Below the pieces are notes generated by a model, which worked only from the letters and a program-made list of their open reading frames with translations, was not told the origin of the DNA and made no database searches. DNA of 64,000 bases from Isoetes taiwanensis (Eukaryota; Streptophyta; Lycopodiopsida; Isoetales; Isoetaceae): assembly GCA_021234155.1 (NCBI GenBank), contig JAJEKV010000161.1:1021316-1085315 (forward strand). Reading direction: 5' to 3'. The position numbers and the translations under genes are program-made. Positions 1 to 64,000 of the stretch are shown here, in pieces. How positions within the stretch are numbered: the stretch's first letter is position 1; every line of letters begins with the position of its first letter.

Positions 1-204
1 GTAACGTTTTTAAAATTATGAAAGAAATCTTTTCCAACCTTGAGTCGACGCTAGATGCGAATGCAATATAGAATAATGGTAGAAGACATTCCACAGGTTA
101 GGAAAAATGTGATGTTGTTGGGCCTGGTTAAGTAGGTAGTTAGGTTTCTCATGAACATTATGAAGTTAATCTTCTATTTGAGTTATTTTCTTATTCTTGA
201 AAAG

Positions 205-600
205 ATGTAACCTCTTTGCAGCTGGATTTTGCAGCCCATTCTAATAGCAGAGAGCTATGGTGGTGATGACGAACCAGTTGATACACTACTTCAGCGTCTA
301 TTTCGACAACTTTTCTACAAATTCTGCCATTCCCTTCTATGTGTAGATCCTCTTAGAGCAACATGTTTCAAAAGATATCCACGGGCAAACTTGCTTTGAT
401 TGCTATGTTATACATCATTCATGGCATAATCTATCATACTCTCTGTACAATGCTTGAAGAAGTTCCTGATGAAGTTCTCTGCAAAAGAGAGCTGCAAATG
501 TGCTTAGACTTTGCCTAGCAAGACTATGAGAAGGGCATAAATGTTGGCTGTGATCTTCTTACATTGGACGGTGTGGTCTTTCCCTATTTCTTATTGCATT
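205..600 (+). pseudogene. Unresolved decayed gene fragment
   Basis: A pyrimidine tract ending TTTGCAG at about 222 could be an old splice acceptor. Further on, positions 455-520 read VPDEVLCKRELQMCLDFA and then a stop. A closely similar peptide (NEVLCKRQLQVYLEF) occurs at 4434-4480, so both are probably fragments of one source gene. There is a loose resemblance to the oligonucleotide-binding part of MCM helicases, but it is too weak to name. No complete reading frame survives. Confidence 0.25.
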
Positions 601-1139
601 GTGCAGATTGAGAAGGCATGTTGGCATCGCATTTTCTGGTGCCAATATGTCATAAGCGAGCAGGGTTTAGGGCAAATTGTCCAGGTTCAATCTTCTGATT
701 CTTCCCTGATATGGCAGCAAGCAACTAATTCAGATGGTGCGGTGACCACTCAACTATTACAACTGCATGTAAGCTTCAGATCTCTCCTATAAAATGTAAT
801 AATAGCTCTGCCGGAATAATTTATAGGGCATGAAATCAATGTGTGATATTCTTTTAAAGGGTTTGTCTTTACAACTTGAATTTCCTTTGTATGTTTTCCA
901 TTCCTTTGCATTGCCAATTCGTCATGCCATCACAGATCATATTCGTGCTTAACCAGAACAACTAGTTTCAGTTTTTCCAAAGTAGGTTTTTTTCAGCCAC
1001 ACTTTATGACATTCTAGAGGTTTCTATACGCGTGGTAAAGATTTCTCGTCTGGACCATGCTTTGCCTGAATAGTGGTTTGGGCATCAGAATATAAAGGCA
1101 TTCAAATTACATTGTTGGTTGTCCTCAAAATTGTTTTTT

Positions 1140-3095
1140 TGTTCCTGAATGTGCACCTCTGGAGGTTTTAAAATGTTTTGAGATGATGAAACTATCTGGT
1201 GTATCTCCAAATGCTGTCACATTTGCTTGCACCTTGAAAGCTTGTGGTAGCCTAGGAGCCATAGATGATGGTCGTAAAGTACAAAAGGGATATGAAGGAG
1301 ATATCCTTGTTGGAAATGCTTTATTTGATATGCATGCCAAATGTAGCTCACTTGCAGAGGCACAGGACGCCTTTGACAAGCTCCAGGACGAAGTATTGAG
1401 TCTTGGAATACATTAATTATTGGATATGCTGAAAATGGACTTGGACAAGAAGCACAAAAATGTTTTATATAGATGCAGGTTGATGGTCTGGCTCCAAATG
1501 CTGTGACATTAGTTTTGTAGCAATATGGGAGCTTTAGATTGGGGCCAAGAGATACACACAATAATTGCATGGAAAGGGTATGAAAAGGATCTTTTTGTTG
1601 GCAACAGCTTAGTTGATATGTATGCCAAATGTGGTGAACTTAAGAGGCAAGGGATGTTTTGATAAGCTTGTTTACTTAGATATAGTGTCATGGAATGCTT
1701 TAATTACAGGATATGCTGAAAGCGGATTGAGTCACGAGGTCTTGAAATGTTTTAGGCAGATGCAATTGGAGGGTGTCTCTCCAGATAGTGTCACCTTTGT
1801 TGTCATACTGAAAGCATGTAGCATAATAAGAGCTTTAGACATTGGGCAGAGATACACATCAATGTTGCAGAGATGGGTTTGGAGCAGGATTCTTTTGTAG
1901 GGCCATCTTAATTGACATGTATTCCAAATGTGGCTCGTTTAGAGAGGCACGGGAGGTATTTGACAAGCTGCCAGTTAGGAATGTTGTGTCATGGAATGCA
2001 CTCATTGCAGGATATGCTGAAAAGGGATTTGGCCAGGATGCACTAGACTGTTATGATCAAATGCAACAGGAGGGCATATCTGCAGATGTTGTCACGTTTG
2101 TCTCCATCTTGAAAGCTTGCAGCAATATGTGTACCATAGATAGAGGCCGTGAGATACAGATTAAGCTTGCTAGTAAAGGATTCTCGGACGATGCTTTTAT
2201 TGGTTCCATTTTGGTTGACATGTATGCAAAGTGTGGCTCACTTTCAGAAGCTAGAGAAGTCTTTGACATGCTGCAGGTACGTGACCTTGTGTCATGGAAT
2301 TCAATGATAAGAGGATATGCCATGGACTATCAGGCCAAAATGGTCATCAAATGCTTCCAAGACATGCAAAAGCAGGGTCTTAAACCTGATGCTACTACAT
2401 TTGTGTGCCTTCTTACAGCATGCAGTCGTGACAACCTGGTGATGAAAGGCCTTGAGTATTTGAGAATAATGACAGCAGAATGTATGATCCCGCCAGTAAT
2501 GGATCATTACACTTGCATGATTGATCTTCTTGCACGATCGGGTTGCTTTTATGTGGCAGATAAGCTGCCTGAAGGCGCACCATTTCTTGCATATGAAGAA
2601 GCAGTGACAGCTTTGATCAGTGCTTGTTGGAGCTATAGGGAACTAGAATTAGGACTTAAGTACTTCCAACAGTTAGTGCCAATGAATCCAGCAAATTCCT
2701 CCCCATATATTCTCATGGGAAGCATCTATGCAATGGCTGGATGGTTGGAGGAAGCAAGTAGAATTGAAGAGCTGAGAAAGCATGCTGGAGCTACAAAAAA
2801 CCTGCTATGGCTTTGATTGAGGTGAACAGGAAGGTCTATCAATTTGCAGTGGGTGATAATCAAGATAGTCAAATCACATCAATGTTAGAAACCTTAAGTG
2901 CACGCATGAAGGAGAGGGGATATGTGCCAAATCTGAATCTTGTCCTGAAGCCTGTCACGGATGCGGAGAAGGAAGAAGCTCTGTGTGGACATGCGGAGAA
3001 ACTAGCTATAGCCTTTGGAATCCTACATACACCACAAGGGCAAGCTAGTTTTTCCATGCATTCTCCCTTTTTTCTTTCTTCATCTATTTGTTGAA
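1140..3095 (+). pseudogene. Broken PPR-DYW RNA-editing-type gene
   Basis: This encodes tandem plant pentatricopeptide repeats of the PLS type, the class that binds organelle transcripts and directs C-to-U editing. Repeat hallmarks recur: DMYAKCGS, VFDKLPVRNVVSWN, GYAEKG, VTFVSILKAC. Roughly seven to eight repeats are visible, then an E-type segment (MNPANSSPYILMGSIYAMAGW) and the start of a DYW domain (ALIEVNRKVYQFAVGD). The DYW zinc-binding start HAEKLAIAFGIL lies near 2990-3025. The frame breaks at least four times (about 1395, 1500, 1670-1850, 2800), and the sequence diverges after about 3045, so the second zinc motif and the DYW terminus are missing. The best surviving block is 1842-2816. 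It lacks a convincing start, transit peptide and C terminus, so I call it a pseudogene. Confidence 0.9.
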
Positions 3096-3099
3096 TGAT

Positions 3100-4245
3100 A
3101 GGTAAGTAGCTCAAACCATGTAAATCAAGCCATGATCTGTTAGATCTGATTCACAAAATTTTACGTTTGCAAAGTTTGCACCTTCATAAATTCTGTTAAC
3201 TTTAGTATAACTTCTTGCACTGTTGCTGGCAAATCTGGGGTCCTTGCCAGTGCACGATAGGGGACCTGTGTTCTTTGGAAGCCATGTCTTTATTTTGCAC
3301 TAGGTATAAGTTTATGTCGTATATTGTTTATAGAAAATGTTGCTCAATGCATTCTTCTGTTATAAATGCCAGAATGAATGACTCTGCCATTCCTATTTCT
3401 AATTTGAGAGGTTGTTTTGCGTGTTCTCATCCCTCTCTTTTTCACCATTACATCATATTTTCATGCTGTGCTCCTGTGTTGGACGTTCTGCAGCATGTTA
3501 AAATCTCAGACGACGAGAGAGGTTGAAACCTCAGCTTGATGTGCTGGTTTTGATATAATCGTCCCATTCGGGGCCAACAAGATTGATGAGCAGCTATGGT
3601 ATGAAGATCCTATGAACATGTAAAAAAGGGATATGGTAAGTGCACTATCTTATGTTCCACTTGAATTCCATAGTCGATTTTCTTAAAAGCCAAAAGGTCT
3701 AATTGATTTAGCTCGGAGGTCATTCAAAAGGGCAGTTAGACAGTAGACGTGCACAACTGATTTGTATTGCTTCCCCTTTATTGTACCTAGAGTCTATTTA
3801 CAATTGATAATATGTTGATCCTCAAATTGTCTGATGTAGAATGGTATTACACGTTGATTATTAAATAACCTGTACAAAAGGAGCTTTCTTTCGAGCATTA
3901 ATGACTTTTTCTGGCGCATTTAAAGAATAAAGAAGAGTTTGTCTTTTAAGTTTGTGTGCACAACAAATTTCTGTTTGGATGTCATTCATAGCCATATCCA
4001 GATCTTATGGATCGTTTTAGCATGCGGCCCATGGTTCTTAAAATATTATGTCTGTTCTTTCTAGCTGAAACCCATTTCTGTAATCAACATTGTTGGTTTC
4101 TGTTGTGCAGTTGCTCCATCATAAGCAAATATGTGGCAGTGTATGTCCCCTATCTGTTAAATGGTTTTTATCAGGGTGTATAGGCTGATTTTATACTCTT
4201 CCTCATAAATGCTGACATAAGCGGGCATGTGCTGCTTACAAGAGC
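3100..4245. other. No supportable gene
   Basis: AT-rich sequence between two gene fragments. I see only short, low-quality open frames, with no recognisable repeat or RNA gene. Confidence 0.5.
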
Positions 4246-4540
4246 CCATTCTACTGAGTGTTCAGAGGCTGTGTTCAAGCTTTTACGCCCAATGCTGCTA
4301 AGCATTTTTCTGAGGTTAGTCACTCATTGCCCATTAGAAAAGCTAAAGGAAATGTTGCTCATATTGTAGCAGAAAAAGTGCACGTCTTTTCATGTGGTCA
4401 TATTGTGCCTGCTGAAAGCATATTAATTCCTAATGAAGTCCTCTGCAAAAGACAACTGCAAGTATACTTAGAGTTTTGCACAGCAGGACATGCCCTAGAT
4501 GCTACTGGCATCATTATTCCCGGTTATGGACAAACTTAGC
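4246..4540 (+). pseudogene. DDX11/CHL1-like helicase fragment
   Basis: The peptide PNAAKHFSEV, then a spacer, then KVHVFSCGHIVPAESIL (about 4375-4427) resembles the region of the DDX11/CHL1 family of iron-sulphur DNA helicases. In that family a 'NPA.HF..V' segment is followed by 'V..FSCGH.IPP.NILP'. The usual segment between them (AVVIAGGTMQP in the family) is replaced by unrelated residues. After AESIL the frame switches to an unrelated peptide (IPNEVLCKRQLQVYLEF) that is also found near 455-520. It is therefore a short, internally rearranged, probably chimeric remnant and not a gene. Confidence 0.5.
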
Positions 4541-5512
4541 AAGGAGATCTATTTTCATTATGTCTCTGTCCAACAGGCACAACAGAAATTATAACCCTCT
4601 TAGCACGAAGGCATTTTCTTTCCAATACAAGTTAGAACTATCTTAAGAATTCTCAGAATAAACATAGCATGGTGGCTAGATGAATATTGGTGCATTTTCA
4701 GTAAAGCTTTTGGTTGGCGTATCACTCATTTAGGAGGATAGTAAGGTAGATGAGCATGAGGCACCTCTTTGATCAGCCAGTAAGGTTCCAAAGCCAATCT
4801 TGACACTATCAGGCTGTAGAAAGATTATCATGCCAAGGACTGACTTCTTCGTTGATAAGGTTTGTTAGAAATATTGCATCATTCTTCCACTTGCCTTCTG
4901 TAAGCTCCTCGCATGTGCCGTTTTGGTATGGGCAGGGCAATACATGACAAATAATGAGTTTTTCTTCGGTCGTTTTTTAAGATCTGCTGCAGCCGATGAG
5001 CTAAAAGAGCTCTGAAGGCGATGAGCACCGGAGCCAAAACCTCCATTGAAGCACCAGAGTCTTTTTTTTGCATCCACCGAGGCTGCCATTACTTACCATA
5101 GCCTCCCGTTTACATGATAAATCTGGCTCAGATTGAAGACATGCAGTATGAAATTGCAAAAGTGGTAGTTTGATAGTCAGATTTGATCATGCATTGGCAG
5201 AAATTGCGCCGTCGTCCCCTGATTTTTCCTACCCGTGCATAATAAGTTGCAATTGGAATTTGATGCAGCAGAGAATGGGCAGATTCTGATGAAAAACTTG
5301 TGATATTGTAAGAAAAATGGATATCTACCACAGATTTTGGACAAAAATCTTCAGTTCCCTGCGAATTTCATGAGGTATTTCATGCCTTCAGACTCCGCTA
5401 TTTCTAGTTTAGAGGGATTTTCCTTCAATTTTGAAGGGATTTCCAAATGCCCGTTCTAAATCTAAAAGATTAAAAGATTTTTGCTTAAAAACAGAAATTC
5501 AAGCAATTCCCT

Positions 5513-5715
5513 TACTCTAGGAGATGGATAGACTGTAAAACCGAGTTTGGATTTCTTGCCAAAGTCGACCGACATACGTTCCATTGATAAAGAACCCAGG
5601 CCGGAACCCGTGCCTCCACCTACTGCATTAAAAATAAGAAATCCCTGCAAGCCGGAGCAATTATCTGCAAGCTTTCTGACACGATCAATGCAAAGATCAA
5701 CATTTTCCTTCCCAA
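5513..5715 (-). pseudogene. Isolated alpha-tubulin exon
   Basis: Read on the minus strand, this encodes about 67 residues of alpha-tubulin: [18 protein letters not shown], then the GTP-binding signature [11 protein letters not shown], then [15 protein letters not shown]. Alpha- rather than beta-tubulin is indicated by [10 protein letters not shown] and [12 protein letters not shown]. Just upstream in the sense direction lies a good splice acceptor (TTTGTGCAG, complement of about 5716-5724), and the exon ends near a GTAAGG donor-like site (about 5511). So one exon with intron edges was copied from genomic DNA. Substitutions at conserved positions (SMERMSVDF for LLERLSVDY) suggest decay. No other tubulin exons are recognisable nearby. 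Confidence 0.85.
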
Positions 5716-5899
5716 CTGCACAAAGGAAACTTACAATGGTAAGAACAGAGCCCGTGGCCATGGCCGTCGTGGTTGTAGCTTCTACCGACTCCATTTGCTC
5801 TGCCAGCATTAGAAGCAATCGCCATCGCCGGAGCACAGTATAGCTCGTTGCCAGGCGTCGAGTAGGATATTCTTTGAAAAATACGTGGCAGGTAAACAT

Positions 5900-6930
5900 T
5901 AAAATAGATTGCGGCGCAGAAAAATTCGGAAGGGGACAAAAACAATGAAAAATTAGAAACTGCTTTATATATGTCTAGGTGAATCAACTCTAGCATATTT
6001 GCCTTACATGCATTTGTACATTGTGTTTGTGTTTGTGTAAGTAACCTCTAATATGCCACATGAAAGATATTCATTGCTACCCCAATGTTCCATTGTTTTG
6101 CCAATACCTATATTTATATTATTGGTCAACAAGATTTAGTTATTAAATCTTGCAAGGCCATTAAGTCGACTATAGACTACCCATTATATTTACACACTTT
6201 GGATAGATTCATAAAATTTGACATGCCATACTATTGTTACTATTCACATCAATTTGTCAAATTAGTTTGCACCATGATAATAGCACCTATGGTAACTAAC
6301 AAATTTTCACAAGTTCTCTACAAAAATTGACTGCACATTTGATCGCTATTTGGTCAAATTTTGGGTGGGAGTTTGATTAGAGGTTTGATAGAAATGGAAG
6401 CAATAGATTGATTGTGAGTTTGACTATATGTTGACAGAGAGTTGTCTGTATTCTTAGAAGGCCTAGGAGCTCTTCTCTCTTGTGGCTGTGCTAGCCTCTG
6501 TGCTAGCAAAGTCTTATGGTATTTTGCATGCTAATAAAATGATGAACCTCATATAGAATCTATAGATTCCGAATCTACAAAGCTTATTTTTTGAATAGGC
6601 TATAGGAAGTGCATGCATTCCAGTTGCAACCTACACAATTTGTGAATGTTAATGCATTCCTATTTTGAATCATTTTAATTGGAAGCCAATTTATTCAATT
6701 GGAAGATAAGGATCCTTCATAAGTGTACATGCAGAAAATTTAAGGATTTGGTGACAATACCGCCAATAACTTCTTTGACCATGTGCTCCCTTGATTGTTG
6801 GTAGTAAAAAGACCACAGCCCTTAACTTAGAATCTTATACAATCTCTCAGGAATATTGGGTAGTCTTAATAGAATGTTGCTAAATGTAAATCTTATAGAA
6901 ATTTGAAAAATTTATACTTCCCAGTGTATG
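5900..6930. other. No supportable gene
   Basis: AT-rich spacer. An 81-codon frame at 6085-6330 has no recognisable motif and no neighbouring gene signals. Confidence 0.4.
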
Positions 6931-6934
6931 TACA

Positions 6935-7620
6935 TTCGACTTCATACACTCCCTTATAGTACAAAGACTTGTATATATATATATATATCTATTATATATA
7001 TACAATTATATTATGGGTCCTATGGGGGGGTGAAAGTTTGTAGAGATTATTCCTGGCCGTCGATTTTTTGAGGTGTCGCCACAATAGACGTTGGATTTGA
7101 TGGGGGCATGCATGGGGCATGCATGGGGCATGCACCCCATCCCTGGGCCGTCGATCGGGCACGTGAGAAATCGTGGCCCTTGATTTTAAGCTTAAGAAGG
7201 TGCAAGGAAATTATTGGTAGAGATTGATCTCTACTGGCCCATCTCTCGAGATGGGCCGGCCCGCAGACGGTGACACTTCAATCAACCCCAAGCCCCTTTT
7301 ATTTGGGGCTTTTGATGTGGTGGATTAGATCTAGGGATTCATTGGGGCATTTTATCCGGACCGGCCCATCCTTGAAATTAGGGCATTTTCCTTCAACAAA
7401 ACAAAAAAGGCCATTTCATATTTAATGTTTATTAAATATTGGATGTCTATTTTCTTGTGAAGTGTCGCCATCTCATGCTTTCTTAGATCTTTATTAAATT
7501 TCGTATTTTTTAAATTGCGACGTGGCGGATGGAGGAGGAAAAGAGAATGTGGAGCATTTACTCAGGGGGCATGCCCCTCTTTCCTTTGGGATTTTTTGCT
7601 TCATACTAACTGGCCGGAGT
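6935..7620 (-). repeat. Diverged family C relic
   Basis: The left edge carries the family C terminus (TATAGTACAAAGACTTGTATATA, 6953-6977 region) followed by a TA tract (6972-7003). The sequence 7090-7200 (GCATGCATGGGGCATGCATG, CCATCCCTGG, GTGGCCCTTGATTTT, AGGTGCAAGGAA) matches the conserved block of the better-preserved copies at 27610-27885 and 56500-56640. A triple ATGGGGCATGC repeat lies at 7108-7133. No coding capacity is seen. Confidence 0.6.
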
Positions 7621-8975
7621 ATAAGCTACGGTTTGAAGGTCCGCCATAGTGGGGTTCTCTAACAGGGAATAAAAGGAAGCAAAGAAAGAGGCGAGATTTT
7701 GTGTGTTAGGATCCTTCGAACAAGTTTTGAAGGTTCTCTCTCGTGGAACCCTAAATTATTCTAGAAAGTCTCAGTAGTCTCTGCCTGCATTCTACGGCAT
7801 TCATGGGTTGGGAGCAACAGATTGGAGCCGAGCTGGTTTCCTAGCCGTTGGCCTTTGGCGTGGCTATATACTACTGAAATCTCGCGGTCGCCGATCCCAA
7901 CCCCAGCGTAAGTACAAAGATCGACTGCAGAATGGCAAACCCACATTTTTTCAGAGCGCATGTAAAGGGTTGTTGAATGATTTGGAGTATTATGTCATTA
8001 TAGCACTCTCTTTTGCCATGTTTTGGCCAATTCGATTATTGCACATAAAGATTATAAGGGTGGATATATAGTTGCATCCGGCTTTGTGGCAATAGAAAGA
8101 TCGTGTGGCTTCCGTGTTCTTATTATTTGGACTCGTTTCCCTTGTGAGGGAAAAAAAACAAAATTGGTACCTCTACCTCGGGAGGTTCGTCGTTGATTGC
8201 CATATTGGTTTATGGCATGGAATTTTCAACGCTTTTACCTAGGTGACAATCATGATCACTAAGATAGCGGAAATAGCAAAATCCAAAGACGCAAGATCCG
8301 CTTAAAGGCCAAAGATTTGTTCCTCGCAAATGATGGGAGAAACCATGGCTTTGTACTAACTTTTGGTTGTGATATATGCGTGGCGCTTTGAACCGATATG
8401 GCAATGGAACCCGGCCTTGGTGTTTTTAAGGATTTTGAAGATTCCTTGCTTGAATAAGCATTGCTAGTTTTTGCAATCTCGTGAGCTTTTTCAGCTTGAT
8501 CTTTTAAGTCAGGTCATTGATGGAAAAGATGCCAGAGCTTCCTTTGAGGAATTTCCCTACTATCTCAAGTAAGCAAAAAGCTTGGCCTTTCATTTGTTTT
8601 TTTGCTTATAACCAAGTTATATCTTCTCGCATGTCAAATTCATGTAATAGGTTGGATCTAGAGAGTAGAAGATGTAAAGTAACAGATTGACGCAACCTTT
8701 GACTAGGTGTTGACAGAGAGTTTTTTGTTAAATCCGACTATGCTCATGTATTTTGCAGATTAATTATGCGAAGGTTGTGGTGCAAAACATATGCAAAACG
8801 CAAACTTTCCAGTTTGCACCTGATTAAAACCACGTTTTAAAGACATGAAGAAAAAGTGAGGGAGTTTCACAAGAACCGTTTTAGATCTGCAGTTGGGGCC
8901 CAGAATGGAAGTAAAGCTATTGCACAGCGGATTTGTATATTTTGGGATTTTGGTATATGGATATGCTTACACTTA
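7621..8975. other. No supportable gene
   Basis: Unique-looking AT-rich sequence with a few 60-90 codon frames (for example 7808-8071) that have no recognisable domain. No RNA gene seen. Confidence 0.4.
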
Positions 8976-8978
8976 TTT

Positions 8979-9150
8979 GGGAGTTTGATAGACATGTATG
9001 CAAAATGTGACATAGAGTGTTGCTTTTTCATCTTTGTTACCATGCACATACCTGGTTTGATTTCTTGGAATGCAATGATTTCAGGGTATGCACGGAAGGG
9101 GCAGAATACTGTTGTCCTTCACTTGCTTGAAAGAATGCAACAGATTGTCT
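8979..9150 (+). pseudogene. PPR repeat scrap
   Basis: One and a half PPR units are readable: GSLIDMYAKC, an eroded linker, then LISWNAMISGYARKGQ and LLERMQQ. This is the same repeat type as the broken PPR gene at 1140-3095. Frame and context are lost on both sides. Confidence 0.7.
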
Positions 9151-10219
9151 ATCCGTCAATGCAGTCTCAGATGCATATCCTTTGTATTGCTTTCGTAAAT
9201 TTGAAGATTTACGATTTGCGTGTGATCTTGGAGCTATAAGCGTAATCCTAGACCACTTTAAGGTTCAGATCTCCTTTGATTTAATTTATGTTTCTATTCT
9301 TAGAACGATATTCTCCTTGCAGCCCACCCTTGAAGAAGATCTTTTGAGAGCTTGGCTTCAGCCTATTTTCCATCGGTCGTTATCCAAAGCAGGGGATGAG
9401 GCAACATCAAGATTGCAACCGAGAACCACTCCCCGAAGTCTTGACGGCAAAAGAGCTCTCCCGTGGAACACTTGAAGTGGTAAGAACCGCATGATTTTGA
9501 TGGTTGCTCGATTCCCACATATTAAGAAGATGACTCTTTCTTTTCCTCCATTTCTAGCACTCTCCCGATTTTCACTATTTTGAGTTCGTTTCATACAACA
9601 GGCACCAAATTAGCTCAGATTTTATTCTATAGCTTTTACTTGATGCTTGCATACAGATCATCATCGCTAGCAAAGACCACCGTTGCCTTTGATTTTCCTT
9701 CCTTTTTAAGTGCCATTTTTACATTTATAGCTTTCTTTTGATCTTGGACATCTTTTGCTTCGTTCTTTATTGTTACAAAAGGCGTCTACTATACCGCTCA
9801 TGCAACAAGTGTTTGTGGCCAAGGAACACTTTTATGTGCTCCAAATTCAGCCAGAAATCGGTGGTAAGTCTTAGCGGGATGATTTAAGTTCTATAAGTTT
9901 ATTGAAGTATGCAAGATTCGACAATTCATAAGAAGAATTTATGAACTGGTATATACCGGTTAAATACTTTTCATTGTACATTCTTACATGCATGTAAGTC
10001 TAGGTGTGTGAGATGGGGACATATTTAGCTAGCACAGATAATGCAATTCGAACAAGAGATAAAGCCTTGCATGTGTCAAATTCTTGTTTAGTTGTTCACT
10101 GTGATAAAGCCTAGTTGGATTGCTGCTAGTATGCTGTTATTGCTATAGCTAGGAAGGTCTCTAAGATGCTGAATATGTAGAACATGGATACATTTCTTTC
10201 CACTTTGAAAGGATGTAGA

Positions 10220-10470
10220 ATTTTAAGCAGGAAGTTGCAAAAAACAGTTTTCTAGATAGAGATGCTGTGATTGGAATTGTGGTACATCTGCAAAGGCACT
10301 TGATGTCTGCTCCATTTTGACAGATAGTGATGAGGTGATGTTTTAGAATACATCAATTCCAAAGTATACAGAGGTCACCAAGCTTGAGACTTTTTCAATA
10401 AAATGCGCCTAGGGGTTTTGTCTCCTAATGTTGTGACGTTTACTCATAATTTGAAAGCTTACATGTTATG
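10220..10470 (+). pseudogene. Second PPR repeat scrap
   Basis: Short out-of-frame pieces of PPR repeats, clearest near 10404-10460 (MRLGVLSPNVVTFTHNLKA). It may belong to the same decayed gene as the scrap at 8979-9150, split by insertions and frameshifts. Confidence 0.5.
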
Positions 10471-10479
10471 CAGGTTATA

Positions 10480-12640
10480 TGTTACCTTTGGATTTGCCTT
10501 TGGATTTAACCCCCGCTATATTTTCTGGTTGTTGAGATGTGATATTGGCCTCCTATTTCCATGCATTTGAGATATAGCCAGCAATGCATTTGATACCACT
10601 CTATTGACGTATTCTAACAGTGAAAAGGCAATCTTCTAATTCATTTGATGTCTATTGCATAAGTTGATGTGTTTTTGGCTCATTTTTATTCTTGCTTTTC
10701 CACAGCACTGGACAATGAAGAGGATAAATGAAATGGCTTCTTCCATCTTAGGACGAGGAAAGCCAGTTTGCTTGGATCTTCTGCTCAACAGATAGTCTCT
10801 GCAACCAAAGATGGTATGGTTTGGTTTGGTTTTTCGCATAATATTTGGTGTTTTTTCTGTTTAAACCTTTATTTCTTACCTCAAATAGATAAATGGACTT
10901 TGTTGCGATAAACACTAGGAGCTACTATATCTATCTTAGATATCATCCATGAAGGATAATGGGACATATTTTCCAGACGTTATTTGGCATGCGGCCGTGT
11001 GGTGATGTTGATTATCTATGTTCAATTCTATAAATCGTTTCAAATTTATATTTGAGAATATGAACATATATTGCAGGCCAAGTATGTATATGCAGATACA
11101 ACCAAGAAGTTTCACAGTGAACTACTCTTATGATTTGCATATGCAGCAACCTAAGGCACACTGATTCAGTTTTGAAGAAGTTTGCAAGCGCATATATATC
11201 AAGCAAACTCTCACATATTTGACCATTGGCAATAAATAGACATCTCTTCGTACTATATCTCTCATTGACAATGTCATGGATGGAAGCTTCTTACTAACCA
11301 TCCATCAATTCATAAAAGTTTTCTTGAGAGGTTTGCCCACTAAGATAAATATCTTTTGCTTGGAGTTTTTAAAGTTGTAAATTACATTATTAAATGTTTC
11401 TCTTGGCAAGAAGCTGATGAATGCATTAAATATGGCAATTGGATGCTGATTTGCATAAGATATTTTCTGTTTGCATGCATTATTTAGTTGTAGATATTTG
11501 AAGGATATTTTGTTGTTAGATGTATTTTTGCTGCAATTCTTGCTTTTGTTCCTACTTCATTCCTATTTGCAAGAACCAGAGTACGTAACAACATAGAAGG
11601 TGAAGTTCACTTACATTTTATTGAGTTTTGGCCTATCCGTCTCCGTGCTCTCATTTGAAATATGTGTGCCCGTTCAAAAGTTCATGCTCTTTTTCAATAG
11701 CATGCAGAGCCTCTTCTTGGGTGCAAAACTGTGAGGAAGCAATCATTCATGCCAGATTTTGGCAAAGTTCCTTTCTTAAATATTCTGCAAGAGCAAAGAT
11801 GAAGCGTTATGGCAGATAAAATTTAAGAATTCTGAGGACATTTTCTTTGCAAAGGTTCGAAAGGAGGAGCATGCATAGATACAGTGTGCAGGCAACTGAA
11901 TTTGGACTATAATATCAAGAAAAAGAGCATTTTGTTTTGGAAAGATGTTGAGATGCAAAATTGCGCTAACGTTAGTTATTTGGATTCCAATTGCCTACTA
12001 ATCTTAACCTTCATCCAATTAGTACGGCTACATGTGCTTTATGAATACATCTCTCCTTTATGGCTATATCCATCTCTGCCTTCTTCGAATGGACCATTTC
12101 TGGTCCATCACCTGACCACTCTAGACATCCGAGGATATCCCAAATACCAAAACCCTAGCAGGCTAAGAGCTTGGGAAACCTATTTTTAGAAGGGCGTTTG
12201 TGGGAAGATTTTCCCCAGTGGACCATATTCCAACGTCTAAGATCTAAGATCTTACCACACGACAAATGAGGCTTCAAGCTACTCAATGGAAAACTACCCT
12301 AATAACTCATTGCCTTGAAGGAGATGAGTCACAGTAAGGTTTGATATGTATTGCACAATGAAATCCATACAAAAATCGATCTATGACAACCTTTAAGGAG
12401 TATCATGTGATTTCTTGATGGTTCTATAATAATCCTATTATAGAAACTTTACTAAATTCATGCTCATTTTTATGGTACGTTGTGTAGAAACTTTATCAAA
12501 GTCACGTTCACTTATATGAAATATTAGGTTGAAGAATTCCGGTTATTGTACAGTTTTTTGTAGCTAATTCTGAGCTATATGCAGCTTTATTTTGTTTTGC
12601 TCTAGCAAAAATCACGGGAAATTTTCATACAACTTTTAAA
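10480..12640. other. No supportable gene
   Basis: AT-rich sequence. Open frames such as 11884-12189 (101 codons) show no motif, and no repeat of the families seen elsewhere is obvious. Confidence 0.35.
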
Positions 12641-12649
12641 TCTCTCAAA

Positions 12650-13644
12650 TTAAAAGCTCGAACTGGACACCTTCCAATCATGAAATGGAAGGCTACGATC
12701 TCGCCACCTCATAAGGAGGAGTGTGGTATTCATGTGCATGCACCATATCTCCGGACCGTTAAATGTAGAAGGTTAAATCCTGGCCATTGGTTTTAAGGTT
12801 AAGGAATGTACTGGAAAATTGCATCACAATTAATAGGGATGGGGGTGAGGTGGTATTGCATCTATTAGGAAGCTTTCAATAAAGCTTGAAACAACTGTAT
12901 CTTGCATGTGAATCTTATTTTAGAAAATGTTACAGGAATTTAAAGGGAATCTTGAAGAATTCATTCCCAAAGTTTACCTTTCCTGCATAGCCTCAACTTT
13001 AGAATTTCATGTCTTAATTTTCGAGTTTTCGAAGACTTGAAGCTGGTGCTTCTTTTCTTGCATGCATACACCCATGCTTCTGTCTGTGACTACCATGGAG
13101 ATGGAGACTGCATTGTTAAGTCATTTTGAGTTAAGTAACTTTGATTATGCATGGATTTTTGAATCGTCTATAGCCCTCGGTTTTGCATGGCCATGGCTTT
13201 GAAGAGATTCCAATCAAATTTGTTTGCAAGCTTGAACTCGATATCATACAAACTACAAAACATTTCCATAGGCATAGTGAAAAATCTAGAGGGGATCTTA
13301 GGGAATTCAGTCTTAAACATTGCATTTCCTAGCTAGCTTCAACTTTAGAACTTCATCTCTTGATTTTGAGATTCTTGAAAACTTAAAGGAATCTAGAGGA
13401 ATCTAAAGGAATCTTCATAAAATTTTTAAGAACCTAGCATTTACTTGACTGTTTCTTGGTGAATTGAGGGAGTTTTCATAAGATCTATAGGAATTTCTAA
13501 AATTTCAAAGTGGACACTCTTCGCATGACGACTTCTAACCTAATTCTTGACTCTCAACATTAGATACTGATTTTTTTAAGCTTGGAGTTTGCTCCCAAAG
13601 CTTCAAAAACCATAGCTGATAAACCCATTTATAGTACAAAAACT

Positions 13645-13682
<38 letters not shown>
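12650..13682 (-). repeat. Diverged family C element
   Basis: The left part (12690-12860) is weakly similar to the conserved family C block. The middle contains GGAATCT-type units (12940-12965, 13380-13425), and the right end has the family terminus (ATAGTACAAAAACTTGTATATA) running into a TA tract at 13649-13682. The order matches the minus-oriented copy at 56365-58172. Confidence 0.5.
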
Positions 13683-13683
<1 letters not shown>

Positions 13684-16660
13684 TTTCCTTTGCCTAGGAT
13701 CTAATCTAGCCAAAGCCATACTCCTAACTTGGTCACTTAACCGAAGCTAGAGAAATTCTGTCCTGGCACTACCCAGGCCCTATTCCAGATGAGTCCAGCC
13801 TGAATACAAAATAAGTTCTATATTTGTCTGAAGTCGTTCAACATTTTTCTATTACCAAGTTATCTTTCCTTTTCCTTTAGCGTGTAGAATTTTTGAAAGT
13901 ATAGCCTTAGAAAGCAACAAATGTAGTTATATAAAGTGAAAAAAGGTAATAACATCCCTTTCTTTTACCAGAAAGTCTAGTAGTATACATATCTTTGCTG
14001 ATCATAATCGTTGTGTACACATTTCGAGCTTCGAGCTTTTATGTGAAGATATTCCACCCTTTTTCTTGATAACAACATCCCTAAAAGCAAAAAGCGACAA
14101 TTGGAGGAGAGAGCCCGTACCTGCAGCCAAACATGCAAACGTTAGCAGTAATCCCAGTAACGATGCAAGGGCCAAAAGGTACATTGGGTCTCTCAGTTTA
14201 TCACTGATCACCAATTGTAACCTTGCCCTGAGACATCGTTAACAAGAAAAGGAAATAGAAATGGAAGTATAACTTAAGATTCTCAGTTAATCCAAAAAGT
14301 TGCAATATAATTTGCAACTCATTTGCTTTTTTGCACTCTATGTAAATACATGGTGCAACGAGTCTATAACAATCTCTAGTTTCAAAGACCTAAATAAGAA
14401 TTCAAGAAGGATGTCCAAACTATTGCGGGGGCACCAAAATATTACGCTACACTATCATATAAAGCTTGTAGTTTTAGCAAACAAATTATGCAAGTCTAAA
14501 CAAGGTGCATTCCATGTTTAACCAAATGCAACAAATCAGACGGGCTTTTAAGCTTCAAAGATATGCACAAATAATGCAAGTATACTTAGTTTTATGTAGT
14601 CCGTTTGAAAAACGGTGCATCACTTCATAGTGTTATCCATTTCATATTGTAACAATTTCCTAGTGCATTCATCATTTTACTTAAAAAAGCATAGTGCATA
14701 TAATTTCAAAATCCATAACAAAGACGTTCATGTTTCATGTTATTGAAGCAAATAAATTGCAATAACCTTTTGTAGCACTCCAAGAACGTTTAAGAGTACC
14801 ATTATCCAAGTCGGAAAGCTCAAAGTCCACTTTCGGTTTTAGCGGGACACCGCTTTTAAAGGGCAACCATTGGCCTTTCAAAATCATGCAAATAATAGAA
14901 GCTATTTTGGTAGAAGTCCAAAAAGCCTTTCAAGATTCAAGATGCTTCTATAGGCACATCATATTCACTCATAAATCCTAAGTTTAATTAAATCATTCAA
15001 AGATAATATCTCAAACGATAATACCACAAACCTGAATGAAAATGCTTGATCTGTCATGCATCACTTTGTTCCAGTTGAAATTGCTCCAACTAAGATTTTA
15101 AAGTAGAAATATCCTCTCCATAATAGGGAATTTCTATTCATGAAATTTTGCACCAGTGCACTATTATTTCGGCCAGAACTGCTTGCAACGAAGGCCATTG
15201 TATGATCCATTATGATCCCGTGTAATATCAGATGTATCAATCAGACATATTTCGCCCCCGCTTTTCATTTGAAGAAGGCTTGACAGTCGAATCATGCGAG
15301 AATCGTATGTGGCTAGGCCGAAATCCTCAAATCCGGCCTCATCTTGCCTGGCTAATCTAGTTTCGACCGCCTCAGGACGTAATCTGGCCGCTAGAAATTG
15401 AGCTAGGGTTTGTTAGCCCTAAATATTAATATGGCCAAATTCATATTGTGCAAGTAGTCATGCAAGCCATTTTTGCATGACGGCTAAAAAACATATAAGC
15501 AATGCTACGTGCTCTTTTGCCCTCAACCATTTGCAAACAAGTTCCCAATCTTTGCCATGTTTAATAAAATTCTAGAATAAAAAGATCTTTTTGTATCCAT
15601 AATATGCAAATCGTCACCCTTGGCCATTTTGTCAAGAATGCATTGAGGTGTAAATCCATCACATCATGCAAAAAGTCTATGCTAAGGAAGTGGCAAGTGG
15701 CAACTTGCATTACCTCGTAATATAAAGTTTAAAGGGTAAAGCATTTGTTGCATGCAACATTTTATCCACGAACCACTCTTTATCAAATAATAAAAAGGGT
15801 CATATATAAGCATTTTGTCCAACCATAAACTTGTTTTTTAGCCAAATGTGCATTTGTTTACCTTGGACTATGTAAACCATAGTGCCATTGTTCAAACATC
15901 ACGTGTATAAAATTAAAAGACATCACAACCTCCACCATTAGTACAAACTTTGAAATGGCGTGACCTTGAAAAATATCAAGGGTTCTCATAAATAATTTTC
16001 GTGCTATTTTCAAAGGTCTAATTTAGACCAACAAATTCATGTCCATTGTACTTTTTGCCTTGAGGGCCTTCAAATATTGGCCTTAGCAAATGTCCCCAAG
16101 AAAACCAAAAGACCAATGCATTATTATGTTTTTGCCATAGACAATAACCAGTACCATTGCAACATTTTTGCTTTTCTTTAATTCTATGCCATTTTGAACC
16201 ATAGGCCCATATGTAAATTGTGTAATCTAGATGCACCTTAGGCATATTGGGCTAAAAATGTCCCATGCATTTTATCATGCAACCAAATATCCCATGCATT
16301 ATATGCAACTAGTACAGCCCTTTAGTATAAGGGCCTTTGCAATATAGGTAACCATGGTGCCATTGCATTATGGGCAGCCATTACACTATAGGAGAATACA
16401 CCGTTCTGGTATTCTGTTTATGGCTAGATCCCATATCAAGGTCCCAATTGTGCCTTTTAGTACAGGGGCCATGGCATAATAAGTAACCATGGTGCCATTG
16501 TTCAAACTTGGTGCCATATCCATATAGGCCACCACTGCACTATAGGAGAATACACAGCTCTTGTATTTTGAGCCTGTGTTATGGGAATTCTAGACCCCAT
16601 ATCAGCATAAGCTTCACAAGTGTTGTATCTAGCTCTTGTGTGCAACCGTCTCCAACCTGT
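13681..16660 (-). mobile_element. Family A element A1 (non-coding subfamily)
   Basis: A TA-bounded module of about 3 kb whose sense strand is the minus strand, judged from splice-like signals. In sense order it begins at the TA-rich edge with CAACAGGTTGGAGACGG-type sequence (16640-16660). It carries R1 at about 14100-14225 and ends with the R2-type terminus (complement of 13681-13782) at AGTATATATA. It is an older relative of A2, A3 and A4, which share both edges. No protein-coding exon is convincing. A frame at 14002-14214 reads through R1 as LLALASLLGLLLTFACLAAG but is broken in the sister copies. Confidence 0.75.
14100..14225 (-). ncRNA. R1 pseudoknot block, subfamily 2 (A1)
   Basis: Sense-strand features are a CAGTGATAAACTG hairpin, GTACCT, then ATCGTTACT, GCTAACGTTTGCATG and CTGCAGGTACGGG. 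GTACCT can pair with the AGGTAC that overlaps the CAG|GTAC donor-like site. The same block is in A2 (28495-28625), A3 (31540-31670) and A4 (41623-41722). Confidence 0.55.
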
Positions 16661-17240
16661 TATATATATTTATATTTATATATATATATATATATATATA
16701 TTATTAGTAGGCTCGAGCATATTCCATGGAATCTTTCGATCCTGGCCGTCGGTGGCATTTTGGACGGTCCAGATTCGAGGGTGATCGCCAATCTTGCCTT
16801 GATATATATGGGGCTTAATCGACCGTTGGTTATGATGAGGTGGACGATCCCACGGCCCCAGATTGATTCTTGGCCCGCCACGGGCACGATCGGTTCTTGA
16901 GCCGCCACGGGCGCTTTGACGGCCGAGATCTTGGTGCCGTCAATTTTGCCTTGATATATTTGGGGCGAATCTGACCGTTGGTTATGCTGAGGTGGACGAT
17001 CCTACGATCCACATTGATTCTTGGCCTGCCACGTGGCGCGATCTTGACCTTTGATTGGATCCAAGATCCTACGGTCCATGTTGCATGCTCGGGGCTTAAG
17101 GGGGGTGCTTTTAAAAAAATTTATGTTGTTTAGAAGATTTGAACCCCTGGTCACTGGTCCAAACCCTGTACTCTAGCCACTAGACCAAGCATCAATTTGT
17201 TCAAAAAAATGAGGTTTCATAAATAGTTAAGGGTAACTCC
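16661..17240 (-). mobile_element. Family B element with tRNA-like segment
   Basis: From right to left (sense minus): a tRNA-like segment (17132-17191), a GGGGCTTAA/GAGCATGCAAC junction near 17085, then alternating units with GGACCGT and GATCCTACGGTCC in either polarity, ending in a TA tract at 16661-16702. Sister copies are at 19182-20498, 23700-24188 and 42253-43244, all in the same orientation. No coding region. Confidence 0.65.
17132..17191 (-). repeat. tRNA-like segment (family B)
   Basis: The minus strand reads GCTTGGTCTAGTGGCTAGAG, resembling an A box (TGGCTAGAG), and ends GGGGTTCAAATC, a match to the B-box consensus GGTTCRANTCC. The acceptor stem does not close, so it is not a functional tRNA gene. 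It could be a polymerase III promoter or a former SINE head. Confidence 0.6.
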
Positions 17241-17269
17241 AATGAAGAATGTGTAAACCCTAATGCATA

Positions 17270-17335
17270 GAACAATATCCCACATGCATAGATGGCAGGA
17301 ATAGCTCCTTTTTACAGTATATAAGAAGGGGCTTG
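17270..17335 (+). promoter_or_regulatory. Conserved TATA-type block of family B
   Basis: CCCACATGCATAGATG followed about 20 nt later by CAGTATATAAGAAG. The same pair of motifs recurs at 42657-42710 and 43070-43122, always on the plus strand and to the right of a tRNA-like segment. Conservation plus a TATATAA core suggests a polymerase II core promoter, which is inference. Confidence 0.45.
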
Positions 17336-17426
17336 GTATGAAGATGAGTATTGCGCTTTTTCCTGGGTTTGGTAGAGATGGGTAAGTAGGTGAATTTAAG
17401 AGTAGGAAGTTTCTTTTCTTAATTAG

Positions 17427-17572
17427 GCCCCCCCCTCCCCCCCCCCGCCCCGCTCGCTTACCCTCCCTCCCCGGTTACCCTCCCCTCCCTCCCGGTTACC
17501 CCCACCCCGCCTGCTTACCTTCCCCCCTTACTTACCCCCTTCCCTCCCCCCCCCCCCGGTTACCCCTTCTCC
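17427..17572. repeat. C-rich low-complexity tract
   Basis: Runs of C interrupted by CCGGTTACCC and CTTACC units. The complementary strand has many G runs that could form G-quadruplexes. Confidence 0.8.
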
Positions 17573-17579
17573 GGTCTAA

Positions 17580-18345
17580 GCTAAAAGTTGAAATTTTTAA
17601 AAAATAATTTTGTGTATTGTTATTTTATTGTGTATAAAATTGTTTTTGTCTATTGTTATAAAATTGTTTTGTCTTTTATTATGTTTCCCTTCCTAATTAG
17701 GCCCACCCCTCCATGTTCTAACCTAAAAATTGAAATTTTTAAAATTGTATAAAATGGTTTTGTCTATTGTTATTTTATTGTATAAAATTGCTTTGTCTAT
17801 TGTTTTAAATTGTTTTCTATTGTTATAAATTATTTTTGCCAATATTTATAAACTATGTGCTTAATATTGCATTGAGCTTTTTGAATTCTTTTTATTTGTG
17901 TTTAATAATTATTATGTTAATTGATTAAATGGTTCTCTTTTTTTTTTGTGCAAATAGTGGTCTGGCAATTTTAATAGTAGTTGGCAATTTTAGTAATTGT
18001 TTTTGCTTTCTAAATATATTTACTCAAATGTTGATATCTGAATCCATAGCAATTGTATAACGCAAATGGTCTTTAAGCTTTAAGCATCAAATTCATGTAA
18101 AATACAAAAAAAAAAAAAAAAAAATTCTTCATGTGCTATTTTTTTTTATTTGTGTTCTATCTTTTTTAATGTTTTGTGTTTATTTATGTTTAATAATCAT
18201 CATGTTAATTCATTAAAGGACTGTTTTAATTGTCTTGTGCAAATATTAGCTGGCAAATTTAGATTTGTTTTTCTCTTCTATACATGTTTACTTAAATGTT
18301 AATACTTGAATTTATGATAATTGTATAACGCAAATGGATGCAAGA
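17580..18345. repeat. Diverged tandem repeats, AT-rich
   Basis: GTTTTGTCTATTG-type units at 17630-17830 are followed by two diverged copies of about 230 bp (about 17880-18080 and 18175-18340). Both end in ATTGTATAACGCAAATGG. An A18-type run lies at 18106-18123. Two copies of ACTTAAGACACAAATGCAAC follow at 18579 and 18703. No gene seen to 19180. Confidence 0.65.
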
Positions 18346-19617
18346 AGATTCCTCATGTCCTATTTGAATCCGTAGCCAGAATTTTTCAATGTTTTCTTTT
18401 ATTTGTACTCAATCTTGCCATGTTTTTTTATGTAATGGATCTTTTTAATTTTCTTGGGCAGATAGGCTGTAGCAATATTAGTAAATGTTTTCTCTTTCAA
18501 GCAATATCTGTCGATCCTCCCTTCCCCCCTCCCCCATGCTCTAGCTCCTTTAGTCTTTAGTTTAATTGTAATTACCCACTTAAGACACAAATGCAACCCC
18601 TATAATTAGCTTAAGTTGTGTATTCTTTTGAGTTTGCTTTATTGGGCAATCAACAAATGAGGAGTAGAAAAGTTGGACCTTGTAATTAAATTCTAATTAT
18701 TCACTTAAGACACAAATGCAACCCCTATAACATATGCCTCACATACCTAAAGAATTACATGAAATGAAGATATTTCATTGATATCAACATGCATTTCAAA
18801 CCCAAATAACTTATATAAAATGGGCATATTTCTTTCCTAGATAATGCAATCTCTTGTGTGCATGCTGAATATGTGTTAACTCATGATTATGATAAATACC
18901 CCGTACAAAACTCAACAATTAGCAAACAATCTCTCGCCTTGCAGTATTAACTCATTAATGCAAGGGGTTTGAGATTTGTAACATAAAAATTGCTAGAAAA
19001 TATATCTTTTTCTAGAATGTCACTCCACTATGAAATACCGAACTTGAGCCTGCCCCCAATGTATATTATCCATGCCATTATAATAGCATTAATACCCAAT
19101 CAATTATAAAACCACATAGCTTGCATCCGACTGCCCATTTACACCTCCCTCCTTTGCGTCTGCCCCATCGGCGCCCCACTTGTATATATATATCATAATA
19201 CATATATTCTTATACTTGAAGCTTATCCGACCGTCCGTTTAGATCCGACGGTCCACGTCGCTCAGGGACAGATCGTACGGCCCAGATCGCGTGGGAGTTT
19301 ATTTCCGATCGATCCGACGGTCCACGTTGATTCAATCTGGACCGTCGATCTAAGATCCGACGGCCCACGTCGCTCGAGATGGATCCTACGGTCCAGATCG
19401 CACGGGAGTTTATTTCCGATCGATCCTACGGTCCAGGTTGCTCTTGATCTTGACCGTCGATCTGAGATCCTACGGCTCAAATTACTTTGCACATATTCTA
19501 CGGTCCAGATTGATCCTGATCCTTGATCCAAAATCCTACGGCTCACATTGCATGCTCGGGCCTTAATATTTTTTGATTAATTTTAAGGACAAGCTTCTAA
19601 AAGATTTTATGTTATTT

Positions 19618-19690
19618 AGGGATTTGAACCCCTGACCTCATGACCCCCACAAGGGAATTTTAGAGGGATACCCCTTAACCAACTCTCCCT
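19618..19690 (-). repeat. tRNA-like segment (family B)
   Basis: The minus strand reads GGGAGAGTTGGTTAAGGGGT (A-box-like) and ends GGTCAGGGGTTCAAATCCCT (B-box match). The spacing, with a possible long variable arm, recalls a class II tRNA (Leu or Ser type), but acceptor-stem pairing is not evident. A close sister is at 42477-42550. Confidence 0.65.
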
Positions 19691-19757
19691 ATTCTAATTG
19701 TTAAATATGCATGTCTTTTTTAATTGATAAGCTTACCTTAAACCTTAGCTGTAGATG

Positions 19758-20032
19758 TTTTAGAAAATACTAGAATGTTCTAGAAAGTTCTAGAATCTTC
19801 TAGAAAGTTCTAGAATCTTCTAGAATCTTTTAGAATGTTCTAGAATCTTCTAGAATGTTCTAGAAGCTTTGCCCTAGAATCTTCTAGAATGTTCTAGAAT
19901 CTTCTAGAACTCTAGAATTTTCTAGAATGCTCTGGAAATGCTTAGGATGTTCTAGAATCTTCTAGAATATTTTAGAATGTTCTAGAATCTTTTAGAATGT
20001 TCTAGAATCTTCTAGAATCTTCTAGAAGCACC
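19758..20032. promoter_or_regulatory. Array of perfect heat-shock-element-type repeats
   Basis: A run of TTCTAGAANN units with 10-bp period, for example TTCTAGAATCTTCTAGAA. The consensus heat shock element is alternating nGAAn/nTTCn pentamers, and this array satisfies it continuously over many units. Whether a heat shock factor binds here is inference. Weaker versions occur at 24165-24190 and 42605-42640. Confidence 0.6.
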
Positions 20033-20499
20033 TCAGTCTAAAAATAGAAAGTTTTTTAAAAATTTGCACAGATGCAAAATAAGATTGTCCTGGAATTTTC
20101 TAGCATGTCCTAGATGCTCATGGGTAACAAGAAGTTTTTTAAAAATTTGCACAGATGCAACATAGATTGTCCTGGAATTTTCTAGGATGTTCTAAATGCT
20201 CATGGGTAAGCACCTCAATTTAAAAATAGAAAATTTTTTGAAAATTTGCATGGGGCCAATATAGATTGTCTTGGAGTGTTCCAGCATATTCTAGATGCTC
20301 ATGGGTAAGCACCTCAATCTAAAAATAGATGCAAAATAGATTGTCCTAGAATGTTCTAACATGTTCTAGACTCTTAGGTCATGTGCATCGTAGGAACACG
20401 CATCGTAGAAACATACACAGTAGTAACATGCACCGTAGGAACATACACCGTAGGACGTGTCAAATTTCTTGTATATATATAAATATATACATATATATC

Positions 20500-23400
20500 C
20501 AATGGCTGGCTCAGGCTTAACTGATTATGCTAGAATTTTTTGATTGAGAACTTTTTCTAGTAGTGTAATGACATAACTTACTATTGGCCGATCATTACCC
20601 ATAACATTGCACTAAGCTCTCGGTGGCACATAGTAGTGATTTATTGGGTACCATTTAGAACTGGTGTTAGATCTACTGAAAAGCATTTGCATAAGCCTTG
20701 GACCTTTGCATTATTTGTAAAATGATTGTTATTGCTCTTAACTAGTTGGAATCTAGTAACTTATGGAGGTGGAGTGACCCCATTGGACACATATCTTGCA
20801 CTGAATCACATGCAGTGGCACAGTCTGTGCAAGGCAATCTAGTGCAGCTCAACTTTGTCAAATACCCCTTGTGGGCAATTTAGATATATGGAGCACACAA
20901 CTCTTTGGTGCATGGCATATCATGCCAATCGATGCAATATTTAGGAACATGAGAGGTTACAAGGGTTGTTGACTAAATTCCAAGGTATGCAATTTGGTTC
21001 CCAAATGTCCTTTTATTTAAAACAAGGGGCTTTCACTTTCACGTTTATCATGCTTTGACTTTCATGCATGCACATTCTTTATAAGATAAGGCATGTTTGC
21101 CACTTGTCTTTCTCAAGTAAATTTCACTTGCATGCATAACTTTTTGTATGTTATTCTACTTTTGACACCAATTTGGGTTTTGGATGGAAGAGCTAGCTAC
21201 GTATGCTAAGTTTTGCATATCTCTTGAATTAGCCTTTGGCTGGTTAATGGGTTGCCATATTGCCACACGTAGTTATATGCCTTAATGTTTGCTATCTTGC
21301 AATTTTTGTGACTAATTTAGAATATCTACTTGAAATATCATATATGGGAACTTTCCTTTAAAGTTTGACATTATGGATGCGGCATACTTGAGTAAGCAAA
21401 GGATGCATGGCTTATTAAAGCCAATTGTTCACGCTTGGTCCTCTCAAAGCGTGCTCTATCAAATTACTAGGGGTTTGAGAATCTTTAATTCAGTGGTCAC
21501 CGAATATATGAGGAGTATCTATGCACCAACTTTTTCGGTGCCTTTATACAATTCACATTTTTTATTCTTGTATTTTCTATGTGAACGTGGACATTATGAC
21601 CTTGCAAACCTAGACTCTTGAATGACGATTTTAGGGTTTCAGAGCAGCAGGCAAGAAACGGCGGTGCTGTACAACCAGAGGCTACGATTTTTTAGCAGAA
21701 GCATGGGAATGAAAACGACTACATGATTCTACATGCTTACATGGTAACGAAGTTGATTTCTAATCGTCCCACGATTTATCTTTAAATATGATTTGCATAG
21801 TCAACATAGGCCTTGCAGGATGTAGTATCTAAGGCATCACTTTCTTCTGAAATGATGGGTGATACAAGGCAGGAGAAGGATTTAATCAATACTTCATCTA
21901 CAAATTTGAACATTTGTGATGCTGTTACTTGTCATTTGGGTGAAGCTCCGCATTTGAGCAAAAGCAAGATCTTTATGAACGATGGAGCTGCCGCAGCAGC
22001 TTGGCTCTGATACAATGAGAAGGATAGAGGGCATGGATGCTTGCCCTCGCCATGCTCTGATAATCTTCCTTAATGCTAGCATGAGGCTGCATAGAGAAGC
22101 CTGTTAAACTTGGTTGAAACAGAGCATTGCATAGTTCTTGCATGTAGCACCTTACATGACGGAATAAATTTCCTTTGCACTTGAAAGCAAGGATGCTGCT
22201 GATACTTCGAACAGTGAGCATTCTATCTGCAACAAAGTAATGTGACGAGATCAGAACAATCTTTCAACATAAATCCAAAAGGCGATATTCGGAAAAGCTT
22301 GTGGTTCTTTGGATTTGAGTGTAGCTTTTTAGGCTAGAAACAGTGAAGAACATGGGGATCTTACAAATACATCAGTTGTTCTGAGCTGCCATGGAAGTTA
22401 AAAGCCAAGTCAACATTTGAACTACTAAAGCAGCAACATTTGAGTTCAAGGAGGGCGTCTTAACCAGGTTTTTTATGCATTTTGCTTAAAGGTTTAGCAA
22501 CAAAATACAACTAAAATCTTTGAAGGCGTGGTAAAACAATTTATTCGAGTACCTTATATTTGTGATTATGCTACTATTATTTGGATGTATGTCTTTATCT
22601 GTTTGAAAAACTTTCCTGGACCTTGGAGTGTTTATGTCTATCAAAAGCTTTACCACGATAAGTTACTGCTTGGGCCATTGAGCAGATAAGCTGATTTGTT
22701 GTAATGGATGCTTATTACAGGATGTTTTTTCTCACCTTAGCATATAGCTTTGCCTAGACTATCCCTTTTTACAAGAAATGGTTATTATGGAATAGATGCC
22801 ATATCCATTGGTTCTGCTCTAGAACAGTACTCTAATCTATTTCAGTAGAGTGTTCACAATAAGATAATGCTATGGCCATATTGCCATGAGAAAGAGTTTA
22901 TATGTTGTAAAAGATGCTTATTGCAGGAAGTTTTTCCTCACCTTAGCATGTAACTTAGCATAGACTAGTTATGTTTTATGAGAAACAGTTACTACGGAAT
23001 AGATGCCATGTCCATTGGTACTGCTCTAAAATGGGATTCTAATCTATTTCTGTAGAGTAATACAGGAAGTATCTTCTAACCTTCAAAAGAATTTGTCACT
23101 TTACTTGTTGAATTTGGTTGAAGGGCTAAACGCCATGAGACTCTATTGCTTACCTGCTAGCCATTTCTTCATTACCTTTTTTAGGCTAATGTTTGATTTG
23201 TTTGGCTGCAGGTAACCGGAGTTTCATCTACCAACTCTTTATATTTTGATGTTTCTGAAAGCAAGGAGCACTCAGATGACAGCAAATCAGCAAATGGAAA
23301 TATTTCAGTGACATTTTGACCATCAGGAAAGATCTCTCCTTTCTTGTATATAGACTTGTGTTTAAAAAGATCAAGGGATATAATTTTGCCAAATTTATCT

Positions 23401-23700
23401 GCTGTAAATACAACATTAGGCATCAAATGTTATATAAGCATGAAAAACTTGATATTTTACCACAAGAAAAAAAGGGGGGTGGTTTCTCATTCCATCATCG
23501 GCTGCAATAATATTTTGGCCAGTATGACTTATATTTGCTATCATTTTCCATGGCATTAGTGCTGGTGATATGCTACAGCATGTTCTAAATGAAAATATTT
23601 TATGAATGATAATTTGGAAGTGATTGTTCTTTCTATCTTAAATCTGATTTGACTGTTGGCATTATCATTGTCCCACTCTTTAGAATGAATCGTATTTTGG
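20500..23700. other. Unassigned sequence with an R1 copy and a 205-bp tandem repeat
   Basis: No gene is supportable. A frame at 21813-22010 (66 codons) ends in AAAAAWL and has no recognisable domain. A tandem duplication is visible: 22704-22848 and 22912-23060 share GGATAGATGCCAT-type sequence and CTCACCTTAGCAT. A complete R1 block lies at 23110-23216, suggesting a decayed plus-oriented family A element. Confidence 0.45.
23110..23222 (+). ncRNA. R1 pseudoknot block, orphan copy
   Basis: GGGC-TAAAC-GCC hairpin at 23123-23134, TTACCTGC at 23150-23157, TTCATTACC at 23168-23176, GGCTAATGTTTG, then GCTGCAGGTAACCGG with GCAGGTAA at 23208-23215. The 8-bp pairing TTACCTGC/GCAGGTAA is perfect. Confidence 0.6.
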
Positions 23701-24184
23701 GCACCAAGCATGTGTATTTACATATCATAATATATATGTTCTTATGTTTGTCGCGCTCGATCCGACCGTCCATTCAAGATCCTACGGCTCACATCGCACG
23801 GGAGAAGATCCGGCGGCCCAGATTGCATGGGGGTTTGTATGTAAACATTCGACGGTCCAGATTGATTTGATCCTGATCGTCGATCTAAGATCCTAAGGCT
23901 GATGTTGCTTGAGGGTTTTTACACATAAGATCTCGACCGTTGATCGTGATCAAGATCCGACGGTCCACGTTGCATGCTCGCCCCTTAAGGAGAGGCTTAT
24001 AAGAGTTTTATGTTTTTGGAGGGATTTGAACCCTAGCCATTGCCCCTCCAACCCTTTACTCTAACCACTAGGCCAAGCATTAATTCATTAAAATAATATT
24101 GTTTCATATATACTTAAGGGTACTAGTTTAATTAAGATAAAATAGAATATGAACCTTTAGATAGTTCTAGAGAGTTCTAGAATG

Positions 24185-24188
<4 letters not shown>
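23700..24188 (-). mobile_element. Short family B element
   Basis: CGACCGTCC and GATCCGACGGTCCA units at 23755-23975, then GCATGCTCGCCCCTTAAGG and a tRNA-like segment at 24018-24079. The minus strand of that segment reads GCTTGGCCTAGTGGTTAGAG and ends GGGTTCAAATCCC. The right side reads into AGTTCTAGAATGTTCTATAT and a 73-bp TA tract. The left boundary is a CATAATATATAT run near 23726. Confidence 0.65.

Positions 24189-24261
<73 letters not shown>
24189..24261. repeat. (TA)n tract
   Basis: About 36 uninterrupted TA units between family B and family C modules. Other module-bounding TA tracts lie at 6972-7003, 13649-13682, 16661-16702, 19182-19193, 20472-20498, 26151-26161, 30561-30589, 33603-33638, 39139-39161, 39605-39634, 42253-42282, 54616-54640 and 58172-58194. 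Confidence 0.95.
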
Positions 24262-24263
<2 letters not shown>

Positions 24264-26150
24264 AGTTATTGTACTATGAGGGACTGTACAAATTCGACTA
24301 GAAGCCAAATGTAGTGCCTTCCAACGAAGATCCTATAAAGATTCTCCTAGATTCTTCAAGACTCTAGAAAAAATTCTCTAGATGCTATGAGATTCCATCA
24401 ATGTTCGCTTATATTTCCCAAGATCCGAGGATTATTCCTCAAGGAATTGTACAAATTCGAGTAGAAATCAAATTTAAAGTCATGCGATGAAGATTCTATA
24501 GAGATTCTCCAAGATTCCACCAAGATTCTTTAGATACTCAAAGATTTTATGAGGATTCCCTGAGATTCCTTTTAAGATTCTCTTGAGATTCCCCTAGATT
24601 CCCATAGATTATCTTAAGATTCCTCAAGATTCCTTGTAGATTCTTCAAGATTTCCTTAGATTCTATGAAGATCCCCCTGTAGAACACACCTAGTATCAAA
24701 GATTCCCCTAGATCCCCTTGGACTCCCCCTAAATTCCCTAAAATTCCATAAACATCCCCTAGATTCCTAAGGTTCTACAATCTGAAGATTCTTTTAGATT
24801 CCTTAAGATTATATGTAGATTCTCCTAGATTCCCTTAGATTCTATCAAGATTCCAATAGATTCTCTAAGATTCCATCAAGATTCCCCTAGATTCTCAAAT
24901 ATTTTTTGCAGATTCTCTTAGATTCCCCTATATTCTTTTGATTCCCATAGATTCCTTAAGATTCTCTTCATTTTTTCTTGATTCCAAAGGTTGTCCCAAG
25001 ATTCCTCTAGATTCCTTTAGATTCTTAAATATTCTCTTAAGATTCCCTTAGATTCCCAAATATTATCCTAAGATTCCTCTAGATTCTCCAAGATTCCAAG
25101 TAGATTCTTCTAGATTCCCTTAGATTCTATGAAGATTCCCCTGTAGAACACACTTACTGTCAAAAGTTCCCCTAGATCCTTTGGAATCTCTCGCGATTCC
25201 CTAAGATTCCACAAAGATCCCCCTACATTTTTAATGTTCTATAAAGATTCCTCTAGATTTTCAAAGATTATTTGAAGATTCATTTAGATTCCCCAAGATT
25301 CTATGTAGATTCTCCTAGATTCCCTTAAGTTTTATGAATATCCCCTTAGATCTCTAAGATCCCATCAATATTTCCCTCGATTAGTAAACCTTTTTTGAAG
25401 TTTTCTTAGATTCCCTTAGATTCTTTTGAGATTCCCATAGATTCCTTAAGATTCTCTTGAGATTCCCTTGACTTTCAAAGATTATCCCAAGATTCCTCTA
25501 GATTACATAGATTCTCTTAGATTCCCTTAGATTCTATGAATATTCCCCTAGATTATCCAACATTGCATGGAATGATGCCAAACCACTACTCATTGGAAAG
25601 CATTTGATGAGAGGAATCCAATGGCATGGGTCCCACTTTGATCCGAGACCTCCACCGCAAGATAAAGTCATTTGAAGGCGACGCAAAAAAAGAAGCTTCC
25701 AAGAAAGCTTCATAATTAATGAGTTGCCACCTCACTATCTTTTCATTAAATAAAGGGTGCCACCTCACCTCCTTTAATATAAAAAATTCTAATTTAATAA
25801 GAAATTGAATGGCTAGGATTTCTCCTCCCCCCTTTTGATCTAACGGTTGAGATTGATTGCATCAAATCCATTTTTAAGGAAGCTTCCTTGCACCTTCCTC
25901 ATAAAAATCAAGGGCCATGATTTCGCCTCCCCTTTTGATCCGATGGTCCAGGGATGTGTTGCATGCCTTCATGCATGGCCATGCATGCCCCATGCATGAC
26001 TCATCCATAATCCAATGGCTCACGTCGCGCCACTCAATCAATGTCCCCAATCCCACGGTAGAGAAGCGTGTTACATATTTTTAACATGTCATATACACCA
26101 TGGGTACATCGTTTTCAAGGCACACATAGAATAATCTTATACATATAATG
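24262..26150 (+). mobile_element. Family C element C1
   Basis: Begins ACAAGTTATTGTACTATGAG after a TA tract and contains an array of AGATTCNNNN units (about 24320-25555). A unique-looking block follows (25560-26110) with TGATGAGAGGAATCCAATGG, GCATGGCCATGCATG and AATCAAGGGCCATGATTTC. It ends ACACATAGAATAATCTTATA before the next TA. C2 follows head-to-tail, and C3 (56365-58172) is inverted. No coding capacity in either strand; frames at 25586-26056 are open by chance. Confidence 0.75.
24320..25555 (+). repeat. AGATTC array in C1
   Basis: Dozens of AGATTC or AGATTCC cores, most spaced 10-11 bp apart (for example AGATTCTCCTAGATTCCCTT at 25308-25327) and separated by variable CT-rich spacers. The strand is strongly pyrimidine-biased between cores. 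Confidence 0.9.
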
Positions 26151-26163
26151 ATATATATATACA

Positions 26164-27946
26164 AGTTTTTGTACTATGAGCGGTTGCACTATGAGGGACT
26201 GTACAGATTCGACTAGAAGCAAAATGCAGTGCCATCCAACAAATATTCTATTAAGATTCTCCTAGATTCTCTAAGATTCTAGAAATATTTCCCTAGATTC
26301 TATGAGATTCCATCAATGTTCGCTTATATTCCCCGAGATCCATTGATGATTCTTGGAGGGATTGTACAAATTCGACTAGAAGTCAAACTTAAAGTCATGC
26401 AATGAAGATTCTATAGAGATTCTCCAAAATCCCATCAAGATTCTCTAGATACTCAAAGAGTTTATGAAGATTCCCTAAGATTCCTTTAGATTCTTAAGGA
26501 TTCTTTTGAGATTCCCCTAGATTTCCAAAGATTATCCTAAGATTCCTCTAGATTCCCCAAGATTTGATGGAGATTCTTCTAGATTCCCTTAGATTCTTTG
26601 CAGATTCCCCTATAGAACACACCTAGAGTCAAAGATTTCCCTAGATCCCTAGATTCGTAAGGTTTTTACAAAGATTTCCCTAGATTTTCAAAGATTACTT
26701 AAAGATTCTTTTAGATTTCCCAAGATTCTATGTAGATTCTTCTAGATTCCCTTAGATTCTATGAAGATTCCACTAGATTCTCTAAGATTCCATCAAGATT
26801 CTGCTAGATTCTCAAATATTTTTTGAAGATTCTCTTAGGTTCCCCTATATTCGTTTGATATTCCTATAGATTCCTTAAGATCCTCTTTATATTTCCTCGA
26901 TTTCCAAAGCTTATCCCAAGATTCTTTTAGATTCCCTTAGATTCCTTTAGATTCATGAAGATTCTCTTGAGATTCTCTCGATTCCCTAAGATTCCACTAA
27001 GATCCCCCTAGATTCTTAAGGTTCCATATAAAGACTCCCCTAGATTTTTAAATATTATTTGAAGATCTGTTTAGATTCCTCAAGATTCTATGTAGATTCT
27101 CCTAGATTCCCTTAAATTCTATGAAGATTCCTCTATATTCTCAAAGATCATCAAGATTTCCCTAGATTCTTAAGCATTTTTTGAAGATTCTCTTAGATTC
27201 CCCTAGATTCTTTTGAGATTCTCATAGATTTCTTAAGATTCTCTTGAGATTCCCTTGATTCCTAAATATTATCCCAAGATTCCTCTAAGTTCCCCAAGTT
27301 TCTACATAGGTTCTTTTAGATTCCCTTAGGTTCTATGAAGATTCCCTTAGATTATCCGAGGTTGCACGGAATGAACAAACCACTACTCATTAAAGAGCAT
27401 TCGATGAGAGGAATCCAATGGTGTGGGTCCCACTTTGATCCGAGATCTCGATCGCAAGATAAAGTCGTTTGAAGGCAGCACAAAAGAAGGAAGCTTCCAT
27501 AAATGCTTCATAATTAATGGGGTGCCACCTCATTACCTTTTCATTAAATAAGGGTGACACCTCACCTCCTTTAATATAAAAAACTCTAATTTAATAAAAA
27601 AACGAATGGCTATGATTTCTCCTCCCCCCTTTGATCTAATGGTGGAGATTGGTTACACCAAATCCACTTTGGAAGGAAGCTTCCTTGCACCTTCCTAGTA
27701 AAAATCAAGGGCCATGATTTCGCCTCCCCTTTTTGATCCAATGGGTCAGGGATGTGTTGCATGCCCCCATGCATGGCCATGCATCCCCCATGCATGACCC
27801 ATCCATAATCCAATGGCCCACGTTGCGCCACACAACTAGTGCCCCCAATCCGACGGCAAAGAAGCATGTCACATATTTTTAGCACATTATATAAACCATG
27901 GGTGCATCGTTTCCCTGGGACACATAGAATAATTTTATAAATATAA

Positions 27947-27948
<2 letters not shown>
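26164..27948 (+). mobile_element. Family C element C2
   Basis: A head-to-tail neighbour of C1 with the same order: GTACTATGAGCGGTTGCAC edge, AGATTC array (26240-27350), conserved block (27360-27935), ACACATAGAATAATTTTATA edge, TA tract 27949-28006. The conserved block is about 90 percent similar to C1 by eye. C2 has GCATGCCCCCATGCATGGCC where C1 has GCATGCCTTCATGCATGGCC. Confidence 0.75.

Positions 27949-28006
<58 letters not shown>
27949..28006. repeat. (TA)n tract
   Basis: About 29 TA units joining the end of C2 to the R2-type end of A2. Confidence 0.95.
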
Positions 28007-30560
28007 TTTCCTTTGCCTAGGGTCTAATCTAGCCAAGTCCATACTCCTAACTTGGTCACTTAACCGAAGCTAGAGAAATTCTGTCCTGGCACTACCCAGG
28101 CCCTAAACCAAATGAGTCCAACAAGAATACTTACTTTCACATTCAGGCTACCTAGTAGAGGGCTGATTTCTCAAGCCCCAAAACTATGTGTCCTTAATGA
28201 AAAACTGTTATAAGCAATTCTTAAGTAAAACTCAACAATTAACATTTAGGGATATTTAGTCGAGGGCCGATTTCTCAAGCCCCAAAACTAAGCATCCTTA
28301 ATGAAAAGTAGTTGAGACAAATTCTAAAGCATACGTACAAAGTAGAGAGCAAATTGTAAAGTAGAATTATCTTGAAAGTGTATAGTTTAAACATTAACTT
28401 GTAAAACGTATAGCATACAGTTACATTTTTTTCGTACTTCCATAACCTTCCATGTTAACGCCAACCCTGGTAGCAAAAACAGAGACAATTGGAGGAGAGA
28501 ACCCGTACCTGCAGCCAATCATGCAAACGTTAGCAGTAATCCCGGTAACGATGCAAGGGCCAAAAGGTACATTGGGTCTCTCAGTTTATCACTGATCACC
28601 AATTGTATCCTTTTGCCCTGGGAAAACATTAACAAGAAAGAGAAATGGAATTATAACTTGAGAGTTTTCCAAATCCAAACAGTTGCAGTAGGATTAGCCA
28701 ACCATTAATCAAACTTATAAGTTATGCAATCAGATAGACATGGTGCATGAAGCCCAGAGTAAATTCTAGCTACAACTTAAGCCCGTAATCTCAATAAAGA
28801 AAACACATATTGCTTATGCATCCCGCATTGTATCACAAGTACATTTTGGCATCACTAAATGAATGCATAAAGCACTAAGACACCTTGGATAGGTTCATAA
28901 GAGGCCCGGTGCATATAGCAAAAGCCTTCATACAAAGAATGCTAGTTCAAAACGAGAACCTTCTCTAATTTGTACTTGCTATGTAAAATTCCAGATAATC
29001 ATAAGCACAGAATTGAAAAGCAATGGATTTCATTTCATATCTTTTCAAATACAAAGTAAATGAATCCAAAAATACCATAAAAATGAACTCAGATGTAGAG
29101 CGAGCATTAATATATTTCCATGTCTATGAGCCAAAGAATGACTCTCTGTCTATGAGTAAATCAAATCATGCCTAGAAACATGAGTAAAATGAAAAATAGA
29201 TTAATGTATAAGGCTGGAAAAACCCCGAGTATTAGCCGTTTCCCATCCTTTAGTAAATACTCTAGCTCGATTTTCCATTTCCTTAAGCTAGACGCCTCAT
29301 TTGTAATTTCCATCTTGGCATCAAATCGACACGCCCGCCTTCATATCAGGGATCGAAACTTAGTAGCAAGGCTTTTGGTACAGCCAAAACCCACACAGAC
29401 ATGGCCAGTTCTGTGTTATGCTAGTTCTGTGTCATGCTGAATAGTCACAATAATCTCATGGCATATCCAAGTTGCCATTCTAACAAATTCGGCCTGCCTA
29501 ATGTTGGCAGTGGCAAAGAATATGAACCAATGTTCTTACATCCATCAATTTGTAACAGAGCAAGAAGTCTAAGTATTGATCCAGCATTTTATCCCGTTGC
29601 AAGGCTGATCCCGCATACTGAGGCATAAAGATACCAAGCTGGTTTTGAAAGCTAGGTAGATCCGTGATGCTAAAATCATTTGGGCGGCCACATCAGAGCA
29701 AATCCGAACATCCCACAGTGATCCGGCTATTTTTGCATGAGAATCTGGTTTTCTACCAAATAGTAAGCAAGCAGATGCAAATCCAGATACATAATGCCAG
29801 TTTCGGCCTCCCTGAATATAGATCCGCGTAGCTAACCGTCATGCAAACGCCAAGTAGCCGCTGGCCTCGTGCCGTAACCTAATTTGATCCGTCCTCACCC
29901 TTTTAGGGCGGCCATTTAGGCTTAGTGTCATTGCCACAAAGAATGTGAATATATGAAACCCTAAATCGAATTATGCACAAGACCTTTACAATATCCAAAG
30001 GTAATTTGGCATATGTATACCGCACCATTCAAATATCATTGTGATTCTAAACATGCAAAAAGCAAGAAGTAATGCTTTTAAAAGGATTGGCACCTTACCA
30101 TATGCAAAAGTTGCCAAAATACTCAGTATAGTGTTGTAGTCACCATATAGTTTTAAACGAGGCAATAACATGGCATTTTACATAACTAGCCTTTGTGAAG
30201 ACCAAATAGGCAGTCAATTTTAGACCTATGCCCAATTATGCCAAGGGTCAACCTACTCATCATGACTAGTATGATGGCCATTAAATGCATGACCAAGCCA
30301 TAGGCACCATGTAGCAACATGATGTGAAAATTCAAAAATACCATACTACCTGATGGTGCCATAGTATTTTAGGCAACCCTATCTAATGCTGGGGGAGGTT
30401 CCCACCCCTGCACATTAGTACCCGTGGTGCCATTGTATTTAGGCAACCATAGCATTAAAGGAGTATACACAGCTCTAGTATTTTGAGCATGTGCAACAGC
30501 ATAAGCTACATCAGTGTTATATCCAAATTTCATGTGTTCCAAAAATTCTCCAACCCTGTG
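28005..30560 (-). mobile_element. Family A element A2 (non-coding subfamily)
   Basis: Sense is minus. The sense 3' end is the R2-type terminus (complement of 28005-28106: GGGCCTGGGTAGTGCCAGG ... AAAGGAAAGTATATATA). Just inside it are two copies of a hairpin motif (plus-strand GGGCTGATTTCTCAAGCCCC at 28160 and GGGCCGATTTCTCAAGCCCC at 28265). R1 lies at 28495-28625. The opposite edge is CACAGGTTGGAG next to TA at 30561-30589. It is nearly identical to A3. The shared small frames (for example 29986-30171) show no coding signature. Confidence 0.8.
28495..28625 (-). ncRNA. R1 pseudoknot block, subfamily 2 (A2)
   Basis: The same elements as in A4: a CAGTGATAAACTG hairpin, GTACCT, CGTTACCGGG and CTGCAGGTACGGG on the minus strand. 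GTACCT can pair with AGGTAC. Confidence 0.55.
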
Positions 30561-30589
30561 ATATATATTTATATTTATATATATATATA

Positions 30590-31049
30590 GTATCCTACCT
30601 CCTACCGCAGGAAGTAGGGTCCTAAAAGAAAATTCAGTATATTGCTAGGTAGCGCAGGGTACCTAGCATTCTGCTAGGACCCTACGCACACTGTAGAATC
30701 GTTACTTCGTTAAAAGCTAAAAGATAAATCACATAGCAGATATTCATACCTTTATGGTCCTGCTCAGGTTTCAAGAAGCCCAATTTTTTAATGTTCATAA
30801 ACCATAGAAATCCGTCATCATTCTGTGGCTAGTACTTGTCATTTTTGAAATTTCCCAATGCATCAAGAATAGCAAACAAGAAGTAAGTAGCAAGCCGAAT
30901 AGCTAATGTAACAAGAGAGCAAAGGCGTAATGAAAAACATAATGTTCAATAGATCACAAGAGGTGTACTGTGGTTCAATTAATTCAGGGTGGACTCAAAA
31001 GGATAGAGTTTCATATCCTTGAATATGATAACAGATGTTTCAAAGATAT
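30590..31049 (-). mobile_element. Short element with R3-type hairpin end
   Basis: About 460 bp between A2 and A3. Next to the TA tract is CCTACCTCCTACCG, then a long hairpin (AGGGTACCTAGCA at 30655-30667 with TGCTAGGACCCT at 30671-30682). The same layout ends A7 (54530-54615) and a 440-bp module at 39162-39604. Taking the TA side as the 3' end, sense is minus. Confidence 0.5.
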
Positions 31050-33602
31050 ATACTTTCCTTTGCCTAGGGTCTAATCTAGCCAAGTCCATACTCCTAACTT
31101 GGTCACTTAACCGGCTAGAGAAATTCTGTCCCGGCACTACCCGTGCCCTAAACCAAATGAGTCCAACAAGAATACTTACTTTCACATTCAAAGCTACCTA
31201 GTAGAGGGCTGATTTCTCAAGCCCCAAAACTATGTGTCCTTAATGAAAAACATATAAGCAATTCTTAAGTAAAACTCAACAATTAACATTTAGGGATATT
31301 TAGTCGAGGGCCGATTTCTCAAGCCCCAAAACTAAGCATCCTTAATGAAAAGTAGTTGAGACAAATTCTAAAGCATACGTACAAAGTAGAGAGCAAATTG
31401 TAAAGTAGAATTATCTTGAAAGTGTATAGTTTAAACATTAACTTGTAAAACGTATAGCATACAGTTACATTTTTTTCGTACTTCCATAACCTTCCATGTT
31501 AACGCCAACCCTGGTAGCAAAAACAGAGACAATTGGAGGAGAGAACCCGTACCTGCAGCCAATCATGCAAACGTTAGCAGTAATCCCGGTAACGATGCAA
31601 GGGCCAAAAGGTACATTGGGTCTCTCAGTTTATCACTGATCACCAATTGTATCCTTTTGCCCTGGGAAAACATTAACAAGAAAGAGAAATGGAATTATAA
31701 CTTGAGAGTTTTCCAAATCCAAACAGTTGCAGTAGGATTAGCCAACCATTAATCAAACTTATAAGTTATGCACTGTATAGACATGGTGCATGAAGCCTGT
31801 AGTAAATTCTAGCTACAACTTAAGCCCAGAATCTCAATAAAGAAAACACATATTGCTTATGCATCCCGCATTGTATCACAAGTACATTTTTGGCATCACT
31901 AAATGAATGCATAAAGCACTAAGACACCTTGGATAGGTTCATAAGAGGCCCAGGCATATAGCAAAAGCCTTCATACCAGCAATGCTAGTTCAGAACGAGA
32001 ACCTTCTCTAATTTGTACTTGCTATGTAAAATTCCAGATAATCATAAGCACAGAATTGAAAAGCAATGGATTTCATTTCATATCTTTTCAAATACAAAGT
32101 ATATGAATCCAAAAATACCATAAAAATGAACTCAGATGTAGAGCGAGCATTAATATATTTCCATGTCTATGAGCCAAAGAATGACTCTCTGTCTATGAGT
32201 AAATCAAATCATGCCTAGAAACATGAGTAAAATGAAAAAATAGATTAATGTATAAGGCTGGAAAACCTGAGTATTAGCGCTCGTTTCCCATCCTTTAGTA
32301 AATACTCTAGCTCGATTTTCCATTTCCTTAAGCTAGACGTCTCATTTGTAATTTCCATCTTGGCATCAAATCGACCTGCCTGCCTTCATATCAGGGATCG
32401 AAACTTAGTAGCAAGGCTTTTGGTACAGCCAAAACCCACACAGACATGGCCAGTTCTGTGTTATGCTAGTTCTGTGTCATGCTGAATAGTCACAATAATC
32501 TCATGGCATATCCAAGTTGCCATTCTAACAAATTCGGCCTGCCTAATGTTGGCAGTGGCAAAGAATATGAACCAATGTTCTTACATCCATCAATTTGTAA
32601 CAGAGCAAGAAGTCTAAGTATTGATCCAGCATTTTATCCCGTTGCAAGGCTGATCCGGCATACAGGGCATAAAGATACCAAGCTGGTTTTGAAAGCTAGG
32701 TAGATCCGTGATGCTAAAATCATTTGGGCGGCCACATCAGAGCAAATCCGAACATCCCACAGTGATCCGGCTATTTTTGCATGAGAATCTGGTTTTCTAC
32801 CAAATAGTAAGCAAGCAGATGCAAATCCAGATACATAATGCCGGCCGCCGCCTCCCCGAATATAGATCCGTAGCTAATCATCATGCAAACGGCCAAGTAG
32901 CCGCTTGGCCTCAGGCCAGAACCTAATTTGATCTGTCTCAGCCTTTTTAGGGCGGCCATTTAGGCGCTAGTGTCATTGCCACAGTAACAGGAATATATGA
33001 AACCCTAAATCGAATTATGCACAAGACCTTTACAATATCCAAAGGTAATTTGGCATATGTATACCGCACCATTCAAATATCATTGTGATTCTAAACATGC
33101 AAAAAGCAAGAAGTAATGCTTTTAAAAGGATTGGCACCTTACCATATGCAAAAGTTGCCAAAATACTCAGTATAGTGTTGTAGTCACCATATAGTTTTAA
33201 ACGAGGCAATAACATGGCATTTTACATAACTAGCCTTTGTGAAGACCAAATAGGCAGTCAATTTTAGACCTATGCCCAATTATGCCAAGGGTCAACCTAC
33301 TCATCATGACTAGTATGATGGCGCCATTAAATGCATGACCAAGCCATAGGCACCATGTAGCAACATGATGTGAAAATTCAAAAATACCATACTGCCTGAT
33401 GGTGCCATAGTATTTTAGGCAACCCTATCTAATGCTGGGGGAGGTTCCCACCCATGCACATTAGTACCCGTGGTGCCATTGTATTTAGGCAACCATAGCA
33501 TTAAAGGAGTATACACAGCTCTAGTATTTTGAGCATGTGCAACAGCATAAGCTACATCAGTGTTATATCCAGCTCATGTGTTCCAGCCGTCTCCAACCTG
33601 TG
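31050..33602 (-). mobile_element. Family A element A3 (duplicate of A2)
   Basis: Near-identical to 28005-30560 over its whole length in the same orientation, with scattered substitutions and small indels (for example AACCGAAGCTAGAG versus AACCGGCTAGAG). It carries R1 at 31540-31670 and the R2-type end at 31050-31150. The left TA tract is almost absent here (GATATATACTTTCC), unlike at A2, so the tract length is not tied to the copy. Confidence 0.8.
31540..31670 (-). ncRNA. R1 pseudoknot block, subfamily 2 (A3)
   Basis: Nearly identical to the A2 block, with the GTACCT/AGGTAC pairing intact. It adds little independent evidence because A3 is a recent duplicate of A2. Confidence 0.55.
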
Positions 33603-34883
33603 ATATATATTTATATTTATATATATATATATATATACCGCAGTCTAGATTAAATGGTAAAACTAGCCCATGGCCTATTCTGATCTTTAGATTTTAAATA
33701 CCTTCGATATATCTGAAAGTCTGGTAGGGTACCTCCAATTGGCTTCCACTGATAGGGAACTAGAAATTTAAGGCATATCTGGAGTTAAAAATGGCACATA
33801 ATGCTGAGTTCTGTCTCACCTTACAAAGGGAAGGAATTTCGTGCACACACTTTATGGGATAACCTCACATTTGTGCTATGGGGTTATTATTGCTTTAATT
33901 GGGGATGCAGGCTGTGGTTTTTCGGTATCAGGCATTTAAGCTATCTCTATGAAGGTGAACCAGGTGGTTCTTCTTACCCAGTAGCATGCTTTGAAGGCTC
34001 ATGAAATTGAGCAGATCTAGCCAGTATGACGTAGGGTCTGGTTTGTTTGATACACCCTTGGGTGACCAAAGCCAAGTTGCAAAAGCAATACAAGATATGC
34101 TATCTCGGGACTTGTGCCAATTGGATTTAATGATAAACTTGACCTATGGCCTATTTGGACATGTGTGTTGGGAGAATTTTAGTTATCTGGCAAATGGTTC
34201 CTAATTAACCTCCACTGGTAGGAATAAATGGTTAAAATTAATTATACAATTTGTGTTGAAATATGTCTCACCTAGAGAGGTAGGGAATTTGTTAACCTAC
34301 TATTTCAATTAGCCTCATGTAGGGTTTATGGATATTATAGCATAAACAGGAGGAGTAGGCGGTGTCAGGTTTATGAATCCCCAAAGGTTGAATGTTCATG
34401 GAGATGTGCGTTTTTGGACTTAGGATCTAATTTGATTAATTTTGCCCCGAAGTTACCAACACGGGGTTTGATTGGTTATTTATGGATTCAAAGGGTTGAA
34501 CATTAATTGGAAGGTCGCACGAGCTAATAACCTTTAAAGGTTTAAGGTATGTTATGGGGAGATTGTGCATTTGGTTCCTTTAATTAATTTTGGGCCTTGA
34601 TAATGGGTAAGTTTTCCCTTTTGATAATTAATATTATCCCTCCTCTAAAAAATAAACCCTAATCTTTTTACGATGGAGTGGCTCGTGGCCGGCCGTGTTC
34701 TCTTCTACGCTCCACGGGGAGCTTAACTGATTCAAGGTCTATTTCATGACTAGGACTGACACTAAGCATTGCGATTGCTCCTTTTCCAACTAATTTTCGC
34801 CAGGTGAGACCTCTGGTTTGATTATTTTTAATCTTCTTGTAAGTCAGGTTCTGATTAAGCAAGATTAAGATTATGTTGAACCC

Positions 34884-34890
34884 TATAAAA
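34884..34890 (+). promoter_or_regulatory. TATA-like box upstream of A5 exon
   Basis: TATAAAA lies 35 nt before the ATG. A6 (TATATAAA, complement of 45304-45311) and A8 (TATAAA, 62072-62077) have a comparable box 38-45 nt before the ATG in otherwise diverged sequence. A competing view is that this stretch is a leader intron: CAG|GTGAGA at 34801-34809 and an AG just before the ATG. Confidence 0.45.
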
Positions 34891-34924
34891 GTAGTTGGAT
34901 CTGTGTTTGGCGAAATCCTAAGGC

Positions 34925-35305
34925 ATGAGCAAGGCAGGCCGCCCTGAAGGGGCAGTAAACAAGGGACACACTAGGGCCAAATTGATTGAGTTCTTGAGGA
35001 GGAATGGCCTGGAGCATAGCAGCCCACAGCCTTCAAAAGCACAACTCTTAGAGATGTGTACCTTGAATGGGCTAGATCCCAATAGGAGTAAATCTGATCT
35101 TGGCATAAAGAAGTTTATACCAAGTTCTTTGCCAATCCTTTCACCTTGTGGTAGCACCATTCCTAAGGTGATTGAAGCCCCTGCTAATGTGGGGATTGGA
35201 GCCCCTGCTAATGTGGAGATGGAAGCCCCTGCTAATGTGGATATGGTAGCCTTGACCAGTTCTGATGGTGAGGACGATTCAGATCAGGAGATTCAGCCAA
35301 ATCAG
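34925..35305 (+). CDS. AT-hook/SAP-like first coding exon of A5
   Basis: 127 codons to the splice donor CAG|GTCTTA. Residues 1-17 (MSKAGRPEGAVNKGHTR) hold a basic AT-hook-like GRP core. Residues 18-55 form two predicted helices (KLIEFLRRNGLE, QLLEMCTLNGLDP) reminiscent of SAP/HeH DNA-binding domains. A hydrophobic linker (IKKFIPSSLP) follows, then three 8-residue repeats of the form [IM][EG]APANV[GED], and an acidic tail ending IQPNQ. The start is fixed by alignment with A6 (45265) and A8 (62122), which begin identically. The exon ends in phase 0. Nuclear DNA binding is inference from the AT-hook and acidic tail. The function is unknown. Confidence 0.65.
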
Positions 35306-35566
35306 GTCTTAATTTGCATTATGTTTTTATCTGTTATAATAATTCTCTGGAATTGCATCGATCTTCACTTGGATGCAAGTTGGATTGTAAGTATTTTAAG
35401 AATGGATTTCTGGTTTCCCAGCAATTAGACCATATCTGTGAAATTGAGTTATACCTTTGCAGATTTAATAATAATAACTATGTGTCTTCCACACGTTGTG
35501 TTAATATTGTTAAATTTCAGTTAGGCTACAGTTGTTTAGCCTTTGTTAGTTTTGTAATTATTGGTA

Positions 35567-35675
35567 GGGTAAAGGGCTGAAATATGCCAAGAGGGTTCAT
35601 AGCTTACCTGTAGTCATTTCACTATTACCCAGTAGGCTAATGTGTGATTTTTGACTGCAGGTAACCGGACTCTCT
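35567..35675 (+). ncRNA. R1 pseudoknot block (A5)
   Basis: GGGTAAA (35567-35573) pairs with the TTACCC end at 35625-35630. A GGC/GCC hairpin lies inside (35575-35588). TTACCTG (35604-35610) pairs with CAGGTAA (35658-35664) across the first stem, giving an H-type pseudoknot. CAG|GTAACC is also a 5' splice-site match. GGCTAATGTGTG between them is shared with other copies. Confidence 0.6.
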
Positions 35676-36380
35676 TCTCCCATGCATTTCATGGTGCTGT
35701 GTGGATGATTGTCTTCTTGAAGATTGACGAATCTATGATGTTTTTATCTATTTTATATTGTTGGTTTAGTAAGGTATGCACTTTTTATACCAAAATGGAT
35801 TCCAAGTTTATGGATGCTATTCTGTAAGTATTCAAACTCTTTGACTGCAATATTGAATACTTCTAAGAATATTTTGTTAATGTTTCTAAAATTAATGAAA
35901 GGTCTATTCTATGATCAAATTTAAGTTGCTCTCTGATCTCCTTAATAAAATACCCCAATTTTTTTAATCGGATTTCAGATTTATTTTCCATTGAGTTTGG
36001 TTATTTCAATTCCTTTAAGAATGCTTTCCCTAATTTTGTATTATTTGATCTGCTGGTCATACTCTCTGCCCACTCTTTAGTGGTTAATAGTGGTCTTATT
36101 TGGGATTATGTCTTCCTCTAGGGTCTATATCTGTAATAATTTTATTGTGTCTTATATGATAAATATTTTTGGGCTTATGGTCCTTCCTCTGAATTTCCAT
36201 AATTATAGTAGAATTGGTTGGGAGTCCTATATGTTTTGGTGGCTTTGTGCTTATTCTTTCTTAGTTCCTCTACTTTTATTCTTTCTATGATGTAAACATG
36301 GACTTGTTTGGTAATTGGAATAGTCTTGTATTATGTTGGCATCTTTTTGCTAAGTTATGGGCTAAGTTTAGCTCAACATG

Positions 36381-36475
36381 TCTCTAAGGCTTCCCCAATT
36401 TGGGGTCTGATAAGTCCAATAATCCCTAGGGATTATTTGGATGTCGGCTTAAGTCATTAGGATTAGGTTAGACCA

Positions 36476-36478
<3 letters not shown>
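36381..36478 (+). ncRNA. R2 structured block, 3'-truncated (A5)
   Basis: TCTCTAAGGC, hairpin CCCCaatttGGGG, CTGATAAGTCC, a long hairpin (CCAATAATCCC at 36416-36426 with GGGATTATTTGG at 36429-36440), GGATGTC, then CATTAGGATTAGG and the TA tract. The closing strand GCCTTAGAGA is missing because the copy ends at TA. Confidence 0.6.
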
Positions 36479-36539
<61 letters not shown>

Positions 36540-36597
36540 TATCATATCATATCATATCATATCATATCATATCATATCATATCATATCATATCATAC
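36478..36597. repeat. Compound (TA)n and (ATATC)n tract
   Basis: About 30 TA units run into about 12 ATATC pentamers (36536-36597). The tract sits between the R2 end of A5 and a family B body fragment. Confidence 0.95.
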
Positions 36598-36740
36598 CTA
36601 TATATGTTGGTATACTTAACGGTCTCAGATCGCACGGAACAGATCCGACGGTCCACGTCGCTCGGGGCCATATCTCACGGCTCAGATCGCGTGGGAGTTT
36701 ATTTCCGATCGATCCATGGCCTATTCTGATCTTTAGATTC
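36598..36740. repeat. Family B body fragment
   Basis: GATCCGACGGTCCACGTCGC and ATCGCGTGGGAGTTTATTTC units identical in style to 19240-19420. It ends in a 26-bp stretch (36714-36739) that is also present at 33668-33693 next to the left end of A5. Confidence 0.6.
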
Positions 36741-36849
36741 GACGGATAGAATTCAGAAATGCAGATCCATTGCCGTCCACCCAAAGGGCGTCCTTCTTTA
36801 TGTAACACTGCTCCAAAACATCCATAACCGAATGAAATCTGGAGATGCA

Positions 36850-36957
36850 AGATTGGTTACCTGCAGCCAACCAGTCCAACATTAGCATAAAACATGGTAA
36901 AGAGGAAAGGGCTGACAGGTAAGCAGTAATCTTGCATGGCTCAACGCCCTTCACCAA
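36850..36957 (-). ncRNA. R1 pseudoknot block (A10)
   Basis: Sense strand: TGGTGAA pairs with TTTACCA (with a G-U pair where other copies have A-T). A GGCgttgaGCC hairpin follows. TTACCTG (complement of 36916-36922) pairs with CAGGTAA (complement of 36857-36863). In this copy the region is also open as protein (AYLSALSSLPCFMLMLDWLAAG, a membrane-helix-like stretch), so it could once have been coding. Confidence 0.55.
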
Positions 36958-37162
36958 ATAATTGCTTCAGAAAATTTAGTGCTAGATAACAATCAGCAAA
37001 TTTATGACTCAATAGACAGACTAGTTTGTATACAAACCATACTCATTTGTGAGGGTGTTCTTTCTCCCAGTTAACCAGCATTACTATACGAACTTAGCAT
37101 TTACCAAAATCAAACCTGATTTTATAGAAGCTCTTTCTTCTCCACTTGATTCGTCCTGTGGC

Positions 37163-37688
37163 TCAAGTCCATGGGCTATTGTGCTTTGAAAAATGCTTGG
37201 TTCCCTGATCTATTTGCTGCACAGCTTTTTGTGAATCATACTTATCCAAGCCACTCTTTCTCTTAGTGGTGACACCCATCTCCAGCTTATATTCGTCAAC
37301 TATACTGGTTAAGATCTGTTTGCCAGGCTGAGCATAAGCCTCATTCCGCTTCCTGCAAATGGCTACAAGGTCCAGCCCTGCATTCTTGATCAATACTTGT
37401 ATCTAACATGTTTATGCCATTAAGAAATTGCTTGTCAGATTGTGCATATACCTCATTCTCCTTCTTGCACAAAGCTGCACGATCCAGCCCTGCATTCTTG
37501 ATCAAAACCTGATCTCATGTCTATTAAGCTTACTCTTCACGCCTGGAGGCGGAGGCGCCAACGCCATCACTAGTTTACTGTTAGTGCTTTTTGCCCAAGG
37601 CTGCCGGATCCAGCCCTGTATTCTGGAACAAAACCATCATCTCAAGTCTGTCACGCTTGCTTTTCATACCTGGAGGCAGCGGCGCCAT
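37163..37688 (-). pseudogene. Tandemly duplicated SAP-like exon of A10
   Basis: Two start regions are visible on the minus strand: MAPLPPGMKSKRDRLEMM from 37688 (35 codons, then stop) and MALAPPPPGVKSKLNRHE from 37567. Each is followed by a helix unit: LFQNTGLDPAALGKKH, then LIKNAGLDRAALCKKENE, then a third, LIKNAGLDLVAICRKRNEAY, open from 37393 to 37163. The layout (basic PPG start, then L-I/F-x-x-x-G-L-D helices) parallels MSKAGRPEGA...LIEFLRRNGLE of A5. Frameshifts separate the units, so this is a decayed or diversifying version of the family exon. Confidence 0.5.
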
Positions 37689-39161
37689 CGCCAGAATGCC
37701 ACCGTGAAAACCAGATATTAAGTCCCCCTTTTTTTTCCTTTATCTTATAGCCTGTCGGCAGTTGTAGCTGCACCGCCACATCCAGGTGCCGCTTTCCTCT
37801 ATTTTGCAACCCCATGGCCGGATAAGCCATCACCAAGTGCCAGTTGCTAACTCTGCTTTGCCAAATTCAGACCTAAACTAGCACTTACATGCATGTAACT
37901 CCAGTTCTGGCGGAGCCCCAGTCCGTGGCATCATGCCATATATCCTCCTGTACTATCGCTTACAGCCATAGCCATTTTCTTTGATCATACCGGAATATTT
38001 GTTTCCCCCTAAAAAAATGTTAGTATAAAGCTCATGCGGTCAGTCTACTGTCAAACCCTAGGGTCGTGAAACCAGTTGAAAACCAATTGTTGTTTCCAAA
38101 TTGTCATCTGTTACTATGGGCCATCATAGCCCAGGCTTATTAATTGGGTGATATTTTCAGCACCATCCGGTGTTCCACCATTACTACTAAGTATTTTATA
38201 AGCGACAAAATGTTATCCATTATATTTAAGGCCGATCATGGTCATAGCTTAATATTTTTTAAGAAAGAATATCGTGTATGCCAAGTGTCCATGTTTCGAC
38301 ACTATTTTTCTGTGCACTATCTTTGCACTATCTTAGTTTGTTCTGCTGCCTGCCACCATAGAGACAAAAAATTCCACAACAAGGGCCATACGTCTTCACG
38401 TTCGTAGGTCTCCTGTACAACTATACCATAAATGGTATGTTTTTCGTAAATTAAAAATCCTTTGCCATTTTCCCATGAGAAAATATCTTACCTAGGTCTG
38501 CAACAACCTGCATGTGTCAGCTGCTCAAAATATCGTTGCCACCATGCAACAATAAAATTTCATGTTTAAACAAATCAAGGCAACATGGACGGATTAATGT
38601 TTTGCCATCATGCCACCATGGAAAATAAACCATGTGGGAAAACCATGTGGTTTTTCTTCCGGTATCCATATACTTACTGTTTGTACACCATTGTGGACCA
38701 CACGGGCCACTTGCTGATGCCTACACTACACAAACACATGTGAACCTAGTGTTTATACCAACTCCATATTTTTCTTAACTCATGGACCAGTTAGTCTAAA
38801 AACTGAGCTGTAGATTTGAAAAAAAATTCCTAAAAAAATTCTTTTCTTTACCCTGAGGTGAACCTGGTTCATTTCATAATCCAACTTCCAGTTCACAATG
38901 TCATTGATTTGAGGTGATGCAACCCTGTAAAACTTGCTTTTTATTTTTACGTCCCCCAACTGGTCAATTATGCACTAACCTGGAAGCATGGTTTGCTTAG
39001 TAGATTTGAACTTGCCATTTTCGCTTGTTCTCCAATAGTGCAACATATGCCATCGTAAACCAAATTGCTGATGTCTTAGTGCTACACTAGATCATGTGAA
39101 CCAAGTATTTATACTGGACAAAACCGCACGTTAATTTGATATATATATATGTATATATATA

Positions 39162-39604
39162 AGCTAAATCCTACCTCCAACCGGAAGGCAGTGAAATACC
39201 TGCTGAGTATAGGGACAGGAGGACCCCCATACTCATAGGGATCCCCCTGCCAACTGTACTACAACTAGTTAATAAAACATAAAAGCCAGTACTGCATATT
39301 AGTGGCATAGGTGCTTTTCAGTGATATGCCCGAGGGCTTGCTTTGTTTGGCCATAGGCCGTACTTTGGTAGTATAATCATACTCAGATTGCACACTTATA
39401 TTTGCATATGTTTTTTTTCCAAAAAAAGAAATTGCTTCTACAAGTAAACATTACCTAGAATATGACTGTCTCCAACGATCGTTCTTTTCTGCAATACTCC
39501 ATTAGGCCTTTTTTCCTTAAAGTGAGCTAGATGGCGGATGTCATCCACATCATTGTTAAATGTGCTGCTTTCCTCATTTCAGCCTCATCGTGATATCCTT
39601 TTGC
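39162..39604 (-). mobile_element. Short element with R3-type hairpin end
   Basis: CCTACCTCCAACCGGAAGGCAG beside the left TA tract, then a long imperfect hairpin at 39217-39249 (AGGACCCCCATA with ATAGGGATCCCCCT). It is about 440 bp, close in size to 30590-31049. No coding region. Confidence 0.5.
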
Positions 39605-40148
39605 TATATATATATATAAATATAAATATATATAACAGGTTGGAGACGGTTGCAACATAAGAGCTAGTTACGGCACTTGTGAAGCTCATACCGCTGTAGG
39701 AGATGTCAAGTACTCTCACAACACTGGCTCAAAATACTAAGAGCTGTGTAGTCTCCTTTATTGCATACGCTCAAAGTACTAGAGCTATGTTTTATCTGGA
39801 GCTTTTTGCATAGCGCCCAGACTTTATTAAAAGGCGACTTTCCTTGGATATTTATGGTCACCTAGACATTGGCCATTACATGCACATCTTGGCTAGGGTC
39901 AACAAAATTGATGATAGTAATTGACGGACTTGTCGAGGGCGGAATGCTCCCTTGCCTTGCATACTGCAATGAGTATGGCAAGAAAAATAGTTTGGAGACC
40001 TTGGCTATATGCTTAGGCTTTGTTAAACAAAATTGACAAAAACATGAAAAATGGCTTAATGCCATACAAAATTAATAAGTATAATTTTGACATTTAAATT
40101 TTTCATGTCAATCATGTAAATTGGTTTAGGTGTAAATTGGTTTAGGGC

Positions 40149-40331
40149 ATGGGCGCCAAACGACCGCCTGGTTGCTACCAACCCAGCTGGTTGCTACCAA
40201 CCCAGAAGATTCGGATATGGCAAACAAAGCTCCAGATCTCGGATTTTATGCTCATTGCTCATCTTTGATGAAGCTAGAAGATTCTATCACGACCGATACA
40301 AAGCCACACAAAGAACACATATCAGGTGTGT
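40149..40331 (+). pseudogene. Eroded AT-hook-type exon of A4
   Basis: The ATG at 40149 opens MGAKRPPGC, comparable to MGPKRAGRPPGA of A9. A perfect tandem 18-bp duplication (GGTTGCTACCAACCCAGC-type) follows at about 40168-40205. The frame then closes; an overlapping frame stays open from 40172 to 40375 and reaches a CAG|GTGTGT donor-like site near 40325. No helix motif like that of A5 is recognisable. Confidence 0.35.
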
Positions 40332-41622
40332 CTTACATTCTATTCTACTTCGTAAATCCTCTAGTTATGGAGTAGGAAATCCCAGAAAGAAACTTTGAAG
40401 AATAAAGCTTCATAAGAAAGCTGCAGATCACATTTAGGTCGGATTTCAGAAATCGTTTTCTGACATAGCTAATCTCGTCAAAACTTGACTGTTTTTTCAT
40501 GAAAAGATAGAGCGTACTGTGCCATTTCCGAAACATATAATTAATAAAAAAACAGAGCTCTGTGCTAAGAGCTATGCCTGTTTTTGTAGGGGCTGTCATT
40601 TTATGGCAGCAAGTACTTATCTTCCATTTTTTACAAGCTTAGACTTAAAATTTGATGGAGATGCACCTAAGATGAAATATAGACTTAAGAAAGGGGCTTC
40701 TTTTGCTTCTATTCTCAAGACGTTTAGTTGCTTATATCTCTTACTATCGTCAGTTAACTAACAAATCATGTAGCTTTACATATGATTTTCAATGCAAACG
40801 GTGCTAAGCTATGGGCTTGGAGCAAAAGCCAGCGTCTTTGGCACTCTTTATCAAGATTGAAACTATCTTACAGATCTGATTTTAAGATCAATGGTAGTTC
40901 TTAAAATAATGATCTAATTTGAGAACTTGGAAACTACCCAAATAAGACGTAATGTAAATACATGCTGAAATAATGTTTCTTAAAATGCAAATGCATAACT
41001 GAGATAATTCATTGATAGGCTAAATTATTCTTGAACTAGTTATGTTCTACTTTGTATATCTCCGGGTTATGGAGTAGAAAATCCTAGAAAGAAACTTTGA
41101 AGCAAAAGTTTCATAATAAAGCTGCAGATTTCATTAGGTCGGATTTCAGAAATCGTTTTCTGACATAGCAAATCTCTTCAAAACTTGACTGTTTTTCCTT
41201 GAGAGGATAGAGCATATCATGCCGTTTAAAAAAACATATAATTAATAAAAAAACAGAGTCTTGTGCTAAGAGTTATGGCAGTTTCTGTGCGGGCTGTTAT
41301 TTCATGGCAGCAAATACTTATTCTTCATTTTTGACATGCTTAGACTTAAAATTTCAGAGAGATGCACCTAAGTCAAAATGTAGACTCAGAAAAGGAGCTT
41401 CTTTTGCTTCTATTCTTGAGAACTTTGGTTGCTTATATCTCTTGCTATTGTCATTTAGATAACAAACTATGTAGCTCTCCGCCTACTTTTTGGAGGCTAT
41501 CGGTAATTTTGATTATACTATTATATTTTGAACTGCAATTTTTGGGATTTAAGAAAAATCTCAAGTTTTAATTCCATTTCTCTTTCTTGTTAACGTTTAC
41601 TTTCGGGGCAAAAAGGATACAA

Positions 41623-41722
41623 TTGGTGATCAGTGATAAACTGAGAGACCCATTGTACCTTTTGGCCCTTGCATCGTTACCGGGATTACTGCTAACGTTT
41701 GCATGATTGGCTGCAGGTACGG
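41623..41722 (+). ncRNA. R1 pseudoknot block, subfamily 2 (A4)
   Basis: TTGGTGA (41623-41629) can pair with TTACCGG (41677-41683) using wobbles. CAGTgataaACTG is a hairpin (41631-41643). GTACCT (41655-41660) pairs exactly with AGGTAC (41715-41720). GCTAACGTTTGCATG lies between. The order matches subfamily 1, with changed but still complementary sequences. Confidence 0.6.
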
Positions 41723-41924
41723 GTTCTCTCCTCCAATTGTCTCTGTTTTTGCTACCAAGGTCGGCGTTAACATGGAAGGTTATGGAATTACGAAAAAAAT
41801 GTAACTGTATGCTATACGTTTTACAAGTTATTGTTTAAACTATACACTTTCAAGATAAGTCTACTTTGCAATTTGCTCTCTACTTTGTACGTATGCTTTA
41901 GAATTTGTCTCAACTACTTTTCAT

Positions 41925-42075
41925 TAAGGATGCATAGTTTTGGGGCTTGAGAAATCAGCCCTCGACTAAATATCCCTAAATGTTAAGTGTTGAGATATGC
42001 TTAAGAATCGCTTGTAACAGTTTTTCATTAAGGACACATAGTTTTGGGGCTTGAGAAATCAGCCCTCTACTAGGT
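41925..42075 (+). repeat. Two motif-M hairpins
   Basis: CATAGTTTTGGGGCTTGAG then AAATCAGCCCTC occurs twice, about 97 bp apart. GGGCT and AGCCC can form a stem. Both units are also present in A2 and A3. Related units with different but paired sequence occur three times in A9 (58395-58715). Confidence 0.55.
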
Positions 42076-42148
42076 AGCCTGAATGTGAAAGTAATGTACA
42101 GCTTCAGACAAGTATTGAGCTTATTTAGTATTCTTGTTGGACTCATTT

Positions 42149-42252
42149 GGTTTAGGGCCTGGGTAGTGCCAGGACAGAATTTCTCTAGCTTCGGTTAAGT
42201 GACCAAGTTAGGAGTATGGACTTGGCTAGATTAGACCCTAGGCAAAGGAAAG
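42149..42252 (+). ncRNA. R2-type terminal block (A4)
   Basis: GGGCCTGGGTAGTGCCAGG (hairpin CCTGG/CCAGG), CTAGC paired with GCTAG, an inner stem CCAAGT/ACTTGG, then ATTAGACCCTAGGC and AGTATATATA. Copies are at 13681-13782, 28005-28106 and 31050-31150 (minus), with a diverged one at 58193-58292 (minus). Confidence 0.55.
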
Positions 42253-43242
42253 TATATATATATATATCTCAATATATATATAATTATTAGGAGTGGCTTC
42301 CGGAAGCTTCTTTATATTCACCCCCCTCAGATCTTGGCCGTCGGTTTGCTCCCTTGCAATCTCGTCCGTCGGATCTGGTGGCTTCTAGAAGCTTCCTGGC
42401 GGCCCTCTGGTGGCCCATCTCGACCGTCCATTTGTTTGGGGATCTCCCAACTTTTACCCAAAATTTTTTTGCGTTAGGGGGGAATTGAACCCCTGACCCC
42501 TTCACCCCCACAAGGGGGGTTTGGGGGGAACCCCTTAACCAACTTTCCACACTTCCATTCAGGAATATGGGTGTGCTTTTTTCTTGTTAAGGTTACCTCC
42601 AACCCTAATAATTCTAGAATATCTAGGATGGTTCTAGAATTTAGGGTTTGCACATATATCCCACATGCATAGATGCAAAAAAGAGCCTTTTTTCAGTATA
42701 TAAAGAAGCCATCCAGATGGGAATAAGCATTCTGGTTTTTGGCTAGAAAATTCTAGATTGGAGTTCTAGAATGCTCTAGGAAGATCTAGGATGTTCCAAA
42801 AATTATGGAATGTCTTTGGAAAATTCAGGGGGGGGTTCTGGAACATAGAACCTTCTAGAACAATAAAAAAAAAGTTGTAAAATTTTGTAAAAAGTAAAAA
42901 AAAAAAAGTTACGAAATTTGAACCTTATTGTACAAGAACCTATTCTAGAATATAGAACCTTCTAGAACAATAAAAAAAAGTTGTAAAATTTTGTAAAAAG
43001 TAAAAAAAAGTTACGAAATTTGAACCTTATTCTAGAAAAAACTATTCTAGAATTTAGGATTTGCACATATATCCCACATGCATAGATGCAAAAAATAGCC
43101 TCTTTTTCAGTATATAAAGCTATCCAGATGAGAATAAGCATTCTGGTTTTTGGGTGGGGGGTCTAGAACATAGAACCTTCTAAACATGCTAAAATTGGAA
43201 CTTGCTCCGTAGGAACATGCACCGTAGGACGTGTTAAAAATT

Positions 43243-43244
<2 letters not shown>
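42253..43244 (-). mobile_element. Family B element with two promoter blocks
   Basis: TA at 42253-42282, a body with GACCGTC units (42330-42430), a tRNA-like segment (42477-42550), and TTCTAGAAT motifs. A tandem duplication follows: 42640-42760 and 43040-43160 each carry CACATATATCCCACATGCAT and a TATATAAAG box. Two AATAAAAAAAAGTTGTAAAA units lie near 42865 and 42970. The right edge is CACCGTAGGACGTGTTAAAA before TA. Confidence 0.65.
42477..42550 (-). repeat. tRNA-like segment (family B)
   Basis: The minus strand reads GGAAAGTTGGTTAAGGGGTT and ends GGTCAGGGGTTCAATTCCCC, giving A-box and B-box matches. It is a close sister of 19618-19690. Confidence 0.65.

Positions 43245-43309
<65 letters not shown>
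43244..43309. repeat. (TA)n tract
   Basis: About 33 TA units shared as the edge of a family B module (left) and the R2 end of A6 (right). Confidence 0.95.
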
Positions 43310-43425
43310 TAATCTGAACAAAACCTTATGATTTGTTGAGACATCCAAGCTTTACCAAATTAACTAAGAGGTAAAGCGGGACTTATCAGACCCCAAAAGG
43401 GGAAGCCTTAGAGATTTCACAAGAA
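43310..43425 (-). ncRNA. R2 structured block, 3'-truncated (A6)
   Basis: Sense: TCTCTAAGGC, CCCCttttGGGG, CTGATAAGTCC, then a perfect 8-bp stem GCTTTACC/GGTAAAGC (complement of 43370-43377 and 43349-43356), GGATGTC, CATAAGGTTTTG, AGTATATATA. The stem sequence differs from A5 and A7, yet pairing is kept. Confidence 0.6.
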
Positions 43426-43899
43426 AAAGTATTAAAAGCTTATTACCAAAATAAAACCTAACAACTTAGGGTTGCTTTTTTTTAAAATAAACATCATATT
43501 GCTGAACGAATAATACTGTACCCTATGCAGAGTAACACAAGAGGAAATTGTACTTAAGACAAAAAACACCAGTAACCTAGACCAAATCAAATTACCAAAA
43601 CTTATTTGTGAACAACATAATCAGACAGCCCATATTACTTAGGATTTAAAAGGTAAAAATGCAAAAAGAATATAAAATACTTCTGATTCAAAAGTAACTT
43701 ACAGAGTCAGCAAATGTTGCAATATCCCAGCCAACATTTAAAGTTTCCATAAAGGTTTGAAATAGTAGTACCCATTATGGTTGCATATTTAATATAAGGA
43801 AACACTTACCAAAACAACATGTACATAATAAATGAGTGTTCATAAGCTTGCAGAACAAATCCACAAGAAAACATCATGCCAAATCCACAAAACATGGGA

Positions 43900-44010
43900 G
43901 AAGGAGTTCGGTTACCTGCAGCAAAAAAGCATACATTAGCCTAAGAAGGGTAATAATGCCTATGCTAGCAGGTAAGCTATGAACAACCTTGGCCTTTCGG
44001 CCCTTTACCC
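43900..44010 (-). ncRNA. R1 pseudoknot block (A6)
   Basis: GGGTAAA (complement of 44004-44010), hairpin GGCCGAAAGGCC with a GAAA loop, TTACCTGC (complement of 43968-43975), TTATTACCC, GGCTAATGTATGC, and GCAGGTAA (complement of 43912-43919). This is the best-paired copy. A frame also runs through it on the same strand (43874-44083). Confidence 0.65.
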
Positions 44011-44947
44011 ACAGATAGAAAGAATAATTAGAAAATGAGCATACATTAAGAACAATTAAGGTTATATGGAAGCATAAGAACAATAAGAGTTAATATAAGC
44101 TAGTGAATCAGTCTAGGCAACAACTGGGAACATGCAGTAGATGACAGATCCTAAAGAGACAAGTCAAAAAGTAAAGCATAATAAACTGCCTGCTCAAATC
44201 AGTTTTAACCTAATGTAAAATCAGACCAGTGGTAAGGTAGATACGTTCATCCACGGTAGTAGACTTGAGTAGCAACCATGAAGCAAAGTAACATTACAAA
44301 GGCCAAACACTAGAACCACAACCATTTAATTACCACAACCTGCCAAATGCTACCGCCAACAGAAGCAGAGTAGGAGATTCCCAGCAGAAATAATGAGATC
44401 CCAGTAGATATAGTAATACAGACTATGATTCAGAGAATAAAACTATATATGCCTGTGGACCAAATACATGCATCTTGCCAAACATATTACCTTATCAAAT
44501 CTAAATACTCAGGAAATCTAAATACTCGAAATAAATGCTAAGGCCAGTCTATTATGTTGTGGCAAATCTGAGATATGGCAGTCTAAATGTAGTCTAAGCC
44601 AACACCCAATTATAACAATAAAGAAATAAAGAAATAACAGGCAGATAACATGCCCACATCAGGAATAAAAAGTGGTTTACCACGGTTGTAGCAGCAGAAA
44701 GATATACAAATGATTGAAACATAATGCTAAGACGGAATTTAAAAAGGAGAAGAAAAAACATAAACAAAGCATAGGATTAACCCTGCCCTGCGTGAATAAT
44801 TACATACACAAAACCCATTACTCCCTAACTACAAAGTAGATACTGATAGAATAAACAGTACCAGGCAATTTCATAGAGATCATGAACATTGAACTTAAAA
44901 GAAAAAAAGAGGACATAACAATCAAGAGTTCAAGCTAACTATAGAAC

Positions 44948-45265
44948 CTGATTGGGCTGGACGTCATCATTATCAGAGTCTTCATCTTCATCAGAACAAG
45001 GTACAACTTCAGTATTATAAGCAGATGCCCCGGGTGCTTTAGGATTTCTATTGCCATGACCAATCACTGATATGAACTTCGTAATTCCAGGGTCATTCTT
45101 ATCTTTGTTCGGATCCAGACCATGCTGCCTGCACAGATCAAGCAACTGCGCCTTTGTTGGTTGAGTGCCTGGATGCTCCAGGCCATGCTTTCTGAGAAAT
45201 TCAATGAGCTTGGGCCTAGTATGCCCTTTATTCTGTGCGCCCTCAGGCCTGCCTGCCTTGCTCAT
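44948..45265 (-). CDS. AT-hook/SAP-like first coding exon of A6
   Basis: 106 codons from MSKAGRPEGAQNKGHTR to DDDVQPNQ, ending at a CAG|GTTCTA donor in phase 0. The helix pair is KLIEFLRKHGLEH and QLLDLCRQHGLDPNKD, followed by GITKFIS, a short variable linker and a strongly acidic stretch (SDEDEDSDNDD). It aligns without gaps to A5 and A8 over the first 60 residues, and the differences are mostly conservative, suggesting past selection on protein. The APANV repeats of A5 are absent. An in-frame ATG 12 codons upstream exists, but the shared start supports 45265. Confidence 0.65.
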
Positions 45266-46679
45266 GGCGAACTGGAAATGCCGAATGCCAAGCCCAATCA
45301 TGGTTTATATAGAATATCTCCAACCCTAAATTAACTGTAATTGCATCATGTTAAATTAAACAATCCAGATCGTCAACCAAATACCTGGTTTACAAGAAAG
45401 CTTGAGCAAAAGCGGATAGTTAGTTACCTGTAACCAATAGCCAGTATAGAGCAATGATCAAGAATGCCACAAATCGTGATTACATCATCAAAAAGCTGGC
45501 GAAAGCCAAGCCACGATCCAGAGACGTCTACCCGCAACAGCCGGCATACTTAGGGTTCAAATGGTATATTAGGGTTCCGTCCAACACTTAGATCCAGATT
45601 TTAATATTCCGTAGAATACTGCAAATACTGAGATACTCCAAGTGCCCCAAGCCAAATTTTACCTTATTTTTAAAGGTTGTGACTTAAACATTAACCATGT
45701 GTGATACTATGGTTAGAGAAAATACCAAATGTAATTTAAACTAAATTATGTAACGAATTCCCAACCTTCAGTGGGATATACTCCTAAGTTGTCTTATTGT
45801 ATCCGCCATATGAAACATCCATAAAACCCATTGATACCAAATAAATAATGCCAAAAAAAACCACTCTGCCCAATAGTCCACGATACAAAACATACCTCGT
45901 ATACACTTAATAATCCAAATAAGATGCTTCATGTCATACCCTTGGCTCTCCGTCTAACAGGCCCAATATCATGTTAAACGACCATACTGTGCAGATCCAA
46001 ATATCGGAATACAACATTATACTCCTTTCCATAATATTAACCACAAACTGGCCCCCATGCTCCACCAATACAGTCAACATACCCCAAGGTTTAGAATGAA
46101 AAATCCAGGAGGCATGCATTGGAAAACACAGTGCCATATATCAATAAGTGGTCAACTTACCACAAAACCTCGAATACCCAATGATGTAGCCAGTTGCCAA
46201 ATATCTTCAAGTAAAATACTATGTCACCACTTTCATGACCCATGATATCCCAACATAAATCCAAAAGCCATTAGAGGGGTTAACCTAAGGTGTTACCACA
46301 ACATGCAAGACAGCCACACAAGAATTACTCACGGATCTGGGCAAATAACATGCAAGAATCAGAGAAGTAAATTTAGAGACTCCTGTATTCACTAAGTGTA
46401 CGCCAACAAGGTGCACAACATTTGACAAATTAAACCAACCACACTTGTGGTTAATCACACTGAATACAGTCCACCCTAAAGCCAAAGAGTAGGTAATACA
46501 AGGATAATCAGTATATCTTCCTATCTTTAGTGACAAATCATAACTGAATCAGTACCTTGTATTTATTAGCCTTGCAATCAAAGAGCTGCGTGTCATTCAG
46601 ATTCAGGCTGTTTCAAAACTATTAAGGAAGAAGTCAGATAAGCATATACTAAACAATAATAATTGCTAGCCGTCGCCAT

Positions 46680-46895
<216 letters not shown>

Positions 46896-46905
<10 letters not shown>

Positions 46906-47536
46906 AGCAATTCTTGGTTCTGTCGCTACAATTCTTGGTCTAGCATTAATTATGCATTGAATTGCTCAAATTTTGTTGGACAACCTGCTGTTTTAGTTGC
47001 ATAGTTAACCCCTTCTGGAATTAGTCGCCAGCATTTGTTATGCCTGAACTGAGTCTGTTCTGTGCACCAAGTCACTCTGATTTTCTGTAATTTTATTTGA
47101 TATACCAGAATCTTGCGAATCGGATGCATTAATTATGCCTTGAACTGTTTAGGACTTGCCTCTGTCATGCTTTGATTTTCTGGATTTTTATGTTCGGTTT
47201 TTGTCCCTCATGTTAACTCTACACTTAAAGACTGGGCACTATTGCTTAGGGGTTTCCTTAAATGCCTGGGAACTTGGTAGGTTTTGTGCATGGTGCACAC
47301 TGATTCTCTGCAATGATATTTAGTATACCATAATTTCTCAACGATTATGCATGAATTATGCCATGAAGCGTGTGTTGGTCTTTGGATAATTATCCTCTTT
47401 GCATTCTACATGGTTAAGCTCATTACATTGATTTATATCCCTTGATCCGTGCCTTGTTGACATAATGGTTCACCAATACTTCTACCTAATTGGCATTTCC
47501 ATTTGGCATTGTCATAAATCATTCCATGGCAGAGTG
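46896..47536. repeat. 640-bp direct repeat, left copy
   Basis: Starts GTGACAAAGAAGCAATTCTT and ends CATGGCAGAGTG. Nearly identical to 54887-55524 in the same orientation. It contains no recognised coding sequence. The two copies flank A7. Confidence 0.85.
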
Positions 47537-47924
47537 TAGGTGGTCCAATTCAAAACCCCTTTCAAGCGCCACAGCATTGCATTTTAGTCTATACCTTGGC
47601 TTCTCATTGCATTTATCCCTTAGCATTTTATTGGATTCTACTCTAACCCTTACAGGCCCTTGCTGGAAATAAAAATCCTATTGTTTAAAATCAGTAAGTT
47701 ACTCTGTTTATCACATAGGATGTAGCAAAATGTGGGCAGTGACCCCAAAGAGTGACCTCTAACTTGAAAAAATGGTTGGCCATTGGCGTGGCCAAATGTG
47801 TTGTTTTGTCATTCCAAAATGTATTCGATGCGTTTGAACTATAAAAATTGCTTTTCGAACTTATGAGATCATCTTTGCGTTGGCTTGTTGTCTCAAAATG
47901 CATTTGGGGCTAAAATATTACTTG

Positions 47925-47993
47925 TAGGGATTTGAACCCCAGTCTGGTAGCCCGTAAACTGTTTCCTTAACATGCAGACTAGCATTTATTTGA
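47925..47993 (-). repeat. tRNA-like segment
   Basis: The minus strand reads AAATGCTAGTCTGCATGTTAAG and ends CTGGGGTTCAAATCCCTAC, the B-box end being the clearer part. No family B body is attached. Confidence 0.45.
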
Positions 47994-48198
47994 CATATGA
48001 AAATCTTATAGCCATTATTTGAGATGCAGAATCAAGAAAGTTGGCTGATAACAGGTGCCTATAACAACCCAGTGTCTTGTGCTTGTGATCGCAATTAGGG
48101 AAGGGCTCCTTTGCGGCTGACCTAAACTTAGGATTATGGGCATATCTCTCAAATAAGTGGCCGATTCTAGCTTTCAAAATGTTTCTTGCAAGGGTGGT

Positions 48199-48341
48199 TT
48201 AGATCTTGTAACGACAAATGATTCTAGCATCAAGAGGTTCATCCCGATCCTGGCCTCATGTAGCAGTGCCTACAAAATCCTGGATTCTCTTGCCAAATAT
48301 TGATAGAGGAAGATACTGACGATGATATTCAGCACAATCAG
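48199..48341 (+). pseudogene. Eroded SAP-type exon of A7
   Basis: GLDLVTTNDSSIKRFIPILA corresponds to GLDPNK...IKKFIP of A5 and A8. After two stops and a frameshift near 48304, the acidic end EEDTDDDIQHNQ is readable up to the CAG|GTTTTA donor at 48341/48342. The AT-hook start and first helix are not recognisable. Confidence 0.6.
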
Positions 48342-49448
48342 GTTTTATTTAGCTTATTGCTTACTTTGCATTATATATTGTCTAAATTTCATTTGCAGCT
48401 ATGATCATTCTGTACCTGGAAGATCTTCTCTTATAAATCTTCTTGTTCTTGTTCTAGCATACGATTTTCCTTCTCTAAATTGTTAGTAGGATCCCTTTGT
48501 TTTTACTGCTTAGTTTTCTGTAGCAGATCTATTTTCTTGTAGCATGTTAAGATCCTGTAGGTTCTTGATATCATATCACTCTGGTGGCCATTCAGTTCTA
48601 TGGGAGGGGTCATAGGCTGCATAATATGTTACTGAAGATAATTACTCTATTTTCTTATGCCATGCACGGGCAGGATTTTGATAGGAGACTCATAATTCCA
48701 TTATGCAGCTTGATCTCTTGGGCATTACTGTCTTTAAAATGCACCTTCACTTTATGTTGCCTCTTTATTATGTCCTACTCATGATTTCTGATAGTTTTGG
48801 CCAGCATATTCATGTGTTCTATCCAGTTGGCTTACATGAGTTCCATTTGGCCTAAGCAGATTGCATGGGTTAATTCCATTATGATATTTTCCCTCTTAGT
48901 CAAACGCAGCCATATTGATTTATTATTTGTTAGTTTTCTTTTTTCTTTGGTGTGGACCTTGGAGCCTAATATTGTTACTCTTATTCTAGAATTTGTTCCT
49001 TATCTTTTTCATTATCTATTTTAACATTGATCGATCGGTTTGCCTAGTTAAATTGCATTCAGGTGCATTACGAGATCCGGTCTTTTATGTTTGTTATGAT
49101 GACCGCTTTATGGATATATTGCCCAGGTATAGACGTTTTTAGTTTCAATCTCTGTTCTACTGAATAGTATATAATAAACATCTTTGCTTAGTTGTACACG
49201 GATCGCCTAAATTCTTTCTAATATTTCAGTGCTATCCAATAGGTCTATGGCACACGAGTTTGTCTAGCTTGTTATATTCTTATATTATGATATGATGTCT
49301 CGGTTATGTAGCTATTAAGTTTTAGCTTTTCGAATTTCAAGCATCCCATCCGGTTACATTAAATTTAAAATATTGCATATAGTTCAAATGTAATTTGTGT
49401 ATAATATCTTTACTTTATGGCAATTTTAAGAATTTCTATTAATGTCGT

Positions 49449-49565
49449 GGGTAAAGGGCGAAAGGCCAAGGTTATTCATTGCTTACCTGCTAGCATATGC
49501 ATTTTACCCTTCTTAGGCTAATTAATGCATTTTTTTTGCCGGTAACCGAACTCCTTCTCCCATAT
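49449..49565 (+). ncRNA. R1 pseudoknot block (A7)
   Basis: GGGTAAA (49449-49455) with TTTTACCC (49502-49509), a GGCgaaaGGCC hairpin, TTACCTGC (49483-49490), and GCCGGTAA (49538-49545), which gives one mismatch in the long-range stem and loses the CAG of the donor-like site. Confidence 0.55.
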
Positions 49566-49859
49566 TACGTTTTTCAGTTGTTTTTCTTGAAGGCATGATT
49601 CTGCAAGTATATGAACACACTCTTTATAAATGTTATTTTAACTCTGAAAGGGGTAAGCATCTCCCTTTTGTTTTATGATTGAAAGCATTTAAAATTGGTA
49701 TCCTACTTTAAACTCTTGAATCTTTTTTATTACTTTGAATTTGGGTTGCTACTTACACAACTCTCCACAGTTATGTTGATCTTTCTTGAATATTAATTCT
49801 GGAAATATTTCTAAGGCTATTGTCTATTCTGTTATGTTCCTTAATTTCGTATGTTTTTG

Positions 49860-52800
49860 TTGAACTTTTTTGTGGAGATTGATGGTGATCAGTCCTTTAC
49901 GTGGTGTAATGGTTGGACAGGAGCTGGCAGAGCTTATGCAAGGCATGATAGAGGATACTTTAATACTTGTGCAGCTGCTCGGCTAGCGGATTTTCGTCGC
50001 TCAAATCTTCTGGATAGCTCTGTGTCTGATCATAATCCACAACTTCTAACTAATGATGTGGCTAATTGTCATCGACCTACCAGGACCTACTTTAAGCTTA
50101 ATTGCAAGTACCTGGAGGATGATGAGTTCAAAGTTGGCTGTAGTCGGGCTTGGTCTCGGGCCTTCTCACCTCGTAGGGGGGCATGTCGGGGTTGTTGCGG
50201 CGTTGTCTGCGGTGAAGTCATTTGCAAAAGAATATGGGAGAGTCGAGGCTGCTGAAGCTAGAGGGCTATTATTTGCATTGTACCGGGAATTAGAAGTACT
50301 CGCTGCGTGGCCATACTAATGGAGTCGGAGAAAAGGAGTTATTTTTTCTCGGATCAAGGCTATAGAAACCGTAAAAATTTATCGAAGCCAAAGTGAAAGG
50401 GGTTGCAAAGTGGTTCAAGGACGGTGATAGATGTACCCGGTTCTTTTTTGCGGCTGCAAGAAGAAGGAAACTCGCCACTTCTATACATTCTTTGGTGCTG
50501 CCAGATGGTGCTCTTATCTCCGATCCGGTGAATCTTAAGCAAGATATCTTCATCATCACTTTTCTTCATTCTTTGCATCGACACCCATTGCCCTTTCGGA
50601 AGGACATGCAATTGGGTGTGTTGACTAAGGTGCGTCGCATTGTTTCGAAGAGCGAGAGGTTGCTTCTTGAGTCTAATATTGTGAAGGAGGACTTAAAAGC
50701 ATTTGTGGCTCTCTTGAAAAGGGATAAATGCCGGGTCTTGATGGCTTTCCTATTGAATTCTTTCAGAAGTGCTGGGACTGGTTGGAGGATGACATATATG
50801 ATGCCTTTTGTGAGTTTCAGAGATTTAGGAGCCTTGATAAGATTTTGAATACAGGTTGTATCTCTCTCATTCCAAAGAACAAGGAACCCAAGACTATTTC
50901 TGACTGGCGACCTATTACATTGCTTTCCTCTGTGTACAAGATCTTTGCTAAGACATTGGCAGAAAGAGTCCGAGACATCTTGGCTGACGCTATCTCGTCA
51001 ACACAATCGGCTTTTCTCCCTCGTCGTTGTATTCTCAACAACGTGGCTGCTGCATATGAAGGAATATATTGGGCCCGGTTACAGGGTCATAGAGCAGTGT
51101 ATCTTAAGCTTGATTTTGCTAAAGCCTACGATAGTGTTGATTGGGGCTTCTTGGAGAAGTGTCTTCTTGCACTTGGGTTTGGGGAGTCATTCACAAGGAA
51201 TGTCATGAAGCTCCATACATCAGCCAGATCTCCATGTCCTTTTCGAGGGCGAGCCATCGGATATTTTTGTAGTGGGTAGAGGAATTCGGCGGGGTTGTCC
51301 CTTAGCACCCTTGCTTTTCACAATTGTGGCGTAAGTCTTGTCCCGGCTCTTCTCCGTGGCTACCCAAGATGGCGTTATTCAAGGCCTCCCAATGGACGAT
51401 GGTTCTCAAGAGGTATGTAACCAATATGCCGATGACACTTTTTTGTTCCTAATTGCCGAGGCTGAGAATCTTCGTAATGCTAAGCTATTATTAGACACAT
51501 TCTCCTTAGCATCAGGAGTTCTTGTAGGGTGGCAAAAATGTACTGACTTTGTGGGCGTTGGAGTCCCATCCCTCCCTGTATTTTGGACTATCCTTGGAAG
51601 ATTCTTCTGCATGGCAATACCACAAAGTTGCTTGGTATCCCAGTTGGAATTCATGTCTCTGCTTCAGATGCTTGGGATGAAATCATTAGTGGGTTGCAAA
51701 AGCACTTGTTTTGGTGGAATCTGACTAAGTCCTGGGTCCATGCCCGGTAGAATCACTGTGGCTAAATGTGTTCTTAGTAATACTCATGTCTACATGGCGT
51801 CTGCTTTACTAGCTCCGCAGTGTAAGATGGAGGAGATTGTGCGTATCGTCAGAAATTTTATTTGGGGTGGAAATGAGTTAGGAGCAGTGGTCAAGGTAGC
51901 TTGGGCGAAATGCATTAGACCTAAGGCAGCTGGTGGTCTTGGTATGTTGGATTTTCACCTCCAAAGCAAGGTGATGATATCAAAGTTCATTTGGAGGATT
52001 TTCATTGGTAAGGATGATTCTCCTGGCCTGAGGTTGTTGGTGCAGTCGATTCAGCATTGTCTCCCATTTCATAAGGCCTCCATTAAGCCCCTCCTTCCTT
52101 GGGCTTTGCTTTATCATATGCATCCGTATCCTAATGCTTCTCCCTTTCTAAAGGGGTTGCTTGATGCTTGGGACACTTGTCGTCTCTTTTCCATATTAAT
52201 CACGAGGCATGTCTTGAGTTGTCCACTCCATCTTTGGTGGATTCCTTTGCGGGGACACTCCGGAGAATGTGCCTCTAAGTGTGGTTGTTCATCCAAAGAC
52301 ACAACGACGATGGGTAGCAGCTGGTATCAATACTATTGCAGCTTGGTATGAGTCTGATCATCTCATGTCATGGGAAGCATTTAGAACAAAGTTCTTGTTG
52401 TATAGATGGGGATGAGTAATCTGGAATCATATTCTTTGCATTGTTGCCGCGGGATTATGGTCCCAGATTGAGGTAGTCATATGGGGTTGCCATCGGGATA
52501 TCCGGCCGAGGCGGTTTGTGTCTTACGTGTATAAATTGCTTGTGCATTCTGAAATCCCTGCCTCCATCTAATAGATGGCATCTTGAGTCCCTCGACCACA
52601 ATGGAAAAGTGTTTGGATATGGGTATGGGATAAGCTGCTTCACCCCAAAGTAGTAGTTTTGTGGTGGCAAGTGATCCATAGATGCCTCGAGTCAACAGGT
52701 TAGTCCATAAAATGGATAATCGGATTTGAGCTCGCCCTTTATGCCGCAAAGGGTTGAGAGTATTGAGCATTGTTTTTTTCTTGTGTGAGAGGCTTGGCGG

Positions 52801-53231
52801 GCATGGTCTTGGTTGTTGACCCTTTTGGCATCGTCTCGATCTAGCCAGCAAAATTTTGCTTGCTATCTATCGATGCTTGGCCCAAACAACGGAAACGAAG
52901 CTTTTCATCTCGCATGCGGTGGCTTTTATGGTCAATCCGAAGAGAAGGAGGTTGTTTATCTTTAAGGGCATAGATACTGCAGATGAGGTTGTTCTTCAGT
53001 GGGCGCAAGATAAAATTGTTATGGCTTACAATTGTTCTTCTCTTGATCAAGAGAAGAAAGTACTGATCTGGCATACTTACCTTCAGATTCATTCTTTTGC
53101 ATAGGCAGGTGGTTGTGCTCAGTTGGATCGGTTTGTCCACTGGGGTTATAATCCTGTCTTTGCATTTATGTTGCTCTGGTTTCTAGTTGGTGAATAAAGC
53201 TTGACGTCCTTCAAAAAAAAAAAAAAAAAAT
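49860..53231 (+). mobile_element. Degenerate L1-type LINE
   Basis: A non-LTR retrotransposon, sense plus. An endonuclease C-terminal remnant (FTWCNGW, SVSDHNPQLL) lies at about 49890-50050. Reverse transcriptase spans about 50400-51720: PGLDGFPIEFFQKCW, LIPKNKEP, SDWRPITLLSSVYKI, STQSAFLPRR, LKLDFAKAYDSVDW, then the catalytic NQYADDTFLF at about 51420-51450 after a frameshift. The typical plant LINE tail follows (RNFIWGG, GGLGMLDFHLQSK) to about 53104. An AATAAA lies at 53192-53197 and a run of about 18 A at 53213-53230. Several frameshifts and stops disable it. It sits in the intron of A7 in the same orientation. Confidence 0.9.
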
Positions 53232-53492
53232 TTTGTTTGGTTGTAACAACCATGGTTTTTGGGTTTTATGTGGTATGGTCTGTGGTTATTATTATTATTC
53301 TTGTGTCTTTGCTTATATCTTGATGCAAATCTGTTGTCTCCTTTACTTATGCTGTGCAGTATAGAATGTTTTGTTGGTAATAATGCATTTATACTTATAG
53401 TTTAAACAACCCTAGGTTGTAATGTTGTTATGCTTAGTCATAGCACTAGTTATAATTGGTAATGCACTTTGGCAGTCCTTTATTCTGTTAAA

Positions 53493-53647
53493 TCTCTAAG
53501 GCTTCCCCTTTTGGGGTCTGATAAGTCCCGTCTTACCTTTAGTTAGTTGGTAAGGCTTGGATGTCTTGGCAAAGCATTAGGTTTTGTTTTGGCTAGTATA
53601 TATACCCGATTTCAGATCACTGGTTTTACCAGTGTGAGCCTTAGAGA
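53493..53647 (+). ncRNA. R2 structured block, complete (A7)
   Basis: A 155-nt block closed by TCTCTAAGGC (53493-53502) and GCCTTAGAGA (53638-53647). Inside are CCCCttttGGGG, CTGATAAGTCCC, a stem with CTTACC/GGTAAG, GGATGTC, CATTAGGTTTTG, AGTATATATAC, and a hairpin CACTGG/CCAGTG (53618-53634). It lies 60 nt before the acceptor of the next exon. Confidence 0.65.
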
Positions 53648-53707
53648 TACCTAATGTTTTTCTTGATTATTTATTTTTACATTATTCTAATTGTGGTAAC
53701 ATTTCAG

Positions 53708-54022
53708 GATACTATTCCCATCACACGCAAGGTTTTCAATCTTGCTGATGGTAACCAGCAGATAAACCACCAGACACTTGACTATAGGCCCGGATGGTAC
53801 CTGGAAATTGCAATGCTTGGTTATGCTGGTGCTGGGATTCTTGCACCAAACAAGGCAGTACAAACAGTTGTTGTTACCCCGATGAAGTGGTTGCCGAGGG
53901 TTGGACTACTAGTACAAAAAATTAAGCTTGCTCTTGATTTTGGATCACTGGTTTTTCTGGAGGATGCTTCTGCCAAACACATAAGTTGCAACATTGCTAA
54001 TGGCAGCCAACAGACAAATTAG
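53708..54022 (+). CDS. Downstream coding exon of A7 (unrecognised family)
   Basis: 104 codons plus stop after acceptor TTTCAG, phase 0, matching the phase-0 donor of the first exon. It is related to the A8 exon through RPGWYLEIAMLGY and GILAPNKAVQ (A8: RPGWYPELAAFGY, GIPAPNKAVQ). The similarity stops after about 50 residues, and this copy terminates early at 54020 whereas A8 stays open for 145 codons. No known domain recognised. Probably truncated by mutation. Confidence 0.55.
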   Translation, partial: DTIPITRKVFNLADGNQQINHQTLDYRPGWYLEIAMLGYAGAGILAPNKAVQTVVVTPMKWLPRVGLLVQKIKLALDFGSLVFLEDASAKHISCNIANGSQQTN

Positions 54023-54529
54023 CAGAACCCTTTGTGGATAACTGAGCAGAAGTATACTCTTAAAATCTCCGAGTCAGGATATAATTCTTCAGGAAATTCC
54101 ACCTAAGGTGGTCCAGACTGCCATATTATACATAAAGGACTCAAAATTACATTGCTTACTCATTCCAAGTACTACACGCTGATGGAAGGTGAGACCTCTG
54201 CTATATTGTTTTGCATCGTTTTTTGTGATTCAATATAATGTTGGAATTAGTGTCCAGTTTTAAGAATGTAAAATGATGATTATTATCACGAACCGTTTAT
54301 CAACGTACTGCATAATTTTACTCTGGCCACAGTGCCAAATTTACTGGGTTTTTCCCAAATTACTCTACTGGCCACAACGCCAAATTTACTGGGATTCAAC
54401 ATGATGAGTATTTGCCTGGACTCAAGTATGATATCAGTGTGCTTAAATCTGAGCTTAACAAATTCAGGTATGGTGTTTGTGTCTTCGATTAAGTCTCTTT
54501 ATGCATTGTACTTATTTTATGTAGTTGGC

Positions 54530-54615
54530 AGAAGGGTCCCTAGGCATAGGGACCCTTCTGTCCTTATGCTCTAAATGGGACCCATCTCTGCCTTCCGGTT
54601 GGAGGGAGGTTTTTC
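54530..54615 (+). other. R3 terminal hairpin (A7)
   Basis: A perfect 13-bp inverted repeat, AGAAGGGTCCCTA / TAGGGACCCTTCT (54530-54542 and 54547-54559), with a 4-nt loop. CTGCCTTCCGGTTGGAGG follows just before TA. It could act as an RNA 3'-end structure or a terminator. Related ends are at 30590-30682 and 39162-39249. Confidence 0.6.
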
Positions 54616-54886
54616 ATATATATCTATATATATATATATACGAGGGCTAGGGCTAGCCTCTGTTATGTCGGAGAATTGAGCCTCTTCTGCGCATATAAAC
54701 ACTGATTTCCTACATTTTCATTTACCATTTTGTCCACTCTAGACTTCTAGATTGTTTGCTCTATCTTTGTCTTGGACTCGAAATCTATTTTTCAATGCTA
54801 GTTTCCAAGTTTGACTTATTGTGCCTTGATTGTGGCGGCAAGGTGTAATGGCAGTTTTCCCTTGATTGACTTATATAAGGTGTCAT

Positions 54887-55524
54887 GTGACAAAGAAGCA
54901 ATTCTTGGTTCTGTCGCTACAATTCTTGGTCTAGCATTAATTATGCATTGAATTGCTCAAATTTTGTTGGACAACCTGCTGTTTTAGTTGCATAGTTAAC
55001 CCCTTCTGGAATTAGTCGCCAACATTTGTTATGCCTGAACTGAGTCTGTTCTGTGCACCAAGTCACTCTGATCTTCTGTAATTTTATTTGATATACCAGA
55101 ATCTTGCGAATCGGATGCATTAATTATGCCTTGAACTGTTTAGGACTTGCCTCTGTCATGCTTTGATTTTCTGGATTTTTATGTTCGGTTTTTGTCCCTC
55201 ATGTTAACTCTACACTTAAAGACTGGGCACTATTGCTTAGGGGTTTCCTTAAATGCCTGGGAACTTGGTAGGTTTTGTGCATGGTGCACACTGATTCTCT
55301 GCAATGATATTTAGTATACCATAATTTCTCAACGATTATGCATGAATTATGCCATGAACTGTGTTGGTGCTGGATAATTATCCTCTTTGCATTCTACATG
55401 GTTAAGCTCATTACATTGATTTATATCCCTTGATCCGTGCCTTGTTGACATAATGGTTCACCAATACTTCTACCTAATTGGCATTTCCATTTGGCATTGT
55501 CATAAATCATTCCATGGCAGAGTG
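54887..55524. repeat. 640-bp direct repeat, right copy
   Basis: Sister of 46896-47536 with a handful of differences (for example AACATTTG versus GCATTTG, ACTGTGTTGGTGC versus GCGTGTGTTGGTC). It is followed directly by a family C array. Confidence 0.85.
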
Positions 55525-56364
55525 CATATGATCTTAGAGAATCTAGAGGAATCTCAAGAGAATCTTAGGGATTCTAGGGGAATCTTTATTGAATCTTGGA
55601 AAACCTAAGAGAATCTAAATGGAATCTTGAAAAATCTAGAGGAATCTTGGGATAATCTTTGAAAACCTAAGGAATCTTAAGAGAATCTTAGAAAATCTAG
55701 GGAAATCTTTGAGTATCTGAGGAATCTTGGAGAAACTAGGGGAATCTTCGTAGAATCTAAGAGAATCTACATAGAATATTGCAGAATCTAAAGGAACCTT
55801 AGGCTAATCTTCAGAAATCTAGGGGAATCTTTCTAGAATCTTAAGAATCTAAGGGGAATCTTTCACATTGGGTGTGTTTTTAAGGGTCGGCTTCATGCAG
55901 TCCCTCATCTGAATCTTAAGAATCTACAAAAATCTTTCACACTAAGTATGTTTTGCATGTTCGGCTTCACATTGTCCGTCATAGTATGAACATGATATAA
56001 TGACTTTTGATGGATTTTCATCAGATCCTTATGGAATACAGATACATAGAACTTGTGAATAAACATGGATTCGAAATTTGCCAACCTGGACTGGAGCCAG
56101 ACAGGGGCTTCACACGGTAGATGGCTAAAAGAACAGGTGAATCGACCTCAACTCCTGGAGTCGTTTCATGAGCATTGTCCGGCTATCGAGTAAGCGGCTC
56201 AATCCTTACATCACTGGAAACTTTTATCTGCTTAGATTCTTGCAGGTTCTTTGCACGCAATCTCATGGACCTTAACGATGATGCCTCATATATCGACTGT
56301 CTACAATCCTCAAAACATATACATTCAACTTCATACAGGCCCTACATAGTACAACCACTTGTAT
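55525..56364 (-). repeat. Partial family C element
   Basis: A GAATCT-type array in minus orientation (55525-55865), two copies of a unit ending TCGGCTTCA..GTCCSTCAT (55875 and 55965), then unassigned sequence with TACATAGTACAACCACTTGTATAT at 56343-56366, a family C terminus. Confidence 0.55.
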
Positions 56365-58172
56365 ATTTATAAAATTATTCTATGTGTCCCAGGGAAACGA
56401 TGTGCCCATGGTTTATATAATGTGCTAAAAATATGTGACATGCTTCTTTGCCGTCGGATTGGGGGCACTAGTTGTGTGGCGCAACGTGGGCCATTGGATT
56501 ATGGATGGGTCATGCATGGGGGATGCATGGCCATGCATGGGGGCATGCAACACATCCCTGGACCATTGGATAAAAAAGGGGAGGTGAAATCATGGCCCTT
56601 GATTTTTACCAGGAGGGTGCAAGGAAGCTTCCTCCCAAAGTGGATTTGGTGTAACCAATCTCCACCATTAGATCAAAGGGGGGAGGAGAAATCCTAGCCA
56701 TTCATTTTTTTAATTAAATTAGAGTTTTTTATATTAAAGAAGGTGAGGTGTCACTCTTATTTAATGAAAAGGTAATGAGGTGGCACCCCATTAATTATGA
56801 AGCATTTATGGAAGCTTCCTTCTTTTGTGCTGCCTTCAAACGACTTTATCTTGCGATTGAGATCTCGGATCATAGTGAGACCCACACCATTGGATTCCTC
56901 TCATCGAATGCTTTTCAATGAGTAGTGGTTTGGAATCGTTCTGTGCAATCTCGGATAATCTAAGGGAATCTTCATAGAACCTAAAGGAATCTAAAAGAAC
57001 CTTGGGGAACTTAGAAACTTGAAGGAACTTAGAGGAATCTTGGGATAATATTTGGGAATCAAGAGAATCTCAAGAGAATCTTAAGGAATCTATGGGAATC
57101 TCAAAAGAATCTAGGGGAATGTAAGAGAATCTTCAAAAAATGCTTAAGAATCTAGGGAAATCTTGATGGAATCTTTGAGAATCTAGGGGAATCTTCATAG
57201 AATTTAAAAGAATCTACGAGAATCTACATAGAATCTTGAGGAATCTAAAAGAATCTTCAAATAATATTTAAAAATCTAGGGGAGTCTTTATATGGAACCT
57301 TAAGAATCTAGGGGGATCTTAGTGGAATCTTAGGGAATCGAGAGAATTTCAAGAGAATCTTCATGAATCTAAAGTAATCTAAGGGAATCTAAAAGAATCT
57401 TGGGATAAGCTTTGGAAATCGAGGAAATATAAAGAGGATCTTAAGGAACCTATAGGAATATCAAAAGAATATAGGGGAATCTAAGAGAATCTTCAAAAAA
57501 TATTTGAGGATCTAGTAGAATCTTGATGGAATCTTAGAGAATCTAGTGGAATCTTTATAGAATCTAAGGGAATCTAGAAGAATCTATATAGAATCTTGAG
57601 GAATCTAAAAGAATCTTTAAGTAATCTTTGAAAATCTAGGGGAATCTTTGTAAAAACCTTAAGAACCTAAGGATATTTGTGGAATCTTAGGGAATCTAGG
57701 GGGAATCCAAAGGGATTTAGGGAAATCTTTGACTCTAGGTGTGTTCTATAGGGGAATCTGCAGAGAATCTAAGGGAATCTAGAAGAATCTCCATGAAATC
57801 TTGGGGAATCTAGAGGAATCTTAGAATAATCTTTGAAACTCTAGGCTAAAGAAATCTTAGGAATCTTCATAAAATCTTTGAGTATCTAAAGAATCTTGGT
57901 GGAATTTTGGAGAATCTCTATAGAATCTTCATTGCATGACTTTAAGTTTGACTTCTAGTCGAATTTGTACAATCCCTCCAAGAATCATCAATGGATCTTG
58001 GGGAATATAAGCGAACATTGATGGAATCTCATAGAATCTAGGGAAATCTTTCTAGAGTCTTAGAGAATCTAGGAGAAACTTAAGAGAATATTTGTTGGAT
58101 GGCACTGCATTTTGCTTCTAGTCGAATCTGTACAGTCCCTCATAGTGCAACCGCTCATAGTACAAAAACTTG
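56365..58172 (-). mobile_element. Family C element C3 (inverted)
   Basis: Reverse-complement layout of C1 and C2: ATTCTATGTGTCCCAGGG edge, conserved block (56390-56945), GGAATCT array (56950-58100), then CCCTCATAGTGCAACCGCTC and ACTTGTATATA next to TA (58172-58194). The frame at 56359-56697 covers the block but has no homologous frame of the same kind in C1, so it is not coding. Confidence 0.75.
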
Positions 58173-59154
58173 TATATATATATATATATATATACTAGCT
58201 TCTCCTAGGATCTAATCTAGCAGAAGTTCTTACTCCAAACACTAACTCTCCGTAGAGCTTGAGATTTTGTCTATCCTGGCGTTACCCAGGCCCAAACAAT
58301 ATTCCCTAGCTTGTGTGATGTTTTAGCAAATGTAGATTATATTATATTATTATTATAGATCATATGCACACTTTTTCAAGACAAGCGTAATGAGGACTAA
58401 ATTTTTAGCCCCAAACCAAGCTTTGTCCCATATAGAGTGTAGTGCTTTATCTTAACAAATGCAAATTATCTTATGAATCATAAACTCTTCTTGACATGCT
58501 CAAATGAACCATACGTTCTTATGATATATGATCTTGCGCATACGACCAGCTTAATGAAGACCAAATTTTTGGCCCCAGACCAAGCTATTCTTACACATAG
58601 ACCAATACCCTTAATTATTAGTTGTATTCTCAGTCACACGCCCTTGTGTATTACCTAAAGTGCAAGATTAACTCGATGAGGACCAAGTATTTAGTCCCAT
58701 ATCAAGTTATTCCTACAGAATAAGCTTGTACAATCCGCAGGGGAGGACCAGCAACAAATTTATCATCATGACTTAGAATAAATCCCTGTAATTCTTGTAT
58801 GACATCATTCTTACAAAACTTAAATATCACTTGCATTAAGATCTTGATTATCAGCCATATAATAAAGAAGAAGACTCCACTTGCATTTTCACAAGGCTAT
58901 CAAAGCAACCTATTTGTTCCAAATCAGTCTCTTATGACACAATTCCATGTAAAACCAATGCATATAACATCCCACTTTTTAAGTTTTTGTCACTTTGATT
59001 TCGATATTCTAATATTCCGATATCTAAATCATGTTCTTGACCATGAAGACAAAAATCTAAAACAACTACAAGGCTGTTCTTAAAGGCAAAAATGATCAAG
59101 ACATTTGTATCCGCAATCAGCAAGTAAAAGTGAAGGTATCACCACTATGTTTCA

Positions 59155-59490
59155 CTACACAGCTCGCTTCCACAATGCCATAATTACACCATCACATCTA
59201 ACCACAAAAAGATGAGTTCTCCGTGTTACCTCTTTAGAAGCGCCCTCCAAGCACGTAGTTTCACCACCACCAGCAGGGAGACTAGCTTCCGGATTGTCAT
59301 AAACAGGTTCGCCATGAGCCGCCAAGGCATTTGCTTTCATTGTAGCAGCTCTCATGACACATCTACGAATCACATTTGATGCTTGGAAATTCTTTGTTCT
59401 GTCATCAGACGGTGTTCTACGGACACCAAAATCACTTCTCTGCTTTTTATTTTTCGCCCCAGGGGGACGTCCTGCTCTTTTAGGCCCCAT
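59155..59490 (-). CDS. AT-hook protein or exon of A9
   Basis: 111 codons from MGPKRAGRPPGAKNKKQR, a canonical AT-hook (GRPPG flanked by basic residues), to a stop at 59155. The rest is hydrophilic and basic (VRRTPSDDRTKN, VIRRCVMRAATMKAN) with a cysteine pair further on, and no domain I recognise. The start matches the MSKAGRPEGA start of A5, A6 and A8 in style. The longer upstream frames (to 60219 and 60782) are only open because the polypyrimidine strand lacks stops, so I start at the AT-hook methionine. It may be an exon (a phase-dependent donor is not obvious) or a complete small protein. Confidence 0.5.
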   Translation of the reverse strand: MGPKRAGRPPGAKNKKQRSDFGVRRTPSDDRTKNFQASNVIRRCVMRAATMKANALAAHGEPVYDNPEASLPAGGGETTCLEGASKEVTRRTHLFVVRCDGVIMALWKRAV

Positions 59491-59544
59491 AGGCGCTGGT
59501 CTGCACTTCTCTCCGGTTTGCCAAGGACGATAGCTTTGAATGGC

Positions 59545-60800
59545 AAAGGATGCAAAAAGAAAGGGAAAAGGGAAACGGAAAAGGGGAAGGGAAAAGGAAA
59601 AATGATGAAAGGGAAAAGGGAAAAGGGAAAAGGGAAAAGGAAAAAAGGAAAAGGGAAAAGGAAAAACGATGAAAGGGAAAAGGGAAAAGGGAAAAGGGAA
59701 AAGGGAAAAGGAAAGGAAAAAAACGATGAAAGGGAAAAGGGAAAAGGGAAAAGGAAGAGGGGAAGGGAAAAGGAAAAACGATGAAAGGGAAAAGGGAAAA
59801 GGAAGAGGGGAAGGGAAAAGGAAAAACGATGAAAGGGAAAAGGGAAAAGGGAAAAAGGAAAAAGGAAAAGGAATAAAGGAAAGATAAGAGGAAAAAGGAA
59901 AGAGAAGGAGAAAAGGAAAATGGAAAGATAAAAGAAAATAGAAAAAGGAATAGAATAGACGAGGGGGAAAGGGAACGGAAAAAGAGCACCGCGAGAAGGG
60001 TAAGAAGTAAAGGTGAGAAAAGGAGAAAAAGGTAAGGGAAAATAAGAAAAGGTTGCAAAGTCTATGGGAAAAAGAAAAGTAAAAAGGAAAAGAGACAGGG
60101 AAAAGGGAAAAAGAGAACTTGGGAAAAGGGAACGAGAAAAAGAGAAAAAAGGAAAGGGCGTGAAAAAAGGGGAAAAGAGAAAGGGTGAAGAAAGAGAAAA
60201 AGGAAAGCAAAAAGAGCATCGAGAAAAAGGAAGAGGGAAAGGATGGAAAAATGAGGAAAAAGGTGGGGGGAAATTAGAATAGACAAAGGGTAGGGAGCAA
60301 GGAATAGGAAAAGAGGAAGGCGAAAAGGGCACGAGAAAAAAGGGAAGAGGGAAAGGGTGAGGAAATAGAAAAAAGAAAGGGAAAAAGAGTATGGGAAAGG
60401 GAAAAGAAAAAAGAAACAAGAAAGGAGAAAGTGGAAAGGGGAAAAAGGGGAAGAAGATGGGGAAAGAAGGAAAAAGGGTACATAAAAAAGGTTGAGAAAA
60501 GGGAATGGAAAGAGGCATATGAAAAGCGAAAGGGAACGGGAAAGGGAAAATGTAAAGGAAGGGGAAAGAGAAAGGAAAGGGAAAAAGGGAACATATAAAG
60601 CAAAAAGGGTGGGGAAAGTATGAAAAGGGAATGGAAAGTTGAAAGGAAAAGGGAAGCAGAAAAAGGAGAAGGGAAAGCAAAAAGAGCATGAGGAAAAGAG
60701 GAGAGAGAAATGGGAAAAGAGATGGGGAAAAGGGCACGTGATCAAGAGGAAGAGGGTGGGGAAAGGAAGCAAAAGGGCACATGAAAAGGTAAGCAAAATG
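59545..60800. repeat. Polypurine/polypyrimidine tract
   Basis: About 1.25 kb that is almost purely A and G on the plus strand. The left half is dominated by GGGAAAAGGGAAAAGG units with interspersed ACGATGAAAGG (five times); the right half is less regular. Mirror symmetry is extensive. The long F/P/S/L-rich frames on the minus strand are artefacts of composition. Confidence 0.95.
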
Positions 60801-60813
60801 AGAAGCTAGGCCA

Positions 60814-60816
<3 letters not shown>

Positions 60817-60898
<82 letters not shown>
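60817..60898. repeat. (TA)n tract
   Basis: About 41 TA units separating A9 and A8, which run in opposite directions away from it. Confidence 0.95.
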
Positions 60899-60903
<5 letters not shown>

Positions 60904-62071
60904 TTAGACTATACTTAGTTGTGGAAAGTTGGCAGTTATCTGACCGTTAAACAGTTAAGGCACTTAGTACTTTTGTTATGCCAAAGATTAGTACAGATTG
61001 AGTGACAAGATAAGTAACATGGAAAACCTAGGTATAGGCTTGATGCTGGCTAGATGCTGGCTTGGCATATGGCATGTTTGCAGTTTGAAGATATGTTTGT
61101 TGTGGGAACACCCATATGGGTAAAGGTTTTGGATGGGTGGTGAAGTATAAAATGTGGTCTTGAAAAGTAAGATATTGATTTGAATTTGAATAATTGCTTA
61201 TATTCCTTGTGTTGGTTACTGAGTACTGTAGGTGACCAAGTTGGTATGGTATTGTGGGAACATGATAAATTTTGGTGTTGACTAGGTGCTGGCATGACAT
61301 ATGGCATTTTGGCAGTATGAAGGTATGATGAATGAGGGAGCACCCCTATGAATAAAGGTTTTTTGTTGGATGGTATATTGTAATATGTGACCTTGGAATA
61401 TTAGGCATCAAAGTGCAAAATATGGGTAACATATACCCTTATGTTTGATATGGAGATGAAATGGCAAGAAAATTCAACATTACACTGTATATGAGTCTAT
61501 TATGGTACACTAGAACAGCCCATGATTGGAATTCTCGTTACAGGATATGGGTATTATTAGCAGATAAATAAGACTATTGGTTGAACAATTTGGAGACATT
61601 TGTTACAACCCAGGAAAGGCATAATGGACATAAGCCAGTGTGGTGTTTTGGACAAAAAAAATGTGTTGGTTTATGGTGCACATGTTATGGTTATATTTTC
61701 ATTTTAACATATTTTGAGTATTCTCTAGTGCCTAATAATTTTATGAACGTCTGGAACAATTTTAACACTTAATATTTATCTAATATTTATTTGGTGTTTA
61801 TTTGACGTTGGAAAAACTTTAGGGTTTGTAGGAACCCTAAAACCTGGCGTCACGATCAGAGATGGCGGAGGCTTGACGGCTTCTCAACTAATTTTAGCGA
61901 TTCCAAAAAGAAGGTGACGGAATCCAGGCAGTTACATGCATTGCCAGGTAATATGCAGGCAGAGAAAATGTTCTTGTAAATAAGTGCTTTGGGAGTGATA
62001 AGCTGTCTAAATAATTGGGGAGTGGGCTACAAATTACCGATTAGGGCAGCGCTAATGTGGATTCTTAGCCC

Positions 62072-62077
62072 TATAAA
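62072..62077 (+). promoter_or_regulatory. TATA-like box upstream of A8 exon
   Basis: CCCTATAAATG, 45 nt before the ATG; compare CCCTATAAAAG in A5. TTTGCTCCAG at 62111-62120 directly before the start codon would also serve as a splice acceptor for a leader intron. Confidence 0.45.
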
Positions 62078-62121
62078 TGAATGCCATCCCTTCGTAATGT
62101 TTACTTGCCATTTGCTCCAGC

Positions 62122-62460
62122 ATGAGCAAGGCTGGAAGGCCGCAGGGGACGCCCAATGTGGGGATTACTAGAGCTAAGCTGATCGAGGCATTGAGAAGAG
62201 CAGGGATTGAGCCCAGTGGGGTGCAGCCCACTAAGGCTCAACTGTTGGAATTATGCAGAAGCAAAGGAATTGATCCCAACAAGGAAAGCAATGCAAGCAT
62301 TAAGAATTTTCTTCCTATCAGGCCATGTAGTAGTATTGCAAATGCAAATGGCAACGTGGCTGCTGGCAGCAATTTGGAGATGGACACAGTACCTGATAGC
62401 ATAGAAGTTGATGATGAGGAGGATGAGATGATCTCTGAAAATGAGATTCAACAAAACCAG
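62122..62460 (+). CDS. AT-hook/SAP-like first coding exon of A8
   Basis: 113 codons: MSKAGRPQGTPNVGITR, helices KLIEALRRAGIEP and QLLELCRSKGIDPNKE, linker SIKNFLPIRPCSS, then an acidic C-terminal stretch (DDEEDEM) ending IQQNQ at CAG|GTTAAA. Frame and phase (0) match A5 and A6 and join in frame to the exon at 63565. Basic N terminus plus acidic tail suggests a chromatin- or DNA-associated protein, which is inference. The intron sequence after the donor is open for 24 more codons but unconserved. Confidence 0.7.
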
Positions 62461-62587
62461 GTTAAATCTGATTGTATTATTTATGTTTGCAGCAGCTTTT
62501 GGCTTGTTTTAATGACTTGCATGGTTGGTTGAATTGTTTGAACTAATGGATCTGGGCTATCTGACTTTAAATTTAATATTATGTTGT

Positions 62588-62700
62588 GGGTAAAGGGCGA
62601 AAAGCCAAGGGAATACAATGCTTACCTGCTAGTCCATTCACATTTTACCCTGTTTGGCTAACTTGTGTTTGTTGAATTTGCGGTGTAGTCTTCCCTTCTC
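62588..62700 (+). ncRNA. R1 block, partly decayed (A8)
   Basis: GGGTAAA (62588-62594) pairs with TTTACCC (62644-62650). A GGCgaaaaGCC hairpin and TTACCTGC (62622-62629) are intact. The distal strand is changed (TTTGCGGTGTAG), so neither the long-range pairing nor the CAG|GTAA site survives. Confidence 0.5.
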
Positions 62701-63329
62701 TCACTTTTACGTGGTTGAGGTTTTGAAGCTGATAGTATGAGCATACTGTTATGATCATTTCTGGAAATTTGTTACTGGTTATGATAAATTAATCTAAGCA
62801 TTCAGGTAAAAACTACACCTAATATGCTTGTTAGAAGAAAGATGTTGAGGAACATATGTGTAAGTTGTAAAAGATTTAATCCCTTTTCTGGATATTCTTA
62901 TGATGTGTACTTCTTGGTTTTAGAAAACTCTATTAAATGAAACTACTATTTGCTCATTTTCTGCTGGTCTGACTAGGGCTAAAAACATAACATTCTTGTA
63001 ATATTGTTTATTCCTTAGAATAAGGTGGTGTCATATTTATCCATGGGTTTTACGATCACTTTAAATAGATTTGTTATCTTATATGTGATTATGATTATCA
63101 TCTTATGGTTGTACTACAGTGCCGGAAAATTTTTCTTCGTGGCCTTGTCAATTTAGTTGGGTCCTGGTTAAGGTTGAACAAATTTAGTAGATCTGATTCA
63201 TTGTGCAATTTATACTTGCTTGGTAGTTTGTAAATACAGAGTTATTATGCTTACTAGTTATCTTATAATGGACTGAAAGTGTTCGGGCTTCCTAGGTTTT
63301 TGTTATAGTATTTAAACTTTTGTAATTTT

Positions 63330-63483
63330 CCCTAAGGCTCCCCAAATTTATTTGGGACTGATAAGTCCAATAAATCCCTCTGGGGTCTGTTTGGATGTTT
63401 GGATTAATCATAAGGATTTAGTCTAGGCTTGGTATATATTACACGATTTCAGGACACTAGTTATACTAGTGTGGGCCTTAGGG
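63330..63483 (+). ncRNA. R2 structured block, complete (A8)
   Basis: 154 nt closed by CCCTAAGGC (63330-63338) and GCCTTAGGG (63475-63483). Inside: CCCCAAAtttaTTTGGG, GGACTgataAGTCC, a stem of TAAATCCC-type with GGGGTCTG, GGATGT, AAGGATTTAG, GGTATATATTAC, and CACTAG/CTAGTG (63455-63471). It has the same order and nearly the same length as A7. Confidence 0.65.
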
Positions 63484-63564
63484 AAATCTCTATTCATTCT
63501 TTGGATATTGTATGACGTGGTACATCTTTCTTCATAAATTTTAATCCATGGTGAATTATTTCAG

Positions 63565-64000
63565 GAAGGTGCTACAGGCATTGGTAACTCGGATCTTGTC
63601 CCAAGTACTGAAAAAGCTGCTCAAGATGGTAGACCTGGTTGGTACCCTGAATTGGCAGCCTTTGGCTATCAAATGGCTGGAATCCCAGCACCCAATAAGG
63701 CAGTGCAAGCAGTGTTGGCCTGTGTGCAGGATGGTAAACTGCATAATTTGTTCATTAGCAAGGAAACCTCATTGCTTGATGGAGAAGAAGTGTCAGTCAT
63801 CCTGTTTTTCGGGATGAACAACATGCTGGATTTAGTTGCACAGTTCAATAAAGTTGAATATGATCCTACCTTATGTGAGGGCCTTATCGATTTCTCCTAC
63901 AAGATGCTTCCTGCTGCACATGTGTTAGCAGATGATAAGGATGAGGTGGACAAAATGGCATTCATTACTGGATTGACTGCTCTAGAAGCTGCAAATGCTT
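63565..64000 (+). CDS. Downstream coding exon of A8 (partial, unrecognised family)
   Basis: Open for all 145 codons to the end of the window, in phase 0 after TTATTTCAG. It starts EGATGIGNSDLVPSTEK, then RPGWYPELAAFGY and GIPAPNKAVQ (shared with A7), then CVQDGKLHNLFISKE, VSVILFFGMNNMLDLV and LIDFSYKMLPAAHVL. Composition and codon use look like a genuine protein, alternating helical and hydrophobic stretches without membrane segments. I recognise no enzyme motif in what is visible; a catalytic domain may follow beyond the window. Likely the central part of the family A protein. Confidence 0.65.

Follow-up and report, generated by a model that had tools for sequence, protein, structure and literature searches.

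The 64,000-nt stretch of Isoetes taiwanensis DNA analysed here (the window) carries a recurrent block of about 100 nt, R1, that resembles both a folded RNA and a splice site, and it raises the question of how the fold and the site are related. The first-pass annotation had taken R1 for a pseudoknot switch whose 3' strand is a 5' splice site. On balance, from comparison of the copies, we favour a reading in which R1 would be an RNA structure that encloses a 3' splice site (acceptor) and regulates removal of the first intron of a retroelement.

Copies, fold and covariation of R1

A covariance model of the block recovered all ten copies annotated in the window (Table 1), with their motifs in the constant order described, and the four copies of the diverged subfamily carry GTACCT/AGGTAC with CAGT/ACTG as had been reported. 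A 2.6-kb stretch stands twice in tandem (27999-30593 and 31046-33634; 96.8%), with one diverged-family copy in each. Genome-wide, the hairpin-end word GGGTAAAGGGCNGAAANGCCAAG with at most two mismatches has 228 matches against 0 for its control, and the arm pattern TACCTN{26,36}GCTAAN{15,26}TGCAGGTA has 4,869 against 1 for its reversed control; these copy numbers are far beyond chance. Among the matches listed, neighbouring copies are often 3.0-3.3 or 6.4-9 kb apart on the same strand, as judged by eye. On contigs C46, C38, C4, C49 and C1, copies recur every 3.0-3.3 kb on one strand, perhaps as tandem arrays of short elements that lack a reverse transcriptase (RT). From the 4,869 matches we used 67 strings, weeded of duplicates by eye so that a few distinct ones may have been missed, and a wider genome sample of 40 places, hand-picked from the first 100 listed and thus not random.

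Several genome copies have scrambled R1 arms that resemble base-calling errors. Clustered scrambled bases, with R1 arms also affected, occur at L011 (contig C485), L012, L020, L022, L037, L039, L048, L049, L051-L053 and L063, and in L011 the patches lie at CAG/CTG/CCGG-type sites along one repeat pair. The pattern suggests nanopore errors where CHG sites are methylated and the repeats have not been polished, and such errors could be mistaken for hot spots of mutation. Short scrambles at CTGCAGG in many copies had been considered as excision footprints, a reading dropped because the patches lie at CAG/CTG/CCGG-type sites across one repeat pair.

The minimum energy of the main window copy is -49 kcal/mol, compared with -32.1 +/- 3.8 for shuffled sequences (z -4.4; 0 of 200 as low). 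The fold is nested: an outer stem, S1, closes a three-way junction of ~120 nt that holds a small hairpin, HP, and a long arm, P0-P2-P3-P4. Covariation was assessed with a swap test, in which the duplex energy of each copy's own strands is compared with that of strands exchanged between copies, on a main set of 35 clusters below 75% identity. This came from a wider set of 68 distinct copies with intact TACCT, GCTAA and TGC[AC]GGTA and enough flank, a selection that says nothing on the constancy of those letters. None of 20000 permutations matched the native pairing for P0 (z -16.2), inner P2 (z -10.2), P3 (z -7.6) or P4 (z -6.3), and one did for S1 (z -5.0), a result weakened by the hairpin finder having misplaced HP in some copies (n = 35 throughout). 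Five control pairings of neighbouring segments gave z of 0 to -1.7, the strongest at 236/5000. All three pairs of HP have changed on both sides (A4), with permutation p of 0.00065 for 19 representatives, 0.093 for 10 and 0.097 for 9.

The near relatives were compared as 51 distinct aligned rows, of which five did not suit one parsing pattern (L073 on both strands, the 3' copy of L012, L071 and the window copy at 62585). Pairing holds in 95.5% of cells, with 8 of 16 pairs altered on both sides, and slid versions of the pairing fall to 16-39% of cells. Wobbles in inner P2 and P3 are G.U rather than A.C (63 against 0, and 30 against 2), so the sense-strand RNA is the strand that pairs; P0 is without this preference (27 G.U, 36 A.C). 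The nested pairing of R1 is real and conserved across the family, and the annotated claim of a structured RNA under selection stands, since five nested helices covary far beyond permutation while controls stay nearly flat. The long-range pair TTACCTGC/GCAGGTAA survives as the outer portion of the longer arm, and its letters hardly vary, so that the swap test does not bear on it; outer P2 (TACCT/AGGTA) is supported instead through the helices adjoining it at either end. For the 5' arm of P2 in the diverged family, an alternative upstream strand was unconvincing (z < -2 in just 3 of 12).

The covariation check proposed with the annotation, run here as the swap test, succeeds for the nested helices (0-1/20000), but fails for the pseudoknot itself, GGGTAAA/TTTACCC (P1). 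Its pairs are kept in 95% of cells among 21 near relatives, and the swap test is weakly positive in 9-19 close subfamilies (p 0.004-0.044). In the wider family, however, the copies' own pairing is no better than swapped: with n = 68, 48, 35 and 24, swapped strands do as well or better in 17449, 19940, 19863 and 19938 of 20000 permutations, where the same test gives 0/20000 for nested helices, and a differently placed strand gives 19852/20000 (n = 35). The GGG of GGGTAAA is taken up by S1, in which it pairs with a downstream CCC. P1 was rejected on the wider set and, as joined copies described below show use of the site as an acceptor, we attach almost no credence to a pseudoknot switch whose 3' strand is a 5' splice site.

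Table 1. Features of the window, with position, strand, remarks and basis
Feature	Position	Strand	Remarks	Basis
R1, main copy	35564..35685	+	whole structured RNA: outer stem, small hairpin, long arm	fold, helix coordinates, nested-helix covariation
S1, outer stem, 5' strand	35564..35569	+	pairs with 35679-35685; includes GGG of GGGTAAA	fold; covariation
HP, hairpin	35575..35588	+	GGC/GCC	both-sided changes; permutation
P0, helix, 5' strand	35589..35598	+	AAGAGGGTTC; pairs with 35667-35676 beyond AG|	covariation
P2, helix, 5' strand	35604..35616	+	TTACCTGTAGTCA	inner part covaries; outer TACCT/AGGTA near-invariant
P2, helix, 3' strand	35652-35664	+	TGACTGCAGGTAA; includes AG|GT	pairs with 35604..35616
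P3, helix	35619-35627	+	pairs with 35638-35647	covariation
P4, tip helix	35629-35630	+	CC/GG; pairs with 35635-35636	covariation
Branch-point-like CTAAT	35637..35641	+	in P3/P4	GCTAA conservation; putative branch role from consensus
AG of candidate 3' splice site	35659..35660	+	next base 35661, GTAACC	matching site is the joint in L129, L130-L133
ORF0 exon in direct repeat	34925..35305	+	inter-copy homology stops at NQ|V	comparison of copies
Predicted intron 1, 355 nt	35306..35660	+	donor AATCAG|GTCTTAAT to R1 acceptor	joint shared by intron-less relatives
Predicted exon 2, 113 nt	35661..35773	+	ends AAG|GTATGC (donor at 35774)	donor test; repeat comparisons
R1 copy	23113..23222	+		covariance-model match
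R1 copy	49446..49552	+	TGCCGG replacing TGCAGG	covariance-model match
R1 copy	62585..62695	+	3' arm degraded	covariance-model match
R1 copy	36850..36959	-		covariance-model match
R1 copy	43905..44013	-		covariance-model match
R1 copy, diverged subfamily	14112..14216	-		covariance-model match
R1 copy, diverged subfamily (family A)	28500..28604	-		covariance-model match
R1 copy, diverged subfamily	31544..31648	-		covariance-model match
R1 copy, diverged subfamily	41621..41725	+		covariance-model match

The host retroelement

R1 sits in both of the direct repeats of ~2.6-3 kb that flank ORF1 and an RT open reading frame, and the block is indeed part of a gene-bearing repeat family. In the two elements followed in detail the unit is 7.1-7.2 kb, and in one of them the direct repeat starts and stops in AT repeats. 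Direct repeats round the ORFs are a criterion of Penelope-like elements and are present here. The RT matches Pfam RVT_1 weakly in five of five near members (best E 3e-4), and that of a distant relative, L127, scores above the cut-off at 31.0 bits; the motifs of the RT may be Penelope-like. Neither the RT nor ORF1 brought up a usable match in the PDB. A GIY-YIG endonuclease, which is absent from some Penelope-like clades, had no Pfam match among the ORFs scanned, and a hammerhead ribozyme had no Rfam match in the stretches scanned.

The position of R1 in the repeat of a possibly Penelope-like element, together with its three-way junction, might suggest a self-cleaving ribozyme, or an RNA of some other known class, in place of the hammerhead of Penelope-like repeats. 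Yet Rfam gave no match for the window at the gathering score or for 20 diverse R1 copies up to E=5, and for six larger loci it gave just three chance microRNA matches, in AT repeats and far below cut-offs. No known catalytic core is apparent by eye; HDV-like, twister and hammerhead readings were considered in this way, without Rfam support. We therefore regard such an identity as very improbable, and R1 is an RNA family without an Rfam match in the stretches scanned.

A small ORF, ORF0, lies upstream of R1 in the repeats of the elements. L127, with an RT 43% identical, keeps the order small ORF, R1, ORF1 and RT; BLAST finds its small ORF unlike ORF0, and the donor, AG|GTTCTT, was read by eye. 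The small ORF contains a GRP-rich basic stretch, GRPPGAKNK or GRPEGAVNK (L127 579-1127; window 34925-35305), and Pfam gave no match. The stretch resembles an AT-hook, which would suit element ends at AT repeats.

A second conserved block, with hairpins, is found at the 3' end of the direct repeat (window 36379-36515; L009 ~1920-1960). Its TGTCTCTAAGGCTT is, by eye, complementary to AAGCCTTAGAGACA, located just beyond the repeat and ahead of the ORF1 acceptor, and the block may be another structured RNA that closes over the repeat end. The window also holds a separate RT fragment, apparently of another retroelement (50728-51276; RVT_1 53.5 bits), a 470-aa ORF on internally repeated DNA of the minus strand without a Pfam match (59370-60782), and a gene for a PPR protein with an E motif (1842-2816), a sign of a land plant.

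A candidate 3' splice site and its intron

Of the 51 distinct aligned rows of R1, 49 retain GCTAA and 47 retain CAGGTA while the surrounding helices change, and a T-rich stretch lies between the two motifs. As had been annotated, a splice-site-like sequence is buried in the structure, with AG|GT inside the 3' strand of P2. The same CAG|GT is donor-like as well, scoring 7.6 bits as CAG|GTAACC on a rough donor matrix of round numbers, and it had been read as a 5' splice site. Such evidence as there is favours an acceptor, although the site may serve as a 5' splice site as well, given this score and the constancy of CAGGTA. Because CTAAY and the T-rich stretch precede CAG|GT, and copies lacking the intron join an upstream exon exactly there, CAG|GTAA is primarily a candidate 3' splice site, and processed-looking copies support its use as an acceptor in a few subfamilies; in the nearer families a donor follows later. 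The resemblance of CTTACCTG to the U1 snRNA is explained by its pairing with CAGGTAA.

In five copies ORF0 homology breaks off at AATCAG|GT or AACCAG|GT, in phase 0. The R1 acceptor lies 337-404 nt past the ORF0 end in the elements of L001/window, L002/L011, L004/L012 and L007/L008/L010/L013, and in L015 it lies 343 nt beyond the same type of word; the predicted intron is ~350-900 nt where measured. In 30 distinct R1 copies with 1.2 kb of upstream sequence, families and decay states pooled, AAYCAGGT occurs anywhere upstream in 14 and is absent from 16, and it gives an intron below 450 nt in seven, one of which (255 nt) is identified by the AAYCAGGT word alone. The ORF0 donors are weak (3.5-6.0 bits), and the CAG|GTAACC site scores above them.

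The joint itself is seen in two kinds of copy. L129 joins ORF0 to R1 at AATCAG|GTAACC without the 881 nt that L005 has from donor to acceptor, and it is flanked by 623 nt upstream at 90% to L005 and 614 nt downstream at 97.7% to L003. In L130-L133 an ORF0-like tail, recognised in L130 by eye only, is joined at the same CAG|GT point, with just 16-19 nt of exon 2 homology; these four are probably one event, which would make two events in all. As the joined-copy pattern has five matches against four in the reversed control, it is their context and not their count that carries weight. At the joint, CAGGT is present in ORF0 as well as in R1, and a deletion across this 5-bp microhomology could mimic splicing.

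Downstream of the acceptor, the nearer families were examined as 44 copies in 32 clusters, which remained from 63 distinct rows after removal of 18 without TGCAGGTA and of window copy 23115. In the range +80 to +135, 18 of the 32 clusters have a donor of at least 8 bits, against 0 at +20 to +75 and 2 at +140 to +195; for donors of at least 7 bits the numbers are 21, against 1 and 4, respectively. Among 40 copies of the wider family, just four have a donor of at least 7 bits at +80 to +135 and one has such a donor at +20 to +75, and a defined exon 2 is thus a feature of the nearer families. When L001 was compared with five other repeats, similarity stopped within 10 nt of the exon 2 donor in two, earlier in two and later in one.

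In the 21 donor-bearing clusters, exon 2 is 96-126 nt long, and its lengths divide 7, 7 and 7 by remainder of three. The ORF0 frame meets a stop within it in 19 of these clusters, and its +2 frame is open in five, the 35567 copy included. The predicted exon 2 carries stops and preserves no reading frame into ORF1, and the open-frame count and the spread of lengths led us to reject the idea that it is coding and spliced to ORF1. The Y-rich start of exon 2, considered as a protein-binding site, is accounted for as the 3' strand of P0. ORF1 opens straight after its acceptor in four copies, in phase 0 and fitting ORF0, and the four starts read share no common start codon; since the two ORFs are in phase, skipping of exon 2 would fuse them. 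Searches for a copy joining ORF0 to ORF1 (exon 1 to exon 3), by patterns and a 60-aa junction peptide, found none, the single pattern match being unrelated sequence and the furthest-reaching peptide match an unspliced acceptor. The seven pattern matches for an exon 2-exon 3 joint, against five in reversed controls, were likewise all unrelated sequence.

The juxtaposition of acceptor and donor at CAG|GTAACC, or CAG|GTACGG, would also fit a ratchet (recursive) site, at which AG|GT serves as the acceptor for ORF0 and the rebuilt AATCAG|GTAACC is then the donor for ORF1, so that no exon 2 is left. GTA varies less than an acceptor would demand, and the site as a donor outscores those of ORF0. Fly recursive splicing uses a cryptic exon at the ratchet point (PMC8605326), and in the nearer families the donor further downstream would supply one. 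However, that downstream donor usually outscores the site itself (median 8.6), the constancy of GTA could reflect the structural contact TACCT/AGGTA, and no copy with an ORF0-ORF1 joint was found. We consider recursive use of the site improbable.

The main alternative is that R1 is chiefly a recognition signal for the RT or coat protein of the element, marking as template only the unspliced full-length RNA in which an intronic R1 is retained, much as retroviral packaging signals mark unspliced RNA. This would suit the presence of R1 in both direct repeats, the conservation of its structure as in a protein-binding RNA, and its retention in the wider families where the downstream donor is rare (4/40). 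But the most constant letters, GCTAA and CAGGTA, are like splice signals and are used in the joined copies, and part of S1, like the 3' strand of P0, falls past the acceptor, so the fold is not wholly intronic. Moreover, the template RNA of one Penelope-like element required the first 172 nt of the ORF, with the full pLTR dispensable (PMC11167929). A template signal is possible, and we think it rather unlikely.

Under the favoured reading, R1 would comprise the 3' end of the first intron and the first ~25 nt of the following exon in the retroelement transcript, and its long arm would hold the CTAAY branch motif, the T-rich stretch and the AG|GT acceptor. As all three lie in the arm, the folded RNA should hinder the acceptor. 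A folded arm would then hide the acceptor and leave intron 1 retained in a full-length RNA or, in the nearer families, might alternatively cause the ~100-125-nt exon 2 to be skipped, whereas an open arm would allow ORF0 to be joined to exon 2, usually hitting a stop there. Candidates for opening the arm are a protein, perhaps that of ORF0 itself, or the kinetics of transcription, and a plausible outcome is that part of the RNA stays unspliced, as a template must, or lacks exon 2. The stronger proposal, that R1 is a self-controlled switch whose junction keeps branch site and acceptor covered until it is opened by some factor, perhaps the ORF0 protein, is tentative, and on the sequences at hand we would call it rather unlikely.

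Comparison with known systems

Intron-bearing retroelements must keep some RNA unspliced as template, and how those that are not retroviral do so is, to our knowledge, largely open. If the switch were true, it would divide transcripts between spliced mRNA and unspliced template RNA, and selection would have maintained it in chromosomal copies by the thousand, in subfamilies with RTs just ~43% identical. With its thousands of natural variants and their compensating changes, R1 is also ready material for asking how RNA structure controls access to a plant 3' splice site. Within the open literature, as represented by titles and the openings of abstracts, no such RNA is described in a plant retroelement.

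In plants, the 5S rRNA mimic (P5SM) in the suppressive exon of TFIIIA is a structured RNA thought to decide inclusion of a stop-carrying exon; in R1, by contrast, the structure surrounds the acceptor and is not itself the exon. Introns occur in some Penelope-like elements. This element is unlike the Penelope-like group in having no GIY-YIG by Pfam in the ORFs scanned and no hammerhead in the stretches scanned, and its RT likeness is a judgement by motif. As described in PMC11167929 and PMC12477314, Penelope-like pLTR elements share with it direct or tandem repeats round the ORFs, a divergent RT, an AT-rich association and a structured RNA in the repeat. Ratchet points (PMC8605326) resemble R1 in having acceptor and donor side by side at AG|GT, to which the nearer families add a downstream donor; unlike them, R1 lies within a covarying structure, and its predicted intron is short.

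The nearest known case is the acceptor of influenza A segment 7, at which an equilibrium between pseudoknot and hairpin has been proposed to hide or expose the site (PMC3369869). Both systems would have a conserved RNA fold round a 3' splice site and its polypyrimidine tract. In contrast to segment 7, R1 has no second conformation supported by covariation; it forms a nested three-way junction with the branch motif also inside the arm, and it is present in thousands of chromosomal copies of a plant retroelement.
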